Source of the DNA: a virus
IMG/VR virus record: IMGVR_UViG_3300027899_000001
Location: 186,001 to 250,000 of that record
DNA: 64,000 nucleotides
Reading direction: 5' to 3' (one strand)
Part shown: piece by piece, positions 1-64,000 of the stretch
How the letters are laid out: the number at the start of each line of letters is the position of its first letter
How positions within the stretch are numbered: the first letter of the stretch is position 1
Program-made: the position numbers and the translations under genes
The notes under the pieces: generated by a model
Database searches by the model: none
Seen by the model: the letters and a program-made list of their open reading frames with translations, nothing else
What the model was told of the DNA's origin: nothing

Positions 1-1089
1 AAGTGCTATTCTTTTTGATTGTCTTTGCCACCCTCTTTCATATACGTCAAGATACGCATGATAAAGTTTATCTGTATCTAATCCTGTTATCAATACAGAC
101 CCACTTGATTCAATTTCTCTAAAAACTAAAGAAGATGGATTTTGTTGAATATCAAAAGCAAAAGATTTATTACTTATTGATGCATCTACATGAATATTTA
201 AATCTGCTTTTATTACACCAGGATCATATCCATCTATTAATCTAGTTAAATCCCAATATATTGATACTTCAGCAGTTCCATTATTTGCATAATATAAGTA
301 TGAAGAAGTGTCTGTACTACTATATCCATCATCATAAGTAAAAACTGGATCAACTAAATGATTCATTTTCATTTCATAATTAGTTAATACAGTACCTTCT
401 AATGTATTAGCATTAAAGAGATTATTTACATCTTTTGTAACTCTTAATGAACTAACATCAAATGTTATATTAACATTTCGTGTTAACCCATTTATATCAG
501 CATTTCCTATTCTAAAAATATTATCATTAATATCTCTTACTATTGCGATAGCTCTTATATCATCACCATCTGCTGAAGAAAATAAACTAAATGCATTATA
601 TTGAAAATTTTGATCTATATTTGTAAATTCTATTCTTGTAAAATATTTAGGAATAATTCCATATATTTCAGATGGATAATTAGCATACGGTTGAGCTACA
701 GTAGTCATTACATTATCTATAATATATCTAGGATTTGTATTGCTATATCTAGAAGCACCATTAATTGCAGTTTCTCCACTATCAGTGAAATATCCTGATA
801 TGTTTATAGACATAGTAGTTTCAACATACGTGTCTCCAATTATTTCATAAATTCTTCCTTCTGAAGATATAAAAAGATCCCCATCTTGATATGTTCTTCC
901 GTTTGGTAAAGGCACATCAGCACCAGACCATATCATATAATTGCCTAATATTTTTCCTTCAATGACAGTTCTACTAGTATCTGGATCAATATCTGAAAAA
1001 TACATAGATAATCCTGTACTACCTGCAGATCCATCTGCTCCTTGTGTTCCGTATCCTGGTAATCCAGGTGCATAATTAAATTTTGCCAT
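1..1089 (-). CDS. Virion structural protein, 3' end cut by window edge
   Basis: The reading frame is open from the ATG at 1089 to base 1 (363 codons) without a stop, so the C-terminus lies outside the window. The N-terminus MAKFNYAPGLPGYG is followed by a short collagen-like stretch (GTQGADGSAG, about residues 14-23) and then a beta-rich, Ser/Thr/Asn-rich sequence typical of phage fibre or baseplate-periphery proteins. It is the last visible gene of the minus-strand fibre region and has its own TATATAAAATAAA element five bases upstream of the start, suggesting a separate late transcript. The function is inferred from context and composition only; no named family was recognised. Confidence 0.75.
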   Translation of the reverse strand, partial: MAKFNYAPGLPGYGTQGADGSAGSTGLSMYFSDIDPDTSRTVIEGKILGNYMIWSGADVPLPNGRTYQDGDLFISSEGRIYEIIGDTYVETTMSINISGYFTDSGETAINGASRYSNTNPRYIIDNVMTTVAQPYANYPSEIYGIIPKYFTRIEFTNIDQNFQYNAFSLFSSADGDDIRAIAIVRDINDNIFRIGNADINGLTRNVNITFDVSSLRVTKDVNNLFNANTLEGTVLTNYEMKMNHLVDPVFTYDDGYSSTDTSSYLYYANNGTAEVSIYWDLTRLIDGYDPGVIKADLNIHVDASISNKSFAFDIQQNPSSLVFREIESSGSVLITGLDTDKLYHAYLDVYERGWQRQSKRIAL

Positions 1090-1094
1090 GTTGG

Positions 1095-1107
1095 TTTATT
1101 TTATATA
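1095..1107 (-). promoter_or_regulatory. TATATAAAATAAA element (candidate late promoter)
   Basis: Exact 13-bp match on the minus strand, five bases upstream of the ATG at 1089. The same sequence precedes genes at 12249, 32556, 33974, 38928 and 52706. It resembles the T4 late promoter TATAAATA, but promoter activity is inferred. The short spacer here would give a very short leader. Confidence 0.45.
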
Positions 1108-1109
1108 TT

Positions 1110-4100
1110 TTATTTTTCAAAGAGTGTAAACTTAACATAATAAGAATAATTTAAATTCTTAGGAATTGTTATCAAATATTTCCAATCTTTATTTTCAAAA
1201 GATAATTTAGTTGTATAATTTATTTTTATATTTTCTGAAAATTGAGTATCATATGTATAATATAATAATGAAGTAGCATAACTTTTTGTATAAAGATTTA
1301 ATTTAATTTTACTAATGCTTATGTTATAATATGAAATGATAGTGTCATTAATATAAGAATTTATAATTGCGTCTGTTGCTGCTAATCCTGCCCAGTTATT
1401 TAAAAATAGTTTGTTATCTTTAAATAAATTAGATATAATTTTAGTTAAATTATAACTTAAAATATAATTATTAGTATCAGTTATAACTGAAGCTACTGTT
1501 ACATCAAAGGAATCTAAAACTAAATAATCTGGAAGTTTTATTAATTTTGATCCAAAAAATGATGGTAATTCTAAAGATGATTCATAACCATTAATTAATG
1601 TAGATTCTTGTAATGTATAATAATTTGCATCCCAAAGAGCATTAAATACATTAAATTCTTCTTTATAATCAATAGCATTGGCAGCGCTAACATCTGTTTC
1701 AGAAACTCTAGTAGTAACTTTATTGTACCATAATTGATCAATATTTTTATATGAACGTAAATTTGTATTACTTAATGTAAAATCAAGATTCAATATATCC
1801 ATTAAATCTTTGTCTTCGTTAGATTTAAAATCTAATATAGAATCAAATTTAGGTGTATACCAGCCATTATATGTTGTTAAATTATTAAATTGTCGCGGAG
1901 TATTTAATGCAAAATAAAATGGACACGTTTTAAATGTAAGATTATCATATATTACATTTTCTCTAATAATATACGCCATAATGTAATCATTTTCATTATT
2001 AAGAAAACTAGTTAATGTATTTATATTACATGTATTATTTGCATATAAATTCCAGTTATTTTGATATAAATATCCGTAATTAACTATACTATCTCCATAT
2101 GTATTTACACTTCTGCTATATGAATAATCAACAGTTTTAGAAAAAGTATTATAAGAATATGGTGCATATAATGTATCGGGATAATTTATTAATGTATTTA
2201 AATTTGTAAATGCATTAAATGTAGTATCGAAACTTTTTAGTCCATGACTTAATTGTGCATACGGTCTTATTAAACTTACATCGTATGAAATAAAATCTTT
2301 ATATTCATACATGTTAACAAGAGGTTTATTTAAAACATCTGTTCTAACTATAAATGGAGTTTTTTCAAATGTCCAATTAGGACCATTTTTCAGTGATTTC
2401 CATTGTACACCAAGAGATACGTCATCCATTATTGATTTTCCGGTACCACCTCCATATGTAGGTGAACCATAAATGCCATTAGAATATCTTTTATTATAAT
2501 TTAATACATCTGCACCCTGGTACCATATCATTAAAACAGTTTTTGTGTTTTCATTTATAATAATTTCTATGGGTTTATTACTGTGTGCATTTCTTGAAGA
2601 AGTTGATATAAATGAAAATTTATATCTATTATAATCTTTAATATTTATAGTATTTTTAGCAACATCTTTAATACTTATAGATATGCTTAATCCCATAAAT
2701 AATATATCTATTGATTGTTTATAATCATTATAGTAACATAAAACAGAACGATTTATAGTATCATCAACTTCATTATTTGAAAATATTAATTTTGAAAAAA
2801 TATCATTATAGGGTTTTTCAAATATTAAATTTTTAATAGTTTTTCTATAAGTTATACCATCTTCTACATATTCCATTACATCATTAAGATCATGAAAAAT
2901 ATAACTTTGCCATGCTCTGGTTCCAGGTGTTAAATATTTAAATACGGGATATGTTATTTCTTGAGTATAATTATTTCCACTAGGAATAAAATTAGTAGGA
3001 AGTACAGAATCAAATATATTAGAATTAAATATTAATCTAAATGGATTATTTCGACAATCTGTGCCCAATCCTACCCATTTAGAAACAGTAGGAACCGTTA
3101 AACCATATTTTAAACGTGTAGTAGAATTATAATAATCATAAATGTTTTCTTCTGAATATGCTGAACCAGTTTTATAAGATGTATAATTATATGAGCCGTC
3201 TAATAAATTATATGTAATAAGAGTATCTGTAGTAGCTGATATATATGCACTAGAATTAAATGTGTTAAATCCCAATGGAAACATACTTGTATATCCAGAA
3301 TAATTTTGAGTTACATTACCTATAGTAATATATCCCGTGCCTGAAATAAGTTGATAAGAATCTTTAATTTCAATTACATTTGCGGTATTTGCTGGAACTG
3401 TTAAAAAATAAGTACTTATATCATCTTCTCTTTTATAAAAATATTCACTCGTAAAATTAAGAGTTGAAGAATCATACACGGTATAATCTATATCTTTTAC
3501 TGGATTTACTCCCATTAAAGAAATATTATAAGTTTGAATATCATAAGAATTCCAAAATCCTGTTACTGTTTGTATTTCTTCTGCAGTTTGAATTAAATAT
3601 CTATGTTCATGATAAGGATCTTGAATATATTGATATGAATCTATAAAATTAGAAGATATATCAAAGTTAATAATTAATTTATACCAATTATCTTTTCCTT
3701 GATATAAAGTATATTGACTTAAATTATCAGCTTCACTGGCATCGAAATTATATAATAAATTACTTCCTCTATTAAATAAATCTATAAATATTGTTCTTCT
3801 ATCTCCATATAATTCAAAATTTATTGGGCCATATTGCGCATCATAAGCGATTGTTTCAAAATTAGCATCTTCTGGCGTGAATCGACCAAAAAATGTTATA
3901 TCATCAGGACGTGCAGCACTATTAAATCCTGAACTGGCATTATTCCAATCATTCAAAGTTTGCGCTGTAATTCTTTGAAATTCCCAGCTTTCTGATGAAT
4001 CTGCAACATCATTAAGAAGAATAGCTGTCCAATTGCTTGCACTTAATCCAGTTGTAAAATAATTATCATTATAGTCTTCAAATCTATGAAATGCTTCTTT

Positions 4101-5846
4101 TATTGAATCTATTTGATCTTCTATACTTCCTGTTACTAAAAAGTTTGTTTGATAAATAGTAGGATAACCTCCAGGTTCAGTATATGTAGATACATATTTT
4201 TGGCAATTTGATACATCGGCTATACCATATGCTTCCCATATTTTATTTTGAGTTCTATTTATTATACGAAGATGTTCTCCTTGATGTAAATGATTATTAA
4301 TTCTTAATGTAATAAATGGAGTATATTCTTTTTTATTAACTACATTACTAAATATATTATTATTTGGATTACTTACATAATTATTTATATACCCTTCACT
4401 TCCATTTATTTGAGAAACAGATGTAATTCGTTTAAGAGTTTTTCCATCATTTATAACAAATAATCTATTTCTATATTCTGGCGAAATATCTCCCGCATTT
4501 GTAAATACAGATGAATTAATGAATGTGCTAAGATCTCTTCCATCAAGAGAAAGAATTCTTACATTTCCCGTTGAAAAATCATTATAATATGCTACTTTAT
4601 ATAAAATATTTTCAGTTAAATATAATCCAAAATAACGATTCATAGTATATGCACTAACATCATTATCATCAAAAATATATTCAATATTTAAAAGATTAGC
4701 GCTTAATAAATTATTTCTTTCAAACCCATTAGATACAAACGCATTTAATTCTGTAAAATTATTAATAGTTTTATTAAAATAATAAGGTGTTTCTGAACGT
4801 CCTGCTAATACACCTTTATCTACAGTAATTCCATACCATGTATTCGGATCTGCATCTGCGGTAGAAATACTTGGATCAGTTAAAGATAAAAATACTGGTG
4901 CAGGAAATTTAATTAAATCATTTCTATGAGTTTCTAAATATTTTCCTAATCCAGAATCATTTTTTAAACTCCATGTTTTAATAATGTCACTATTTTCAAA
5001 ATATTTTGACGCTAAGTATGAAAGAGAATCATTATTATATGTTTCTACATTATAAATACCCGGCATTCTAAACACACAAAAATAATCGGGGAGTTTACTA
5101 TTTATCCATATAGGAGCTAATAACGCATTATCTTCTGCATATAATTCATCTTCAAATAATCTTGCTCCATAATTATATGTCGTACGATACTGATCTTTAT
5201 ATTCTGTTTTAGGAATAGTTATATCTAAAGTATTTAAAGAATCTACTCTATAAAGTTCTCCTAAAGGAAGAGCGGTAAATACATTTCTAATATCGCTTGA
5301 TAATACGCTTTCAGAAGAAACACTTTGTTTTCTATATTTTTTATTTGACAAAATATCAGATACTTTAAACGTATCTAAATATAAATTTTCACTTACATCA
5401 ACTATAAGTTTTATGTTTCCTGTGAATTTAGGATTGGTTCTTAATACTAAATATGATGTTTCATTATCAACTAAAACTTCTTTGTTTTCATATGTATTAA
5501 ATCCGCCAGCAATTATTGTAGGTCTATTGAGAATAGTAACATAATCATTATAAAGAAAACTTCCCGTTGAATCACTAATATTAAATGATATCGTTATATC
5601 AAATTCAGAGACACTTCTTGTATAAATATGAAATGCAGCGCGAGTAGCAATATCATTTATTTGTAATCCATATAAATATACATTTGTACAACAATCATAA
5701 AGATCAATTCCATTTGCATATAATACATTTCTTTCGGAAATAGAATTAACAGTTATATAGTAGTCAGAAGCATCATGAACATAAGTTAAAATGGCTTCTG
5801 GGTTTTGTGAAGATAAAATTACTGTATCGTTAAAATATTTAAACAT
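1110..5846 (-). CDS. Large virion structural protein (1578 aa)
   Basis: A 1578-residue protein, rich in Asn, Tyr, Ser, Thr and Ile, with no signal peptide or membrane segment. The first 300 residues look like a globular beta-rich domain, including LPDYFCVFRMPGIYNVE near residues 254-270. The rest is a long beta-rich region. Such N-termini resemble large structural proteins of huge gut and environmental phages as I remember them; I cannot name a Pfam family. It lies 12 bases after the upstream 380-aa gene and 20 bases before the next gene. Baseplate-periphery or fibre-attachment is the most likely role, from position beside fibre genes. The start is preceded by AATAAAATATAAAT rather than a Shine-Dalgarno site. 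Confidence 0.7.
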   Translation of the reverse strand: MFKYFNDTVILSSQNPEAILTYVHDASDYYITVNSISERNVLYANGIDLYDCCTNVYLYGLQINDIATRAAFHIYTRSVSEFDITISFNISDSTGSFLYNDYVTILNRPTIIAGGFNTYENKEVLVDNETSYLVLRTNPKFTGNIKLIVDVSENLYLDTFKVSDILSNKKYRKQSVSSESVLSSDIRNVFTALPLGELYRVDSLNTLDITIPKTEYKDQYRTTYNYGARLFEDELYAEDNALLAPIWINSKLPDYFCVFRMPGIYNVETYNNDSLSYLASKYFENSDIIKTWSLKNDSGLGKYLETHRNDLIKFPAPVFLSLTDPSISTADADPNTWYGITVDKGVLAGRSETPYYFNKTINNFTELNAFVSNGFERNNLLSANLLNIEYIFDDNDVSAYTMNRYFGLYLTENILYKVAYYNDFSTGNVRILSLDGRDLSTFINSSVFTNAGDISPEYRNRLFVINDGKTLKRITSVSQINGSEGYINNYVSNPNNNIFSNVVNKKEYTPFITLRINNHLHQGEHLRIINRTQNKIWEAYGIADVSNCQKYVSTYTEPGGYPTIYQTNFLVTGSIEDQIDSIKEAFHRFEDYNDNYFTTGLSASNWTAILLNDVADSSESWEFQRITAQTLNDWNNASSGFNSAARPDDITFFGRFTPEDANFETIAYDAQYGPINFELYGDRRTIFIDLFNRGSNLLYNFDASEADNLSQYTLYQGKDNWYKLIINFDISSNFIDSYQYIQDPYHEHRYLIQTAEEIQTVTGFWNSYDIQTYNISLMGVNPVKDIDYTVYDSSTLNFTSEYFYKREDDISTYFLTVPANTANVIEIKDSYQLISGTGYITIGNVTQNYSGYTSMFPLGFNTFNSSAYISATTDTLITYNLLDGSYNYTSYKTGSAYSEENIYDYYNSTTRLKYGLTVPTVSKWVGLGTDCRNNPFRLIFNSNIFDSVLPTNFIPSGNNYTQEITYPVFKYLTPGTRAWQSYIFHDLNDVMEYVEDGITYRKTIKNLIFEKPYNDIFSKLIFSNNEVDDTINRSVLCYYNDYKQSIDILFMGLSISISIKDVAKNTINIKDYNRYKFSFISTSSRNAHSNKPIEIIINENTKTVLMIWYQGADVLNYNKRYSNGIYGSPTYGGGTGKSIMDDVSLGVQWKSLKNGPNWTFEKTPFIVRTDVLNKPLVNMYEYKDFISYDVSLIRPYAQLSHGLKSFDTTFNAFTNLNTLINYPDTLYAPYSYNTFSKTVDYSYSRSVNTYGDSIVNYGYLYQNNWNLYANNTCNINTLTSFLNNENDYIMAYIIRENVIYDNLTFKTCPFYFALNTPRQFNNLTTYNGWYTPKFDSILDFKSNEDKDLMDILNLDFTLSNTNLRSYKNIDQLWYNKVTTRVSETDVSAANAIDYKEEFNVFNALWDANYYTLQESTLINGYESSLELPSFFGSKLIKLPDYLVLDSFDVTVASVITDTNNYILSYNLTKIISNLFKDNKLFLNNWAGLAATDAIINSYINDTIISYYNISISKIKLNLYTKSYATSLLYYTYDTQFSENIKINYTTKLSFENKDWKYLITIPKNLNYSYYVKFTLFEK

Positions 5847-5858
5847 ATTTATATTTTA

Positions 5859-7001
5859 TTAAGTTGTTATATCTAATACAAATTGATCATATATAGAAGG
5901 ATCTGTATTAATAATAGCTTGTAATAATTGTTGTAAGGTTCCTGTAATTTGAGGATATGCTCCTGCTTGAGAAGAAAGGGGATTTGCTAAAACTTGTACA
6001 TATGTATTTGCAGCTATTGTGTCTAATTGGCTTTGTAAATCAGTAGTATTAACAGTATTAATAACTCCGTATTTATCTTTTGTTTTAAGATCAAATGCAA
6101 GATTAACAGCTTGATGTTTAAAATATGTACCTGTTCCAGAATTTGGATTAGGAACGCTATCTGCTATATGTGTAGGAACACCCGCAGCAGATAAAGTTTG
6201 ATCTAACTTAATTGTTTCTTCTTCAACAGCTGCGTCACTTAATATATTTGCAACTTGATTCGATCCTTCAAGATTTGAAGGAAATTCAATAATAATGGGA
6301 TCAGACCAAGCTGATTTAAGTGGATTTAATGGCCAGCCAGCTTCAGATATTGATCTAATTTTAAGTTGTACTTTTTCTCCTTTTTGAATAGGAATATCTA
6401 TTTGATTTATATTTACTACTTCTCCATCTGCTATATTTTCAACAACCCATGTATATGTATTTGTAGATGCATCAAAAACTTTTTGTTTAACAGCAGAAGC
6501 AACAATTGTCCAATCTGTATAAACACCTCTAACAACTTGTTGAGTACTTGGATCTGTATATTCAAATGTATTTAAAGAAATTCCAGTATTATCTAATTTT
6601 AAATAGCGATAAGCATATTCAAATTGAATAATTTGTTGAGGTGGATTTCCTTTTGGTGCAGGAATAGGAAAAAATCCTCTTACACGATATTTAGGATCTG
6701 CAACTACGGCTGAATTTTCATACGCTACAGTAGCTAAAGATCTAACTAAGGATTGATATTCAATAGTAGCTTTCGATAAACTGTTATTGTTACTATCAAT
6801 TTTACTTTGAAGTGTTGCTCTATCTGCAACATTTATTAAAGATACTAATTCAGCTTTTTGCTGTGCAATAGTATCTTTTAAACTATTAATAATAGTTTTT
6901 GTTGATTCTATTTGCGTTTGTGTATTTTTAATAGCTTCAGTATCGAGAGCCGCATTTAACTGAGTATTTATTTGTACAACTTTAAAAAAATTGCTTGCCA
7001 T
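5859..7001 (-). CDS. Structural protein with coiled coil and fibronectin-III-like domain (380 aa)
   Basis: Residues about 10-95 form an alpha-helical, Gln/Ala/Lys-rich segment with heptad character (TQIESTKTIINSLKDTIAQQ and following), probably an oligomerising coiled coil. Residues about 105-255 resemble a fibronectin type III-like beta sandwich, with YAYRYLKLDNTG, a TDWT segment and a late VQLKIRSISEAGWPLNP strand followed by SAWSDPI. The C-terminal 120 residues are mixed. This architecture fits a connector between baseplate and fibre. It sits between two other structural genes in a continuous minus-strand run and has no Shine-Dalgarno site, only an A/T-rich leader. Function is inferred. 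Confidence 0.65.
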   Translation of the reverse strand: MASNFFKVVQINTQLNAALDTEAIKNTQTQIESTKTIINSLKDTIAQQKAELVSLINVADRATLQSKIDSNNNSLSKATIEYQSLVRSLATVAYENSAVVADPKYRVRGFFPIPAPKGNPPQQIIQFEYAYRYLKLDNTGISLNTFEYTDPSTQQVVRGVYTDWTIVASAVKQKVFDASTNTYTWVVENIADGEVVNINQIDIPIQKGEKVQLKIRSISEAGWPLNPLKSAWSDPIIIEFPSNLEGSNQVANILSDAAVEEETIKLDQTLSAAGVPTHIADSVPNPNSGTGTYFKHQAVNLAFDLKTKDKYGVINTVNTTDLQSQLDTIAANTYVQVLANPLSSQAGAYPQITGTLQQLLQAIINTDPSIYDQFVLDITT

Positions 7002-7024
7002 AATTTTATTTTTTTATTTTTTAT

Positions 7025-8194
7025 TTAACTTATCACTGGTGCATCTGGAGTTATTCCAAAATATGCTGGAATAAATTTTTCTTTTGCTTGTCCTTCCATT
7101 TGTAATCCAAAATCTGATACATATAAATTATAATAATCATCTAATGTAGTAGATCCACCATTAATTATCAAGTCATTAGAATAAAAATTTATAGAATCAC
7201 TCCAATCATCTCCTATTATATTAAAATCATCATTAACACCCTTTAAAAACACAATATTACATTCGTCAAATCCTACAGGTATATCTAACATTTTTGTAGA
7301 AAATGGTGCATTATATATTTCAAATGAATGATTTATTGTGGGATGATCCATACCAACATTAGCAACAACATGTACTCTTTTTTCATTTAAATGTATATCA
7401 TCAATTTTCCATATTGAATTTTCATAACGTAATGTATCGCCTACTGATAATTGAATATCATTGATTACGGGAGCATCTGAAGTTACACCATAATTAGTTG
7501 TATCAAGATAAAACCATTGTTTTCCTTCTATTGTTCTAATATCTGTAATTACAAAATATCCAGTATAAGGTTCTGTTGATAAAGGAAGACTTTGTATTTC
7601 TTCGTCTTCCCAATATTGTTTTCCTTGTTCATTAAGATATGTAATAGTGTCATAATATGTTCTAGTAGTTGGTATAATATGATCTAAAAACCATTGCGTT
7701 TCTCCATCATCATAATTATCAAAAATCACTCTTTTAACTACTACTCTATCGGATCTATCATCAATTTTTCCTTTAAGATCAAAAGAAACTACAAGTTGTG
7801 GAAACATAATAGATTCAAAAAACCAATTACTTCGTGTTTTAAATTTTGTGGGCGCTAAAACATTTGTAATTTTAGATGGAGATATAGCTACTGGTATTGT
7901 TGTAACTTCTCTATAAGTACCATCATTAAGTAAAATTTTTCCTTCTCCTTTAACAAATGTATCCATTGTTTGCCCCAGCGCATTAACTTTATTAATTACA
8001 TTATTATATGAAGGTAATGAATAAGTAAATGTCGAAACATCTCCAGATATTGGGTCTGGTTGTTCAATTGTTAATGTTACACTATCAGATTGTGTAGTTA
8101 TGCTATCATTAAGTTTTACAACTGATTCCAACGCAATATTAACTTGCTCAACTAATTGATTTACAGTTTCAGTAAATGAATTTACATTTCCCAT
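7025..8194 (-). CDS. Structural protein with N-terminal helical region (389 aa)
   Basis: The first 45 residues (MGNVNSFTETVNQLVEQVNI and following) look like an alpha-helical oligomerisation segment, followed by a beta-rich body without membrane segments. The repeated phrase D/SAPVI in the centre and at the C-terminus (TSDAPVIND near residue 233, TPDAPVIS at the end) may mark two related sub-domains. It lies 23 bases upstream of the coiled-coil/FN3-like gene and 29 bases downstream of the repeat fibre gene, so it probably belongs to the same fibre or baseplate-attachment assembly. No named family was recognised; the role is inferred from context. Confidence 0.62.
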   Translation of the reverse strand: MGNVNSFTETVNQLVEQVNIALESVVKLNDSITTQSDSVTLTIEQPDPISGDVSTFTYSLPSYNNVINKVNALGQTMDTFVKGEGKILLNDGTYREVTTIPVAISPSKITNVLAPTKFKTRSNWFFESIMFPQLVVSFDLKGKIDDRSDRVVVKRVIFDNYDDGETQWFLDHIIPTTRTYYDTITYLNEQGKQYWEDEEIQSLPLSTEPYTGYFVITDIRTIEGKQWFYLDTTNYGVTSDAPVINDIQLSVGDTLRYENSIWKIDDIHLNEKRVHVVANVGMDHPTINHSFEIYNAPFSTKMLDIPVGFDECNIVFLKGVNDDFNIIGDDWSDSINFYSNDLIINGGSTTLDDYYNLYVSDFGLQMEGQAKEKFIPAYFGITPDAPVIS

Positions 8195-8223
8195 TTTTTA
8201 ATTATTATTTTTTTATTATATTA

Positions 8224-11200
8224 TTAAATTCCAGCATATGCAACTATATTTGATCTAATTAACATATTACCAGAAGAATCAAGATACATTAATTTTAATC
8301 CAGTTGTAGCTGATCTAAATACTAAACCAGATGTACCAGATGGTTCTAATGTAAATGATCCAATTCTTACTCTGTTAACACTAATATCACCTTGAACAAA
8401 TAAAGAACTATTAATTGTTAAATTACCTGTAAGAGTTCCTCCTGTAAGATTTAATTTAGTTGTAGATAAATTTGATATAGAAGTATCTCTAAATCCTAAT
8501 GATCCATCAGTATACGCTTTAGTTACATCTGGTGATGCTATACTTGGTTCAAGAATTCCTGCTACCCATTTAAATTTACTTGTATTCAAAGATGCATTTG
8601 GAATGTAAGTGGCTCTTACTGTAGCCAATGAAGCATCAGTAGTATTAACTCTAATTGTTAATGTTGATGTTGATGTATCATTGGTGCTAATTTTTAATGA
8701 TAATGTTGCAATAGAAACATCTCTTGTTAATAAAGAACTATCAACATAGGCTTTAGATACTCCTCCTGCAACTGTACTAACATCTACAATAACTTGATTT
8801 CCTACCCATGCAAATCCTGAGCCTAAAGAAGAGTTTGCAAGATAAGTAGCTTTTACTAAAACAATTGATGCATCAGATGATACGCTCTTTTTTGATAAAT
8901 TTGATATAGAAGTATCTCTTATAGATAAAGAACTATCTACATATAACTTACGATGATATAAAATATCTGCATTAGTAGTATCATTTAATGATGCTTCAAT
9001 TGCTGCTATACGAATATCTCTAACTAATAAAGAACCATCTACATATACTTTAGTAACATCTCCTGTTCCTCCACCTGCTCCAGCACTTGCATTTAAATAT
9101 CCACCACTCCAATAAAAACCTGTTCCTAAAGAAGTGTTTGGAATATATATGCCTTTTATGTATATTATAGAAGCATCTGTAGAGTTAAGTTTAACCGTAA
9201 GTGTTCCTACTGAAACTTCTGTAGTATTATGTCTTAAAGTTAAAGTATATAATGAAGCATCAGCAGTATTTAATTTTGTTGTTAATGTTCCTATTGAAGA
9301 ATCTTGTACTATACCTCTAGTATTTAAATAAGAAATTGATGTATCAAGTATAGATACTCTTGTTTGTACAAATTGATTAGTAGCAATTTGTGTACTTGCA
9401 TCATAAGGATTTGCATTTGTTACAGATCTTGGCGTTCCAGTTAATTGTGGATCTAATAAATTAGCTTTAGTTGATGCTAATGATGCTATAGTTATATCTC
9501 TTACTAATAATGAAGCATCTACATAAAGTTTAACATTTGCTATAGACACGTCTCTTAATGATAACGAACCATCTACATATACTTTAGTTGTTCCGCTACC
9601 TGAAATACTTGGTTCAAGATAACCGCCGACCCATGTAAAATAACTAACATTTAAAGAAGCATTTGGAATATAAGTAGCCTTTATTAAAACAATTGAAGCA
9701 TCTCGTATTGATAAACTTCCATCTGTATAAGGTTTCCAGTATTTAGTGCTTGCGTCAAGTTTATTTATTGAAACTTCTGATGCAGCAATAAGAGCATCTC
9801 TTGAAGCTAAAGATCCATCAACATATCCTATTGTAACTCCTCCTGCTGGTAAACTAACGTCTACATACCAAGTATTGTTTCCTGTATTCCATGAAAATCC
9901 TGCTCCTATTGAAGCACTGGGAACGTAAGTGGCTTTTATTAAAATAATTGATGCATCTGTATTATTAGCTCTTGCTGTAAGAGTTCCAACTGAAGTTTCT
10001 GTGATAACTCTTCGCGTATTTATGTATACCATAGATACATCTCTTACTAATAATGAACTATCAACGTAAGCTTTAGTTACGCCACCACTTAAACTACTTG
10101 GTTCAAGATAACCTCCAACCCATTTAAAATAACTAACATTTAAAGAAGCATTAGGAATGTAAGTAGCTTTTATCAAAGAAATAGAAGCATCTCGTATTAA
10201 TAAACTTGCGTCAACATAAGAAAATGTAGCATAAGAACTTCCGCCACTTCCACCAGCACATGCATCTAAATATCCATTATTCCATAATAAACCTACACCT
10301 AATGAAGCACTAGGTATGTAAGCAGCTTTTATATAATTATCTTGTGCATCAACATATGCTTTAGATACATCACCGCCACTTCCAGCACCAGTATAGCCTG
10401 CATTAAATACAACAGGCACTTCAAATGAAATTGAACCATCTCCAATAGTTAAATATGGAGTAATTGATCCTGAATAAAATGTTATTCCTCTATCATTAGT
10501 TTTACTACCAAATTGTAAAGGAGAACCGTATTCTAAAAGAACATTTCCACTAGTGTCTCTTATTGCATTTTCAAGTATAAGATCTTTAATTTTAACACTT
10601 ACATCAAATTGAGCAGGATATAAAGGATTATTTGTAAAAAATCCAAGATTTCCATATTTCATATAAATAGAACAGTCAACAAGCGTTTTTCCATTGTTAG
10701 AAAACATAGGAATAGCATTCGGTGTTCCAGATATTCCTAATGTACCGGTGTTTATTTGATATTGTAAATCAGATATTTGATTTTCAATTTCTGTTTGATT
10801 TGCTGTAATATCAAGATATTGTTCTGTAATATAACTAATTGTTCCTGTTTGTTGATTTAATATTACAAGAGTTTTATTTAAACTATCAAATACCTGAGAA
10901 AAATCTGTAAGTATTTCTTGTGATGATGTTGTATCAGTTACAATAGCCTGCGTATCATCTAACATATAATCAGACTTAATATTGAGTCTAAATGAATACG
11001 ATGTTCCAAATCCTGAAGGTCCACTTTGAAGTTTTGTTATTGATGGAAGTGTAATTTCATTTAATGGATAATTTTGTGTATTTCCACTTGGCGGATCTAA
11101 AAATAAAACTCCTAATAAATTAGTTGCTAATACTGTATCTAATGCTTTATTATAAACTGAATAATAAATCATGATTGCGTTAAAATCAAACGCATCATCT

Positions 11201-12249
11201 TCAGAATAACCATTAGGTGCAGGCAAAGCTAAACTATCAAATGTTAATGCAGAATCTCCAAAAATAGTTTTTAAATTATCAAGATTATATTCAATAGAAA
11301 GACAATCAACTTTAGAACGTTTAAATTGAATTCCCGGCTCAACATATTGAAGATTTATATTATAAATTCCAGATGCAATATATTCTGAACTATCAGTATA
11401 ATAATTATTATCATATGTTATTGGTAAATTTTCAAATGTCCACCACCAACCATTATTCCAGCTTCCTGTACTATTATCATATTGCATAGTATAGGTACTT
11501 ACATAATTAGTTACTGATAAACTTGAATCAGCTAAATCATAATAGGCAGTTATATCTAATGCATCTGGATGAGGTTTAAGATAAGATTCTCTTCCTAAAA
11601 TGTTTGTATTTCCATTGATTATTGATATGCCGTGTTTGTAATTATCATCTTCAACTTGTTTAAAATAAACTGGAGTTTGTCCAAAAGATGTAGGAACTAA
11701 AACATAAGTTTCGTTGTATGTTCCAAATGTATCAGTACGTACAGAACCGGCACTAATTTGACCAATGCATTTAACAACAGAATTATATCCTACTGAAGAA
11801 TCCGTATCAGTTTCTTCTTTCCAATATTTTCCAGCAGAAGTATCTATAGATGTCCAACGAATTGCGCCAGTTTCTTTTAACCATTTCCAAAATACTCTTT
11901 CAGAAATAGTTGTTTGTAATGAAGCGTTATAACTATTTTGACCTAATAAATTTGTTTCAAGGTTTAAAGCATAATTTTGAAAGGATTCGGCAACAATAAT
12001 TCTTCCATCTTTTATACTTGCACCAAACATTTCATACGCTCCCGGAATTGCAAGAACATTGAATCTATTTTGTTGCATATTATCAGGAGCATCAATAGAC
12101 GGAATATTCAACAAAGCAAAATGAGACATTTTAACAATGTTATTACGTTCATTGATGTTTAATCCAATGTCTTCAAGCGCAGAACTAAAAGTATAAATAG
12201 TTCCTCCTTGAGTTCGCATTCTTTTAACAAATGGTGTTATAGTTGCCAT
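8224..12249 (-). CDS. Long repeat-containing tail fibre protein (1341 aa)
   Basis: The N-terminal 440 residues (MATITPFVKRMRTQGGTIYT and following) look like a globular attachment domain. From about residue 630 the protein consists of repeats: roughly ten copies of a Y-[VT]-D-x-S-L-x-x-R-D-x-S-I segment alternate with several copies of an x-T-Y-I-P-N-A-S-L...W-x-G-G-Y-L motif. This is typical of trimeric phage fibre shafts. The C-terminal 80 residues (GGTLTGNLTINSSLFVQGDI and following) resemble fibre tips that continue a shaft into a small beta head. No intramolecular chaperone motif was recognised. The gene has its own TATATAAAATAAA element at 12261-12273. Tail fibre is a confident class call; the receptor is unknown. 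Confidence 0.8.
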   Translation of the reverse strand: MATITPFVKRMRTQGGTIYTFSSALEDIGLNINERNNIVKMSHFALLNIPSIDAPDNMQQNRFNVLAIPGAYEMFGASIKDGRIIVAESFQNYALNLETNLLGQNSYNASLQTTISERVFWKWLKETGAIRWTSIDTSAGKYWKEETDTDSSVGYNSVVKCIGQISAGSVRTDTFGTYNETYVLVPTSFGQTPVYFKQVEDDNYKHGISIINGNTNILGRESYLKPHPDALDITAYYDLADSSLSVTNYVSTYTMQYDNSTGSWNNGWWWTFENLPITYDNNYYTDSSEYIASGIYNINLQYVEPGIQFKRSKVDCLSIEYNLDNLKTIFGDSALTFDSLALPAPNGYSEDDAFDFNAIMIYYSVYNKALDTVLATNLLGVLFLDPPSGNTQNYPLNEITLPSITKLQSGPSGFGTSYSFRLNIKSDYMLDDTQAIVTDTTSSQEILTDFSQVFDSLNKTLVILNQQTGTISYITEQYLDITANQTEIENQISDLQYQINTGTLGISGTPNAIPMFSNNGKTLVDCSIYMKYGNLGFFTNNPLYPAQFDVSVKIKDLILENAIRDTSGNVLLEYGSPLQFGSKTNDRGITFYSGSITPYLTIGDGSISFEVPVVFNAGYTGAGSGGDVSKAYVDAQDNYIKAAYIPSASLGVGLLWNNGYLDACAGGSGGSSYATFSYVDASLLIRDASISLIKATYIPNASLNVSYFKWVGGYLEPSSLSGGVTKAYVDSSLLVRDVSMVYINTRRVITETSVGTLTARANNTDASIILIKATYVPSASIGAGFSWNTGNNTWYVDVSLPAGGVTIGYVDGSLASRDALIAASEVSINKLDASTKYWKPYTDGSLSIRDASIVLIKATYIPNASLNVSYFTWVGGYLEPSISGSGTTKVYVDGSLSLRDVSIANVKLYVDASLLVRDITIASLASTKANLLDPQLTGTPRSVTNANPYDASTQIATNQFVQTRVSILDTSISYLNTRGIVQDSSIGTLTTKLNTADASLYTLTLRHNTTEVSVGTLTVKLNSTDASIIYIKGIYIPNTSLGTGFYWSGGYLNASAGAGGGTGDVTKVYVDGSLLVRDIRIAAIEASLNDTTNADILYHRKLYVDSSLSIRDTSISNLSKKSVSSDASIVLVKATYLANSSLGSGFAWVGNQVIVDVSTVAGGVSKAYVDSSLLTRDVSIATLSLKISTNDTSTSTLTIRVNTTDASLATVRATYIPNASLNTSKFKWVAGILEPSIASPDVTKAYTDGSLGFRDTSISNLSTTKLNLTGGTLTGNLTINSSLFVQGDISVNRVRIGSFTLEPSGTSGLVFRSATTGLKLMYLDSSGNMLIRSNIVAYAGI
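8450..10400 (-). repeat. Tandem coding repeats of the fibre shaft
   Basis: About ten in-frame copies encode Y-[VT]-D-x-S-L-x-x-R-D, seen in DNA as recurrent variants of 'gatccatctacatatact' or 'gaactatcaacataagct'. Spacing is irregular because long copies carry an extra YIPNASL/GGYLEPS unit of about 25-30 residues. The DNA copies are similar enough to allow recombination that would lengthen or shorten the shaft. Confidence 0.7.
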
Positions 12250-12260
12250 ATTATAATTCT

Positions 12261-12273
12261 TTTATTTTATATA
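12261..12273 (-). promoter_or_regulatory. TATATAAAATAAA element (candidate late promoter)
   Basis: Exact 13-bp match on the minus strand, 11 bases upstream of the ATG at 12249, in the 39-base gap between the 5002-aa gene and the fibre gene. This suggests the fibre gene starts a new late transcript. Confidence 0.5.
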
Positions 12274-12288
12274 TTCGATATTTTGATA

Positions 12289-15200
12289 TTATTCATTTAT
12301 GTAATATTTAAATGTTGCGCCTGCAGTATTAAATATGGATACTAAACTAGTTAAATGAGTATTCATTGAAGAATCTGTGGGAATCGAATTAGTTCCTTTA
12401 GATAAATTCAAAGTTAGTGAATTATAACTTGCAGGATTATGTGCAGTAAACCAAGTGTCTAATTTAGTAAGTACATCATCTACAGTAAATAAGTCTAGCC
12501 CACAACCAGAAGCATCAATTGTATCAAATCTACCCGCAAATGCAGGAAATAATATTCTTGTAAGATTTGGATTATTATGAACATTCATATAATTATTTAT
12601 ATTTGTCAATCCTGAAATATCTAATGTTCCTGTTAAATTACAATCCCATGCATTAAAATATTCCATATCTTGCGCTGAAGAATGAAATAAAATTTCTGTG
12701 AGATTTGGATTATTTTGAACTTCAAAATCGAAGCCTAATCTTTTAATTGGACGAAGATCTAATGTGTCAGTTAAATTACAACTCCACGCATTAAAATAAT
12801 CAAAAAGAGCATTTGTGCTTGCACAAATTATTTGTGTAAGTTTTGGATTATCATAAACTTCAAAATCTTCTAAAATAGAAAGAGTAGATACATCTAAAAC
12901 TCCAACTAAATTATCAGCATCCATATATAAATATCGTATAGATGCTGGACCGCTAGTAGTACCATTATACACATTAACTATCTTATTTCCTGGCGATGAA
13001 TATGAATGACTAAAACTATTTGCATTTTGTGTTGTCAAGTCTCCTAAATCCCAACTAAGAGTTCCAGAGGAAACTGTAACATTTGGATCAAATGCATTTG
13101 TAGAAGCTTCAGTTGTAAAACTTAAAAATCCAATAGGTGCTACACTTTCACAATTAACAATTATAGTTAACAGCCAACTAGCATTTGTAAATATAGATTG
13201 TAAATTAACTATATCCGAATTATACATACAATCAGTTGGTCCAGAACCTCTTCCACATGAAACATCAATATACAATTCACCTACAGGAGTATTTAAACTA
13301 AACCACGTATTAAGTTTAGCAAATATATCATCCATTGTGCTTGTATTTAATGAACAATTATGAACATCAAATGTATTAAAATGTTGATTTATTGTAGGCA
13401 ATAATATAGATGTAAGATTTGGATTATTGTAAACTTCAAAATATCCACTTAAATTTGTAAGTCCTGAAACATCTAAAGTTCCAGTTAAATTACAATCATA
13501 AGCATAATATCCTGTAAATACTTGAGACGAAACAGGATTAAGTATCTTAGTAAGATTTGAGTTAGAATCAACATCAAATTCTCCGCCTAATCCTGTAAGT
13601 CCTGTTAAATCCAAAGTTCCATTAAGACTACAATCATGCGCATAATACCAATTAAATACTTCAGATGAAATTGGATTAAGTATAGAAGTAAGATTTGGAT
13701 TAGTATCAACATCAAAATATCCACCTAATCCTGTAAGTCCTGATACATCTAGAGTTCCTATTAAATCAGACTGATATGCATAGTAAAAATTTGAAGCAAA
13801 CGATTGAGATGAAACTGGATTAATTATTGTATTAAGACTAGGATTAATAGCAGCTCTAAATTGATTTAAATTAGTAAGATTTGAAAGATCTAAAGTTCCT
13901 ACTACACCAGCATTTTCATTTAAATCAAATCCAGTGACATCGGTTGATCCTGCAGTTGTTCCTGGTAATAATCTAACATGTTTATCTCCAGGAAGAGAAT
14001 AAATATATTCAAAATTATTAAAATTCATATAAGTTGTATCTCCCATATCTGTTTCAACTGTTCCGCTTGAAGTAGTATATGCAAACCAAATATCATATGT
14101 ATGATATAAAGTACCATATGCATTAGTAGTAAATTCTACCATAGGTGCAAGATTAATATGAATTAAAAGACCTTGTCCCCAATTAGAAAATATAGTTTGT
14201 AAATTTACTATATTTGTATTAGACCATTCAGCTGTTGGAGGAGAATTAGTTCCTCTTTCTGCGTGAATTTCTAAACTTTGTGTAGGGCCATTAAGAGTAT
14301 ACCATGCGTCTAATTTTGCAAATATATCATCTATTGTAAATAAATCTAAAGCACAATTATGAACATCAAAAACTGAAAATTGCTGATTTATTGTAGGTAA
14401 CAATATAGTTGTAAGATTTGGATTATCATAAACATGAAATTGTTCGCTTAAATTAATAAGATTAGATACATCTAATGTTCCATTAAGACTACAATTATAT
14501 GCATAATAATTTGTAAATACTTGAGATGAATCTGGATTAAGTATCTGAGTAAGATTTGGATTACCACTAACAAGAAATTGTCCACCTAATCCTGTAAGTC
14601 CTGTTAAATTTAAAGTTCCAGTTAAATTACAATTAGTTGCCCAGTAATTTACAAACACCTGAGATGAAACAGGATTAAGTATCTGTGTAAGATTTGGGTT
14701 AGTATAAACAAGAAATTGTTCGCCCAATCCTGTAAGTCCTGAAACATCTAAAGTTCCAGTTAAATTACAATCATATGCATAATAAGCTACAAATACTTGA
14801 GATGATACGGGGTTAAGTATTTGTGTAAGATTTGGATTACCACTAACACGAAATTGTCCACCTAATCCTGTAAGTCCTAATACATCTAAAGTTCCATTAA
14901 GACTACAATCATACGCAGCATAATAGTCAAACGCTTGAGATGAATCTGGATTAATTATTTGAGTAAGATTTGGATTATTATTAACATCAAAATATCCGCC
15001 TAACCCTGTAAGTCCCGAAACATTTAAAGTTCCAGTTAAATTATTATTATTCGCATAATATGTACTAAATATTTGAGAAGATGTTGGATTAATTATTTTT
15101 GTAAGATCGTGATTTGTTACAATATTCACATATTGTAAATTAATCAAACATGAAATATCTAAAACACCTATGATACTATCTGTTCCTACTGTAACTTGCC

Positions 15201-18200
15201 AAACATCTTCTGGCCCATTAGCTGTTCCCGGCCACACATTAATTGTTTTATTTCCTGGATTAGCATAAATATGATTTATTACATTTGCATCTACTGAAGT
15301 AGAAGTATCACCTAAATCCCAATTAAGTGTTCCATAGACTGAAAAATTAGTACTAAATGCATTTGTTGAAGCATTAGTTCTAAATTGTAAAAATCCTACT
15401 GATGGTTCTGCACAATTTATATAACAAGTAAACGTTCTACCTGCTACTGTAAAGATAGATTGTAAATTATCTATATTTATATTATTCCAACAATCTGTAG
15501 GAGGCGAGTTAGTTCCACCAGCAACATTAATTTCTAAGTTTTGTGTTGGAGGATTAATACTATAATATGCATCCATTTTAGCAAATATATCATCAACAGT
15601 AAATAAATCTAATGCACAATTATCAGCATAAAAATTAATAAATTCTTGATTTATTGTTGGCAATAATATAGTTGTAAGATTTGGATTTTGGCTAGCTGCA
15701 AATTGACCACCTAATTCTGTAAGTCCTGATACATCTAATGTTCCTGTTAAATTACATTGATACACACTAAAATTTTCAAATATTTGAGATGAAACAGGAT
15801 AAAATATTTGTGTAAGAAGAGGATTATTGTATGCCTGAAACGTTCCACCCAATCCTGTAAGTCCTGTAAGATCTAAAATTCCAGTTAAATCACAATTATA
15901 TACAACATAATGTGTAAATATTTCTGATGAAATTGGATTAAGTATTTGATTAAGACTTGGATTATTATTAATAAAAAACGTGCCGCTTAATCTAGTAAGT
16001 CCCGAAACGTCTAATGTTCCTGTTAAATTACAATTATATGCCTGATACCCAGTAAATACTTGTGATGAATCTGGATTAAGTATATGAGTTAAATTTGGAT
16101 TATTATAAACATAAAAATTTCCTCCCAATCCAGTAAGTCCTCGTAAATCTAAAGTATCTGTTATATTACAGCCCGTTGCACCGTAATATGTAAATATTTC
16201 AGATGAATTAGGATTAAGTATTGTATTAAGATTTGAATTACCACTAACCCAAAATCCGCCTCCTAATCCCGTTAGTCCTGAAACATCTAAAATTCCATTA
16301 AGACTACAATTATATGCATAATAATTTGTAAATATCTGTGATGAAACTGGATTAAGTATTTGTGTAAGATTTGGATTATTATTAATATAAAAATTTCCAG
16401 CTAATCCAGTAAGTCCTCTTAAATCTAAAGTTCCAGTTAAATTACAATTCTGCGCATAATAAGTTGTAAACACCTGAGATGAATCTGGATTAAGTATTTG
16501 TGTAAGATTTGGATTATTATAAACCCAAAAATCTGTACCTAATCCTGTAAGTCCAGAAACATCTAGAGTTTCAGTTAAATTACAATCATACGCATAATAA
16601 GTAGTAAATATTTGAGATGAAACGGGATTAAATATATGAGTTAAATTTGCATTACTACCTACATCAAAATATCCACCTAATCCCGTGAGTCCTGAAACAT
16701 CTAAAGTTTCAGTTAAATCGCAGCCAGATGCAGAATAACTAGTAAATACTGTAGATGAAACAGGATTAATTATTTTAGTAAGACTTGGATTACCATCAAC
16801 TCGAAGTTGCCATAAGTTATTAAGTGAAGAAACATCTAAAATCCCAGTTAAATAATCAAACCATAATACTATAACTCTTAATCCACTACTTCCATCAGTT
16901 GTTCCCGGATAGACATTAATAGTTTTGTTTCCAGAATTAGTATATGTATGAGTAAAATTATTTGAATTTACATTATTTGATGCATCACCTAAATTAGAAT
17001 TAAGAATTCCTGACCAAACACCAAACTGTAATGCAATTTCATATGCGGGAGGAGCATTAGTTGTAAAACGTAAAAATCCTACTGATGGCTCTGGATTACA
17101 ATTTATATAATATGTAAATGTTTGTCCTGCTCCAGTAAATATAGATTCTAGATGAACTATATTAGCATTCATTGAACAATCTGTAGGTGCTGCATTAGTT
17201 CCACCTGCTAGATTAACATATAACCCGTTAGAAGGAGAGTTACTAGTAAACCACGTATCTAATTTTGTAAATATATCATCTACAGTAAATAAATCTAAAG
17301 CACAGTTATTTCCATTTATATAAGTAAATGGCATATTAAGAGTAGGTAATAATAATGTATTAAGATTTATATTATCGCTAAATAATAAATAATCGCTTAA
17401 ATTTATAAATCCAGATACATCTAATATTCCAGTTATATTACAATTATCTATTAAATATGAAGTAACAATTTCTGAAGAAGTTGGATTAAGTACACTAGTT
17501 AAATTTGAATTATAATTAAGATAAATGTCTCCGCCTAATCTAGTTAATCCTCTTAAATCTAAAGTATCAGTTAAATTACAATTACCTACATCATACATTG
17601 TAAATACTTGAGATGAATTAGGATTAAGTACTGATGTAAGATGTAAATTATTATAAACTTCAAAATCTCCACCTAATCCTGTAAGGCCTGATACATCTAG
17701 AATTCCAGTTAAATCACAATTATATGCATAATAATTTGTAAAAATTTGAGAAGAAGTTGGATTAAGTATCTGTGTAAGATTAGGATTAGTATGAACTTCA
17801 AAATCTCCACCTAATCCTGTAAGTCCTGTTAAATCTAAAGTTCCAGTTAGATTACATAGTTGTGCCCAATATCCTTGATCAAAGACTTGAGATGAATTCG
17901 GATTAAGTATATGCGTAAGATTAGGATTATCATCAGCATCAAATCCCGAACCTAATCCAGTAAGTCCCGTTAAATCTAACGTATCAGTAAGATCACAACT
18001 ATATACCCAATATCCTTGATCAAAGACTTGAGACGAATTCGGATTAAGTATATGTGTAAGAAGCGGGTTACTGTCAGCATCAAAATATCCTCCTAATCCT
18101 GTAAGTCCAGAAACATCCAATGTTCCAGTAATATTAGAATTGTATACATCATACGTTGTAAATATTTGTGATGAAACTGGATTAAGTACTCGTGTAAGAT

Positions 18201-21200
18201 TAGAATTATTACCTACTTCAAATGTTCCTCCTAAGCCTGTAAGTCCTGAAACATCTAAAGTTCCAGTTAAATCGCAATTAACAGCTCGATATCTTGTATA
18301 TGCTTGTGATGAAACAGGATTGATTATTTTATTAAGACTTGGATCATTAGCAGTATAAAAATCAGTTAAATTGGTGAGACAAGAAATATCTAAAGTTCCG
18401 ACTATACCACTATAATCATATAATTGCATAGCTGTAATATCAGCACTTCCATTTGTTGTTCCTTTACTTAATATAACAGTTTTATCTCCAGCAAGAGAAT
18501 AAGTATAATCAAAATTATTAGAATCTCTTGTATTACTATCACCTAAATCCCAATGAAGTGTTCCCGAGGAAACTGTAAAATTAAAGTAAACATCAAATGG
18601 ATAATAAACAGTTCCATATGCATTTGTAACAAATCTTAAAATTTCACCAGCATCACAATTTATATAATATATAAAGGTTCTTCCTGCACTATTAAATAAT
18701 GATGTTAAATGAACTATATTAGTATTTAATTCGCAATCTGTTGGCGACGTGTTAGTACCATCTGCAACATTAATTTCTAAATTTTGAGTAGGCGGATTAC
18801 TACTATAATAAGTATCAAATTTTGCAAATATATCATCTACAGTAAATAAATCTAAAGCACAATTATTTGCGTTAAAAAATGTAAATTCATTATTTATTGT
18901 AGGTAATAATATAGTTGTAAGATTTACATTATTTTCAACTCTAATTCTATTGCTTAATCCTGTAAGTCCAGATACATCTAGTATGCCAGTTAAATTATTA
19001 TCATTTACATCATATTCTGTGAATACTTGTGATGAAACTGGATTAAGTATTTGAGTGAGAAGCGGATTTACTGTAATTTCTAAATCTCCTCCTAATCCTG
19101 TAAGTCCTCTTAAATCTAAAGTATCTGTTAAATTACAATAATTAGCTAAATAATATGAAAAAGGCTGCGATGAATCGGGATTAAGTATATGTGTAAGATT
19201 TGGATTACGAGTAACACTAAATTGAAAAGCTAAACCTGTAAGTCCAGAAATATCTAACGTTCCTGTTAAATTATTCCATGGACAATAATATCCTGAACTA
19301 ATTACATTAGAAGTAATTGGATTAATTATTTGATTTAAGCTTGGGCAATAAGCAACTTGAATATAATCATTTATACCTATAAGATTAGATAAATTTAAAG
19401 TTCCAACTATATTATTTTCATAAAAATCAACTGCACTTATTGCACTGTATCCGCTAGTAGTTCCGTTATATACTTTAACAGTTTTATCTCCTGTTGATGC
19501 GTAAGTATGAGAAAATGTATTTGCATTTACATTATTAGATGCATCACCTAAATCCCAGTTAAGAATACCTGAATATGTGGATAAACTTGGCTGAAATGTA
19601 TGAGTTGAAGAGTTAGTTATAAATTCAAATATAAGATCGCAATTTATATAATATGTGAATGTATGGCCTGCACTATTGAATACTGATGTTAAATGAACTA
19701 TATTAGCATTCATTGAACAATCAGTAGGAGGAGAATTGGTTCCTCCTGCAACATCAATAGTTAAATTTTGTGTAGGAGTATTACTACTATACCAAGTATC
19801 CATTTTTGCAAATATATCATCAACTGTAAATAAATCTAAAGCACAATTGTTAGCAAGTAAAACAACATATTCTCTATTTACAGTAGGAAAAAGTACAGTT
19901 GTAAGATTTGGATTATCATTAATATTAACCCATCCGCCTAATCCTGTAAGTCCTGATAGATCTAAAGTTCCAGTTAAATTACAATAAGATACTATATATT
20001 CTATAAATACCTGAGATGAAACAGGATTAAGTATTTCAGTAAGATTATAATTACTATCAACTCGAAAATCTCCGCCTAAACCAGTAAGTCCTCTTAGATC
20101 TAATGTTCCTGTTAAATTATTATTATCTAGCCAATAAAGTGTAAATACTTGAGATGAATTTGGATTAAGTATTTTAGTAAGGTTATAATTATTATCAATT
20201 TGAAAATATCCGCCTAATCCCGTAAGCCCTGATACATCTAAAGTATCAGTTAAATTACAACCTTGTGCCATATAGTTTGTAAATATAGTAGATGAAACCG
20301 GATTAAGCACATGTGTAAGATTTGAATTAAAATTAACATTAAAATAACTTAAATTAACGAAACTTGAAATATCTAATGTGTTTATTACACCATCTGTATC
20401 TATAAAAACTCCACTAACGTCTATTGCGCCACTAGTTGTTCCTGGATATACCTTTACAGTTTTATTACCAAAATTAACATATGTATGATTAATACTATTT
20501 GCATTTACATTATTAGATGCATCGCCCAAATCCCAATTAAGTGTTCCAGAAGGACCTGTAAAATTAGCTGAAAGAGGCCCTGAATAAGCATAAGTTGTAA
20601 AAGTTAAAAATGGTTCTTGGGCTGGTGAAGTGCAATTTATAGCATATGTAAATGTTTGTCCATATAATAAGAATTGTGCTTCAAGACTAACAATATTCGC
20701 ATTTAAAGAACAGTCTGTTGGTCCAGCATTTTTTGTTCCTGACATATTAACATTTAATGGTCCTGTAGGAGGATTACTTAAATAATATGCATCTAATTTT
20801 GCAAATATACTGTCTGCAGTAGCCGTATTTATAGAACAATCTTGAACGTTGAATTGATCAAATGGCTGTGAAAATACTGTTGGAAAAATTATAACATTAA
20901 GATTAGGATTATTTGCAAGTGAAAAATATCCACCTAATCCGGAAAGGCCAGAAAGATCTAATGTTCCAGTTAAATCACAATTATACGCTTCATATTGAGA
21001 AAATACCTGAGATGAAACTGGATTAAGTATTTGAGTAAGACCATAATTACCGCTAGCCCAAAATGATCCTCCTAATCCTGTAAGTCCCGAGACATCTAAA
21101 ATTCCAGTTAAATTATTATCATTTACGTGATAATAGTTAAATACTTGTGAAGAAACAGGATTAAGTATTTCAGGAAGACTAAAATTATACGCAATATCAA

Positions 21201-24200
21201 CATAATTACCTAATCCAGTAAGTCCTCTTAAATCTAAAGTATTAGTTAATCCTGACATTATTATTTGATAATATGAAAATACTTGAGATGAATTAGGATT
21301 AAGTATTTCAGTAAGATTATAGTTATTATCACACTGAAATCCTCCACCTAATCCAGTGAGACCTGTTAAATCTAAAGTTCCAATTAAATTACAATTACTT
21401 ACAGAATAAGTTGTAAATATTTCAGACGAAACTGGATTAAGTATAGATGTAAGATTTGCATTGTCATCAACTATAAAATTTCCACCTAATCCAGTAAGTC
21501 CTGAAATATCTAAAATATCAGTTAAATTACAACCAGATACAGCATATTGTGTAAATATCTGAGATGAAACTGGATTAATTATCTGTGTAAGATACGGATT
21601 ACTATAAATATTAAATATTCCACCTAAATTACTAAGACTTGATATGTCTAAAGTTCCAGTTAAATTATCATTATTCATATCAATTTGAATAATACTTGTA
21701 TTTCCTGATGTTGTTCCTGCATATACATTAACAGTTTTATTTCCTGCACTTGTATATGTATGTTCAAAACTATTTGAATTTAATATTGATCCATCACCTA
21801 AATCCCAATTAAGAATTCCCGAAGAAGTTGTGAATGTTGGATCAAATGCATCCGTTGAAGCATTAGTAGTAAATTCAAGTATTTTAACAGGTGGCGTGCA
21901 ATCACTATTTATGTAATAAGTAAATGTTTGTCCTGCTCCAGTAAATATAGATTCAAGATGAACTATATTAGCATTCATAGAGCAATCTGTAGGTGCTGCA
22001 TTAGTACCTCCAGCAGTATTAATAGTTAAATCTTGTGTAGGTGTATTACTGCTATACCATGTATCTAATTTTGCAAATATATCATCAACTGTAAATAAAT
22101 TTAATGAACAATTATTAGCACGAAAATGTATAAATTCTTGATTTATTGTAGGTAATAATATAGTTGTAAGATTAAGATTATTATTAATATACATCCGCCC
22201 TCCTAAACCAGTAAGTCCAGATACATCTAATGTTCCAGTTAAATTACAGCTTTCAGCAGTATAATATGTAAATACTTGAGATGAATCTGGATTAAGTATC
22301 TGAATTAAATTTTGATTACCATCAACATTGAAATCTCCACCTAATCCTGTAAGTCCTCTTAAATCTAAAGTTCCATTAAGACTGCAATCATATGCATAAT
22401 AAAATGTAAATATTTGAGATGAAATTGGATTAAGTATATGTGTAAGATTTGGATTATTATTAACAATAAATTCTCCACCCAATCCAGTAAGTGACGATAT
22501 ATCTAAAGTTCCAATTAAATTACAATTATTTGCATAATAAGCTACAAATACTTGAGATGAAATTGGGTTAAGTATTGAAGTAAGATTTGGGTTAGTAGTG
22601 ACTTCAAAATCTCCACCTAATCCCGTAAGTCCTCTTAAGTCTAAAGTATCTGTTAAATCACAATTATATGCATAATAAGTATTAAATATTTGAGATGAAA
22701 TCGGATTAAGTATTGATGTAAGATTAGGATTACTATCAACATCAAAATAATTTAAATTTATAAGACTCGAAATATCTAATGTTCCTACTAAATTATCAGT
22801 ATTTATATCAATTTCAGTAATTCCTGTACTTCCTGATGTTGTTCCACTATACACATTTACAGTTTTATTTCCAACGCTTGTATATGTGTGTGTAAAATTA
22901 TTTGAATTTAATGTTGAGCCATCTCCTAAGTTCCAGTTGAGTGTCCCGGATGAAGTAGTAAATGTTGGATCAAATGCCAATGTTGAAGCATTAGTAGTAA
23001 ACTGAAGTACTTTTGCTCCAACAGGAACACTACCACAACTAGCATTAATATAAATATTTAAAGTTCTTCCGGCACTAGTAAATATAGATCGTAAATTAAC
23101 TATGTCTGTATTATCCCAACAATTTGTCGGTGCTGCATTAGTTCCGCCAATAGTATTTATTGTTAGATTACCAGTAGGAGTATTACTGCTATAATAAGTA
23201 TTAAATTTTGTAAATATATTATCTACTGTAAATTGATCTAATGCACATACACTTACATCAAATGATGTAAATTGTCTATTAATTGTAGGTAAAAGTATTC
23301 TTGATAAATTTGTATTATTTCCAGCTCTAAATACACCGCCCAAATTAATTAATCCTGAAACATCTAAAGTTCCATTTAAGCTACAATTATTTACATAATA
23401 ATTTGTAAATACTTGTGTTGAATTAGGATTAAGTATTTGTGTAAGATTTGGATTATATCGAGCTAAAAATTGTCCACCTAAACCTGTAAGTCCTCTTAAA
23501 TCTAATGTTCCAGTTAAATTACAATCACGTACAGTATATAGTGTAAATAGTCGTGATGAAACTGGATTAAGTATTTGTGTAAGATTTGACTGAGCAGAAG
23601 TTGCAAATGATCCACCTAATCCCGTAAGTCCCGAAACATCTAAAGTTCCATTAAGACTACAATTTTGTACACTATATGCTATAAAATTTTGAGATGAAAC
23701 AGGATTAAGTATCGATGTAAGATTTGGATTATTATCAACAGTAAAAACTCCTCCTAATCCTGTAAGTCCTTTTAAATCTAATGTTCCTGTTAAATTACAA
23801 TCATTTACTTGATAAACCGAAAATGTTCGTGATGTAGTAGGATTAAGTACATTAGTAAGATTTGGATTACTATAAACTATAAGTTGTCCACCAAAGTTTG
23901 TAAGTCCTGAAATATCTAATACTCCATTAAGACTGCAATTATATGCATAATAATTTGTAAATATTTGAGAAGAAACCGGATTAAGTATTTTAGTAAGTTT
24001 ACTATTATTATATACCAAAAATTGTCCTCCTAATCCTGTAAGTCCTGAAACATCTAAAGTTCCAGTTAAACTACAATCATATGCATGATAAGTAGTAAAT
24101 GCTTGTGATGAAACAGGATTAACTATTTGTGTAAGAAGTGAATTACCATAAACAGAAAAAGCTCCACCTAAATTGCTAAGACTTGATATATCTAAAATTC

Positions 24201-27200
24201 CAACTAGATTATCATTATACATCTGTATAGTAGTTATTCCTGTACTTCCTGATGTTGTTCCACTATATACATTTACAGTTTTATTTCCAACACTTGTATA
24301 TGTATGTACAAAATTATTTGCATTTAATATTGAACCATCTCCTAAATCCCAATTTAAAATTCCAGAAGAAACTGCAATTGATGGGTCAAATGCCAATATT
24401 GAAGCATTAGTTGTAAATTGAAGTACTTTTGATCCAACAATATCACAATTTATAAAATATATAAATGTAAATTCTGATTCTGCAAATATAGATTCAAGAT
24501 GAGCTATATTAGCATTCATAGAACAATCTGTAGGCGGTGAGTTAGTTCCGTTTGCTACGTTGACTGTTAAATTTTGATTAGGTGAATTACTACTATAATA
24601 TGTATCTAATTTTGCAAATATATCATCAACTGTAAATAAATCTAAATCACAATTATCCGCATCAAAATCAATAATTTGTTGATTTATTGTAGGTAATAAT
24701 ATAGTTGTAAGATTTGGATTGTTATAAGCATAGAAATATCCGCCTAATCCTGTAAGCCCTGTTAAATCTAATGTATTACTTAAATTACATTCATATGCCC
24801 AATAATATGTAAATACTTGAGATGAATCTGGATTAAGTATCTGTGTAAGATTTGAATTACTATAAACATAAAAACTTCCACCTAATCCTGTTAATCCTGA
24901 AACATTTAAAGTTCCTGTTAAATCACAACTATATGCACTATAATTTTCAAATATTTGTGTTGAAACTGGATTAAGTATTGATGTAAGATTTGGATTAACA
25001 TCAACACTAAAACTTCCACCTAATCCTGTAAGTCCTGAAACATCTAAAGTTTCTGTAAGATTACATTCATCTATATAATATGAATGGAATATCTCAGATG
25101 AAACAGGATTAAGTACATGTGTAAGAAGAGGATTATAACTAAGTGAAAATACTCCACCCAATCCAGTTAATCCTCTTAAATCTAACGTATCAGTTAAATT
25201 ACAATTATATACTTGATATGAAGAAAATGCCTGAGATGAAACTGGATTAAGTATATGTGTAAGAAGTGGATTATAACTAAGATCAAATCCTCCACCCAAT
25301 CCAGTAAGTCCTGAAACATCTAAAGTTCCAGTAATATTAGATAATTCTACATGATAAGTATTAAATACCTGAGATGAAACTGGATTAAATATTTGTGTAA
25401 GTGTAGAATTACTATAAACACTAAGTGATTGTAAATTTATAAGACTTGAAATATCTAAAAGTCCTACTAAATTATCTCCATTCATATTAATGCTAGTTAT
25501 TCCAGTACTTCCTGATGTTGTTCCAGTGTATACACTAACAGTCTTGTTTCCTACACTTGTATATGTATGAGTAAAACTATTTGAATTTACATAAGATGAC
25601 CCATCTCCTAAATCCCAATTTAAAACTCCTGAAGAAACTGTAAATGCTGGATCAAACGATAATGTTGAGGCATTAGTTGTAAATCTAAGTACCTGTGATC
25701 TAACGATATCGCAATTTATATAATACGTAAATATTTGTCCAGCTGAATCAAATATAGATTCAAGATGAACTATATTCGTATTTAATGAACAATCGGTTGG
25801 CGGAGTATTAGTACCACCAGCAACATCAACAGTCAAACTTTGATTCGGGGAATTAGAAGAATACCAAGTATCAAATTTAGAAAATATCCCATCTACTGTT
25901 AGTAAATTTAATGAACAATTATTAGCATTAAATATGTTGAATTCTCCTGATAATGTAGTGGGTAAAAGTATTGATGAAAGATTAGGATTATTATAGACTT
26001 CAAATCCTGATGTTAAATTTATAAGCCCCGATACATCTAATGTGCCTGTTAAATTACAATCATTAGCAGCATAATAATCAATAATTTGAGTTGAAGAAGG
26101 ATTAAGTATTGTTGTTAAATTTGTATTATTTCCTGCATAAAAAATACCTCCTAGATTTGTAAGTCCTTGTAAATCTAAAGTTCCAGTTAAATCGCAATCA
26201 TTTACATAATAACCAGTAAATACTTGAGATGAAACCGGATTTAATATAGTATTTAAATGTGGATTATAATTAACCCAAAACATTCCACCTAATCCGTCAA
26301 GTCCTGAAACATCTAATATTCCTGTAAGATTACAATTACCCGCACTATATGTATTAAATGAACGCGAAGAATCTGGGTTAAGTATTTTAGTAAGATTTAA
26401 ATTATAATCAGCAGAAAAATTACCGCCTAATCCTGTAAGTCCTGAAACATCTAATATTCCTGTTAAATTACAGTTATCAACTTCATAATGACTAAACGCT
26501 TGAGAAGAAACTGGATTACGTATTGATGTAAGATTTACGTTATTCTTAACATCAAAAACTCCTCCTAATTCAGTAAGTCCTCTTAAATCTAATGTATCTG
26601 TTAAATTACACTCAAATGCAAGATACGCGTTAAAAGGATGTGTTGAAACTGGATTAAGTATATGTGTAAGATTTGGATTTTTAGAAACTTCAAACCATCC
26701 ACTTAATCCTGTAAGTCCTGATACATCTAAAGTATCAGTTAAATCACACGTTTGCACATTATATTGTGTAAATACTTGAGATGAAATTGGATTAAGTATA
26801 TGTGTAAGATTAACATTTCCTATTGCTGTAAAATTGCCACCTAAATTTGTTAATCCACTAATATCTAATGTACCTGTTAAATTACAATAATTTGCATTAT
26901 ATAAATTAAATATTTGCGATGAGACGGGATTAATTATTCTATTAATTCCATAATTCTCATTAACAGTTAATTGTGTTAAAGAAATAAGAGAAGATATATC
27001 TAATACTCCTACTATATTATCATTACCCATATCTATTTGAGTAATACCTGTGCTTCCTGAAGCAGTACCTTTATACACTTCAACTGTTTTGTTTCCTACT
27101 AATGTATATGTATGTGAAATACTATTTGCATTTACATTACTTGATATATCACCCAAATTCCAACTAAGAATACCCGATGTAACATTGATTGCTGGATCAA

Positions 27201-27297
27201 ATATTAAAGTGGACGCATTAGTTATAAATCTAAATATAGGCATTCCGGGATGCCTATATTGAGATACTATTCCATGAGTGAGTATAGGGTTATTCAT
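12289..27297 (-). CDS. Giant PKD-like/leucine-rich-repeat adhesin (5002 aa)
   Basis: One uninterrupted frame of 5002 codons. It consists of 12 modules. Each starts with a PKD-like domain of about 75 residues (core SSGxLNWDLGDxS, then HTYTSxGNKTVxVYxGTTSG). Leucine-rich repeats of 23 residues follow, in pairs of 46 (NPNLTxILNPVSSQ... then CNLTGTLDVSGLTGLGG). Each module except the last ends in a linker with LDLFTVDDIFAKLDTWYSSN and a conserved ending before the next PKD-like domain. I count about 58 LRR pairs. No signal peptide or membrane segment is visible. PKD and LRR domains are known as surface adhesion modules, so a receptor-binding fibre role is likely. The start lies three bases after the stop of the collagen-like gene; a GGAGA lies 13 bases upstream. 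Confidence 0.85.
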   Translation of the reverse strand: MNNPILTHGIVSQYRHPGMPIFRFITNASTLIFDPAINVTSGILSWNLGDISSNVNANSISHTYTLVGNKTVEVYKGTASGSTGITQIDMGNDNIVGVLDISSLISLTQLTVNENYGINRIINPVSSQIFNLYNANYCNLTGTLDISGLTNLGGNFTAIGNVNLTHILNPISSQVFTQYNVQTCDLTDTLDVSGLTGLSGWFEVSKNPNLTHILNPVSTHPFNAYLAFECNLTDTLDLRGLTELGGVFDVKNNVNLTSIRNPVSSQAFSHYEVDNCNLTGILDVSGLTGLGGNFSADYNLNLTKILNPDSSRSFNTYSAGNCNLTGILDVSGLDGLGGMFWVNYNPHLNTILNPVSSQVFTGYYVNDCDLTGTLDLQGLTNLGGIFYAGNNTNLTTILNPSSTQIIDYYAANDCNLTGTLDVSGLINLTSGFEVYNNPNLSSILLPTTLSGEFNIFNANNCSLNLLTVDGIFSKFDTWYSSNSPNQSLTVDVAGGTNTPPTDCSLNTNIVHLESIFDSAGQIFTYYINCDIVRSQVLRFTTNASTLSFDPAFTVSSGVLNWDLGDGSSYVNSNSFTHTYTSVGNKTVSVYTGTTSGSTGITSINMNGDNLVGLLDISSLINLQSLSVYSNSTLTQIFNPVSSQVFNTYHVELSNITGTLDVSGLTGLGGGFDLSYNPLLTHILNPVSSQAFSSYQVYNCNLTDTLDLRGLTGLGGVFSLSYNPLLTHVLNPVSSEIFHSYYIDECNLTETLDVSGLTGLGGSFSVDVNPNLTSILNPVSTQIFENYSAYSCDLTGTLNVSGLTGLGGSFYVYSNSNLTQILNPDSSQVFTYYWAYECNLSNTLDLTGLTGLGGYFYAYNNPNLTTILLPTINQQIIDFDADNCDLDLFTVDDIFAKLDTYYSSNSPNQNLTVNVANGTNSPPTDCSMNANIAHLESIFAESEFTFIYFINCDIVGSKVLQFTTNASILAFDPSIAVSSGILNWDLGDGSILNANNFVHTYTSVGNKTVNVYSGTTSGSTGITTIQMYNDNLVGILDISSLSNLGGAFSVYGNSLLTQIVNPVSSQAFTTYHAYDCSLTGTLDVSGLTGLGGQFLVYNNSKLTKILNPVSSQIFTNYYAYNCSLNGVLDISGLTNFGGQLIVYSNPNLTNVLNPTTSRTFSVYQVNDCNLTGTLDLKGLTGLGGVFTVDNNPNLTSILNPVSSQNFIAYSVQNCSLNGTLDVSGLTGLGGSFATSAQSNLTQILNPVSSRLFTLYTVRDCNLTGTLDLRGLTGLGGQFLARYNPNLTQILNPNSTQVFTNYYVNNCSLNGTLDVSGLINLGGVFRAGNNTNLSRILLPTINRQFTSFDVSVCALDQFTVDNIFTKFNTYYSSNTPTGNLTINTIGGTNAAPTNCWDNTDIVNLRSIFTSAGRTLNIYINASCGSVPVGAKVLQFTTNASTLAFDPTFTTSSGTLNWNLGDGSTLNSNNFTHTYTSVGNKTVNVYSGTTSGSTGITEIDINTDNLVGTLDISSLINLNYFDVDSNPNLTSILNPISSQIFNTYYAYNCDLTDTLDLRGLTGLGGDFEVTTNPNLTSILNPISSQVFVAYYANNCNLIGTLDISSLTGLGGEFIVNNNPNLTHILNPISSQIFTFYYAYDCSLNGTLDLRGLTGLGGDFNVDGNQNLIQILNPDSSQVFTYYTAESCNLTGTLDVSGLTGLGGRMYINNNLNLTTILLPTINQEFIHFRANNCSLNLFTVDDIFAKLDTWYSSNTPTQDLTINTAGGTNAAPTDCSMNANIVHLESIFTGAGQTFTYYINSDCTPPVKILEFTTNASTDAFDPTFTTSSGILNWDLGDGSILNSNSFEHTYTSAGNKTVNVYAGTTSGNTSIIQIDMNNDNLTGTLDISSLSNLGGIFNIYSNPYLTQIINPVSSQIFTQYAVSGCNLTDILDISGLTGLGGNFIVDDNANLTSILNPVSSEIFTTYSVSNCNLIGTLDLTGLTGLGGGFQCDNNYNLTEILNPNSSQVFSYYQIIMSGLTNTLDLRGLTGLGNYVDIAYNFSLPEILNPVSSQVFNYYHVNDNNLTGILDVSGLTGLGGSFWASGNYGLTQILNPVSSQVFSQYEAYNCDLTGTLDLSGLSGLGGYFSLANNPNLNVIIFPTVFSQPFDQFNVQDCSINTATADSIFAKLDAYYLSNPPTGPLNVNMSGTKNAGPTDCSLNANIVSLEAQFLLYGQTFTYAINCTSPAQEPFLTFTTYAYSGPLSANFTGPSGTLNWDLGDASNNVNANSINHTYVNFGNKTVKVYPGTTSGAIDVSGVFIDTDGVINTLDISSFVNLSYFNVNFNSNLTHVLNPVSSTIFTNYMAQGCNLTDTLDVSGLTGLGGYFQIDNNYNLTKILNPNSSQVFTLYWLDNNNLTGTLDLRGLTGLGGDFRVDSNYNLTEILNPVSSQVFIEYIVSYCNLTGTLDLSGLTGLGGWVNINDNPNLTTVLFPTVNREYVVLLANNCALDLFTVDDIFAKMDTWYSSNTPTQNLTIDVAGGTNSPPTDCSMNANIVHLTSVFNSAGHTFTYYINCDLIFEFITNSSTHTFQPSLSTYSGILNWDLGDASNNVNANTFSHTYASTGDKTVKVYNGTTSGYSAISAVDFYENNIVGTLNLSNLIGINDYIQVAYCPSLNQIINPITSNVISSGYYCPWNNLTGTLDISGLTGLAFQFSVTRNPNLTHILNPDSSQPFSYYLANYCNLTDTLDLRGLTGLGGDLEITVNPLLTQILNPVSSQVFTEYDVNDNNLTGILDVSGLTGLSNRIRVENNVNLTTILLPTINNEFTFFNANNCALDLFTVDDIFAKFDTYYSSNPPTQNLEINVADGTNTSPTDCELNTNIVHLTSLFNSAGRTFIYYINCDAGEILRFVTNAYGTVYYPFDVYFNFTVSSGTLHWDLGDSNTRDSNNFDYTYSLAGDKTVILSKGTTNGSADITAMQLYDYSGIVGTLDISCLTNLTDFYTANDPSLNKIINPVSSQAYTRYRAVNCDLTGTLDVSGLTGLGGTFEVGNNSNLTRVLNPVSSQIFTTYDVYNSNITGTLDVSGLTGLGGYFDADSNPLLTHILNPNSSQVFDQGYWVYSCDLTDTLDLTGLTGLGSGFDADDNPNLTHILNPNSSQVFDQGYWAQLCNLTGTLDLTGLTGLGGDFEVHTNPNLTQILNPTSSQIFTNYYAYNCDLTGILDVSGLTGLGGDFEVYNNLHLTSVLNPNSSQVFTMYDVGNCNLTDTLDLRGLTRLGGDIYLNYNSNLTSVLNPTSSEIVTSYLIDNCNITGILDVSGFINLSDYLLFSDNINLNTLLLPTLNMPFTYINGNNCALDLFTVDDIFTKLDTWFTSNSPSNGLYVNLAGGTNAAPTDCSMNANIVHLESIFTGAGQTFTYYINCNPEPSVGFLRFTTNAPPAYEIALQFGVWSGILNSNLGDASNNVNSNNFTHTYTNSGNKTINVYPGTTDGSSGLRVIVLWFDYLTGILDVSSLNNLWQLRVDGNPSLTKIINPVSSTVFTSYSASGCDLTETLDVSGLTGLGGYFDVGSNANLTHIFNPVSSQIFTTYYAYDCNLTETLDVSGLTGLGTDFWVYNNPNLTQILNPDSSQVFTTYYAQNCNLTGTLDLRGLTGLAGNFYINNNPNLTQILNPVSSQIFTNYYAYNCSLNGILDVSGLTGLGGGFWVSGNSNLNTILNPNSSEIFTYYGATGCNITDTLDLRGLTGLGGNFYVYNNPNLTHILNPDSSQVFTGYQAYNCNLTGTLDVSGLTRLSGTFFINNNPSLNQILNPISSEIFTHYVVYNCDLTGILDLTGLTGLGGTFQAYNNPLLTQIFYPVSSQIFENFSVYQCNLTGTLDVSGLTELGGQFAASQNPNLTTILLPTINQEFINFYADNCALDLFTVDDIFAKMDAYYSINPPTQNLEINVAGGTNSPPTDCWNNINIDNLQSIFTVAGRTFTCYINCAEPSVGFLQFRTNASTNAFSTNFSVYGTLNWDLGDTSTSVDANVINHIYANPGNKTINVWPGTANGPEDVWQVTVGTDSIIGVLDISCLINLQYVNIVTNHDLTKIINPTSSQIFSTYYANNNNLTGTLNVSGLTGLGGYFDVNNNPNLTQIINPDSSQAFDYYAAYDCSLNGTLDVLGLTGLGGQFRVSGNPNLTQILNPVSSQVFVAYYAYDCNLTGTLDVSGLTGLGEQFLVYTNPNLTQILNPVSSQVFVNYWATNCNLTGTLNLTGLTGLGGQFLVSGNPNLTQILNPDSSQVFTNYYAYNCSLNGTLDVSNLINLSEQFHVYDNPNLTTILLPTINQQFSVFDVHNCALDLFTIDDIFAKLDAWYTLNGPTQSLEIHAERGTNSPPTAEWSNTNIVNLQTIFSNWGQGLLIHINLAPMVEFTTNAYGTLYHTYDIWFAYTTSSGTVETDMGDTTYMNFNNFEYIYSLPGDKHVRLLPGTTAGSTDVTGFDLNENAGVVGTLDLSNLTNLNQFRAAINPSLNTIINPVSSQSFASNFYYAYQSDLIGTLDVSGLTGLGGYFDVDTNPNLTSILNPISSEVFNWYYAHDCSLNGTLDLTGLTGLGGEFDVDSNSNLTKILNPVSSQVFTGYYAYDCNLTGTLDVSGLTNLSGYFEVYNNPNLTSILLPTINQHFNTFDVHNCSLNTSTMDDIFAKLNTWFSLNTPVGELYIDVSCGRGSGPTDCMYNSDIVNLQSIFTNASWLLTIIVNCESVAPIGFLSFTTEASTNAFDPNVTVSSGTLSWDLGDLTTQNANSFSHSYSSPGNKIVNVYNGTTSGPASIRYLYMDADNLVGVLDVSTLSILEDFEVYDNPKLTQIICASTNALFDYFNAWSCNLTDTLDLRPIKRLGFDFEVQNNPNLTEILFHSSAQDMEYFNAWDCNLTGTLDISGLTNINNYMNVHNNPNLTRILFPAFAGRFDTIDASGCGLDLFTVDDVLTKLDTWFTAHNPASYNSLTLNLSKGTNSIPTDSSMNTHLTSLVSIFNTAGATFKYYINE
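12450..27270 (-). repeat. 12-fold PKD-LRR super-repeat with 138-bp sub-repeats
   Basis: The PKD-like core (DNA 'cctaaatcccaattaag' and variants) recurs near 27150, 25605, 24338, 22921, 21795, 20522, 19545, 18539, 16986, 15309, 14041 and 13045. The distances differ in steps of about 140 bp, matching the 46-residue LRR-pair unit. LRR pairs per module, from N- to C-terminus, are 7, 5, 6, 4, 5, 3, 3, 7, 8, 5, 3 and 2 by my count of the translation. Confidence 0.85.
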
Positions 27298-27300
27298 ATC

Positions 27301-30300
27301 TTAAGTTAAATCTCCAAATAATGTCCAGTTTGTTCCAGAAATTGTATATGCACTTGCTGCACCGTACAAATCTACTATTGAAGTAAAAGAATCTCTTGAA
27401 CGAATAGTTACACCGCTGCCAGGCACTATAGTTAAAACGCCAGTACCTGTATTTACAATAGTTATTTGTGCATTTGTTACAGAAGAAGGTAATATACAAC
27501 TCTTGGCACTACTTGAACTAAATTCTATTATTCTATTATTATCACTTTGAAGTACAGTATATGATGCGCCAGTTTGTAAATTAACAGAAGCTTCTAATAC
27601 TTGAGCAGTTCCTTGAATTCCTTGAGCACCTTGAACGCCTTGAACTCCTTGTGATCCAAGTATTCCTTGAATACCTTGTGCTCCATCTGAAGGACCTTGT
27701 GTTCCTTGAGTTCCTTGAACACCTTGCAATCCTCCCTGAGGACCTTGAGGGCCTTGAATACTTTGAATACCTTGAATACCTTGTGGTCCAAGTATTCCTT
27801 GTATACCTTGAATTCCAATTATTCCTTGAATTCCTTGAGCACCATCTATTCCTTGAATTCCTTGAGCACTTTGAATTCCTTGAGCACCTTGAGCTCCAAG
27901 TATTCCTTGAGAACCAGTTACTCCTTGAATTCCTTGAGAACCTTGAACTCCTTGAGTTCCTTGAGAACCTTGAATTCCTTGTACTCCATTTATACCTTGT
28001 ATACCAGCAATACCTTGTATTCCTTGTGTACCTTGTATTCCTTGTGTACCCTGAGTACCTTGTGTGCCTTGAGTACCTTGTATTCCTTGAGTTCCTTGTA
28101 TTCCTTGACGTCCTTGAGATCCTTGAGCACCTAATGTACCTTGAATTCCTTGACTGCCTTCAATTCCTTGAGAACCTGTTATACCTTGACGTCCCTGTGT
28201 TCCTTGTGTACCTTGAACTCCTTGAGTTCCTTGAACTCCTTGAATTCCTTGAGTACCTTCTAATCCTTGTGTTCCTTGACGACCTTGAATTCCTTGAGCT
28301 CCTTGAGAACCTTGAAGTCCTTGAGAACCTTGAAGTCCTTGAGAACCTTGAATTCCTTGTGTTCCTTGTGTTCCTTGACGACCTTGAATTCCTTGAGCTC
28401 CTTGAAGTCCTTGTGTTCCTTCTAATCCTTGTATACCTTGAGTACCTTGAGTACCTTGAATTCCTTGACGTCCTTGAGCTCCTTGACTACCTTGAATTCC
28501 TTGACTACCTTGAACTCCTTGAACTCCTTGAATTCCAGTTGTTCCTTGCGTTCCTGTTATTCCCTGACGTCCTTGAATTCCTTGAGTACCTTGAGTTCCT
28601 TGTATTCCTTGTGTGCCAGTTAATCCTTGAATACCCTGAGAACCTTCTATACCTTGAATACCTTGAGAACCTTCAGTTCCTTGAATACCTTGAATTCCTT
28701 CTCCTTGAATTCCTTGAATTCCTTGAGAACCTTGAATTCCTTGAGAACCTTGAATTCCTTGTGTGCCTTGAGAACCTGTTACTCCTTGAATTCCTTGTGT
28801 TCCTTGAAGTCCTTGAGCACCATCTATACCTTGAATACCTTGAACACCAGTTATTCCTTGACGTCCTTGAGATCCTTGAGCACCTTGTATTCCTTGAGAA
28901 CCACCAATTCCTTGAATTCCTTGAGCACCTTGAGCACCACTAGTTCCTTGAGATCCTTCAGGACCTTGAGCACCATCAGCACCTTGTACTCCTTGCATTC
29001 CTTCTCCTTGAATTCCTTGTACACCTTGTGTTCCTTGTATTGCTATTCCTTGTATACCTTGAACTCCTACTCCTTGAGGACCTTGAATACCTTGTGCTCC
29101 ATCTGAAGGGCCTTGCGTTCCTTGAGCACCTTGAACACCTTGCAATCCTCCTTGAGGACCTTGTGGCCCCTGTACACTTTGAATTCCTTGAATTCCTTGA
29201 ACACCATCTATACCTTGAACTCCACTTATACCTTGAATACCTTGTAATCCTGTTATTCCTTGTATTCCTTGAGTTCCTTGAGCTCCTTCTATTCCTTGAG
29301 CACCCTCTATTCCTTGAATTCCTTGAACACCATCTAAACCTTGAATACCTTGAATACCATTAATTCCTTGAATACCTTGAGCTCCTTCTATTCCTTGAGC
29401 ACCATCTATTCCTTGTATTCCTTGTATACCATCTATTCCTTGAATTCCTTGAGTTCCTTGTGTTCCTTGAATACCGTATATACCTTGAATTCCTTGTACT
29501 CCTTGAGTTCCTTGAGTTCCTTGAGTTCCCTGTGTTCCTTGTATTCCTTGAAGACCATCAGTTCCTTGAATTCCTTGAATACCATCAATACCTTGTGTTC
29601 CTTGAGTTCCCTGTGTTCCTTGAGTACCATCTATACCTTGTATTCCTTGAGTACCAGTTATACCTTGCGAACCTTGAATTCCTTGAGTACCTTGAGTTCC
29701 TTGTGTTCCTTGACTACCTTGAATACCCTGAGTACCTGTTATTCCTTGACGTCCTTGTATTCCTTGAGCACCTTGTAATCCTTGAGCTCCATCTATTCCT
29801 TGTATTCCTTGAGCTCCATCTATTCCTTGAGTTCCTTGAGTTCCAATTGTTCCTTGAGCTCCATCTATACCTTGAATTCCTTGAGTACCCGTTATTCCTT
29901 GAGTACCTTGTGTTCCTTGTGTTCCTTGAGAACCTTGAATTCCTTGTGTTCCTTGAGTTCCTTGAGCACCTTGAATTCCTTGACGTCCTTGTATTCCTTG
30001 AGCACCTTGTAATCCTTGAGCTCCATCTATTCCTTGTATTCCTTGAGTACCTGTTATTCCTTGTGAACCTTGAATTCCTTGAGCACCTTGTGTTCCTTGA
30101 AAACCCGTTATACCTTGTATTCCTTGAGTACCTTGTGTTCCTTGTGCTCCTTGAGCACCTTGAATTCCTTGAGTACCTTGAATTCCTTGAGTTCCTTGAG
30201 AACCTTGAATTCCTTGACGTCCTTGTATTCCTTGTGTACCTTGTGATCCCTGAGCTCCATCTATACCCTGAATTCCTTGAGTACCAATTATTCCTTGTGA

Positions 30301-32556
30301 ACCTTGAGTTCCTTGAATTCCTTGAGTTCCCAGCGTACCTTGAATTCCTTGTGTTCCTTGTAAACCCGTTATTCCTTGCGAACCTTGAATTCCTTGAGTA
30401 CCATCAGTTCCCTGAATACCTTGAATACCTTGTACACTAACCCCTTGTATTCCCTGAACTCCTACTCCTTGAGGACCTTGAATACCTTGCGCTCCATCTG
30501 AAGGGCCCTGCGTTCCTTGAGCACCTTGAACACCTTGTAATCCTCCCTGAGGACCCTGAGGACCTTGTATACTTTGAATTCCCTGTATTCCTTGAACTCC
30601 ATCTATACCCTGAACTCCACTTATTCCCTGAATTCCTTGAATTCCTTGAGCACCAGTTCCGGTTATTCCTTGTATTCCTTGAGCACCTATTATTCCTTGA
30701 GAACCTATTATTCCTTGAATTCCTTGACCACCTTGAATTCCCTGACTTCCTTGAGAACCTGTTATTCCTTGACGGCCTTGAGTTCCTTGAATTCCTTGGC
30801 CTCCTTGAGAACCAGTTATTCCTTGATCACCTTGAATTCCCTGACTTCCTTGAGAACCTGTTAATCCTTGTGTTCCTTGAGTACCATCTATTCCTTGAGT
30901 TCCTTGAGAACCAGTTATTCCTTGAGCACCTTGAGTTCCTTGAATTCCTTGAGCACCTTGAGAACCAGTTATACCTTGAGTTCCTTGAGAACCAATTATT
31001 CCTTGAGCACCCTGTGTTCCTTGAATTCCTTGACTTCCTTGATCGCCTTGAATTCCTTGACTTCCTTGATCACCTTGAATTCCTTGAGTTCCTTGAGAAC
31101 CATCTATTCCTTGTGTTCCTTGAGAACCTGTTATACCTTGTGTTCCTTGAGAACCTGTTATTCCTTGAGCACCCTGTGTTCCTTGAATTCCTTGAGAACC
31201 TGTTATGCCTTGTGTTCCTTGAGAACCTGTTATACCTTGACGACCTTGAGTTCCTTGAATTCCCTGACTTCCTTGATCACCTTGAATTCCTTGACTTCCT
31301 TGATCACCTTGAATTCCTTGACTTCCTTGATCACCTTGTATTCCTTGACTTCCTTGAGAACCCGTTATGCCTTGAGTTCCTTGAGAACCTGTTATTCCTT
31401 GAGGACCTTGAGAACCTTGAATTCCTTGAGAACCTTGAATTCCCTGAGTTCCTTGAGAACCTGTTATTCCTTGACGACCCTGAGTTCCTTGAATTCCTTG
31501 AAGTCCTTGATCACCTTGAATTCCCTGACTTCCTTGAGAACCTGTTATTCCTTGAGGACCTTGAGATCCTTGAATTCCTTGAGAACCTTGAATTCCTTGA
31601 ATTCCCTGATTTCCTTGAACACCTTGAACACCTTGACGACCCTGAATTCCTTGAACTCCTTGAGTTCCTTGAACTCCTTGAACTCCAGAAGAACCAATTG
31701 ATCCTATTGTTCCTTGAATTCCTTGAACACCTTGTGTTCCTTGTATTCCTTGACGTCCCTGTACACCTTGTACACCTTGAATTCCTTGTGCACCAATTGA
31801 TCCTTGAGTACCTTGACGACCTTGAGCACCTTGTGTTCCTTGAGCACCCTGAATTCCTTGACGTCCTTGAACTCCTTGAGTTCCTTGAGGACCACTTGGA
31901 CCTTGTGCACCTGATATTCCACTGCCACCTCCACCGCCGCTTTCATTTAATCCATATTTATATGTTATCCATGAAGAACCCCATGAAGGATCATATTCAA
32001 TTGCTATAAATTCAACATATGCAAATCCTGCTTCACTTGTATCAACTACAAACGTTGATCCAGTAGAAATATCTAATAAAATTGTAAAAGGATTAGTACC
32101 AACTAAAGAACTATCAAAATAAATACCTACAACCTGAGATAAATTATCATTTTTTAATTGAATAGGAGAAGCATTAGTAATTCTGTAATATGCTTTATTA
32201 ACATCTATCTGTTTATATGATGGATTTTCATATGGCCAATTATCTCCTGCTGTACATGCATCTCTGCCAATTGTTATATCATCGATATACATTCTATAAT
32301 AATTATAATCAGCAATATTACTATTATCATATAAATTAGTATATTGATTTTTTACAACTAAATTATCAACGATTGCTGTTACAAATTCTCCAGTAGCTCC
32401 TTTTACTCGTCCCGTTGTATTAATAGGAACAACAACTACTCCAGAAGATTCATTGTAAATAAGATCCAAATAACGTTTAAATGCCTGATTATTATAATTA
32501 TAGATAGCAGGAAACTCAGGTATGAACGTAGACAGATATACATTTTTTAAATCCAT
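27301..32556 (-). CDS. Collagen-like fibre protein (1751 aa)
   Basis: Residues 1-203 form a globular N-terminal domain, probably the attachment site. A Gly5-Ser-Gly hinge (about 204-210) leads into some 1435 residues of Gly-X-Y triplets (to about residue 1648), then a 100-residue C-terminal domain ending SGTNWTLFGDLT. The Y position is nearly always Gln, X is mostly Ile, Thr, Ala or Ser, and Pro is rare. Three non-collagenous interruptions with GPSDGAQG divide the triple-helical region into blocks of about 1.4 kb. The C-terminal domain resembles short beta caps that end many phage collagen-like or appendage proteins. It is the first gene of the minus-strand fibre region and sits directly upstream of the 5002-aa adhesin. 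Structural role is confident; location on the virion is inferred. Confidence 0.85.
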   Translation of the reverse strand: MDLKNVYLSTFIPEFPAIYNYNNQAFKRYLDLIYNESSGVVVVPINTTGRVKGATGEFVTAIVDNLVVKNQYTNLYDNSNIADYNYYRMYIDDITIGRDACTAGDNWPYENPSYKQIDVNKAYYRITNASPIQLKNDNLSQVVGIYFDSSLVGTNPFTILLDISTGSTFVVDTSEAGFAYVEFIAIEYDPSWGSSWITYKYGLNESGGGGGSGISGAQGPSGPQGTQGVQGRQGIQGAQGTQGAQGRQGTQGSIGAQGIQGVQGVQGRQGIQGTQGVQGIQGTIGSIGSSGVQGVQGTQGVQGIQGRQGVQGVQGNQGIQGIQGSQGIQGSQGPQGITGSQGSQGIQGDQGLQGIQGTQGRQGITGSQGTQGIQGSQGIQGSQGPQGITGSQGTQGITGSQGSQGIQGDQGSQGIQGDQGSQGIQGDQGSQGIQGTQGRQGITGSQGTQGITGSQGIQGTQGAQGITGSQGTQGITGSQGTQGIDGSQGTQGIQGDQGSQGIQGDQGSQGIQGTQGAQGIIGSQGTQGITGSQGAQGIQGTQGAQGITGSQGTQGIDGTQGTQGLTGSQGSQGIQGDQGITGSQGGQGIQGTQGRQGITGSQGSQGIQGGQGIQGIIGSQGIIGAQGIQGITGTGAQGIQGIQGISGVQGIDGVQGIQGIQSIQGPQGPQGGLQGVQGAQGTQGPSDGAQGIQGPQGVGVQGIQGVSVQGIQGIQGTDGTQGIQGSQGITGLQGTQGIQGTLGTQGIQGTQGSQGIIGTQGIQGIDGAQGSQGTQGIQGRQGIQGSQGTQGIQGTQGIQGAQGAQGTQGTQGIQGITGFQGTQGAQGIQGSQGITGTQGIQGIDGAQGLQGAQGIQGRQGIQGAQGTQGTQGIQGSQGTQGTQGTQGITGTQGIQGIDGAQGTIGTQGTQGIDGAQGIQGIDGAQGLQGAQGIQGRQGITGTQGIQGSQGTQGTQGTQGIQGSQGITGTQGIQGIDGTQGTQGTQGTQGIDGIQGIQGTDGLQGIQGTQGTQGTQGTQGVQGIQGIYGIQGTQGTQGIQGIDGIQGIQGIDGAQGIEGAQGIQGINGIQGIQGLDGVQGIQGIEGAQGIEGAQGTQGIQGITGLQGIQGISGVQGIDGVQGIQGIQSVQGPQGPQGGLQGVQGAQGTQGPSDGAQGIQGPQGVGVQGIQGIAIQGTQGVQGIQGEGMQGVQGADGAQGPEGSQGTSGAQGAQGIQGIGGSQGIQGAQGSQGRQGITGVQGIQGIDGAQGLQGTQGIQGVTGSQGTQGIQGSQGIQGSQGIQGIQGEGIQGIQGTEGSQGIQGIEGSQGIQGLTGTQGIQGTQGTQGIQGRQGITGTQGTTGIQGVQGVQGSQGIQGSQGAQGRQGIQGTQGTQGIQGLEGTQGLQGAQGIQGRQGTQGTQGIQGSQGLQGSQGLQGSQGAQGIQGRQGTQGLEGTQGIQGVQGTQGVQGTQGTQGRQGITGSQGIEGSQGIQGTLGAQGSQGRQGIQGTQGIQGTQGTQGTQGTQGIQGTQGIQGIAGIQGINGVQGIQGSQGTQGVQGSQGIQGVTGSQGILGAQGAQGIQSAQGIQGIDGAQGIQGIIGIQGIQGILGPQGIQGIQSIQGPQGPQGGLQGVQGTQGTQGPSDGAQGIQGILGSQGVQGVQGAQGIQGTAQVLEASVNLQTGASYTVLQSDNNRIIEFSSSSAKSCILPSSVTNAQITIVNTGTGVLTIVPGSGVTIRSRDSFTSIVDLYGAASAYTISGTNWTLFGDLT
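27311..27315 (-). promoter_or_regulatory. Possible Shine-Dalgarno GGAGA for the 5002-aa gene
   Basis: GGAGA on the minus strand lies inside the 3' end of the collagen-like gene, 13 bases upstream of the ATG at 27297. The spacing is long for an optimal site. With the three-base intergenic gap, translational coupling to the upstream gene is equally plausible. Confidence 0.3.
27610..31925 (-). repeat. Gly-X-Gln triplet repeats with ~1.4-kb higher-order period
   Basis: Degenerate 9-bp repeats ('ccttgaatt', 'ccttgagaa' on the plus strand) encode about 478 Gly-X-Y triplets. The interruption encoding GPSDGAQG (DNA 'ctccatctga') occurs at 27681, 29097 and 30492, giving intervals of 1416 and 1395 bp. 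The last block to the glycine hinge near 31940 is about 1450 bp. The flanking QGPQGPQGGLQGVQG segment is conserved at all three sites. Confidence 0.85.
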
Positions 32557-32580
32557 GATAGATAAAGTATTTTTTATTTA

Positions 32581-32593
32581 TTTATTTTATATA
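32581..32593 (-). promoter_or_regulatory. TATATAAAATAAA element (candidate late promoter)
   Basis: Exact match on the minus strand, 24 bases upstream of the collagen-like gene start, in the divergent region. This is the best-placed copy for a conventional promoter and probably drives the collagen-like gene and the 5002-aa adhesin. Confidence 0.55.
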
Positions 32594-32697
32594 TCTCTAA
32601 AATTTGAAACAATATACTTGTCGTGAAAAAATTGTAAATATATGTTTTTTTCACCAAATATATAGAATATAATTTAACCTTTTAAACTAAAATAAAT
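32594..32697 (+). promoter_or_regulatory. Leader region of the S1-like gene
   Basis: This AT-rich stretch of the divergent intergenic region holds a TATAAT hexamer at 32668-32673, 24 bases before the ATG, with no convincing -35 box at the right distance. There is no TATATAAAATAAA element on this strand and no Shine-Dalgarno site before the ATG. An early or middle promoter type different from the late element is possible but unproven. Confidence 0.25.
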
Positions 32698-33915
32698 ATG
32701 AGTGAAAAATCAATAGGCGACTTCAATTGGGATATATTTGAAGACGGGTATAATGGAAGTACTAAATTAGTTCCAAATCGATCAATCAACGGTAATAACG
32801 AAAAAAATAAATGTTTCTCTCGAGAGCCTTACGCTCAACAACTCTTCGATATCTATACTGAACAAAATTCTGAAATCATCAAAAAAGATCTAAAACCTGG
32901 CGACGTTGTACGGGTAATAGATATTTTCAATATTAAAGATTCATTTATAGATATTGAACTTGCGGGAGGATTAACAATTACAATCGATTTACTAAGAGAG
33001 AAAAAATTCATACAAGTTTTTGGATACACAAGTGCTAAACAATTTACTGACTCATTAAGAGAATATGGTGCTATACGTAATTTTCTTAATAAAGGTTTAA
33101 ACGCTTATATACTTGAAGCTAGTCCTTCAGTTAAAGTTTCATTATGGCAAGGACATCTTAAATCTGTAAGAGATGAATTCATGCAAGAAATTAATAATCC
33201 AACACAAGCATATACTGCAAAAATAGTTGAAGCAAATAAAGGAGGATTTTTTGTTGAGGTTCAAGGAATTGATGCATTTATGCCAGGTTCACTTGCTGCT
33301 CCTAATAAAATAATAGACTTTCAATCTTACATAGGAAAAGAAGTTGTAGTTATGATAGAGGATTTCTTAAAAGAAATGAATTCATTTATAGTATCTCATA
33401 AAAAATATTTGGCTCATATACTTCCAATTAAAATTCAAGAATTAAATACAAGTAAAAAATATATCGGCAATGTAACTGGATGTTCTAAATATGGTATATT
33501 TATTGAATGGGAAATATTTACAGGTTTATTACACACCTCAAAAATGGATGCAGAAACAAAAGTTCAATTTAATGCTCGTAATATTAAGCCGGGTGATCCT
33601 ATTGAATTTTTTATATCTGAAATTACAAAGGATCTTCGCATAATTCTTACGAAAGAAAGTCCAGAAGATAAGTTAAATAAAATTCAAAATTTCATAGTTA
33701 GTTCAAAAGATAAGATTGTAGAATCTTCAGTTGCAGCAGTTATGAATTTTGGAGTCATAGTTAACATAGGAGATATTAACGGATTGATTCCTATTAAGGA
33801 ATTTAAGAAAAATAAAATCATGGCAAATAACTTCGTTTCAGGAGATAAAATAAATGTAATGTTCGATGAGTTTAAAGACGAGCGTATTGTGTTCAAATTA
33901 CCATTTAAAGAATAA
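32698..33915 (+). CDS. S1-domain RNA-binding protein, ribosomal protein S1-like (405 aa)
   Basis: The translation holds about four successive S1-type OB-fold segments: about residues 65-110 (LKPGDVVRVIDIF), 170-240 (YTAKIVEANKGGFFVEVQGI then DAFMPGS), 255-325 (KYIGNVTGCSKYGIFIEWE then TGLLHTSKM) and 335-405 (ESSVAAVMNFGVIVNIGDIN then GLIPIKEF). The pattern gxV....ygxFVxl.gi.GllhxS is the S1 signature. Bacterial S1 binds A/U-rich leaders and brings mRNA to the 30S subunit. Most genes in this window have A/T-rich leaders without Shine-Dalgarno sites, so a role in favouring phage mRNA translation is plausible (inference). It stands alone between a divergent promoter region and a terminator, apart from the structural genes, so regulation is probably separate. 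Confidence 0.7.
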   Translation: MSEKSIGDFNWDIFEDGYNGSTKLVPNRSINGNNEKNKCFSREPYAQQLFDIYTEQNSEIIKKDLKPGDVVRVIDIFNIKDSFIDIELAGGLTITIDLLREKKFIQVFGYTSAKQFTDSLREYGAIRNFLNKGLNAYILEASPSVKVSLWQGHLKSVRDEFMQEINNPTQAYTAKIVEANKGGFFVEVQGIDAFMPGSLAAPNKIIDFQSYIGKEVVVMIEDFLKEMNSFIVSHKKYLAHILPIKIQELNTSKKYIGNVTGCSKYGIFIEWEIFTGLLHTSKMDAETKVQFNARNIKPGDPIEFFISEITKDLRIILTKESPEDKLNKIQNFIVSSKDKIVESSVAAVMNFGVIVNIGDINGLIPIKEFKKNKIMANNFVSGDKINVMFDEFKDERIVFKLPFKE

Positions 33916-33919
33916 AAGT

Positions 33920-33941
33920 AAAGGAGCCTTAGAGCTCCTTT
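33920..33941 (+). terminator. Rho-independent-type terminator hairpin
   Basis: AAAGGAGC and GCTCCTTT form an 8-bp stem with a 6-base loop, just after the S1-like stop codon. The following T-run is short (TTT). The arm resembles those of two other hairpins, at 38870 and 52624. Confidence 0.7.
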
Positions 33942-33950
33942 CGCGTTGAA

Positions 33951-33963
33951 TATATAAAATAAA
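33951..33963 (+). promoter_or_regulatory. TATATAAAATAAA element (candidate late promoter)
   Basis: Exact match 10 bases upstream of the ATG at 33974 and 9 bases after the terminator hairpin. It probably starts the neck/wedge transcript. Confidence 0.55.
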
Positions 33964-33973
33964 TGTGTAAATA

Positions 33974-35332
33974 ATGCAAGCACACTATATCAGCGAAAAA
34001 TTTACAGAAGAATCAACAGATCCAATTAGTGATCTTGGTATAGGTATAATAAATGTGAGGAAAGAGTTTAAAACAGAAGAAGAATTTCTTCCTTATCTTT
34101 ATAAAATTTCACCAATGATAATAAATATCAAAGATCCTATAGAAATAATATACGAAGGTGATAAAGACTGGATTTTAAAGCCAAGATTCTTTAATAAAAT
34201 AGAAAAATATTGTGCAAAATATATTACAATAAATGGTGAAAGAGGTGATTTTGGATTTAATCCAGGGAATTTTAAAAGATATATCTTAAAGAAAGCAAGA
34301 AAAAAAATACATGAAGCATTTCGAGAAGAATCTGATCCTACAGAAGATTTAGGAATTGGAAAAGTTCGTTGGTTTAACAAAGTAAAAGATTTTTATATAA
34401 ATCAAGTTTTTGGATATGAAGAAGATGCGGAGCTTTTCATGGAAATCGCTGATGATGAATTAGAAGAAATGTTTCAAAATCAAATAGAGCCCGATGATGC
34501 AGCAGACGAATGTTATAGTGATATTAATTTATATAACAAATGGCGTGAAATGTCGGGTATTGATGAATCTTTAAACGAAAAATTTACAGATGAATCCGAT
34601 CCTATACGTGATATGGGAATAGGCGGAGTTTTTCGTAAAAAAGATTTTCAAACTAAAGAAGAAATATTAGATTTTCTTCTATTATATATACCTAGTATTT
34701 TTAAAACAGAAGAAATTCCAGATGATATTGTATATCCTAAAGAAGCGCATCAAGGCGCATTTAAATATAAATATTGGTACGCTTTAACAGATTATTGTAA
34801 AAAATATATTACTTTAAGAAAAAAAGAAGTAATATTTGATAATCTTCTTTGTATAGATTTATGGATAAAGTTAATAAAAATGGGATATCCTAAAGTAGAA
34901 CAAACTGAAAAAAATCATGATTATGGGCGAGAAATAATAATAGAATCGTTAAACGAAAAGTTTAAAGAACAATCAGATCCTATACATGATATGGGTATTG
35001 GGTGGGATGAAAATACTATTGAAGGGTATCTTAAACTACACGGATATTCTAAAATAAATATTGATCGTAGAAAACGAGGACATATACCCGCTATTAACGT
35101 AGAATTTTCTAAAAATGATGTGAATTTTGAATTTGAGATTGTGTTAGACGATGATTGGGCGTCTTGGAGACATCAATTAGATTGGTGGGATGACAATGAT
35201 AAAAATTATGATTGTCAAACAGAGAGATGGACATTGGGAGATAAAAACGGAGAAATAGACGACGAGAAATTTATAGTGTCTATATTAAAACGAAGATTAA
35301 ATAAATATAATAAACAACATGCGCAAACCTAA
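33974..35332 (+). CDS. Tagged multi-module protein with four internal tags (452 aa)
   Basis: Four copies of the tag are present: ISEKFTEESTDPISDLGIG (about residues 6-24), IHEAFREESDPTEDLGIG (about 111-128), LNEKFTDESDPIRDMGIG (about 199-216) and LNEKFKEQSDPIHDMGIG (about 325-342). Modules 1 and 3 are paralogous to each other and to proteins encoded at 50377 and 51180 (shared pattern: F-x-T/N, a helical yL...IP.i.KT, IPDDI, a KYI segment, KMGY). Module 2 is acidic. Module 4 is a different Trp/Asp-rich sequence. Every tag contains [IL]-x-E, the T4 prohead protease consensus, so processing into four peptides is possible (inference). It overlaps the next gene by 14 bases. Biochemical function is unknown. 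Confidence 0.75.
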   Translation: MQAHYISEKFTEESTDPISDLGIGIINVRKEFKTEEEFLPYLYKISPMIINIKDPIEIIYEGDKDWILKPRFFNKIEKYCAKYITINGERGDFGFNPGNFKRYILKKARKKIHEAFREESDPTEDLGIGKVRWFNKVKDFYINQVFGYEEDAELFMEIADDELEEMFQNQIEPDDAADECYSDINLYNKWREMSGIDESLNEKFTDESDPIRDMGIGGVFRKKDFQTKEEILDFLLLYIPSIFKTEEIPDDIVYPKEAHQGAFKYKYWYALTDYCKKYITLRKKEVIFDNLLCIDLWIKLIKMGYPKVEQTEKNHDYGREIIIESLNEKFKEQSDPIHDMGIGWDENTIEGYLKLHGYSKINIDRRKRGHIPAINVEFSKNDVNFEFEIVLDDDWASWRHQLDWWDDNDKNYDCQTERWTLGDKNGEIDDEKFIVSILKRRLNKYNKQHAQT

Positions 35333-36752
35333 GTCATATTCAGTTTTAGAAGTATTAAATTACGCAGATATCGGACTTACTTTTGAGTTCTATTCTACTA
35401 AAGAATCGAATTTCATAGTGAACGATCTCTCTAATCGTACTTCTAAAAACGTGTTATTAACTAATGAAACTAAATATTATCCTACGTATTCAGATGCGAT
35501 ATTATTGAAAGAATACGAAGCTAAAAGATCTCGCTATAAATTTTTATTAGCTCCTCAGAATTATCATTCGATTCTCCCAATTATTGATAGTGTTACTCAA
35601 TGGATATCAGAAAGCGCTGAGACTGCCCATGATACAGTATTAAAGATATCTCTATCCTTTAATCATCACCAATTAGAAACACTTTCTACAATTTCAAACA
35701 TGAGTCCTACGAAGTTAATGCTAAAATTTGATGAAAGCTTTGTGTATTCAAGATTTCCAGAACAAAAACATTCACCGTACGCGCTATCTATAAAAACATT
35801 AACACCCGTATCCACTTATGTTAATGAAACTGAAATTGCTCAAAATATAGACTATATTTTAACTTTACCTTCTGCAACTTATTATGGAATAGATTTTTCT
35901 AATTATACAAGAGGAATTCTTGAATGTAATTATATTGGTGGAAAAAATTATGCAAATAAGCCTAAAGAAATAAAAGATTTGTTAGAATATTTCATTCTTA
36001 AAACTTATCAAAGCTTAAATGAAGAAGAATATACTTTATTTGAAATTGAAGAAATGAAAAGGTTAACTGAAGATTTTGTAAAAATTCAAATGAGTTATTA
36101 TGATCCTGAAATATTCTTGAAAGAATTTCAAAATATAAAAGTATATGTTGATTTAAAAATGGCAAATCAAACTCTTAAAACGTATTGGAATTTAATAAGA
36201 AAGCCTTTATTTGAAATGATATTGAATGGACATTTAAGAGAAGGACAATTTAATTATGATACTGAGGTTGGAAGATTTCAATTGAGAAAAGGTTATATAG
36301 GAGGAACATTATTAAAGAATTTAGATTTTGTTAAATGTGAAATTACAGGAGTTATGGAAAATTGCACATTCACAGATTGTAATGTAGTTAATTCTAGAGT
36401 ATATAATTCAAAATTTGTTCAAGGAAATAAAGCTATAAATTCATATCTTGAAGGTGTAAGTATCAATAAACAAAACGAAGTTATTAAATCTTATATAATT
36501 AATAATGAAGAAATTGTGAATTGCGCTATTAAAGAAAGTGTAATTAAATTTGCAACACCTGGTAAAAATATTACCCTTGATGAAGATAGCACAATGGTTA
36601 CTAAAAAAGAAAGACTTCCTGAAAAAACAGAAGCTGTTCAAGTAGAAGAAATCCGGGACTATAGTTGGATAAAAAAGATGAATAAGAAATCGGATGATAT
36701 AGGTTATGGAAATCTTTATGATAGAACAAAATATCTAAAAAAAGAAGAATAA
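35319..36752 (+). CDS. Amidoligase-like protein with C-terminal pentapeptide/beta-helix-like region (477 aa)
   Basis: The first 300 residues follow the layout of phage amidoligase-like (ATP-grasp-related COOH-NH2 ligase) proteins as I remember them: an early acidic GLTFEFYSTKE, then ISLSFNHHQLE, KLMLKFDESFVYSRFPEQ and an ECNYIGGKNY segment. Positions where I expect catalytic Asp/Ser and Arg look replaced, so it may be catalytically dead. Residues about 325-400 (NLDFVKCEITGVMENCTFTD and following) look like a pentapeptide or short beta-helix region. It starts 14 bases inside the previous gene and is followed directly by the 244-aa gene. The family call is from memory of sequence patterns and needs a profile search; a virion role is likely from position. 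Confidence 0.45.
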   Translation: MRKPKSYSVLEVLNYADIGLTFEFYSTKESNFIVNDLSNRTSKNVLLTNETKYYPTYSDAILLKEYEAKRSRYKFLLAPQNYHSILPIIDSVTQWISESAETAHDTVLKISLSFNHHQLETLSTISNMSPTKLMLKFDESFVYSRFPEQKHSPYALSIKTLTPVSTYVNETEIAQNIDYILTLPSATYYGIDFSNYTRGILECNYIGGKNYANKPKEIKDLLEYFILKTYQSLNEEEYTLFEIEEMKRLTEDFVKIQMSYYDPEIFLKEFQNIKVYVDLKMANQTLKTYWNLIRKPLFEMILNGHLREGQFNYDTEVGRFQLRKGYIGGTLLKNLDFVKCEITGVMENCTFTDCNVVNSRVYNSKFVQGNKAINSYLEGVSINKQNEVIKSYIINNEEIVNCAIKESVIKFATPGKNITLDEDSTMVTKKERLPEKTEAVQVEEIRDYSWIKKMNKKSDDIGYGNLYDRTKYLKKEE

Positions 36753-37487
36753 ATGACTAAACAAGAAGTTGTACAATATGTTAATGGAGAAATCACAGCA
36801 TCGTGCTCTATTCCATTTTCTGTACCAGAAGCTGAAATATTAAGATTAATAGATTTAGAATCTAAATGGCTTTACCGTGAATATCGAGACGCAGTACAAG
36901 ATGGTTATTATGTGTTAGATAAAAAGTATTATCAAACATCTGAATGGAGGTCAACAAGAACATTTCAATTACCTGATTGCGTTATGGCAATTAAATATAT
37001 TTACGAAATGACTTCAGGCCAAAGAGTTTTTGGTATTCATGACCCAGATATGAATTTTGATAGATTAATGGCAGCTGATTTATATTTGACTCCTCTTTCT
37101 TCAGATCAAATAACATACAGAACAATTCAATGGAGTTTTTGGGATTTGGCAAAGCAATTTAACTTAAGAGATATTAATCATCATTTTAGTATAAATACAA
37201 AAAGATTAATAATTACAGGTAGAGATCCAGTAGAATCTCTTTGGCTTACAACATTAAATGCAATTCCAAATGAAGATCTTTATGATGATCCTGTTTTTAT
37301 ACGTTGGATAATAGCAAAAGCAAAAGTACAATTAGCAAGAATTATTGGAACATTTAACTATACACTTATTGGAGGCATTCAAATAAATTATAATGATATA
37401 AGAATAGAAGGACAAGAAGAATTAAAAGAATTAAAAGATAAAATTAAGAGCGATTCACCAGCTGATTGGTTCATGATGTTTTCATAA
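36753..37487 (+). CDS. Conserved virion protein, possible neck or tail-completion protein (244 aa)
   Basis: The start codon follows the previous stop directly (TAAATG), indicating coupled expression. The protein is soluble, without repeats or membrane segments. Its N-terminal half contains IPFSVPEAEILRLIDLESKW and a later RTFQLPDCVMAIKYIYE; the C-terminal half contains AKAKVQLARIIGTFNYTL and GGIQINYND, and it ends DWFMMFS. Proteins of this pattern occur beside head-neck and baseplate genes in large phages, as I recall; no family name can be assigned. The head-tail joining idea rests on size and position only. Confidence 0.55.
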   Translation: MTKQEVVQYVNGEITASCSIPFSVPEAEILRLIDLESKWLYREYRDAVQDGYYVLDKKYYQTSEWRSTRTFQLPDCVMAIKYIYEMTSGQRVFGIHDPDMNFDRLMAADLYLTPLSSDQITYRTIQWSFWDLAKQFNLRDINHHFSINTKRLIITGRDPVESLWLTTLNAIPNEDLYDDPVFIRWIIAKAKVQLARIIGTFNYTLIGGIQINYNDIRIEGQEELKELKDKIKSDSPADWFMMFS

Positions 37488-37497
37488 TGAACCACTT

Positions 37498-38871
37498 ATG
37501 AATATGAAATTAATTAGAGAAAATATAATAAACGAAAAATTTAGAGAAGAATCTGATCCTATTAAAGATATGGGTATAGGAATGAAACGTATATATTATT
37601 CTTTTGCACCTCAAGAAACTCAATATATTTTATTACTTCGTTGTGAAAAAATGTCTGAAAAATTAGAAGATTTTTTCATACGTCATTCTTTTTTTTGGTA
37701 TAATAAGAATAATGCATGGGAATCATCTTGGGCATATCCAAAAGATAGATGTATAAGAGAAGCTTCAAAAATATTTAAACAAATAGAAAAACTTAAAACT
37801 TACAAAGTTGTATTAGACAGAGACGAAGAAGTCTTTTTTACAGTTCCTGGCTATAATGTAAATGAAGGTGTAGCAGATAAATATACGAGACAAGATCCAC
37901 ATTTATCTCGTGTTCCTGTAGAACATGAAGATTTTGAAAGAGGATATGAGGAAAAAGAAGCTGAAGGAAAACAAAAAGAAGATAGAGATAAAATTGTATA
38001 TAAGGTTAGTAATCATGTATACGTAATGAAAAATCCCACTTCTTTAGAAAAATTCTCTCCCGATTCACGTGCAATTGTAAATAAAAATGGAGATTTATAT
38101 GTTACTACATATAATGTTATGACTCATGATGAAATGGCTCGAAGATTGGAAAAATTAGGAGAATTAAAATATCAAGATAAATGGTGGCAAAAATCTCCAA
38201 CAGAATTTATCACTATTCAAAGAATGTATAAAGAAAATAAATTTGTATTAGGAGAATCTAATGAAGCTATTATGTATTATGTAGATGCTAGTAGAAGAGC
38301 GATATATAATATGCCTGATACTGTTGAATCTGCTAAAAAAGCATTTATACCTTTTCTTGAAAAAGCGAAAAAAGTAAATCCTCAATATCAATTTATTGAT
38401 AAATCTTTAGATGATTTACTTTATTATGCTCCACATCCTGTTAAAGAAAGTTTAATTAATGAGCCTAAATCAATTACACAAGCAGAAAAACAGTTAGCAA
38501 AAGATAGAGAAATGCCCGGACTTAATAAAAGAATATTAAAAACTATTAAAGATAGAGGTGGTGATATCGTCAAAATTTATGCTGTTAATGCAGATTATGT
38601 AAGAGATAAAAAACCAGGATTAAATTTCGATGGATTCACAGATGGAGGACATCATTATGTAACAAGCTTACCCGGATATAAAAAATGGATACCGGAAAAT
38701 GAAATTTGGATAGATGATGTATTTATGATGAAACCGAATGATTTACGAGCAATACTACAACATGAATTTACAGAAAGAAATCTAATGAAGTATAAACATT
38801 GGTCTTATGATAAGGCTCACGATTATGCAAATAAAAAAGAATCAGAATACAGAGAAAGAGTTAAAAAATAA
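37498..38871 (+). CDS. Tagged protein with putative HExxE metallopeptidase-like C-terminus (457 aa)
   Basis: The N-terminus (MNMKLIRENIINEKFREESD and following) carries the shared tag; the second ATG at 37504 would give the more typical MKLIREN start. The middle (about 110-300) is charged and of unknown fold. Residues about 360-405 include DGGHHYVTSLPGYKKW. Near the C-terminus H422-E423-x-x-E426 is followed by H441 in YDKAHDYANKKE; HExxE plus a downstream AH is reminiscent of zinc-binding phage domains, but activity is unproven. The gene ends one base into a terminator hairpin, closing the first part of the wedge region. The tag suggests virion packaging (inference). Confidence 0.6.
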   Translation: MNMKLIRENIINEKFREESDPIKDMGIGMKRIYYSFAPQETQYILLLRCEKMSEKLEDFFIRHSFFWYNKNNAWESSWAYPKDRCIREASKIFKQIEKLKTYKVVLDRDEEVFFTVPGYNVNEGVADKYTRQDPHLSRVPVEHEDFERGYEEKEAEGKQKEDRDKIVYKVSNHVYVMKNPTSLEKFSPDSRAIVNKNGDLYVTTYNVMTHDEMARRLEKLGELKYQDKWWQKSPTEFITIQRMYKENKFVLGESNEAIMYYVDASRRAIYNMPDTVESAKKAFIPFLEKAKKVNPQYQFIDKSLDDLLYYAPHPVKESLINEPKSITQAEKQLAKDREMPGLNKRILKTIKDRGGDIVKIYAVNADYVRDKKPGLNFDGFTDGGHHYVTSLPGYKKWIPENEIWIDDVFMMKPNDLRAILQHEFTERNLMKYKHWSYDKAHDYANKKESEYRERVKK

Positions 38872-38890
38872 GGGAGAATTTTTCTCCCTT
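38870..38890 (+). terminator. Rho-independent-type terminator hairpin
   Basis: AAGGGAGAA and TTCTCCCTT form a 9-bp stem with a 3-base loop, starting within the stop codon of the 457-aa gene and followed by TCGTTTTATA. Confidence 0.72.
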
Positions 38891-38905
38891 TCGTTTTATA
38901 GAAGA

Positions 38906-38918
38906 TATATAAAATAAA
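38906..38918 (+). promoter_or_regulatory. TATATAAAATAAA element (candidate late promoter)
   Basis: Exact match 9 bases upstream of the gp25-like gene and 15 bases after the terminator hairpin. It repeats the terminator-element-gene layout seen at 33920-33974. Confidence 0.55.
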
Positions 38919-38927
38919 AAGTATTTA

Positions 38928-39290
38928 ATGATAAAGGATATTTATATACGCTCTGTAGACGATCCCAATTTTCAATACGGTGTTTTAGAACATTCAGATG
39001 CAATAGAATCAATTATCGCAAAAATAAAAATGTTATTTGGAACTCGTCCTGGACAAGTAATGGGTGATATCGCATTTGGATTAGGTATAGAAGATTTAAT
39101 TTTTGAAACACGCGTAAATAAAATTCAATTAGAAGAAAAAATAAAATCCCAATTTGATATTTATATATCAGAAACAAAAGATTTTAAAATAACGCCTACA
39201 GTTTCATTTGGACGTGCTGATGGATATGATTATGCTATTATAGATGTTTTTGTAGATGATCAAAGATTGATAGGAATATTAGTTAAATAA
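38928..39290 (+). CDS. Baseplate wedge protein, gp25-like (120 aa)
   Basis: A 120-residue protein matching the T4 gp25/GpW baseplate family in length and pattern: an N-terminal DPNFQYGVLEHSDAIESII, then GTRPGQVMGDIAFGLGIEDL with the conserved G..mgd..fG segment, and a C-terminal YAIIDVFVDDQRLIGILV beta strand pair. gp25 lies at the inner baseplate and contacts the sheath, acting in sheath assembly and contraction. It begins a transcript behind a terminator and a TATATAAAATAAA element. Its stop overlaps the next ATG by one base (TAATG). The gp6-like gene lies 1 kb downstream, as expected for wedge genes. Family call is confident; no enzymatic role is implied. Confidence 0.8.
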   Translation: MIKDIYIRSVDDPNFQYGVLEHSDAIESIIAKIKMLFGTRPGQVMGDIAFGLGIEDLIFETRVNKIQLEEKIKSQFDIYISETKDFKITPTVSFGRADGYDYAIIDVFVDDQRLIGILVK

Positions 39291-39565
39291 TGAAAGCAAA
39301 AAGAGTATTTGAAAAATTTGAAGAAGGAACTGATCCTATTGATGATATGAACATAGGAAAGGTAGTATGTCCTTATTGTAAAGGCCATGGATATACAGAT
39401 GAACACGATCCTCTTTGTTATGATCCAAGAACAGGAGAACATGATTGTTATGGATGTCCTATACAAGTTCCATATGATTATTGCAATGGAACTGGAGAAA
39501 TATTAAAAAAGGATATTGCTAGACATCAAGCAGAAGAACAAAATTGGGACGATTTGCCCTTTTAA
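39290..39565 (+). CDS. Tagged DnaJ-type zinc-finger-like protein (91 aa)
   Basis: A diverged tag, VFEKFEEGTDPIDDMNIG, occupies residues 6-23. The remainder holds Cys27-x-x-Cys30-K-G-H-G, Cys43, Cys53-x-x-Cys56 and Cys65-N-G-T-G, recalling the CxxCxGxG repeats of DnaJ zinc fingers, though the last pair has only one cysteine. It could bind zinc and unfolded or partner protein. The start overlaps the gp25-like stop by one base, so it is co-translated with a baseplate gene although it does not look structural. VFE fits the [ILV]-x-E cleavage rule. Function is inferred; no J-domain is present. Confidence 0.65.
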   Translation: MKAKRVFEKFEEGTDPIDDMNIGKVVCPYCKGHGYTDEHDPLCYDPRTGEHDCYGCPIQVPYDYCNGTGEILKKDIARHQAEEQNWDDLPF

Positions 39566-39581
39566 AAATAAAATATAAAAA

Positions 39582-40286
39582 ATGGAATATTTTGTATATA
39601 TAACAACCAATTTAATTAACGGAAAACAATATGTTGGAGAACATTCAACTGATAACTTAAAAAAAGATAAGTATTTAGGAAGCGGTAATTTTACAAACGC
39701 AAAAAAGAAATATGGAATACATAATTTTGAAAGAAAAATTCTTGAGTTTTTTCCAACAAAACAAGAAGCATTTGCTGCTCAAGCAAAATATATAATTGAA
39801 TTTAATACATTAGTTCCTAATGGATATAATATAAGCCCAACTGGTGGATGGGGAGCTAGTGGGTGTATTTCAAAGGAAGGAAGATTAAGAATAAGTAAAG
39901 CTAATAAAGGTCATAAAAGATGGTTAGGAAAAACTCATACTGAAGAATCAAAAAAGAGAATGAGTAAATCACACGAAGGAATATTACACACAAAAGAAGC
40001 TAAACAAAAAATAAGTAATTCTACCTCAGGAGAAAAAAATGGAATGTATGGAAAACATCATAATGAAGAAACAAAACAAAAAATAAGAAAAAAGGCTGAA
40101 GGACAAATATGGCCAGAGGAAAGAAAAAAAAGAGTAAGTGAAAAAAATAAAGGAAGAAAATATATAGGTGAATTATATGAAATGAGATATAAAAAAATAG
40201 AATGTCTATACTGTAAAACATTAGTAGATAAAGCTAATTATTCAAGATGGCATGGAGAAAATTGTAAAAAGAAAATAAAAATATAA
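39582..40286 (+). CDS. GIY-YIG homing endonuclease with NUMOD3 repeats (234 aa)
   Basis: Residues 1-85 form a GIY-YIG nuclease domain: FVYITTNLINGKQYVG carries the paired Tyr motifs, followed by a YLGSG segment and a KKYGIHNFERKIL region with the expected basic residues. Residues about 95-180 hold several NUMOD3-type DNA-binding repeats (GKTHTEESKKRMSKSHEG, MYGKHHNEETKQKI). The C-terminus has CLYC...H...C, a possible zinc finger. Such free-standing T4 Seg-type enzymes cut intronless alleles of neighbouring genes and spread by repair. It is inserted between the zinc-finger gene and the gp6-like wedge gene, with 16- and 1-base gaps. Very confident family call; activity not tested. Confidence 0.9.
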   Translation: MEYFVYITTNLINGKQYVGEHSTDNLKKDKYLGSGNFTNAKKKYGIHNFERKILEFFPTKQEAFAAQAKYIIEFNTLVPNGYNISPTGGWGASGCISKEGRLRISKANKGHKRWLGKTHTEESKKRMSKSHEGILHTKEAKQKISNSTSGEKNGMYGKHHNEETKQKIRKKAEGQIWPEERKKRVSEKNKGRKYIGELYEMRYKKIECLYCKTLVDKANYSRWHGENCKKKIKI

Positions 40287-40287
40287 T

Positions 40288-42186
40288 ATGGAATTATTTC
40301 AGACTACTCGCGTGAGAATGTCAGAGCTTTATCAAGATGCTCTTACATTTATCACAAATACCTATGGAGACCTTGGACAATATTTCACAATGGCTTCTCC
40401 TATGGGACAATTACTTCAAGTAATTCTTCATTATGGAAGAATGATTTTATTTTATGTTGAAGATTCTGTAACTGAATTAAACATTAAAACTGCATCAAGA
40501 CCACAAAGTATAAAAGGTCTTGCAAGTTTAACTGGTCATAATCCTTCAAGAGCTATGGCAGCAAGAGGAACATTAACATTATCATATAATGGTTCTAAAC
40601 TTCCTACATATGCAAATGTAATTTCTATTCTTAATTATACTCAACTTACAAATAGTCAAAATGGCTTAACATATACTATTATTCTTCCGGGACAAGAAAC
40701 ACGATTAGATTTAACAAATATTACAAATTATATTGAAGTTAATATCGTTCAAGGAAAAATAGAATTTCAACAAGCAACTGGAACAGGAGATGCATTACAA
40801 TCATTTAATTTTCAAAATAAAAAGGGTGCATTTATTGATAATTATTACGTAAATGTTTATGTTGATGGAGTTAAATGGGCTATTGTAGATTCTATTTTAG
40901 ACATGACTATACAACAACCTGCAGTTATGGTTAAAACAGGACAAACAGGAGGAATAGACATTTTCTTTGGAAATGGTTATAACGGTGCTGCTCCAAGAAT
41001 GGGTTCAACTATATTAGTTGAACATCTTATTACTGATGGAGAAACTGGAAATATAAACAGTATGACTACTCCTACTACAAATATATGGAAATTTATAACT
41101 AAAGGATATGCACTTAATGGAGAAGAAATTGATATTAATAAATATGTTTCAATTGCAATAAAAAATGATATAATGTTTGGTGCTCAAGAAGAACCGCTTT
41201 ATCTAACAAGATTATTAGCTCCAAATATGTCAAGGAGTTTTGTTCTTGCAAACACAAACAATTATATTTATTTTCTTAGAAGATTAAATATGTTTACTGT
41301 TATAGATGCTATTCCTGGGTTTGCAACATTTGAAGATCAATATACGCTGGACAAATATAATCAAGCTCAAACAACATATGAAAAAATAAGTACAGAATAT
41401 AGAAATTTAACTGCAACATACGGAGTAACTTCAACACAAGCAACTGCTAAAAAAGTTGAATTAGATAATGCTCAACAACAATTATATACTTATCAAGCAG
41501 CACTTGAAAAACAAAAACAAGATGATAATACAGTTTACTTATTTTTAGTTCCTGATATAAATAAAAGAATACAACCCGGAGAAAATTATTATAATTGTAA
41601 TATGGCTGCATTTTCATTATCAGATGGAGAAAAATTAGCAATATTAGATTTAATAGAACAAAGTGGTCAAAGAATTTTAACAGTTGATAATGTAATATTA
41701 GATTTACAATTTCCAAGATTCACTTTAAATATGTCTCTTATATTATGGGAAGGAGCTTCTTTTGATACCGTAAGACAAAATATTATTTCAGCAACTTCTG
41801 ATTATTTTTTACAAAATACAAGAAGAGACAGAATTCCTGTTTCTGATTTAGTAAGAATTATTGAAGGATTAGATGGAGTGGATTCTGTAAATGTATGGTT
41901 TGATGCAGCAAAAGAAAATTTTGATAAAGTATATAAAAATCATTATGGAATTGATGATTATGGTGATATTATTCTTGAAAGATATGTTAAAGATGCATTT
42001 GGAAATGAAGTGTCTATAAAAGATGTATATCCTATTATTAGAGGAGGGTTTGAAAATGTATCTGGCGTATTTTACGAAGATAGTTTAACAAAAAATAAAT
42101 TATCATCATTAAATATTCAAGTTAGAGGCTATACAGCCAAAAACTTAAATTCAGAACATAATATAGCAATTGTTAATAATCTATGA
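40288..42186 (+). CDS. Baseplate wedge protein, gp6 / baseplate J-like (632 aa)
   Basis: The N-terminal 130 residues show the J-family pattern: ASPMGQLLQVILHYGRMILF, then DSVTELNIKTASRPQSIKGL and ASLTGHNPSRAMAARGT. The C-terminal part has the conserved IPVSDLVRIIEGLDGVDSVN typical of gp6 wedge proteins. T4 gp6 is 660 aa, close to the 632 here. gp6 dimerises to form the ring around the hub that changes shape at contraction. An internal helical, Gln-rich segment (about residues 355-410) may be a coiled-coil insertion. It is separated from the homing endonuclease by one base and overlaps the next, tagged gene by four bases. Highly likely call. Confidence 0.8.
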   Translation: MELFQTTRVRMSELYQDALTFITNTYGDLGQYFTMASPMGQLLQVILHYGRMILFYVEDSVTELNIKTASRPQSIKGLASLTGHNPSRAMAARGTLTLSYNGSKLPTYANVISILNYTQLTNSQNGLTYTIILPGQETRLDLTNITNYIEVNIVQGKIEFQQATGTGDALQSFNFQNKKGAFIDNYYVNVYVDGVKWAIVDSILDMTIQQPAVMVKTGQTGGIDIFFGNGYNGAAPRMGSTILVEHLITDGETGNINSMTTPTTNIWKFITKGYALNGEEIDINKYVSIAIKNDIMFGAQEEPLYLTRLLAPNMSRSFVLANTNNYIYFLRRLNMFTVIDAIPGFATFEDQYTLDKYNQAQTTYEKISTEYRNLTATYGVTSTQATAKKVELDNAQQQLYTYQAALEKQKQDDNTVYLFLVPDINKRIQPGENYYNCNMAAFSLSDGEKLAILDLIEQSGQRILTVDNVILDLQFPRFTLNMSLILWEGASFDTVRQNIISATSDYFLQNTRRDRIPVSDLVRIIEGLDGVDSVNVWFDAAKENFDKVYKNHYGIDDYGDIILERYVKDAFGNEVSIKDVYPIIRGGFENVSGVFYEDSLTKNKLSSLNIQVRGYTAKNLNSEHNIAIVNNL

Positions 42187-42662
42187 AACTAGTTAGAGAA
42201 CATATAAACGAAAAATTTACAGAAAATACTGATTCTATTTGGGATATGGAAATAGGCTTGCCTAAGACAATGAATAATATTATAGAAAAGATATTAGACT
42301 TAGATATGCAAGAAAAATTAATTGAAAGTGGTACTACTAATAAAGGAAATATAAATCATATTATTGTAAGTAAAGGCAATCTTATAATTAGATATTATAG
42401 TAATCCATTTAAAAAAGGAGAAACACTAAAACAAAAAATACGAATAAGAAAACAATATTATATAGATCTTATAAAAAGAGCTGGTATTAGTGACATGGTA
42501 GAGAAGGGCATAGATACTCCTTTAAGATATAGAATAACTTTTAAGATAAAACAACCTTATATTAGATTTTTTCCAGAAGGATATGACTATGATGAACTAG
42601 ATTATGACTACTTTAAAAATGGCAATATAAGAACATATAAAAGTAAATATACAGGAGAATAG
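42183..42662 (+). CDS. Tagged small basic protein of unknown function (159 aa)
   Basis: Starts MKLVREHINEKFTENTDSIW and continues DMEIG, a somewhat diverged copy of the shared tag. The remaining 135 residues are basic in the centre (KKGETLKQKIRIRKQYYIDL) and acidic-aromatic near the end (YDYDELDYDYF). No family was recognised. The ATG overlaps the gp6-like stop by four bases (ATGA), so it is translated with a baseplate gene, yet it does not resemble a structural subunit. INE matches the [ILV]-x-E cleavage rule after residue 10. A virion-delivered cargo is the hypothesis; nothing shows its activity. Confidence 0.65.
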   Translation: MKLVREHINEKFTENTDSIWDMEIGLPKTMNNIIEKILDLDMQEKLIESGTTNKGNINHIIVSKGNLIIRYYSNPFKKGETLKQKIRIRKQYYIDLIKRAGISDMVEKGIDTPLRYRITFKIKQPYIRFFPEGYDYDELDYDYFKNGNIRTYKSKYTGE

Positions 42663-42667
42663 TAATT

Positions 42668-42934
42668 ATGGCAGAAAGAAGAAAATTATATACGATAAGA
42701 CCATCTTATTTATATCAAGCAAAACATCATAGTGATGTATTTTTAAATCTTGGTTATAAATACAGGGGTAACATTCTTAAAAATGGAACCTCTCCGGAAT
42801 TGTATGCCAACCCTTTACAAGTGGGCATGTTAAGTACAATTGAGGGATTTCTTAATTTTTTAGTTGAACAAGCAAAATATGTTAAAAAATGGTTTTCGAT
42901 CGCGCATGACAAAAACACGACAAATATAAATTAA
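42668..42934 (+). CDS. Small baseplate or tail protein (88 aa)
   Basis: An 88-residue protein lying between the tagged 159-aa gene (5-base gap) and the 1202-aa wedge candidate (4-base gap). An AGGAGA lies about 12 bases upstream of the ATG, one of few purine-rich sites here. The sequence (TIRPSYLYQAKHHSDVFLNL, then NGTSPELYANPLQVGML) is soluble with no cysteines or repeats. Small linker proteins between wedge subunits are common in T4-type baseplates; the assignment is by position. Confidence 0.55.
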   Translation: MAERRKLYTIRPSYLYQAKHHSDVFLNLGYKYRGNILKNGTSPELYANPLQVGMLSTIEGFLNFLVEQAKYVKKWFSIAHDKNTTNIN

Positions 42935-42938
42935 ATCG

Positions 42939-45900
42939 ATGAATTTATCACAGTGGAAAATATATGATAAGGCTGGTGACTACATCAATTGGACGCCTGC
43001 TTCTAATATAAAATTAAGTTTTAACTCAGCTACAGGCATAGGTGCAGAGGGGTACCTAGTTACCGATCCTAGCGGATTTGCTATATATGCAAAAATAACT
43101 GATGGTGGATATTTGTATGATGATGTTATAACAGCTTATTATACATACGCGTTTAGCACTGGCGGAGAAATATTATTAACGCCTACAGATGCATCTATAT
43201 TAACCACAGATGTTTCGATATTTAGTCCTGATGGAATGAATACTAAAAGTATTAGTGGTCTTGCATTGGATCTAGATGCTAGTTTTTCTTATCCCTCTGT
43301 TACTTATGCTGCAGCTATTTTCTTAAAACCCATTTCAGTAGGATTAGTCGAAACAGAAACTCTTTATATTTTCCAAGAAATTGCAACTGATACATATATA
43401 CGCCCATATGATGCAAGCAACTCCACTATATTATTTAGATTCGAAGGAGATGATGTAGAAATTCAATTTTTTACAGTAGATGAAGATACAACAGAAATAA
43501 CTTGGACACGTCAATTACAATTTGATTTATCATTATACACTTTAGATACTCCTATAACTCTTAATATAGGATTTAGAGCAGAAACTGAAGGAGTATTTGA
43601 AAGAATATTAAGAGCATATCATAAAGTTGGAGATGAATATTTTATTTTAGCTGATATTCTTGTTAATGCCGAATCAGTTGGAGAAGATGAAAGATTTAGA
43701 ACACTTATAACAAACTTTGGTCTTCCAGATCCAAAAGATATTCCACAAATTTTTAAGGAAACAGATATTAACGAAGATTTGCCCGATTGGGATGTTCTTA
43801 ATTATAAATCAAAACATCTTATACTTGAGTATGATCAAATAATGCCATATATAGGAACCTATAAAGCGTTAATAAATGCAATTAAATGGCTGGGCTATGA
43901 TGATATTTATGTGCGTGAATGGTTTAAAAACGTTAAAGATAATACTAAATTATCTGTAATTGTTTCTTATGATGCTAAAGATAGAACACAAACAATGTTA
44001 AGATTTGATGCTAATCAAAGAAAAACACTTAAAAAATTAAATCAATTATCTTTAGTTTATTGTTTAACACGCGAAACAGGAGAAATAGATGATTGGGGAA
44101 CACCATTAACTGAAAATTGTTATTCTTATAACATTAAAGAGGTGTTTATAAAATTAATGGCATTAAAACAATGGCTAGAAAGAAATATTATAGGAATAAA
44201 TTGTAGAATAGTAGATCTTACCGGTGAAGGCGTTTATTTTGAAAGAATACAAAATCTTATTTATACAACTGATAATATTGGATTTGAATATAATGTTTCA
44301 CAAACATTAACTCCATATGGACCAGATCATGATAGTGAATTAGTAACTGGAGATGCCAGTGTAAGATTAACATTTTTAGAATTAACTAATACAGCTGTAC
44401 AGGATCTTAAATATCGATTTATAGATATGGCAGAAACTGCTTGGAATCCAAATGATCCAAATATATATTATTCTTTAGATGATCCATCATATCTAGCAGA
44501 TCCAAGTAGCTTTTTAATTATGGGAGCAACTTTTGATTATCCCTTTGTTAACATTGCTGATATTATGTATAAATTATCAGTTCAAAAGGAATTAGGCGGT
44601 GTTATAGGAGAAACTCTTGTTACAAATCCATTATTTGTTTATGAAAATGAAATTAGATTTTATAATACATACGACACATCTTCTATATTTTATGATGTTT
44701 CAACTGATTTAACAATTTTACTTGAAAAAGCATATTTAAGAGATCCAAGTATTGATGAATGGGTTAATTCAATTGCATATACTATTTATCACGAACCTTC
44801 TAATTATTATGATTATGTTTTAGAAACATCAGCAGGTTTTAAAACATATACTAGTGGATATGTTACATTTACTCCTGATACATCAGCAAAATTACAATAT
44901 GCAGTAGATTCTAATTATAAAGTTCCTTTATTAACTTTTCAATATTTTAGTTATACAGATGCTAGTGGATATAATCAAAATTTTGGAGATAAAGAATATA
45001 TTCTTGATATTGTAGATGGAAAAATTTATATGAATTCAGGAATAACAGATAGTTCTGATAATTTAGAAATGTATATCAATTTTAATTATGATACAAGTTT
45101 AATAGAACAACAAATTACTGTTAATGCTGTTTATCAATCTCCTCGAATGAGACTTTTTCAAGTAGACCCGAGTATATATTATTGGGCAGATCCTTCAGGA
45201 TTATCAGGAGGAAACGACCCGAGTATTTATATTATTGATAATAGTATTTATACATTTAATATTCATCATATTGGAGATTATAATATTGATATGTATGCGT
45301 GGGATTCATATAATACAATGATGTATAATCCTGCAAGAGAACCGTATCCAGTATGGGTTAAATATCCTACAATATATTTCTTAGTAGATAATTCAAGTTA
45401 TATGGGATATGATGTTAGTAAATATATGTCCTATTGGGAAGTAAGTACATTAATATCTAATCATCCATTTCCTATTTATGATAGAGATATTCCATTACAA
45501 GGATTACAATTTTTAATTGATGCGAGTGGAAATCCATATATAGAAGTTCCTTCTATCACATATTTTCAAGATGTGCCAGAACCTAATTCATATAATAGAT
45601 TTTTTAATTTAACTGAAAGAGTTGTATCGATATCAGGAACTTCTCTTGTGATAGATGATGATTTTCAAAAATTTTATACAGGTGATAACATTGCAATCGT
45701 TAAATTTGATAAAGGAAAATATGCATTAATATCTGAAGTAAGTTCTAATATACTTACATCAAGTTATTTACCAACATCTAATCCAACATTAATTACAGTT
45801 GATAATATACCCGCTGATTTTATAATAGATCCTTCAACAGATATTTACATTCTAAACGATACATATAGATATGTAACAAATTCAAGTAATAATAATAATA

Positions 45901-46547
45901 ATTTTATAACAGATGTAAGCGGCTATATATTTCAAGTAAATCAAGCAGTAGGAGTAATTGTATCTGATGGAATTACTGGTTATTCTTGGGGATCTACATA
46001 TAGAGTTATTGATGTTAGTGGAGTTACTCATAGATTTAAAGATACTATTCCTGATTTTTTCCTTGATGATCCTAGTAGATATACTATTACTGTTAAACAT
46101 GCTTTTTCAACATATTCAGAATTTACTGCTCCTACATATTTTGCATCAGAATCAGATAACAAATTTAGCGTTTATTTAAAAACTTCATATTGTCAAGAAT
46201 ATTATGTAGACAACACATTTGTTTATATGAATAATATTTTTGATCATGATCATATAAATTTTCAGTGGTATGATCCTTCTTTAGATTTAGTAAACAGCGA
46301 ATTTTATTATTATAAAAAACCTATTTGGGTTGATACTGGTACACTAGTTATTTTAAGAGCTGAATATGATCCAAGTAATTATATGTTAGATCAAAAAAAT
46401 ATTTGGACAGCCAGATTCAATGATAATGATGCAGTATATTTTAAAGTTTATAATGAAAGTGTGCCTATATTATTTGGATTTACTACACACTTTAAGATAA
46501 ATGTTGAAAGTTATGATAAATATGGAAATATAAGTAAGACAGAATAA
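42939..46547 (+). CDS. Large baseplate wedge protein (1202 aa)
   Basis: The position directly after the gp6-like and an 88-aa gene, the length (T4 gp7 is 1032 aa) and the composition suggest a gp7-like or peripheral wedge protein, but no motif proves this. An internal segment with GTYKALINAIKWLGYDDIYV and REWFKNVKD (about residues 300-340) looks like a compact helical motif seen in large phage baseplate proteins. The C-terminal two thirds are beta-rich and full of Asp-x-Ser tripeptides (DPS, DVS, DAS), in groups such as VDPSIYYWADPSG. It ends one base before the next gene (TAATATG). Confidence 0.65.
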   Translation: MNLSQWKIYDKAGDYINWTPASNIKLSFNSATGIGAEGYLVTDPSGFAIYAKITDGGYLYDDVITAYYTYAFSTGGEILLTPTDASILTTDVSIFSPDGMNTKSISGLALDLDASFSYPSVTYAAAIFLKPISVGLVETETLYIFQEIATDTYIRPYDASNSTILFRFEGDDVEIQFFTVDEDTTEITWTRQLQFDLSLYTLDTPITLNIGFRAETEGVFERILRAYHKVGDEYFILADILVNAESVGEDERFRTLITNFGLPDPKDIPQIFKETDINEDLPDWDVLNYKSKHLILEYDQIMPYIGTYKALINAIKWLGYDDIYVREWFKNVKDNTKLSVIVSYDAKDRTQTMLRFDANQRKTLKKLNQLSLVYCLTRETGEIDDWGTPLTENCYSYNIKEVFIKLMALKQWLERNIIGINCRIVDLTGEGVYFERIQNLIYTTDNIGFEYNVSQTLTPYGPDHDSELVTGDASVRLTFLELTNTAVQDLKYRFIDMAETAWNPNDPNIYYSLDDPSYLADPSSFLIMGATFDYPFVNIADIMYKLSVQKELGGVIGETLVTNPLFVYENEIRFYNTYDTSSIFYDVSTDLTILLEKAYLRDPSIDEWVNSIAYTIYHEPSNYYDYVLETSAGFKTYTSGYVTFTPDTSAKLQYAVDSNYKVPLLTFQYFSYTDASGYNQNFGDKEYILDIVDGKIYMNSGITDSSDNLEMYINFNYDTSLIEQQITVNAVYQSPRMRLFQVDPSIYYWADPSGLSGGNDPSIYIIDNSIYTFNIHHIGDYNIDMYAWDSYNTMMYNPAREPYPVWVKYPTIYFLVDNSSYMGYDVSKYMSYWEVSTLISNHPFPIYDRDIPLQGLQFLIDASGNPYIEVPSITYFQDVPEPNSYNRFFNLTERVVSISGTSLVIDDDFQKFYTGDNIAIVKFDKGKYALISEVSSNILTSSYLPTSNPTLITVDNIPADFIIDPSTDIYILNDTYRYVTNSSNNNNNFITDVSGYIFQVNQAVGVIVSDGITGYSWGSTYRVIDVSGVTHRFKDTIPDFFLDDPSRYTITVKHAFSTYSEFTAPTYFASESDNKFSVYLKTSYCQEYYVDNTFVYMNNIFDHDHINFQWYDPSLDLVNSEFYYYKKPIWVDTGTLVILRAEYDPSNYMLDQKNIWTARFNDNDAVYFKVYNESVPILFGFTTHFKINVESYDKYGNISKTE

Positions 46548-46548
46548 T

Positions 46549-49047
46549 ATGATAATAGAAGTAATAGAAGGAAGCATATATAGATCAGCGTCTAAGACGC
46601 CTCCAATAGTATTGTTTATTCCTGCGCCAATTGCTTTAGCAGCAACAAATATTGGGCTTCATCAATTTGATGCCAATTGGGTATTTGATTCATCTATAGA
46701 AGGATATTATCTTGATGTTGCTGATAATAGTACATTTTCTTCTTTTGTATATAATAATTTAAATGTAGGAGACGTAAGTACTTATACTGTACTTGGTTTA
46801 AATTCTTCAACTAATTATTATTATAGACTTCGTGCTTATGTTGGTTTTATAAGTAGTCCTAATTCTAATATTATAGATACATCAACACTTACATTAGCTG
46901 CTCCTGTTGCAACTGCAGCTACAGATGTATCAACAAATTCATTTGTATCTAATTGGAATGATGTTTCAGAAGCTAATGGTTATTATCTTTATGTTTCTGA
47001 TAATAGTACATTTAGCTCATATGTTACAGGTTTTAATGGATTAAACGTAGCAAATGTATCAACATATTTAGTAACTGGAATTAGTGCTAATACAACTTAT
47101 TATTATCGTTTAAAAGCTTATGATAATGCTAGAACCAGTGATTATTCAAATATAATAAATACTAGTACAAATATAATGATGTACACGGCGTGTGCTACTT
47201 ATTCTCCATATTTTGTTTCAGTATCATCTTCTAGTGGATTCTTAAGTGTAGGCGCTTTAAATTCTAGTGTTGGAACAATAGGTAATTATGTAATAGAATG
47301 GAGATTAAATTCAAGTACGGGTTCTACAGTATTTGTTTCTGGATACGGAGTTGATCCTTCAATTCAATCACAACATCCTGTTGTAAATGAAGTAGTATTT
47401 GCAGGAACTCTTTATCCTATAATAAAATATACATATATAAATTCAGTAAAATATACTCTTGATTTTACTCCAGGCGCACGTTATAGTCCTGATTTTATAA
47501 ATTGCTTAAATCCAGTAGTAATTACTCCTATAGATTGCTGTACAGCTTTAGGAGTTGATCCAATATATCCTTATTATCTTTCATATAATAATGCTGCAGA
47601 TTTTGGTGTAAATAAATCTAGAAGTCTTAAATATGATATATGTCCTAGCGTAGCATACTTAGCTTGGGAATTTGATGCTTTTACAGTTCCAGAACAAATA
47701 AGATTCTATTATTGTACATCAACAAACTTTACTGGTATTTTATTAGATAATTTTATTCATGGCGCATTTCCTTTAACAACTAATTTATATCCTGCGAATT
47801 ATCCTGATGGAAGTGCAAGAACATATCAGAGACAATATAGAGGTGTTTATGGAATAAAATATATTACAGATCTTACAGATGTATCTCATAACACTGGTGA
47901 TTATGTAAGAATAGACATTACTGGTAGCGTATATGATCCAAGTAATAATAATACAAACTGGGATCTAAAAGTAAAATCGTTATATTCTATTGATCCTAGT
48001 TTTTATGATAGCAGTATTTCTAAAATTGCTTCTATAGATCCTTCATTATATTATTATGCAGATCCCGCATGTAGATATGATGTAAGTTATAATACATTAG
48101 AAATTTCACCATCATTCTCTAAAACTTCTCCAGCATCGCCGTTTATATGGAAATATATGGATGTATACACATATGTATTAAATCAAACAGGAAATAGTTT
48201 CATTAATCCTATAAATGATTCACTTAGATGGCAAAATATTACTAATTCAGCTTGGTTGTGGTATGGTGCTGGTGTAACTACAAATATGAATTTAAGTTCT
48301 GGACAAACAATAACAGCAACAAAAGATTCAAGCTATATGACATTTACATTTACAGATATAGCTGATTATAATAAATTTGCTTCTAATATCGCATCTATAA
48401 AAGCAGAACCAAATTACACTATTTGGCAAGGATTATCAAATACAAATGTACGATATTATGCATATTATCAAGTTCAATGTCCTAGTGCAGCAAGTGTAGG
48501 AGATAATTTACAAGATTATGCATTTCAGTTTCATTTATCAGCTGATATTTCATATAATGTTATTAATAAAACTATAGGTTTTCAATTTGTATCTCTTGTT
48601 AATAATATAACAGATTCTTCATGTGATAATTCATACGAACAAGCAGTATCAAGTATCAGTTCTATAAATAATATGAAAATTACGCCATGGCTTCCTATAA
48701 CAACACACGTAAGAAAAGTCGATCCTGTAACTGCTTTATGGTATAATACTACACTTACACATGAGATGACTAGAGAATCATTTACAGAATTTGATATACC
48801 AGGACCAATGACAAACAATTTAGTAGATTTAGCTGCTTTAGGATTTGTTTGGAATCCTATAGGATGGTCAAATTTCACAAATAAATGGACATTATTTAGA
48901 AACTGGGATAGAGTTAATTTTACTGGTAATGCATCTACTCATGATTATAGAATGAAACACTGGAATTTACAAAGAAAAATGTTCTTAAGAACTGATGTTA
49001 GCGCAGATACTGCATGGGAAGTTGTATATGATACGAGCATTGCATAA
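46549..49047 (+). CDS. Baseplate/tail protein with two fibronectin type III domains (832 aa)
   Basis: Residues about 25-112 and 113-205 form two FN3 domains, both with the pattern ...W...S...GYYL-V-DNSTFSS...-V-STY-V-GL...-T-YYYRL-AY. FN3 domains are common in phage tail and baseplate proteins and may bind surface carbohydrate weakly. The C-terminal 600 residues are of unknown fold, rich in Tyr and Asp-x-Ser motifs, with scattered cysteines (DCCTALG near residue 325). Its stop overlaps the start of the next gene by one base (ATAATGA). Together with the 1202-aa protein it probably forms the outer baseplate. Confidence 0.7.
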   Translation: MIIEVIEGSIYRSASKTPPIVLFIPAPIALAATNIGLHQFDANWVFDSSIEGYYLDVADNSTFSSFVYNNLNVGDVSTYTVLGLNSSTNYYYRLRAYVGFISSPNSNIIDTSTLTLAAPVATAATDVSTNSFVSNWNDVSEANGYYLYVSDNSTFSSYVTGFNGLNVANVSTYLVTGISANTTYYYRLKAYDNARTSDYSNIINTSTNIMMYTACATYSPYFVSVSSSSGFLSVGALNSSVGTIGNYVIEWRLNSSTGSTVFVSGYGVDPSIQSQHPVVNEVVFAGTLYPIIKYTYINSVKYTLDFTPGARYSPDFINCLNPVVITPIDCCTALGVDPIYPYYLSYNNAADFGVNKSRSLKYDICPSVAYLAWEFDAFTVPEQIRFYYCTSTNFTGILLDNFIHGAFPLTTNLYPANYPDGSARTYQRQYRGVYGIKYITDLTDVSHNTGDYVRIDITGSVYDPSNNNTNWDLKVKSLYSIDPSFYDSSISKIASIDPSLYYYADPACRYDVSYNTLEISPSFSKTSPASPFIWKYMDVYTYVLNQTGNSFINPINDSLRWQNITNSAWLWYGAGVTTNMNLSSGQTITATKDSSYMTFTFTDIADYNKFASNIASIKAEPNYTIWQGLSNTNVRYYAYYQVQCPSAASVGDNLQDYAFQFHLSADISYNVINKTIGFQFVSLVNNITDSSCDNSYEQAVSSISSINNMKITPWLPITTHVRKVDPVTALWYNTTLTHEMTRESFTEFDIPGPMTNNLVDLAALGFVWNPIGWSNFTNKWTLFRNWDRVNFTGNASTHDYRMKHWNLQRKMFLRTDVSADTAWEVVYDTSIA

Positions 49048-49436
49048 TGAAAACAAACAAATTAATACAAATTAATTCAGAATCCCTCGACAAATCTAGT
49101 GTATTTGTCGAGGTAAATTCTTTTAGATGGAGATCTTCATATCAATTATCTTTAGAAGAATTGTTAAAAGGAACTTCTGGAAATTATGATATATCTCAAG
49201 ATATTGATAATACTACTTTAATAATAGATGAAAATACGTTAAAGGTTAAAGTAAATCCTGTACATTTTAGTGCACCGAGTGTCTTCGCTGAGAAATTTAT
49301 TGATCAAAATATATCATATTATTCGCCGCCTAAAGATTCATCCACGTTATCGGGGATGCACATGATGACTGACAGCAACTATTTATATATATGGGTAGGA
49401 AATAGATGGAAGAGAACTCCGCTTTCAGAATGGTAA
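49047..49436 (+). CDS. Small structural protein closing the wedge region (129 aa)
   Basis: A 129-residue protein. Its last 26 residues (HMMTDSNYLYIWVGNRWKR and following) look like a short beta-hairpin decoration or attachment motif repeated at the ends of various phage appendage proteins. The upstream part holds SLEELLKGTSGNYDISQD. The start overlaps the preceding stop by one base and the stop abuts the convergent minus-strand cassette (49434-49436 next to 49437-49439) with no spacer and no hairpin terminator. Baseplate accessory protein by context. Confidence 0.6.
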   Translation: MKTNKLIQINSESLDKSSVFVEVNSFRWRSSYQLSLEELLKGTSGNYDISQDIDNTTLIIDENTLKVKVNPVHFSAPSVFAEKFIDQNISYYSPPKDSSTLSGMHMMTDSNYLYIWVGNRWKRTPLSEW

Positions 49437-50060
49437 TTAAATATATTTATGAAGAGTTGCAGATCTGTTATCAATTATCTTTGAGCCCTGAATTAAAATT
49501 TTATTATCATTAATATATTCACGAATATATTTATCTGACATACCAGTGTCAAAGCATATAAAATCCCCCCATATTTCTTGAGGCATATATTCTAAAGACG
49601 TCAATTCTTTATTATGAGATATATTAAAATTATCTTTTATTATTCTTGGACAATTTTTTAAAGATAATAGCTTATTTTCAAAAAGCATTATAGATAATCC
49701 TATTTCTTTTGGTATACCTTCTAATGACGTAAGTTGATTTTTTCCAATATACAAATTAAAATCTACTTTTTTTGGAAATCCTTTAAAATTTTTTAATCCG
49801 CTTTCATACATTGATATTGTGCCGTGAATCTCATTAAATTTAATAAATTCAGGAAATTCTCCATTTGGTAAAGGTATGGCATGAAAATTTATACCTCTTG
49901 CATTAATAGTAAAATCATCATTTATAGTAGGCTCATATACATTTTTCTCATATTTTTCTAGCCATTCTTTAATTAACTTGCGAGATCCTATACCCATATC
50001 TCTTATAGGATCAGAATCTTCTCTAAATTTCTCATTTATGTGTTCTCTTACTATTTTCAT
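49437..50060 (-). CDS. Tagged leucine-rich-repeat-like protein (207 aa)
   Basis: The N-terminus contains INEKFREDSDPIRDMGIG (residues 8-25) behind MKIVREH. After a helical link, residues about 85-185 form irregular LRR-type repeats: KNQLTSLEGIPKEI, ENKLLSLKNCPRII and HNKELTSLEYMPQEI, i.e. N-x-L-xSL-x-x-x-P. Such repeats bind proteins. It is the last of five overlapping minus-strand genes and overlaps the preceding gene by four bases (ATGA). The LRR type differs from that of the giant adhesin, so it is not a fragment of it. Proposed cargo with a protein target; the target is unknown. Confidence 0.7.
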   Translation of the reverse strand: MKIVREHINEKFREDSDPIRDMGIGSRKLIKEWLEKYEKNVYEPTINDDFTINARGINFHAIPLPNGEFPEFIKFNEIHGTISMYESGLKNFKGFPKKVDFNLYIGKNQLTSLEGIPKEIGLSIMLFENKLLSLKNCPRIIKDNFNISHNKELTSLEYMPQEIWGDFICFDTGMSDKYIREYINDNKILIQGSKIIDNRSATLHKYI

Positions 50061-50386
50061 TGTATTAAATATCTTTCATTCATATCTACACGATAAACAA
50101 CATAACTATTATCATAAAAATTTACCCTTTCACCGCCATTATAACTTTCAAAACTATCTATAATACAAGAACGTTTTTTACCTCCAATAAATACACCTGT
50201 TATTTTTTTACCTTTTAAAGAATTTAAAAAATCCAACCACGAAGATAACCAAAAATTATTACCGCTTACATAATATTTAGAACGTTCTTCTTCAAAATTA
50301 ATACCTCCTATTCCCAGATCATGTATAGGATCTGATTCTTCTTTGAATAATTCATTTATATGTTCTCTTACTATCACTAATTCCAA
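50057..50386 (-). CDS. Tagged small protein of unknown function (109 aa)
   Basis: MELVIVREHINELFKEESDP and following is the tag with two extra residues before it, so the start codon may have shifted. The body (about residues 30-109) is beta-rich: KKITGVFIGGKKRSCIIDSF, then ERVNFYDNSYVVYRVDM, which resembles a small beta-barrel; no family recognised. It overlaps its upstream neighbour by ten bases and its downstream neighbour by four. INE gives a possible cleavage site after residue 12. Confidence 0.65.
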   Translation of the reverse strand: MELVIVREHINELFKEESDPIHDLGIGGINFEEERSKYYVSGNNFWLSSWLDFLNSLKGKKITGVFIGGKKRSCIIDSFESYNGGERVNFYDNSYVVYRVDMNERYLIQ

Positions 50387-51183
50387 TTTATTTTTATAGT
50401 ATATTTAAATCTACGATATCCATTTGGATAACTTTTTATAAATTCTTTAGAATGTTCTATACTTTTTATTGAATTAAAAACATTTAAATATTCAGTTTTT
50501 GGTGCGAACGCCCAACGAGATGAAAAGAGGCCAGAAGATATTTTATAACGTTGTTCTGATAAATACTCCATCATTCCAGATTCTTTTAACCAATAATCTA
50601 CATTATTTTTAAACGCAACATTATATGGAGGATATTCCACAGCAATTTGAAGATTACTTCCATCTATCTCATATTTATATAAATTTATAAAATGGTGGTC
50701 TGTCATTAAATCTGTAAACTTCTGCAGTGAATCTTCAATAGCTTTTCGTATTCCTATTCCTAAATCATATACTGGGTCAGATTCTTCTGAGAATTTTTCA
50801 TTTAGATTGCGATTCCATGTCTTATACCCCATTTTTTCTAATTTATTGAAAAGTTTTGTTATTACAAATGATGTAGTTTGGTCAAATCCTTTCATAGAAG
50901 GTATTTTAATATATTTACTAACATATTTACATAAATCTTCATATTTATCGTTATCTAAATGGTCTTGTGCTGTAAATTCTTTAAAAGACTTTGTATATAT
51001 TTTTAGAATATTATCTGGAATTTTATTAGTTTTATAAATAATAGGAATTACTTTTAATAAAAAATCTGCAGCGCCTTCTAACGTATCAAACGATCTTTCT
51101 ACATAAATACCAATTCCTAAATCACGAATAGGATCTGATTCTTCTATAAATTTCTCATTTATATGTTCTCTTACTATTTTCAT
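50377..51183 (-). CDS. Tagged two-module protein of unknown function (268 aa)
   Basis: Two tags are present: INEKFIEESDPIRDLGIG (residues 8-25) and LNEKFSEESDPVYDLGIG (about 127-144). Module 1 belongs to the IPDDI-type family (FLLKVIPIIYKTNKIPDNIL, then KYVSKYIKI, KLEKMGYK), also seen at 33974 (modules 1 and 3) and 51180. Module 2 is a different domain of about 120 residues. The layout looks like two neighbouring tagged genes fused in frame, or a precursor cut at the internal LNE. Four-base overlap with the upstream gene. Confidence 0.7.
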   Translation of the reverse strand: MKIVREHINEKFIEESDPIRDLGIGIYVERSFDTLEGAADFLLKVIPIIYKTNKIPDNILKIYTKSFKEFTAQDHLDNDKYEDLCKYVSKYIKIPSMKGFDQTTSFVITKLFNKLEKMGYKTWNRNLNEKFSEESDPVYDLGIGIRKAIEDSLQKFTDLMTDHHFINLYKYEIDGSNLQIAVEYPPYNVAFKNNVDYWLKESGMMEYLSEQRYKISSGLFSSRWAFAPKTEYLNVFNSIKSIEHSKEFIKSYPNGYRRFKYTIKINWN

Positions 51184-51524
51184 CTTTCAAATCCCATCTT
51201 TTTAAATCTCTCCATTAATAGCTCTGGCCAATAATATACTCTACATGCCTGCTCTCCTGTAGAAATTCCTTCAAACGAAATATATTCTGTTAAAAATTTT
51301 TGTATAATTAAAAAATATGTATGATTTATAGCTCCACCATATCTTAAAATATCATCAGGAATTTTTGATGTTTTTAAAAGTTGCGGAATAATAGTTATTA
51401 AATAATCTAAAAATTTGTCTACATTTACAAAATCTCGATGCGCATATAATCCAATATTCATATCTCTTATGGGATCCGATTCTTCTTTGAATGCTTCATA
51501 TATATGTTCTCTAACTAATTTCAT
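51180..51524 (-). CDS. Tagged protein of the IPDDI-type family (114 aa)
   Basis: The tag IYEAFKEESDPIRDMNIG is at residues 8-25. The body has the same pattern as modules in the neighbouring gene and at 33974: HRDFVNVDKFLDYLITIIPQ, LLKTSKIPDDILRYG, FLTEYISFEG and FKKMGFER. This single-module form defines the family as about 90 residues after the tag. Mostly helical, no catalytic motif evident. Its ATG overlaps the stop of the repaired frame of the upstream gene (ATGA), and its own stop overlaps the next ATG by four bases. Confidence 0.7.
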   Translation of the reverse strand: MKLVREHIYEAFKEESDPIRDMNIGLYAHRDFVNVDKFLDYLITIIPQLLKTSKIPDDILRYGGAINHTYFLIIQKFLTEYISFEGISTGEQACRVYYWPELLMERFKKMGFER

Positions 51525-51990
51525 GCCGAATGTTCTCCCATTATGATAGTAAAATATTCAATTACACTGGGTTTTATTTTAAAAATTACTTCTGAACAAT
51601 TAAATTCAGTAGGAGGTGCACTAGACGAATTTGATTTAATATCTACCTCGTCTTCCATAAAATACAAAATGCCAGCATGTTTTAAAAGATTTTTAGAATA
51701 CTCAATTTTATTTAAAGGTTTTCCATCAAGAGTTTTAAATAAATTAGAATATGTAAGAACTCTTAATTGTTCGTTGGCTAAATCTATAATTAAACCTCTT
51801 ATATTTTTTTATCACTTATATGCCAATTATTATTCATAGTAGATAGATATTCAAATTTGAAAGTGGTATCATATTTTATTATATCTTCAGGAGATTTTTC
51901 TATATTTTTTACAATGCCAATGCCTAAATCATGAACAGGATCTGATTCTTCTCTGAATTTCTCGTTAATATGTTCTCGTACTATTTTCAT
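51521..51990 (-). pseudogene. Tagged gene split by a frameshift in an A7 run (156 codons if repaired)
   Basis: The tag frame starts at 51990 (MKIVREHINEKFREESDPVH and following) and stops at 51799 after WHISDKKI. In the -1 frame there is no stop from 51808 down to 51521, and the sequence (RGLIIDLANEQLRVLTYSNL and following, ending IIMGEHSA) is a plausible protein. The frames meet at a T7 run on the plus strand (51804-51810, A7 in the mRNA); A8 would restore one 156-residue protein. The restored stop (51523-51521) overlaps the next ATG by four bases, like the other cassette genes. It may be a mutation, an assembly error, or a programmed slip on the A-run. Confidence 0.75.
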
Positions 51991-51991
51991 A

Positions 51992-52002
51992 TAGTTTATA
52001 TA
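51992..52002 (-). promoter_or_regulatory. TATATAAACTA, partial match to the late element
   Basis: On the minus strand TATATAAACTA ends one base before the ATG at 51990. It keeps the TATATAAA core but not the rest of the 13-mer. Possible promoter of the five-gene tagged cassette; weak. Confidence 0.25.
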
Positions 52003-52144
52003 TTTAGATTTTTATAAACCCTAATGATAAAGAAAATTTAACAAAATTTTAACACCAAAATTAAAAACTATGTTTCTATTAATGAATATATAATTATGAA
52101 TTTGATCTGACGACAAATTTAAATTAAACTAAAATAACTATCTT

Positions 52145-52150
52145 AGGAGG
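52145..52150 (+). promoter_or_regulatory. Strong Shine-Dalgarno site (AGGAGG) for the small heat-shock gene
   Basis: AGGAGG lies eight bases upstream of the ATG at 52159, an ideal distance, and fixes the start. It is the only full AGGAGG I saw before a gene here; most neighbours have only A/T-rich leaders. Confidence 0.8.
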
Positions 52151-52158
52151 TTAAAACT

Positions 52159-52596
52159 ATGACAAACTTAGTAAAATTTTTAGACCACAACGAAATGGAA
52201 CCTTGGGACGTACTATTTCGTGATTTTTTTAATAGAGATTCTTTCTTTATGCCTGCATTAAATTCTACAATCAAATATCCAGTAGATATTCATGAAGATG
52301 ATAAATCTTTAAACATTGAAATTGCGTGTGCAGGAATAGATAAAAAAGATATTCAAATTGAAGAACAAGATGGAATTCTTCGTGTATCTTATGAAAAACA
52401 AGAAGAAGAAAATAATGAAGGAAAACATTACATTCAGAGATCAATTGCGAAAAGATCTTTTAATCATGGATGGAAAATTTCTGATAAATTTGATCCTAAA
52501 CAAATTGAAGCTTCTATGGATAAAGGAATTTTAAAAATTTCAATTCCACGATCAGAAGAAAAACAAATAATCAAAAACACAATTAAAATTAAGTAA
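52159..52596 (+). CDS. hsp20: Small heat-shock protein, Hsp20/alpha-crystallin family (145 aa)
   Basis: The full 145 residues match a small heat-shock protein. An N-terminal MEPWDVLFRDFFNRDSFFMP precedes the alpha-crystallin domain (about residues 38-130), with PVDIHEDDKSLNIEIACAGI, KKDIQIEEQDGILRVSYEKQ and a C-terminal ASMDKGILKISIP. The C-terminal I-x-I-type motif is present as IKI. These are ATP-independent holdases, and Hsp20 genes are known in several T4-type phages. It is transcribed alone, divergently from the tagged cassette, with a strong Shine-Dalgarno site and its own terminator, and is probably expressed separately from virion genes. Alternative role: virion assembly chaperone. 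Confidence 0.93.
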   Translation: MTNLVKFLDHNEMEPWDVLFRDFFNRDSFFMPALNSTIKYPVDIHEDDKSLNIEIACAGIDKKDIQIEEQDGILRVSYEKQEEENNEGKHYIQRSIAKRSFNHGWKISDKFDPKQIEASMDKGILKISIPRSEEKQIIKNTIKIK

Positions 52597-52623
52597 AAAA
52601 ACAATCAAACGTCAGATCATATA

Positions 52624-52647
52624 AAAGGGAGCAAAATAGCTCCCTTT
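52624..52647 (+). terminator. Rho-independent terminator
   Basis: AAAGGGAGC and GCTCCCTTT form a 9-bp stem with loop AAAATA, followed by GCTTTTTG. It is the strongest of the three plus-strand hairpins and lies 27 bases after the heat-shock stop codon. Confidence 0.85.
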
Positions 52648-52692
52648 GCTTTTTGCGCATTATATGGTAGTTAACTAGGTAATCAGTATGAA

Positions 52693-52705
52693 TATATAAA
52701 ATAAA
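52693..52705 (+). promoter_or_regulatory. TATATAAAATAAA element directly abutting a start codon
   Basis: Exact 13-bp match ending one base before the ATG at 52706. If it is a -10-type promoter, the transcript would begin inside the coding sequence, so either the start is wrong or the element also acts in translation. Confidence 0.4.
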
Positions 52706-53554
52706 ATGAATCATCAAAAAATTTATGAAGCTATAATAACTAAAGCAAAACTAGAAAATAGAAAAAAACTTATAAAAAATAATTTAAATTATATATATTA
52801 TGAAAATCATCATATAATTCCTCGATGCTTAGACGGAACAAATGATGAATATAATTTAGTTTTATTAACTGCTAAAGAACACTATATATGTCATAAATTA
52901 TTAACTTATATTTATAAAGGAAACAGAAAAATTGCGTGTGCATTTTATCGAATGGCCTTTAATAAAAAAGAAAAATACAAAATTTCATCAAGAGACTATG
53001 CATATGCAAGAGAACTAATTAGTAATACTCCTGTATCAGAAGAAACAAGAAAAAAAATAAGTAAAAAAAGCAAAGAACATAAAACATTTTTAGGAAAAAA
53101 ACATACAGAAGAATCTAAGAAAAAAATAGGATTAGCACAAAAAAATAAAATTGTTTCAGCGAAAACTAAACAAAAACAAAGAGAAGCTAATTTAGGAGAA
53201 AAAAATCCGATGTATAAAAAATGCAGTCATTTTAAAGGAACCCATTTATCTGAAGAAAAAAAGAACCACTTAAGGAATTTATATTTAGGAAAAACCCTTG
53301 AAGAATTATATGGAAAAGAACGTGCAAAAGAAATAAAACAAAAAAATAGTAAAAATAATAAAGGAAAAAATTTAGGAAAAATAAAATCAAAACAAGAGCG
53401 AAAAATTATATCAGATTCTGTTAAAGAATATTATAAGTCTTCTAAAGCTAAAATAAAAACTAGTGAAACTACAAAATTAGCAATGCAAAGACCAGAGGTT
53501 AAAGAGAAACAAAAATTAGCATGGATAAAACGAAAAGAAAACAAACAATTATAA
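52706..53554 (+). CDS. HNH homing endonuclease with NUMOD3 repeats (282 aa)
   Basis: H35-H36-I-I-P-R with N50 and H59/H63 (EYNLVLLTAKEHYICHKLL) form the HNH nuclease core. From about residue 110, NUMOD3-type repeats (SEETRKKISKKSKEHKTFLG, KKHTEESKKKIGLAQ) and a long Lys-rich C-terminus provide DNA binding. Free-standing HNH enzymes of this kind are common between phage genes. It lies between the heat-shock gene and the hub region, and its last six bases overlap the convergent 1150-aa gene. The repeats resemble those of the GIY-YIG enzyme at 39582, although the nuclease domains differ. Confidence 0.9.
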   Translation: MNHQKIYEAIITKAKLENRKKLIKNNLNYIYYENHHIIPRCLDGTNDEYNLVLLTAKEHYICHKLLTYIYKGNRKIACAFYRMAFNKKEKYKISSRDYAYARELISNTPVSEETRKKISKKSKEHKTFLGKKHTEESKKKIGLAQKNKIVSAKTKQKQREANLGEKNPMYKKCSHFKGTHLSEEKKNHLRNLYLGKTLEELYGKERAKEIKQKNSKNNKGKNLGKIKSKQERKIISDSVKEYYKSSKAKIKTSETTKLAMQRPEVKEKQKLAWIKRKENKQL

Positions 53555-56500
53555 AGATGGTAAAGGCCACTGACCTGGAAAACCATATGTTTTCGCACCA
53601 GTTGGCACAAAATCTTTATATAAAAATTTTAACCAAGCAATATTAGTAGGCCTAAGTAATTGATAACTTGGAAAAGGATCGTTTGTAGTAATCAATGACA
53701 TCGATGCTATTAGAGTATTTTTATATGCTTTATAATCAAGAACAGTGCCTTTCAATTTAGTTTCATAGTTAGAAGATAAAAGATCTGCGTTTTTTAGTTT
53801 AAATTTATCTGTTATATTATTTAATACATTATAATTTATATTATCATCCAAATCACCTGCAATATTTATTACTGGTTTAGGATTTTTTGCAGTTAATCCA
53901 AAATTTGCTGTGTCTGGGCTTATCGCTATAGGTAATGCAGCAATACTTTTATTAACATTATCAGCCATAGAATTTAAAGTATTCATTTGATTGTTAATAG
54001 ATTTTTCTGTTGAATCTAAAGAACTTGTAATACCTTTTACTGATTTGCCTCCTGAATATGCATCTCGTAAAATAGCATATTCAGTTTGATATTTCCATAA
54101 TTTTCCACTTTCGGTTGCTATTGCTTCATAATATATTGCAACGCCTTCAACCCAATTTCCATACGCTTTCGCATATTCTAAAGACGTTGTTGTATATTTT
54201 GTAGGTTTATTAGCTTTAAGATTTTTAAGTTCACTTTTTAATCTTTTAACAGTTTCTTTAGATTTATCTACATTTTCTTTAGCTTTATCCATAAGGGGTT
54301 TTATGCTAATTTTTTTCAAATTTGCTATCTGATCCGATATTTCTTTTTTGAGTGCTTGTATTTCATTTTTTAATGCAATCGTAGGATCTCCAAACGGCGT
54401 TACAAAATTTGTATTAAGATTTACAAATAAACTCCAAGGAAATAAATAAATTCCGCATATAGTTAATCCCAATAATATAACTCCATAAGACGTACTTATG
54501 GGTTTTATTGGAACATACACAACTGGAAAAGGAATGGGGGTTGGAAATATCCAGCCTGTTGACCAACCCATTGCAGGATTTGTTACACTTGCTAATGTAG
54601 CATATGAACAATATTTTAACCAATATTGAATATCACCATATCCATATTTTGATTTAGGATTCATATAAGGATCAATTTCTTCTGATTCACAGGTTCTTGG
54701 TTCTGCAATTGAATATAATCTTGCTTGTTTTCCGTTATATTCTGTAATAGAATATGTAGTAAACATGGAAATACTATCAATAAGTTTTTGCAATTCTTCT
54801 ATTTCTACAGGCAATTTTAAATATTCTTTCCATAGAGCTTCAACAAACGTAAAAAGATAATTTCCTTCTTTAACAGTTTCTGTTCGTTGTGTAGTTTCTT
54901 TTTTAATTAAATTATATTTTTTAACTATCGTATCAGCATTTAAATATAATTCGAATAAAAACATAACTCTATTAACAGCAATTAATTTATCATTTCCTTC
55001 CAATTTTCTATTATCATTTGCCAATCCCATTAACCAAGATTTAAGATCAGATAATTTTTTATTTTGTGAATAAACAGCCATCGCTTTTTTAAACCAATCA
55101 CCCAATGATAATCCTTTTTCAATTTCTTTTATTCCTTCATTTATTTTTTGTGCAAGTTTATCTTTATTGTATCCATCAAGAACATATCTTTTTCTTATAA
55201 ATTCATTTATTTTATCTCGTATTTCTATTTCTAATTTAGTTGGATTTTCTATACCATTAAATACTGGACCTAAATTTAATGAATAATATTCAAATAAATC
55301 ATATTCATTTGATTTAGCTTTTGTTAACTTAGCAGCATTTTGTGCCATATCTCTTAAGAGATTTAAATGTTTATAAAATTTTTCGTCTTCTGTTTCTATT
55401 TGTTTTTTTATTTCATTTAATGTTTCATTTTTTGCATGTTTTTCAACATTATCTTGTCCAGCTATTTGTTTAATTTTATTATCGTGTTCTTCATTAATTA
55501 AATTATATGTTAATAATAATCCTGCATATTGTTTGTTAATTCCTGTATATTGATCATGAGTAGATGCATCATCTACAATAGAAATTGACAACATTATAGG
55601 ATATAGTGTTTTAATATAATAATATTTTAAAAATACTTTTGCACTGTTTAAAGTTGCATATTTTTCATTCAAAGAATTAATTAATGATGTTAAGTAATCT
55701 TCAGGAGGCTCCGATATATCTCTAAGAACTATTTTATTGGTAGTTATTTCATCTATGTATCCTGGAATAGGAGAAAAAATAGATTGTGTTCCTAAATTAG
55801 CAATTTTAGTCTTTTGATCTACAAAAGAATCTTTAGGAAGAAATGAAATTAATGCATCAGTTTTTCTATTATTTTGTATAATAGCCATAGTAACTAAATC
55901 CTCATTAACTGTAGCTTCAACTGTAGTTTCTTCGTTTTGAATAATTTCACATGATGTATTTTTTAATCTTTCTTCCAATGGTCTGTGTGGCACGATGACA
56001 TCATCGATGACGACTGGACAATTAAAAGTCGATGTAAAAGGAATCTTATTAATAGAAACATTAAATGGCTCAAAATCACTCTGACATATAGCATCTGTAG
56101 CTATCACTTTTAAAGTTTGAGAAGAGTGTTTATGTAATTTTTTTCTATTAATTAAATATAATGAAGTTATTACTGTAATTGCTATTAAAATATCATCAAT
56201 ATTTTTAAAAGAATTCATTAAATCTTCAAATTGTTTTTTAGTTGAAGATAATCTTTTATCTGTTGAATCTTTTATTTCTTCGTATTCACTTTTTATTAAT
56301 GCATATGTATTACGAATTAATTTTTGAATATATTTGGTTCTATATTTTGAGGGATGAACAGTTTTAGTTAATAAATCTTTAGTCATATCAACATTATGTT
56401 GAAGTAAATATTTATATGTTTGTAGTTTTTCTTGAAATTGATTTGTTTGTAGTTTCAATGCTTCTTTCTCAGCATTTATTCCTTCTTTAATATTTATGTC

Positions 56501-57001
56501 TTTAATAAAATTGTATGTTAAATATGCTCCAGCAGCAATAACTAATGCTGAATTAATTTGTAATTTTAATTGTTGCACTTTATTTTTATTAATTTCTTTT
56601 TCTATATTATTTAAACTGCTTATCGTATTTAAGATTTCTGGCGCAGTTAAATTATCATTTAGAATAGGAATATTATCTATTGATGCTTCATTATGACATG
56701 CTAATAATATTTGTGATAAATTTGAATTGTCGATTTCTTTAGCTGTAAACTTTAATATTGTTTTTGCTCTTATATCAGTTCTTAAAAATTTTGCAGTATC
56801 TTCTTTACTATATCCACCTTTTAAAATCTTACTAAGTATTAATGCTAAAGCTGCCATGGCAGCTATTTTTAATAAATCTATTTTCTTAGGAATACTCGCA
56901 AATAATTTTTCTAATTCCAAATTAATTTTAAATTTGGCATCAGCTTTAGCCATTTCTGTTTTTTTCTTGACTAATAATTTTGCTTTATTTAATAATCCCA
57001 T
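53549..57001 (-). CDS. Large virion protein with membrane segments and coiled coils (1150 aa)
   Basis: Predicted hydrophobic helices lie near residues 45-60 (LLKIAAMAALALILSKIL), 150-165 (ALVIAAGAYLTYNFI), 270-285 (ILIAITVITSLYLI) and about 805-830 (YGVILLGLTICGIYLFPW). Long charged helical stretches lie between them, with a coiled coil near 845-900. A short FSPIPGYIDEI segment (about 400-420) resembles a small beta domain. The size, helices and membrane segments in the hub region suggest a tape-measure-like or membrane-penetrating injection protein (inference). No lysozyme or peptidase motif was seen. Its first codon overlaps the end of the upstream phosphoesterase gene by one base. Confidence 0.55.
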   Translation of the reverse strand: MGLLNKAKLLVKKKTEMAKADAKFKINLELEKLFASIPKKIDLLKIAAMAALALILSKILKGGYSKEDTAKFLRTDIRAKTILKFTAKEIDNSNLSQILLACHNEASIDNIPILNDNLTAPEILNTISSLNNIEKEINKNKVQQLKLQINSALVIAAGAYLTYNFIKDINIKEGINAEKEALKLQTNQFQEKLQTYKYLLQHNVDMTKDLLTKTVHPSKYRTKYIQKLIRNTYALIKSEYEEIKDSTDKRLSSTKKQFEDLMNSFKNIDDILIAITVITSLYLINRKKLHKHSSQTLKVIATDAICQSDFEPFNVSINKIPFTSTFNCPVVIDDVIVPHRPLEERLKNTSCEIIQNEETTVEATVNEDLVTMAIIQNNRKTDALISFLPKDSFVDQKTKIANLGTQSIFSPIPGYIDEITTNKIVLRDISEPPEDYLTSLINSLNEKYATLNSAKVFLKYYYIKTLYPIMLSISIVDDASTHDQYTGINKQYAGLLLTYNLINEEHDNKIKQIAGQDNVEKHAKNETLNEIKKQIETEDEKFYKHLNLLRDMAQNAAKLTKAKSNEYDLFEYYSLNLGPVFNGIENPTKLEIEIRDKINEFIRKRYVLDGYNKDKLAQKINEGIKEIEKGLSLGDWFKKAMAVYSQNKKLSDLKSWLMGLANDNRKLEGNDKLIAVNRVMFLFELYLNADTIVKKYNLIKKETTQRTETVKEGNYLFTFVEALWKEYLKLPVEIEELQKLIDSISMFTTYSITEYNGKQARLYSIAEPRTCESEEIDPYMNPKSKYGYGDIQYWLKYCSYATLASVTNPAMGWSTGWIFPTPIPFPVVYVPIKPISTSYGVILLGLTICGIYLFPWSLFVNLNTNFVTPFGDPTIALKNEIQALKKEISDQIANLKKISIKPLMDKAKENVDKSKETVKRLKSELKNLKANKPTKYTTTSLEYAKAYGNWVEGVAIYYEAIATESGKLWKYQTEYAILRDAYSGGKSVKGITSSLDSTEKSINNQMNTLNSMADNVNKSIAALPIAISPDTANFGLTAKNPKPVINIAGDLDDNINYNVLNNITDKFKLKNADLLSSNYETKLKGTVLDYKAYKNTLIASMSLITTNDPFPSYQLLRPTNIAWLKFLYKDFVPTGAKTYGFPGQWPLPSL

Positions 57002-57558
57002 TACAATTTAACTTTTATCTCTTGTCTTTGTTTTCCTTTATTATATGTATAAACTACAGTATCAAATTTAACTTTAAAGGGCTTAATTTTTTTTGTGTAT
57101 TTTTTTCCTGTTTTTGGAAGAACATAAGCAAGAGTCATATGAGGATGATAGTCTGGAAAAGATTGAGTATTTGGAAATCTTCTTTCAAGCAAATCATGAT
57201 ACATTTGAAGTTCTTCAGATATAGGAACATCATATTTTACAACATCATAATCATCACATTTAAATATGGAAATTTCTTTAATAGTAGATTCAACAGGTTC
57301 AAAAGTTTTCATAAATTCTTTAACATCATTTGGATCGACTTCATTTAGATGAAGTCCAAATAATAAAGTGCAATGAGGTTTATGTTCTAAACCAAAATCT
57401 TTAAATTCATCATCATAAATATCATCTTTTTCAATAATAGATAAGTGCTCATTCCAGTTTGGAACATCTGCATATAACATAACACAACCATAATCTAATT
57501 TTTTAGATTGCGTTTTTTCTTCTGATAGCCAATTTTTAAAAGTTATAAATTTATGCAT
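57001..57558 (-). CDS. 2H phosphoesterase with tag-like N-terminus (185 aa)
   Basis: Two H-x-T motifs, H62-C-T in PHCTLLFG and H140-M-T in YHPHMTLAYV, about 78 residues apart, are the signature of 2H phosphoesterases (LigT/2'-5' RNA ligase-like; T4 anti-CBASS Acb1 is of this type). These enzymes hydrolyse cyclic or 2',5'/3' phosphodiester bonds. The N-terminus MHKFITFKNWLSEE matches the leader half of the tag, with LSE as a possible cleavage site. It overlaps the metallopeptidase gene upstream by eight bases and lies in the baseplate-hub run. Suggested: virion-delivered enzyme against nucleotide-signal defence or tRNA/RNA ends. The substrate is unknown. Confidence 0.8.
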   Translation of the reverse strand: MHKFITFKNWLSEEKTQSKKLDYGCVMLYADVPNWNEHLSIIEKDDIYDDEFKDFGLEHKPHCTLLFGLHLNEVDPNDVKEFMKTFEPVESTIKEISIFKCDDYDVVKYDVPISEELQMYHDLLERRFPNTQSFPDYHPHMTLAYVLPKTGKKYTKKIKPFKVKFDTVVYTYNKGKQRQEIKVKL

Positions 57559-57955
57559 CTTCCCAGTATTTTTTTAATATTTTTTCATGCTGCTTTTTTC
57601 CTAAATCTGGCAAATCTTCAAACTTTTTAATACCTTGCCGTTTAAATTTTTTAAATTGATATGTATATGCAACTCTTTCTGTATTATTAGTAGGATATTC
57701 TTTACCATCATCTTTAGAACCTTTTTTATATAAAAGATAATGAATTAATTCATGTTTCATCCAATTAAGAGGGTCTTTTTTATAATCATAGTCACTTCTA
57801 ATTCTTACTACATTATCATCAGAATCAAATTCAGTAGGATCATTTTTTCCTTCTGGCCAATCTTCCTTTTTAACTATAACAATAGGTAAATCATAATTAT
57901 CTACTTTAATAAGTCGTGATTCATTTAACCAATTTTTATAACTTTTAAATTTCAT
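57551..57955 (-). CDS. HExxH metallopeptidase-like protein with tag-like N-terminus (134 aa)
   Basis: H68-E69-L-I-H72 in WMKHELIHYLLYKKG is a zinc-metallopeptidase motif; Glu93 in NTERVAYTYQ, 21 residues after the last His, is a good third ligand. I chose the start at 57955 because it gives MKFKSYKNWLNES, matching the leaders of the neighbouring tagged proteins; an ATG seven codons upstream would overlap the previous gene. LNE is a possible prohead-protease site after residue 11. At 134 residues it is about the size of small phage or SprT-like peptidases. It probably acts in the infected cell or on the virion; the substrate is unknown. Confidence 0.7.
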   Translation of the reverse strand: MKFKSYKNWLNESRLIKVDNYDLPIVIVKKEDWPEGKNDPTEFDSDDNVVRIRSDYDYKKDPLNWMKHELIHYLLYKKGSKDDGKEYPTNNTERVAYTYQFKKFKRQGIKKFEDLPDLGKKQHEKILKKYWEDA

Positions 57956-57962
57956 TATATTT

Positions 57963-57973
57963 TTTATTTTATA
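57963..57973 (-). promoter_or_regulatory. TATAAAATAAA, partial late element
   Basis: The minus strand reads TATAAAATAAA seven bases upstream of the ATG at 57955, overlapping the stop codon of the spike gene. It lacks the first TA of the 13-mer and could give the peptidase-phosphoesterase pair a separate late start. Confidence 0.3.
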
Positions 57974-58748
57974 CACTTATAAGAACATTAGTTGATAAAA
58001 TAGTTTGTTTAGTTGCTTCAACAAGCCCTACGTTTACTCCAGGTGTTGCCGGAAATTTTTGATCTAAACTTGCAGCCATTGTTGATAATAACGCAATTAA
58101 AGGTTCTCCTCCAACTGCTGTTTGATATGGGCCTGGACCAATTTTAGTTTTTTGACTTCCATTAACTATAACTTCATCAGCAGTAACTTCTGCTAATGCT
58201 GCTGCAGCTATATGAACTTCATTTTTCGTAGTTACATTAATAACATCACCATCCATTTGAATAATTGAATCATTATTAGGAGTTGATAAAGTTATTAACG
58301 TATCTGGTGTTATTTGAATATATGATTCTTTAAAATAAATTTGAAATCCACTTTTAACTTGAAATATAACAGTAAGTTCTTGTTCAGGATCATATAGAAG
58401 AACATGAGTTCCTTGATAATCATCTTTAATTTTTTTAATAAGTTCAGTGTCAATATTTTGAATAGTTGTATATTCTGGCGCATACATATCACCATTATTA
58501 AATTGAATTCTTACAAATTGGCCAACTTTAGGAACAGAAAGAGATCCAGCGCCATCACCGGCAAATATTGTAGAATTTATAGGAACAGCCCATGGTAAAT
58601 ATTTATCTTCTATTCCATCAAATAAACCCAATACTTTAACTTGACATCTTCCTGAAAATGTAGTATCTTTAGTGTTAACTACAATTCCAATCCAGTCATT
58701 ATCGTGATAATCATGTTGAATAAAATCTATATCAGATGTATATGGCAT
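57969..58748 (-). CDS. Baseplate spike protein, gp5-like OB-fold (259 aa)
   Basis: Residues about 15-100 match the gp5/VgrG OB-fold: DWIGIVVNTKDTTFSGRCQV, KVLGLFDGIEDKYLPWAVPI, then SVPKVGQFVRIQFNNGDMYA. The rest contains beta-strand pairs (IIQMDGDVINVTTKNEVHIA, EVTADEVIVNGSQKTKIGPG) of a small triple-stranded spike. T4 gp5 is 575 aa with a lysozyme domain between these parts; that domain is absent here, so cell-wall cutting must come from another protein. It lies among hub genes, next to the ankyrin gene (one-base gap). Confidence 0.8.
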   Translation of the reverse strand: MPYTSDIDFIQHDYHDNDWIGIVVNTKDTTFSGRCQVKVLGLFDGIEDKYLPWAVPINSTIFAGDGAGSLSVPKVGQFVRIQFNNGDMYAPEYTTIQNIDTELIKKIKDDYQGTHVLLYDPEQELTVIFQVKSGFQIYFKESYIQITPDTLITLSTPNNDSIIQMDGDVINVTTKNEVHIAAAALAEVTADEVIVNGSQKTKIGPGPYQTAVGGEPLIALLSTMAASLDQKFPATPGVNVGLVEATKQTILSTNVLISV

Positions 58749-58749
58749 A

Positions 58750-59451
58750 TTAATGTATTAGTTTATATTTTTGTAATAATTTTATTATTCGTATTCTTCT
58801 ATTTTTTACTTTCCAATAAAGAAGATTACGAGATAAATTAGAATTCACTGTTGCTCCAAGTTTTATAATAAATTCAGCAGTTTTAATTTTTCCATTATAA
58901 CAAGCTGTTGCTAAAGAATTACTTAATACTTCAGGAGTTAATTGTATTCCATTGTCTATTAATAATTGAAGTATATGAACATGATCAGTTTTAGCTGTCA
59001 TATAAAATGCTCTTGAATTTTCTAAGTTTACGTCTGCTCCATGATCTATCATAAATTTAACCATTAAGGAATTACCTTTAGTACAAGCTTGCACAAGAAA
59101 TTTTCCATTAGACATATTTAAATCAACGCCTTCTTCAACTAATATTTTAAGTATTTCTAAATTATTATATACAATTGTGTATCTTAAATAATCACTATCT
59201 TGATAATTACTACGTGTAATAGATTTTTTTGCTTGTCTATATAAATAAGAAACAAATTCAGGTTTATTAGATGATATGCATGCTAATAATTTAGAATGAG
59301 CAGAAGAACTTGCATTTGGATAACTACGGCCGCTTTTTTCAAACCAAGTATTAATAGCGTGTTCCATTCCAATTCCCATATCTTGTATAGGATCGGATTC
59401 TTCTGAAAATTTTTCATTTATCCATTTTCTATATGCTGAAAATTTTGTCAT
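58750..59451 (-). CDS. Tagged ankyrin-repeat protein (233 aa)
   Basis: The tag INEKFSEESDPIQDMGIG (residues 12-29) follows leader MTKFSAYRKW. Residues about 85-215 hold four to five degenerate ankyrin repeats, e.g. NLEILKILVEEGVDLN, NSLMVKFMIDHGADVN, HVHILQLLIDNGIQL and KIKTAEFIIKLGATVN. The C-terminus (RRIRIIKLLQKYKLIH) matches that of the neighbouring gene. Ankyrin proteins bind other proteins; phage examples are uncommon. It lies one base from the spike gene and two bases from its paralogue, within the hub region. Probably a duplicated cargo gene whose product targets host proteins (inference). Confidence 0.8.
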   Translation of the reverse strand: MTKFSAYRKWINEKFSEESDPIQDMGIGMEHAINTWFEKSGRSYPNASSSAHSKLLACISSNKPEFVSYLYRQAKKSITRSNYQDSDYLRYTIVYNNLEILKILVEEGVDLNMSNGKFLVQACTKGNSLMVKFMIDHGADVNLENSRAFYMTAKTDHVHILQLLIDNGIQLTPEVLSNSLATACYNGKIKTAEFIIKLGATVNSNLSRNLLYWKVKNRRIRIIKLLQKYKLIH

Positions 59452-59453
59452 CG

Positions 59454-60500
59454 TTAAAATAATTCATATTTTTTTAATAAGTCATAAACTCTTATTCTTC
59501 TACGTTGTTGAGACCATTTTTTCAATAACATTTTTAAAAGACTATTTACTTTTGCGCCTTTTTCTACTAAAAATTCTATCATTTTCAAATCTCCTCTGTC
59601 ACAAGCACTAGTTAATGCAGCATCTAAAATTTCTTTATCTATATCTATATTATCTAACAGATATTGTATAACATTTTTATGTCCAGCATTAACTGCTACT
59701 AAAAATAAATCTCTATTATATCCAATGCCAGTATTTGCGCCATTGTTAATTAAATATTCTAACATAGGTATATTGTCATATACCGTTGTATTTCTAAGTA
59801 TACAAGGATTTGCATTTACATTTGCTCCTGCTTCAACTAACATTTTAACTATTTCAAAGTTATTATAATTTACTGCTGTTTCTAAATAATCACCATAATT
59901 ATAATTTAAATTAGGAACTTTTGGTATAAGATATTTAACGAATTCTATTTTATTATCTACAATACTTTGTCTTAATCTTGAGCGAATATCATTAAAATAT
60001 AAAGGATATAATTTATCTCTAAAATAATCATCCATTATTCTTTCAATTCCAATACCCATATCATGAACTGGATCTGATTCTTCTTTAAATTTTTCATTTA
60101 CTGACGTATTTGGCGAAATGTTTGTATGATATTTACTATTTAATAATTTAATAACTTGTTCAACCATATCTATTACTTTAATATTTTCCCATTCATGACT
60201 ATATGCGTTTTCAGTATGTTCGAATGCATTTTTAAATGCTATATTATCATTTGCGTTAATTGTCAGTTCTTTTAAAGTAAAATAAAGAAGCATAACACAT
60301 ATAGTTTTTTCAGCATCTGTTTTCTTTTTATCTCGAAAATTTTTATTATAGAACGTTGTTGTACTTATAGGCCCCATTCTTTTTATTTCCTCTTTCCATA
60401 AATTTTGTAAATAAGGACGGCCTATACCCAAATCTTTTATTGGATCAGATTGATCAGAAAACTTTTCATTTAACCATTTTCTATATGCGTAGAATTTCAT
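59454..60500 (-). CDS. Tagged ankyrin-repeat protein with internal second tag (348 aa)
   Basis: The first tag LNEKFSDQSDPIKDLGIG follows leader MKFYAYRKW; a second, VNEKFKEESDPVHDMGIG, lies near residues 136-153. Between them is a module of about 105 residues (CVMLLYFTLKELTINANDN and following). After the second tag, about five ankyrin repeats follow (NFEIVKMLVEAGANVN, NIPMLEYLINNGANTG, HKNVIQYLLDNIDID, DLKMIEFLVEKGAKVN), and the end RRRIRVYDLLKKYELF is paralogous to the 233-aa gene. It looks like a tagged gene fused to a tagged ankyrin gene. Overlaps the preceding structural gene by four bases (ATGA). Confidence 0.8.
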   Translation of the reverse strand: MKFYAYRKWLNEKFSDQSDPIKDLGIGRPYLQNLWKEEIKRMGPISTTTFYNKNFRDKKKTDAEKTICVMLLYFTLKELTINANDNIAFKNAFEHTENAYSHEWENIKVIDMVEQVIKLLNSKYHTNISPNTSVNEKFKEESDPVHDMGIGIERIMDDYFRDKLYPLYFNDIRSRLRQSIVDNKIEFVKYLIPKVPNLNYNYGDYLETAVNYNNFEIVKMLVEAGANVNANPCILRNTTVYDNIPMLEYLINNGANTGIGYNRDLFLVAVNAGHKNVIQYLLDNIDIDKEILDAALTSACDRGDLKMIEFLVEKGAKVNSLLKMLLKKWSQQRRRIRVYDLLKKYELF

Positions 60501-62653
60501 TGTTCTAATTTACTATTAGTTGCTTGACTTACTTTAGGTTGTTTTAAAAGATCGCCTTCTATTTTATTATTTAATATAGTTGATGGTGTTGCTTCTATTA
60601 TTCTAGTTGTAGGTATTGTTTTTGTTCTAACATTTGGTGTTTCCATTTTAATTGCTGCGCCATCTGCAATTTCATTAGACAAACCTGTTGATGATTTTTG
60701 TAATTTCATTCCGCCATCTACATTTTCTGATAAATGATCAGATGCTTTTCCTCTAGTAACACCTGATCCTTCTGTAGTTGAAGATAAACGTTCAGACGCT
60801 TTTCCTTCATTTAAAGCAGAACCTTCTGTATTTGAATCTAAACGTTCTGATGATGTTCCACGATTAATATCAGATACTAATGATTGATCATTTAGATTAC
60901 TTGATGCAGTTCCTCTTAACATTGTTGGTTCTTCATTTAAATTTCCTGATACTGCATTAGGAGCTACATGAGGTATACCCGCATTATTATCTAATGGTCT
61001 ATTAGTAGATGATAATAAAGATTGCTCGATTACTGCAGCTCTATATTGAGCAGCGCCTTCAACACTTTTAAGTATATTGATTTCACCTTGTCCAGTTAAA
61101 TTTGTAGCCATAGAATAATCTTTTATTTTTTCCCAAACTCCTTTTTCATTTAATACAATATTTGCAGCTTCTATTAATGCTATTGTATTTTCATCTGTTG
61201 CATCTGATTTAGAAATTTTAGAAAGTTCAGTTATAAATTGTCTCATTATCATATCTGTTTGAATGGGCTGTTCAAGACGAGAAGACGGCGCATTATTATA
61301 TTCATTCGCTACTTCATTTATTCCTTTTCTAATTAAACCTAATGCAGAAACTATGTTTTTTGATTGAAGAGCTGTTGTAATTTCTGTTAAAGAAACTCCT
61401 AAATTTGGAATCGTTGTTATTTTTGCTTTATCAATAATTTTCTTTACAAAATTTGTTCCTAATGCTTTTCCTATATCAATTGCGTTACCCACCCATGTTT
61501 CTGGTCTTACAGCATCTTGATTTTCTGGAATTCTATCATTATATGCATTACTTTGAGTATATCTTGTATCGCCTGTAGTATTTTGATTTATTCTTTCATT
61601 ATATGGTCTCCCAGATTTATGTTGAGTTAAAGGACTTCCAGGATCTCTATCTTGTGCTAATTGTAGAGCTACGGGATATTGATACGCATTTATAGGATTT
61701 TCACTTAGTGTTGAAATTTCATCCTTTGATCTATTAACACCATTTAATTTTCTATCACTTAAAAACATATGTTTAAATACAGGATATGTTTGTAATTCTT
61801 TAATGTTACCAATTTTAACTCCAAATTTTATAGCACCGGGTGTTGGATCGCCTGCAATTGTTAAACCATTTAAATGTTCATATGTTACATCTGTAATATC
61901 AAACTCGCACATTTCACACGTAATTTCCCATGTAGGTAATATATCATCAAGTATAGTTAAAAATAAAGGTGAATCTGATGCAGCACTTTTTAAATTATCT
62001 CCGTATCCAGAAGCTGTTGCACTTTCTGATAATTTAGCTAAATGAAAAGTTCTAAATTCACTAAGATAAATTTTTAATGTAAAATATCTCATCATATCAG
62101 GAAGAACCCATCTTTGATAAACATCATCCCAAGCAATTTTTTTATAAAGATTCATTAAATAACTCATTCTTCCATCTAATCCTTCAAGACATGTGATATT
62201 TATTCTTTTATCATTAAGAATTCTTTGGCCTTTAGTAGGATCAACTTTTAACAATTCGTTAACACCATCAATTGATTGAAAATAATAAGGAAAATCATAT
62301 TGTAAATTTTCAAATTTTAATATAAATTCTCTTAACATTTCAGCACGTGTTGGTTCATTAGCATTTTCTAAATACGAAACAGCAGAATAAGAATTTTCAG
62401 GAGTAAAAGAGCTATAAACAGAATTTCCAGTAAATCCACCAATAGTTTTAAGTGTATCTGCAATAAAAAATAAAGGATGTGGCATTACATCATATAATGC
62501 ACTGTTAGATGCACTATTATAATTTACATCTGATTGAGATCCGAATATTAATTTAAAAGAATAGTATGTTGGTTCATCAAAACGTTTTGATAAAGTATAT
62601 TTTTCAGCTATCTTTGGAGATGCGCCTCTAAATTGATTATACATAGTTTTCAT
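60497..62653 (-). CDS. Baseplate hub or tail-tube-initiation-like protein (718 aa)
   Basis: Residues about 30-320 form a globular domain with YFTLKIYLSEFRTFHL and LPTWEITCEMCEFDITDV, which resembles the tube-like fold of gp48/gp54 or tube-initiator proteins (inference). The middle is helical. The C-terminal region (about residues 580-655) holds four to five imperfect repeats of about 19 residues built around Ser-x-x-Leu, e.g. GKASERLSSTTEGSG and GKASDHLSENVDGG, probably flexible. It sits directly downstream of the gp27-like hub gene (eight-base gap). Confidence 0.6.
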   Translation of the reverse strand: MKTMYNQFRGASPKIAEKYTLSKRFDEPTYYSFKLIFGSQSDVNYNSASNSALYDVMPHPLFFIADTLKTIGGFTGNSVYSSFTPENSYSAVSYLENANEPTRAEMLREFILKFENLQYDFPYYFQSIDGVNELLKVDPTKGQRILNDKRINITCLEGLDGRMSYLMNLYKKIAWDDVYQRWVLPDMMRYFTLKIYLSEFRTFHLAKLSESATASGYGDNLKSAASDSPLFLTILDDILPTWEITCEMCEFDITDVTYEHLNGLTIAGDPTPGAIKFGVKIGNIKELQTYPVFKHMFLSDRKLNGVNRSKDEISTLSENPINAYQYPVALQLAQDRDPGSPLTQHKSGRPYNERINQNTTGDTRYTQSNAYNDRIPENQDAVRPETWVGNAIDIGKALGTNFVKKIIDKAKITTIPNLGVSLTEITTALQSKNIVSALGLIRKGINEVANEYNNAPSSRLEQPIQTDMIMRQFITELSKISKSDATDENTIALIEAANIVLNEKGVWEKIKDYSMATNLTGQGEINILKSVEGAAQYRAAVIEQSLLSSTNRPLDNNAGIPHVAPNAVSGNLNEEPTMLRGTASSNLNDQSLVSDINRGTSSERLDSNTEGSALNEGKASERLSSTTEGSGVTRGKASDHLSENVDGGMKLQKSSTGLSNEIADGAAIKMETPNVRTKTIPTTRIIEATPSTILNNKIEGDLLKQPKVSQATNSKLEQ

Positions 62654-62661
62654 ATCTTCTT

Positions 62662-64000
62662 CTAAATTTTTGTTTTATTAACTGCTTGCACGGGTAAAGG
62701 TGGTGGCCATTCTCTTCTTGTTAAAATAAATTCTTGTGTAAAATTACTAAAACTAATTTCATCACTTTTGCTAGTACTACTCCATGATAAAACAAAACCT
62801 TTAACAATGTACCATCCACTATAAAATCTATCTAACATATCATTAAACTCTGCGTCAGGATTTATTTTCATATTTTCAATAGAATCTACTTTAATTATAG
62901 CCATAGGTAATTTATCTCCTCGTATTATATTAAAATTATTTCCATTAACTTCTACATGTACATTTAATTTATCAAGTTCTTTGTTATTAATTAAATTTTG
63001 AACTTTAGCAAGCTGATAACTCTTATGATGATTTCCTGTCCATTGTAAATTATCATTATCAGGATTACTAATAGTATATTGTACTCCTAACCAAGGATAT
63101 TTTTCATAAATATCTGTATAACTATAATTAGCACGTTTTAAATCTTTAGTATTAGTAGAAGCATCAAATTTAGCGCGGCCTCTTAATAAAATCATTTTAT
63201 TTGATTTATCTTCATCATATGTAGGTTCTACTGTTATTGCCCAATAATTTTTATTTTTTTCCGTTTTTGGATTTTCATATACATCTTTATTATGTTCAAA
63301 CATCTCACATGTCATTTTTGTTCCAATTTGAAATGTTATATTTGATGATTTATTTATTGGTCTCCAAGTTATAATATAAAAGGGCGTAGTTCTAAAACTT
63401 AAATAATTTGAAAAAACTTTTACCATTGGCCTAGTTTTTTCTTCTTCTGTATTAGCACCATAATTCCAGTTTTTATCAAAATTTGAAATTAACGCCGCAA
63501 CATCTACTTCTGATTCTGCTGACATTAATTGTTTATTAAGATTAATAAAATTTAGATTATAATACACGTCTATCCAACATGCGTAAAAAGATTTATTATC
63601 TCTCCATGCTCTTTCAATTAAATTATTAATAAAAATATCTCCTGCTATATTAGCTTTGAGCCAAATTTGTTTATCATTAGTATCATCTTCATTAGATGAA
63701 AATCCTAATTTATATCTTTTTGCAAAATCTTTAGCTGCTTCAAGTGTAGTTCCTTCAAAATGATAGTCATTTTTTTGACTTTTAAGTCCTGGAATAAATA
63801 ATTCTCCATAAAAAGACATTCTAATTAGTTCTTTTCTTTCAGTTGAAGTTGGTAATACATGTACTCCAGTAATAACATAATCATTGCGAATAATTTTTAA
63901 TGTATCTGTTTTATTACGTATAGCAACTGAAATTATATCTCCATCTTTTGGCATTTCTTTTGCTAAAAATAATTGACTTATAAATGCACAATCTAATGAA
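62662..64000 (-). CDS. Baseplate hub protein, gp27-like, 5' end cut by window edge
   Basis: The frame is open to base 64000. An ATG at 63954 is possible, but translation upstream of it (SLDCAFISQLFLAKE) continues smoothly, so the real start is probably outside the window. gp27/GpD-like features are TTLEAAKDFAKRYKLGF, then NLIERAWRDNKSFYACWIDV and YYNLNFINLNKQL, i.e. the hub pattern of a short lookup helix and Trp-rich strand. The C-terminus ends with WPPPLPVQAVNKTKI. gp27 forms the hub ring that holds the spike, encoded 4 kb further on. Good but not certain call. Confidence 0.7.
   Translation of the reverse strand, partial: SLDCAFISQLFLAKEMPKDGDIISVAIRNKTDTLKIIRNDYVITGVHVLPTSTERKELIRMSFYGELFIPGLKSQKNDYHFEGTTLEAAKDFAKRYKLGFSSNEDDTNDKQIWLKANIAGDIFINNLIERAWRDNKSFYACWIDVYYNLNFINLNKQLMSAESEVDVAALISNFDKNWNYGANTEEEKTRPMVKVFSNYLSFRTTPFYIITWRPINKSSNITFQIGTKMTCEMFEHNKDVYENPKTEKNKNYWAITVEPTYDEDKSNKMILLRGRAKFDASTNTKDLKRANYSYTDIYEKYPWLGVQYTISNPDNDNLQWTGNHHKSYQLAKVQNLINNKELDKLNVHVEVNGNNFNIIRGDKLPMAIIKVDSIENMKINPDAEFNDMLDRFYSGWYIVKGFVLSWSSTSKSDEISFSNFTQEFILTRREWPPPLPVQAVNKTKI

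Follow-up and report, generated by a model that had tools for sequence, protein, structure and literature searches.

The ORF at positions 33974-35332 of the window (the whole 64,000-nucleotide stretch analysed here, positions 186001-250000 of a 405,016-base virus record) is quite probably a head-cargo polyprotein, which the prohead protease of the phage would cut at the joints between four tagged modules; this reading is drawn from sequence comparison. The ORF is one among many fusions carrying 2 to 8 tags. On balance it also seems likely that cargo polyproteins with up to eight tagged modules, all of which would be released by the prohead protease at maturation, are typical of a clade of giant phages related to T4.

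The original prediction described a 452-aa protein with four tags, and this was borne out by an ATG-start ORF lying exactly at 33974-35332 on the plus strand and carrying ISE, IHE, LNE and LNE. The tag glutamates are residues 8, 114, 202 and 328, giving spacings of 106, 88 and 126 residues; the last two are as predicted, while the first had been put at 105. The computed mass of the chain is 54.0 kDa rather than the 52 kDa given for the intact protein. Tag 1 (33974-34045) is N-terminal and reads MQAHYISE/KFTEESTDPISDLGIG, where the slash marks the putative cut, here after E8; its leader has 8 residues and belongs to the MRAKFINE class. Behind it stands module 1 (34046-34306), a paralogue of module 3, with a predicted product of residues 9-114 (12.6 kDa, pI 8.9). 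The three internal tags carry IHE (tag 2) or LNE (tags 3 and 4), which is how they had been described. Tag 2 (34307-34360) reads IHE/AFREESDPTEDLGIG, with a putative cut after E114, and leads into module 2 (34361-34570), which matches the opening module of an L055 ORF with two tags (51% identity) and has a predicted product of residues 115-202 (10.4 kDa). Tag 3 (34571-34624; LNE/KFTDESDPIRDMGIG, putative cut after E202) and tag 4 (34949-35002; LNE/KFKEQSDPIHDMGIG, putative cut after E328) each have an additional IxE four residues upstream of the tag glutamate, namely IDE198 and IIE324. Module 3 (34625-34948; predicted product of residues 203-328, 15.1 kDa) has its best match, at 39% identity, in a stand-alone tagged protein in L076. 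For module 4 (35003-35329; predicted product of residues 329-452, 14.9 kDa), an independent homologue was searched and none was found. Neither the ORF nor its module family had a Pfam, PHROG or PDB match, and a phage collection searched with the ORF, the consensus tag and a tagged protein of a sister clade gave zero matches. Immediately upstream lies a gene for a 405-aa protein with S1 RNA-binding domains (32698-33915, plus strand), preceded by one for a 1751-aa collagen-like protein of GxQG-type triplets (27301-32556, minus strand).

A DNA pattern for DPIxDMGIG matched 83 stretches in viral contigs, and these stretches, together with stretches of the phage's own genome, were used to build a 21-column tag profile with a threshold of 12 bits. 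In related loci 413 tags exceeded 12 bits, compared to 0 in reversed protein sequences; the tags are far beyond chance. Once duplicates were removed there were 223 unique tagged ORFs, 60 of them with 2-8 tags, and the largest number, eight, was found in a 918-aa ORF. The phage's own 405 kb record carries at least 86 tags on at least 62 ORFs, at least 15 of which are multi-tag. The consensus tag is MK[LI]V[RK]E[HY]INE/KFxEESDPIxDMGIG, with MKLVREHINE as the commonest N-terminal leader form and MRAKFINE/ as a second leader class. Among the N-terminal tags, [ILVM]xE was present in 181 of 182; the E is residue 10 in 84 of them and residue 8 in 53. The median module pI is 8.8, and ankyrin repeats are the only known domain that recurs (29 of 145 tagged proteins). 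The window holds two further multi-tag ORFs, both on the minus strand and with two tags each. The 268-aa ORF at 50377-51183 belongs to a tandem array of tagged ORFs and overlaps its array neighbour by 4 nt at 51180-51183; the other, of 348 aa, is at 59454-60500. The array itself (49437-51990, minus strand) consists of five tagged ORFs, one of them two-tagged, with several 4-nt overlaps. For comparison, two single-tag ORFs lie on the plus strand, one of 457 aa near the subject ORF (37498-38871) and one of 91 aa with CxxC pairs (39290-39565).

Sequence comparison indicates that the four-tag ORF arose by in-frame fusion of tandem single-tag genes, since modules 1 and 3 are paralogous (31% identity, E 4e-7) and their family includes stand-alone tagged proteins. 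Modules 2 and 4 showed no relation to modules 1 and 3 at the thresholds used, in keeping with the prediction of a different or paralogous module behind each tag. The family of modules 1 and 3, in which only direct matches were counted, has 44 homologues, and 13 of them are stand-alone single-tag proteins; these are the separate-gene modules that the prediction had proposed to look for in related phages. A single-linkage cluster of 135 modules was dropped as a family definition because it mixes ankyrin and other modules. In all 48 judgeable occurrences a family member had its own tag just upstream, a count that is biased towards tagged modules because tags were the means of retrieving the loci. 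Neighbouring single-tag genes in tight arrays overlapped by 4 nt in 58 pairs and by 1 nt in 19 pairs, and one adjacent module pair forms a single ORF in L088 but two in L101, which overlap by 1 nt (TAATG). Orthologous pairs of this kind are scarce, with moderate identities of 27-41%, and we place little weight on them. Internal translation starts were also considered and rejected, as Met is not enriched before the internal tags. The original prediction had offered fused genes or a processed precursor as alternatives. Fusion stands, processing at the joints is favoured by the sequences, and the choice between the two falls away.

The comparison with T4 leaders bears on how the joints may be used. 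The leader MKLVREHINE resembles that of T4 IPI, IPII, IPIII and Alt: against MKTYQEFIAE of IPIII and IPII it has equal length and matching positions 1, 2, 6, 8 and 10, including I8 and E10. In the T4 IPIII leader, residues 4 and 7 serve targeting, while residues 8 and 10 serve processing (PMC9026906). At P4, the equivalent of residue 7, F/Y/H/W fell from 74% in N-terminal tags to 13% in internal tags, compared to a background of 15% (Fisher p 9e-25), and V at residue 4 fell from 49% to 8%, while P3 and P1 were each retained in 100% of internal tags. The information content of internal tags was at background upstream of P7 and high at P3, at P1 and downstream. Internal tags thus appear to drop the T4-type targeting positions and to retain the processing positions, which is expected if the N-terminal leader targets the chain and the joints are only cut. 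Internal tags lacking the E, which would have spoken against the prediction, were sought among homologues and none was found: using a profile without P3 and P1, so that the site residues were not presupposed, all 118 internal tags showed [ILVM]xE (in 3 it lay within a small indel, in the other 115 at the exact column), and a second count gave 107 of 107. Two observations count against cutting. At P3 of the internal tags V was the commonest residue (35%), which is wider than the L/I of the L/I-x-E motif described for T4 gp21. Depletion of [ILV]NE inside the modules would have added support, yet 31 sites were seen against 32.4 expected.

The phage encodes a candidate enzyme for such cuts. An S77 protease (PF03420, E 2e-17) was detected in G000 at 308590-309006, retaining the T4 gp21 motifs LGEL[ND]HP and SSR around T4 His85 and Ser140. 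A single 781-aa ORF (L111 9659-12004, minus strand) combines the gp21-like prohead protease with a long scaffold-like region, whereas genes 21 and 22 are separate in T4. This ORF contains 10 [ILV]NE sites versus 1.2 expected, and tag genes sit immediately upstream of it. In the capsid protein, HALNE/AAMGG aligns where T4 gp23 has FLTE/AEIGG; the site is ALNE or SINE in 14 of the 15 relatives with this region, and in the fifteenth (L118) ALNE is likewise present, followed by a gap of one residue. The P3-P1 tripeptide of the tags matches this inferred capsid-protein cleavage site. As every joint carries a capsid-type cutting site, cleavage of the chain probably yields separate proteins during head maturation.

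Several other genes were observed in this context. A second gp23-like ORF of 308 aa (L112 2305-3231, plus strand) lies among glycosyltransferase-like genes at a distance of about 25 kb from the main capsid gene, and may be a remnant or a protein of vertex type. An island of glycosyltransferase-like and methyltransferase-like ORFs (L111 616-7271, plus strand) adjoins the head genes, and a 145-aa relative of the collagen-like protein adjoins the capsid gene (L111 7274-7711, minus strand).

A sister clade, with a capsid protein 77-79% identical (L115, L122), has a different tag, [ILV]xE-S-x-NFERGxDPKxAMxIG, in which E lies nine residues before D, compared to seven in the main tag. The NFERGxDPKxAMxIG tag is found on many ORFs, multi-tag ORFs included (L133, L137-L176). 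Its internal copies keep E in 24 of 25 cases and have ILVM at P3 in 84%.

Conservation of E by itself is no proof of cutting. Four independent lines, namely conservation, separation of functions, the protease and the sister clade, point towards cut joints, and this evidence, indirect yet consistent, favours cleavage there. According to the proposed mechanism, the short N-terminal capsid targeting signal (CTS) of T4 type would bring the entire chain into the prohead core. At maturation the gp21-type (S77) protease would cut after the E of the N-terminal and of every internal tag, yielding four separate proteins of 10-15 kDa, each with a KFxEESDPIxDMGIG remnant at its start followed by one module. 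Packaging, cleavage and ejection into the host are inferred here.

Conservation extends over nearly the whole tag rather than P3 and P1 alone, and the tag must therefore have some additional function. We take it that the part downstream of the cut remains attached to every mature product, where it would bind a common partner. This conserved part could instead explain the retention of internal tags without any cutting. Such an uncut multi-module protein, cut at most at the N-terminal tag, would be a multivalent chain with the internal tags as repeated docking motifs for a common partner (scaffold, DNA or head lining). Downstream of E the tag is as conserved at internal as at N-terminal positions, a degree of conservation beyond the needs of a bare cut site, and all modules have remained linked to tags. 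We nevertheless consider an uncut chain unlikely. Exactly P3 and P1 are retained while the upstream targeting residues are lost, and this holds for two tag types with different spacing; moreover, the tripeptide is that of the inferred capsid-protein site, and T4 core proteases cut wherever core proteins expose [IL]xE (PMC9026906).

It is less plausible still that the tags are unrelated to the head, serving for example as a recruitment or stability signal in the infected cell, with an accidental likeness to a CTS. The numerous ankyrin-repeat proteins could act in the cytoplasm, and the tagged genes are scattered over the genome rather than limited to the head cluster. However, T4 internal proteins are also dispersed, ipIII and ipII adjoining e and denV; the 10-residue length and the P3 and P1 positions equal those of the T4 internal-protein leader, and tag genes stand just upstream of the protease-scaffold gene. 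The chance that an assembly or sequencing error joined separate genes in one frame is negligible even for a metagenome-derived record, given 60 unique multi-tag ORFs across many independent contigs and samples, an identical copy of the subject ORF in a second record (though apparently from the same virus population), and three separate joints that would all need to be wrong.

Structure prediction agrees with a chain of separate units at module 3, which is modelled as a confident bead between low-confidence tags. An AlphaFold2 model of tag 3, module 3 and tag 4, based on 43 sequences, gave a compact alpha-beta module with pLDDT >90 over most of its length and about 60-68 for the flanking tags. 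In the full-length model, module 3 was again >90, module 1 mostly 70-88 and the tags flanking module 3 37-65; modules 2 and 4 were poorly determined, and alignment depth was unhelpful there. The module 3 fold was compared with the PDB and BFVD by Foldseek and then by VIA-align, and the best hit (Z 4.1 over 57 residues) was unconvincing.

T4 internal proteins (IPs) are poorly conserved and are ejected into the cell. The tagged proteins resemble them as small, often basic and varied proteins behind a leader, in a phage that encodes a gp21-type protease. For the subject ORF, homology to the IPs or Alt beyond the leader was not detected in Pfam, PHROG or the phage collection, an absence that says little for such poorly conserved proteins. 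T4 IPs are single proteins without leader repeats and share nothing past the cut, whereas here a 15-residue remnant is conserved after the cut site, a single genome has at least 62 ORFs with tags, and a quarter of tagged ORFs have internal copies. According to the original prediction, cutting of T4 internal proteins is restricted to the region near the N-terminus, so that internal cutting would be new. This is right for the IPs and not for T4 overall: Alt is cut at its C-terminus too, and gp21 cuts gp22, gp67 and a further small core protein into multiple fragments (PMC9026906), so multi-site cutting by this protease was already known. In its annotation, T4 gp67 is a 'precursor to internal peptides'. 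Like the four-tag ORF, the T4 core proteins gp22, gp67 and gp68 have several internal [IL]xE sites, which gp21 cuts in T4; their products are scaffold debris or short peptides that mostly leave the head, whereas a folded module with its own tag would result here.

Giant phages of the SPN3US/phiKZ type also have many ejection proteins matured by a prohead protease (gp245, with A-X-E as its motif). In SPN3US, several cut sites lie in the gp53 propeptide, and 13 of 14 mapped sites serve to take off N-terminal propeptides, some by multiple cuts (PMC10052503). A cargo polyprotein is unreported for SPN3US, and its A-X-E motif differs from the [ILVM]xE found here. Polyvalent proteins carry several domains per polypeptide and have been proposed to be injected and sometimes proteolytically released (Iyer et al. 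2017; PMC5512222). Those of phages and conjugative elements have their own metallopeptidase domains and lack a repeated tag, whereas here a recurring leader-like motif that fits the head protease makes up the joints; the subject ORF has zero Pfam domains, and only ankyrin recurs in the 145 tagged proteins.

The usual view of tailed phages is that each gene gives one mature head protein. A literature search on phage head polyproteins, with most subscription journals outside its reach, returned no earlier description, and a precursor for several folded cargo proteins that each bear a tag copy of their own would be new. If this is true, it would resemble the polyprotein of a eukaryotic virus, yet be confined to the prohead. 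A repeated protease-matched tag would then allow one gene with a single targeting signal to load many different small proteins into the head in fixed ratios, which would explain the dozens of cargo proteins in a 400-kb phage. The natural variation in the tags separates the targeting from the processing positions of a capsid targeting sequence, and the two tag types provide a sequence handle to predict the injected proteins of uncultured giant phages.

Follow-up and report, generated by a model that had tools for sequence, protein, structure and literature searches.

A 2H phosphoesterase with a putative T4-type head-loading leader in a gp23/S77-type phage: a candidate injected enzyme that may heal RNA ends

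The gene described here encodes a 2H phosphoesterase that, judging from its sequence and genomic surroundings, may be packaged by means of a leader, trimmed by an S77 protease, injected into the host and used there to heal RNA ends. To this reading as a whole we give slightly less than an even chance, its stronger half being packaging through a T4-type leader, which appears decidedly probable. In the proposed mechanism, the 13-residue N-terminal propeptide would act like a T4 capsid-targeting sequence (CTS) and carry the enzyme into the core of the prohead, the S77-type protease encoded by the phage would remove the leader by a cut after E13, and the mature enzyme would be ejected into the host along with the DNA, where it would then most likely open 2′,3′-cyclic phosphates on cleaved RNA ends, tRNA above all, ahead of phage gene expression. 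The computed support consists of the catalytic motifs, the predicted fold, the detachable leader, the protease and gp23 of the same genome, and the RNA-repair fusions and neighbours of the relatives; from these we infer the packaging, cleavage, ejection, timing and substrate of the enzyme.

The window analysed is a stretch of 64,000 nucleotides, positions 186001–250000 of a virus record of 405,016 bases (G000). The record and most of the relatives are metagenomic and many are fragmentary, so that a gene may seem absent because its part of the genome is lacking. The 2H gene sits among structural genes, and its ORF shares 8 bp with the ORF upstream and 1 bp with the one downstream. The features, in window coordinates, are as follows.

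53549–57001, minus strand: 1150-aa downstream protein with no assigned function; L003 and L004 have large proteins in the corresponding position
57001–57558, minus strand: 2H phosphoesterase gene, 185 aa, ATG start
57133–57141, minus strand: second catalytic motif, H140-M-T142, invariant in 22 relatives
57367–57375, minus strand: first catalytic motif, H62-C-T64, with HxT invariant in 22 relatives
57520–57558, minus strand: leader MHKFITFKNWLSE, residues 1–13, similar to four other N-termini, with a predicted cut after E13
57551–57955, minus strand: upstream small protein overlapping the 2H start, leader MKFKSYKNWLNE (score 44), with a HELIH zincin-like motif; the zincin reading was made by eye and the Pfam matches are weak
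57969–58748, minus strand: baseplate OB-domain protein (Phage_base_V, 36.1 bits; PHROG baseplate)
58750–59451, minus strand: ankyrin protein with leader MTKFSAYRKWINE, by similarity, and SDPI tag
59454–60500, minus strand: ankyrin protein with leader MKFYAYRKWLNE, by similarity, and SDPI tag

Elsewhere in the window, a 5002-aa ORF occupies 12289–27297 on the minus strand.

The sequence-only reading had described the protein as a 2H phosphoesterase carrying H62-x-T and H140-x-T, and both parts of this description hold. The two motifs are present and, together with FPDYHPHMT, are invariant in the alignment of 22 relatives; the protein lies above the cutoffs of Pfam 2_5_RNA_ligase2 (PF13563; 38.1 bits, cutoff 27) and LigT_PEase (24.7 bits, cutoff 23.3), and its predicted fold matches 2H enzyme structures. 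It thus has what defines the superfamily, a 2H fold with two HxT/S motifs. PHROG 755 ('RNA ligase') also matches (E 1.1e-9), and the cutoff of Pfam Acb1 (PF23474) is missed (24.7 bits, cutoff 27). The AlphaFold2 model has a mean pLDDT of 86.7, the leader forming a low-confidence extension with pLDDT below 50 at residues 1–19.

A packaging-type leader, FITFKNWLSE, had been claimed in front of the core, and it is found at residues 4–13. As regex leader scans of the phage's own genome gave only about a threefold excess over chance, similarity scoring was used instead: the 11-mer KFITFKNWLSE was compared by BLOSUM62 score with the remaining ORFs of the genome (467 in all, called by a mechanical procedure). 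Four N-termini score at least 32, those of the zincin-like protein (44), the two ankyrin proteins (36 and 33) and a 634-aa protein (32), compared with 0 of 90,241 internal positions, and this result, together with the PF13563 score, speaks against a chance finding. Three of the four genes adjoin the 2H gene, around the baseplate OB gene. By this measure of similarity, the leader is a detachable N-terminal module common to unrelated proteins of the genome. The 634-aa protein (G000:167659–169563, minus strand, in L038) has the leader MKFSSYISWLNE, an internal SDPI tag and, by eye, a nucleotidyltransferase-like motif, GSFKPMHIGH; a Pfam search of it gave no match.

The same genome has a gene for an S77 prohead protease (61 bits; 57 bits when scanned as a protein), which adjoins that of a gp23 major capsid protein (134 bits). 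In T4, propeptides of 10–19 residues direct internal proteins into the prohead core and are removed proteolytically in head maturation (PMC9026906). The window protein resembles the T4 proteins IPI, IPII, IPIII and Alt, with their CTS propeptide, in having a short N-terminal propeptide of similar form that ends in [hydrophobic]xE; as in the T4 internal-protein system, unrelated cargoes share the leader and the S77 protease and gp23 occur in one genome. It differs in that the cargo is a 2H phosphoesterase and in that packaging is here a prediction from the genome. Since the first 13 residues resemble a removable T4-type head-loading tag, the enzyme probably enters the host together with the DNA; on genomic grounds its placement in the phage head is a well supported candidate. 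The earlier view of the leader as a packaging-type sequence is strengthened by its nature as a shared, detachable module and by the presence of gp23 and an S77 protease in the same phage.

A profile scan yielded at least 311 viral relative loci, of which 80 were kept, and a search of bacterial genomes for relatives found none. The 100% identical locus L002 is a separate IMG/VR record and may belong to the same phage population. Of the 95 loci examined, 66 count as leader-bearing under a permissive rule and 12 as leader-less, 14 are fused as parts of large proteins, and three were unclear to the script, two of which (L068 and L070) have a FKNWLLE leader by eye. The final [hydrophobic]xE lies mostly 5–8 residues ahead of the enzyme core, and homologues without a leader start right at the mature enzyme, reading for example MSEKQTYDYGC where leader forms read LIVE-EKQTYDFGC. 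The leader sequence varies from phage to phage and matches the leaders of neighbouring proteins in several loci. In a test for each locus, which had low resolution, no locus fell below 0.05; the pooled test that replaced it set neighbour N-termini against internal windows, and a score of at least 32 against the leader was reached by 13 of 1196 of the former, spread over 8 of 64 loci, and by 0 of 10,512 of the latter, the Fisher value being a guide only, as the pooled loci are related to one another. Across the relatives, the presence of a leader and that of S77 show no clean split. In L058 (LR745206, 4944–6263), a 2H domain with the leader MKLKKYKQFIKE is followed in the same ORF by what by eye is a DEDD exonuclease-like sequence.

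The record as a whole also contains 73 copies, in about 54 proteins, of the module [leader]-[IV]xE-KFxEESDPIxD[LM]GIG, in the window for example at 33974–35332, 37498–38871, 49437–51990 and 58750–60500. Most copies are N-terminal, behind a CTS-like leader; multi-copy proteins also carry the module at internal positions, where an NE dipeptide usually precedes it. When viral contigs were scanned, 39 stretches with the module turned up in a limited set of contigs. It is conceivable, although we regard it as rather doubtful, that the 2H enzyme is part of a large virion-delivered arsenal of more than 50 proteins with CTS-like leaders (WL[NS]E and VREHINE types), mostly with the KFxEESDPIxDMGIG tag, in which internal tags would be prohead-protease sites in polyproteins and an early kit, for RNA-end healing or alarm-signal cleavage, would enter with the DNA.

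As to the substrate, healing of RNA 2′,3′-cyclic-phosphate ends is favoured on account of the relatives' nucleotidyltransferase fusions and their RNA ligase and HAD phosphatase neighbours, with cyclic-oligonucleotide cleavage as the main rival and a close second. The 2H domain lies behind CCA-adding enzyme domains in L008, L085, L094, L104 and L132 and partly in L112 (Pfam), and the same order is read from open frame and position in L088, L090, L105/L107 and L127. In L101, L119 and L128 it is placed behind an NTP_transf_2 domain (Pfam), with a separate CCA-enzyme match at 3.3 kb (L101) and 3.8 kb (L128). In L014, L022 and the L122/L139 pair (L139 gene scanned), the 2H gene has a Pfam-supported RNA ligase no more than 2.2 kb away, and in L011, L012 and L021 a HAD_SAK_2 gene no more than 0.8 kb away. 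In other contigs RNA-repair genes are far from the 2H gene, and many relatives have no RNA-repair neighbour. The RNA_ligase matches beside the 2H gene in L009 and L130 were dropped as they proved to be DNA ligases, and that in L013, with the same distance and frame length as the others, was taken as a DNA ligase too. Against RNA-end healing, searches of the phage's own genome for RNA_ligase (PF09414), PolyA_pol (PF01743) and RlaP detected none; in its favour, one RNA-repair HAD (HAD_SAK_2) is found at 373 kb and there are 39 tRNA genes. These, one of them with a CTA anticodon, lie with a tmRNA-like gene at about 313–361 kb (L043–L045) and in L033. A TAG stop ends 31 of the genome's 360 ORFs of 100 aa or more.

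Compared with the RNA 2′,3′-cyclic phosphodiesterase LigT/ThpR, the window protein shares the 2H fold and exceeds the Pfam LigT cutoff, but it scores 19.4 of the 65.7 bits set by TIGR02258, the NCBIfam LigT/ThpR equivalog, and only 3 of 22 family members match Pfam LigT. A jumbo-phage survey (PMC7824862) has already suggested that 2H enzymes open cyclic phosphates during RNA repair. For phage 2H domains, both polyvalent and standalone, roles in RNA repair or acting on nucleotide signals have been put forward, with injection predicted for the polyvalent proteins (Iyer et al. 2017, PMC5512222; PMC7824862). The domains in these sources belong to the same superfamily as the window protein, but the portions at hand describe no capsid-targeting leader, and PMC5512222 reports no RNA ligase association, whereas an RNA ligase adjoins the window family's gene in L014, L022 and L122/L139.

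Among the alternatives, the one with most in its favour, although still unlikely, is the anti-signalling role put forward in the sequence-only reading: a packaged anti-CBASS enzyme that, like Acb1, would cleave cyclic di- or trinucleotide signals before the effectors of the host are triggered. Early delivery would suit such a role. Every one of the 22 aligned members has a Pfam Acb1 match with E ≤ 0.01, the best being 5.9e-9, and some relatives exceed the cutoff (e.g. L008, 31.7 bits); hhalign aligned 34 columns around the second motif between the family and T4-type Acb1, and the stretch TxxFxDYxPHxTxxY is common to both. The likeness to T4/FBB1 Acb1 further includes the HxT/HxT tetrad and the DYxPH motif. 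Of the base-contacting residues of Acb1, Y12, W74, F107, E141 and W147 (PMC9117128), the joint alignments keep F107, have Phe in place of W74 in 22 of 22 members, do not consistently align Y12 with the family and give no counterpart of E141 or W147, where the C-terminal alignment is uncertain, so that the residue differences only lower the likelihood of Acb1-like activity. Against this role also stand the score of the window protein itself, which is under the Acb1 cutoff, the lack of a PADLOC match and the fusion partners, which are tRNA and other nucleotidyltransferases; moreover, T4 Acb1 has no leader of the form seen here. An Acb1-like activity is thus possible, but the RNA-repair context makes RNA-end healing the preferred reading.

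The structure prediction and comparison with Acb1 and LigT that had been suggested recovered the 2H fold but did not separate the substrate classes. CPDase, LigT, Acb1, VP3, poxvirus cGAMP PDE and Usb1 match with similar scores, and the fold, being common to all 2H enzymes, is uninformative on substrate and was rejected as a test of it. The best PDB TM-score, 0.62, is that of the Arabidopsis Appr>p CPDase; of the four closest predicted viral structures, three bear the name CPDase, CPDase-like or 2′-5′ RNA ligase (TM 0.65–0.77 of query), and those named Acb1 reach 0.46–0.53 of query. The CPDase, VP3 and Usb1 matches would suit a packaged 2H enzyme acting on NAD-derived Appr>p or 2′-5′ oligonucleotides or in Usb1-like RNA trimming, and PMC5512222 proposes RNase or 2′-5′ oligo(A) roles for phage polyvalent 2H domains; we nevertheless consider such substrates quite improbable, as the fold does not discriminate and the Macro domain search detected none in the phage's own genome and a match in only one of 28 records. 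A link to NAD recycling, raised by macro-like and NAMPT-like ORFs seen by eye near the 2H gene of L011, was rejected, the Macro search being under threshold there. It is likewise improbable, if less so, that the leader of an RNA- or nucleotide-directed 2H enzyme serves another localization or assembly role and that the enzyme acts only after late expression. The leader rule is permissive, the leaders are short, and Molly and LR756508 have no leader despite their S77 matches, but the form and position of the leader, its use by unrelated proteins and the presence of S77 and gp23 in the genome argue for packaging.

A packaged enzyme would give the phage RNA-end healing, or signal cleavage, in the cell before its own genes are expressed, at the stage where host systems that cleave tRNA or raise an alarm begin to act. 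Thanks to the leader, packaging can be tested directly by mass spectrometry, and a common leader of this kind would offer an easy way of picking out candidate injected proteins in huge phages of the gp23/S77 type.
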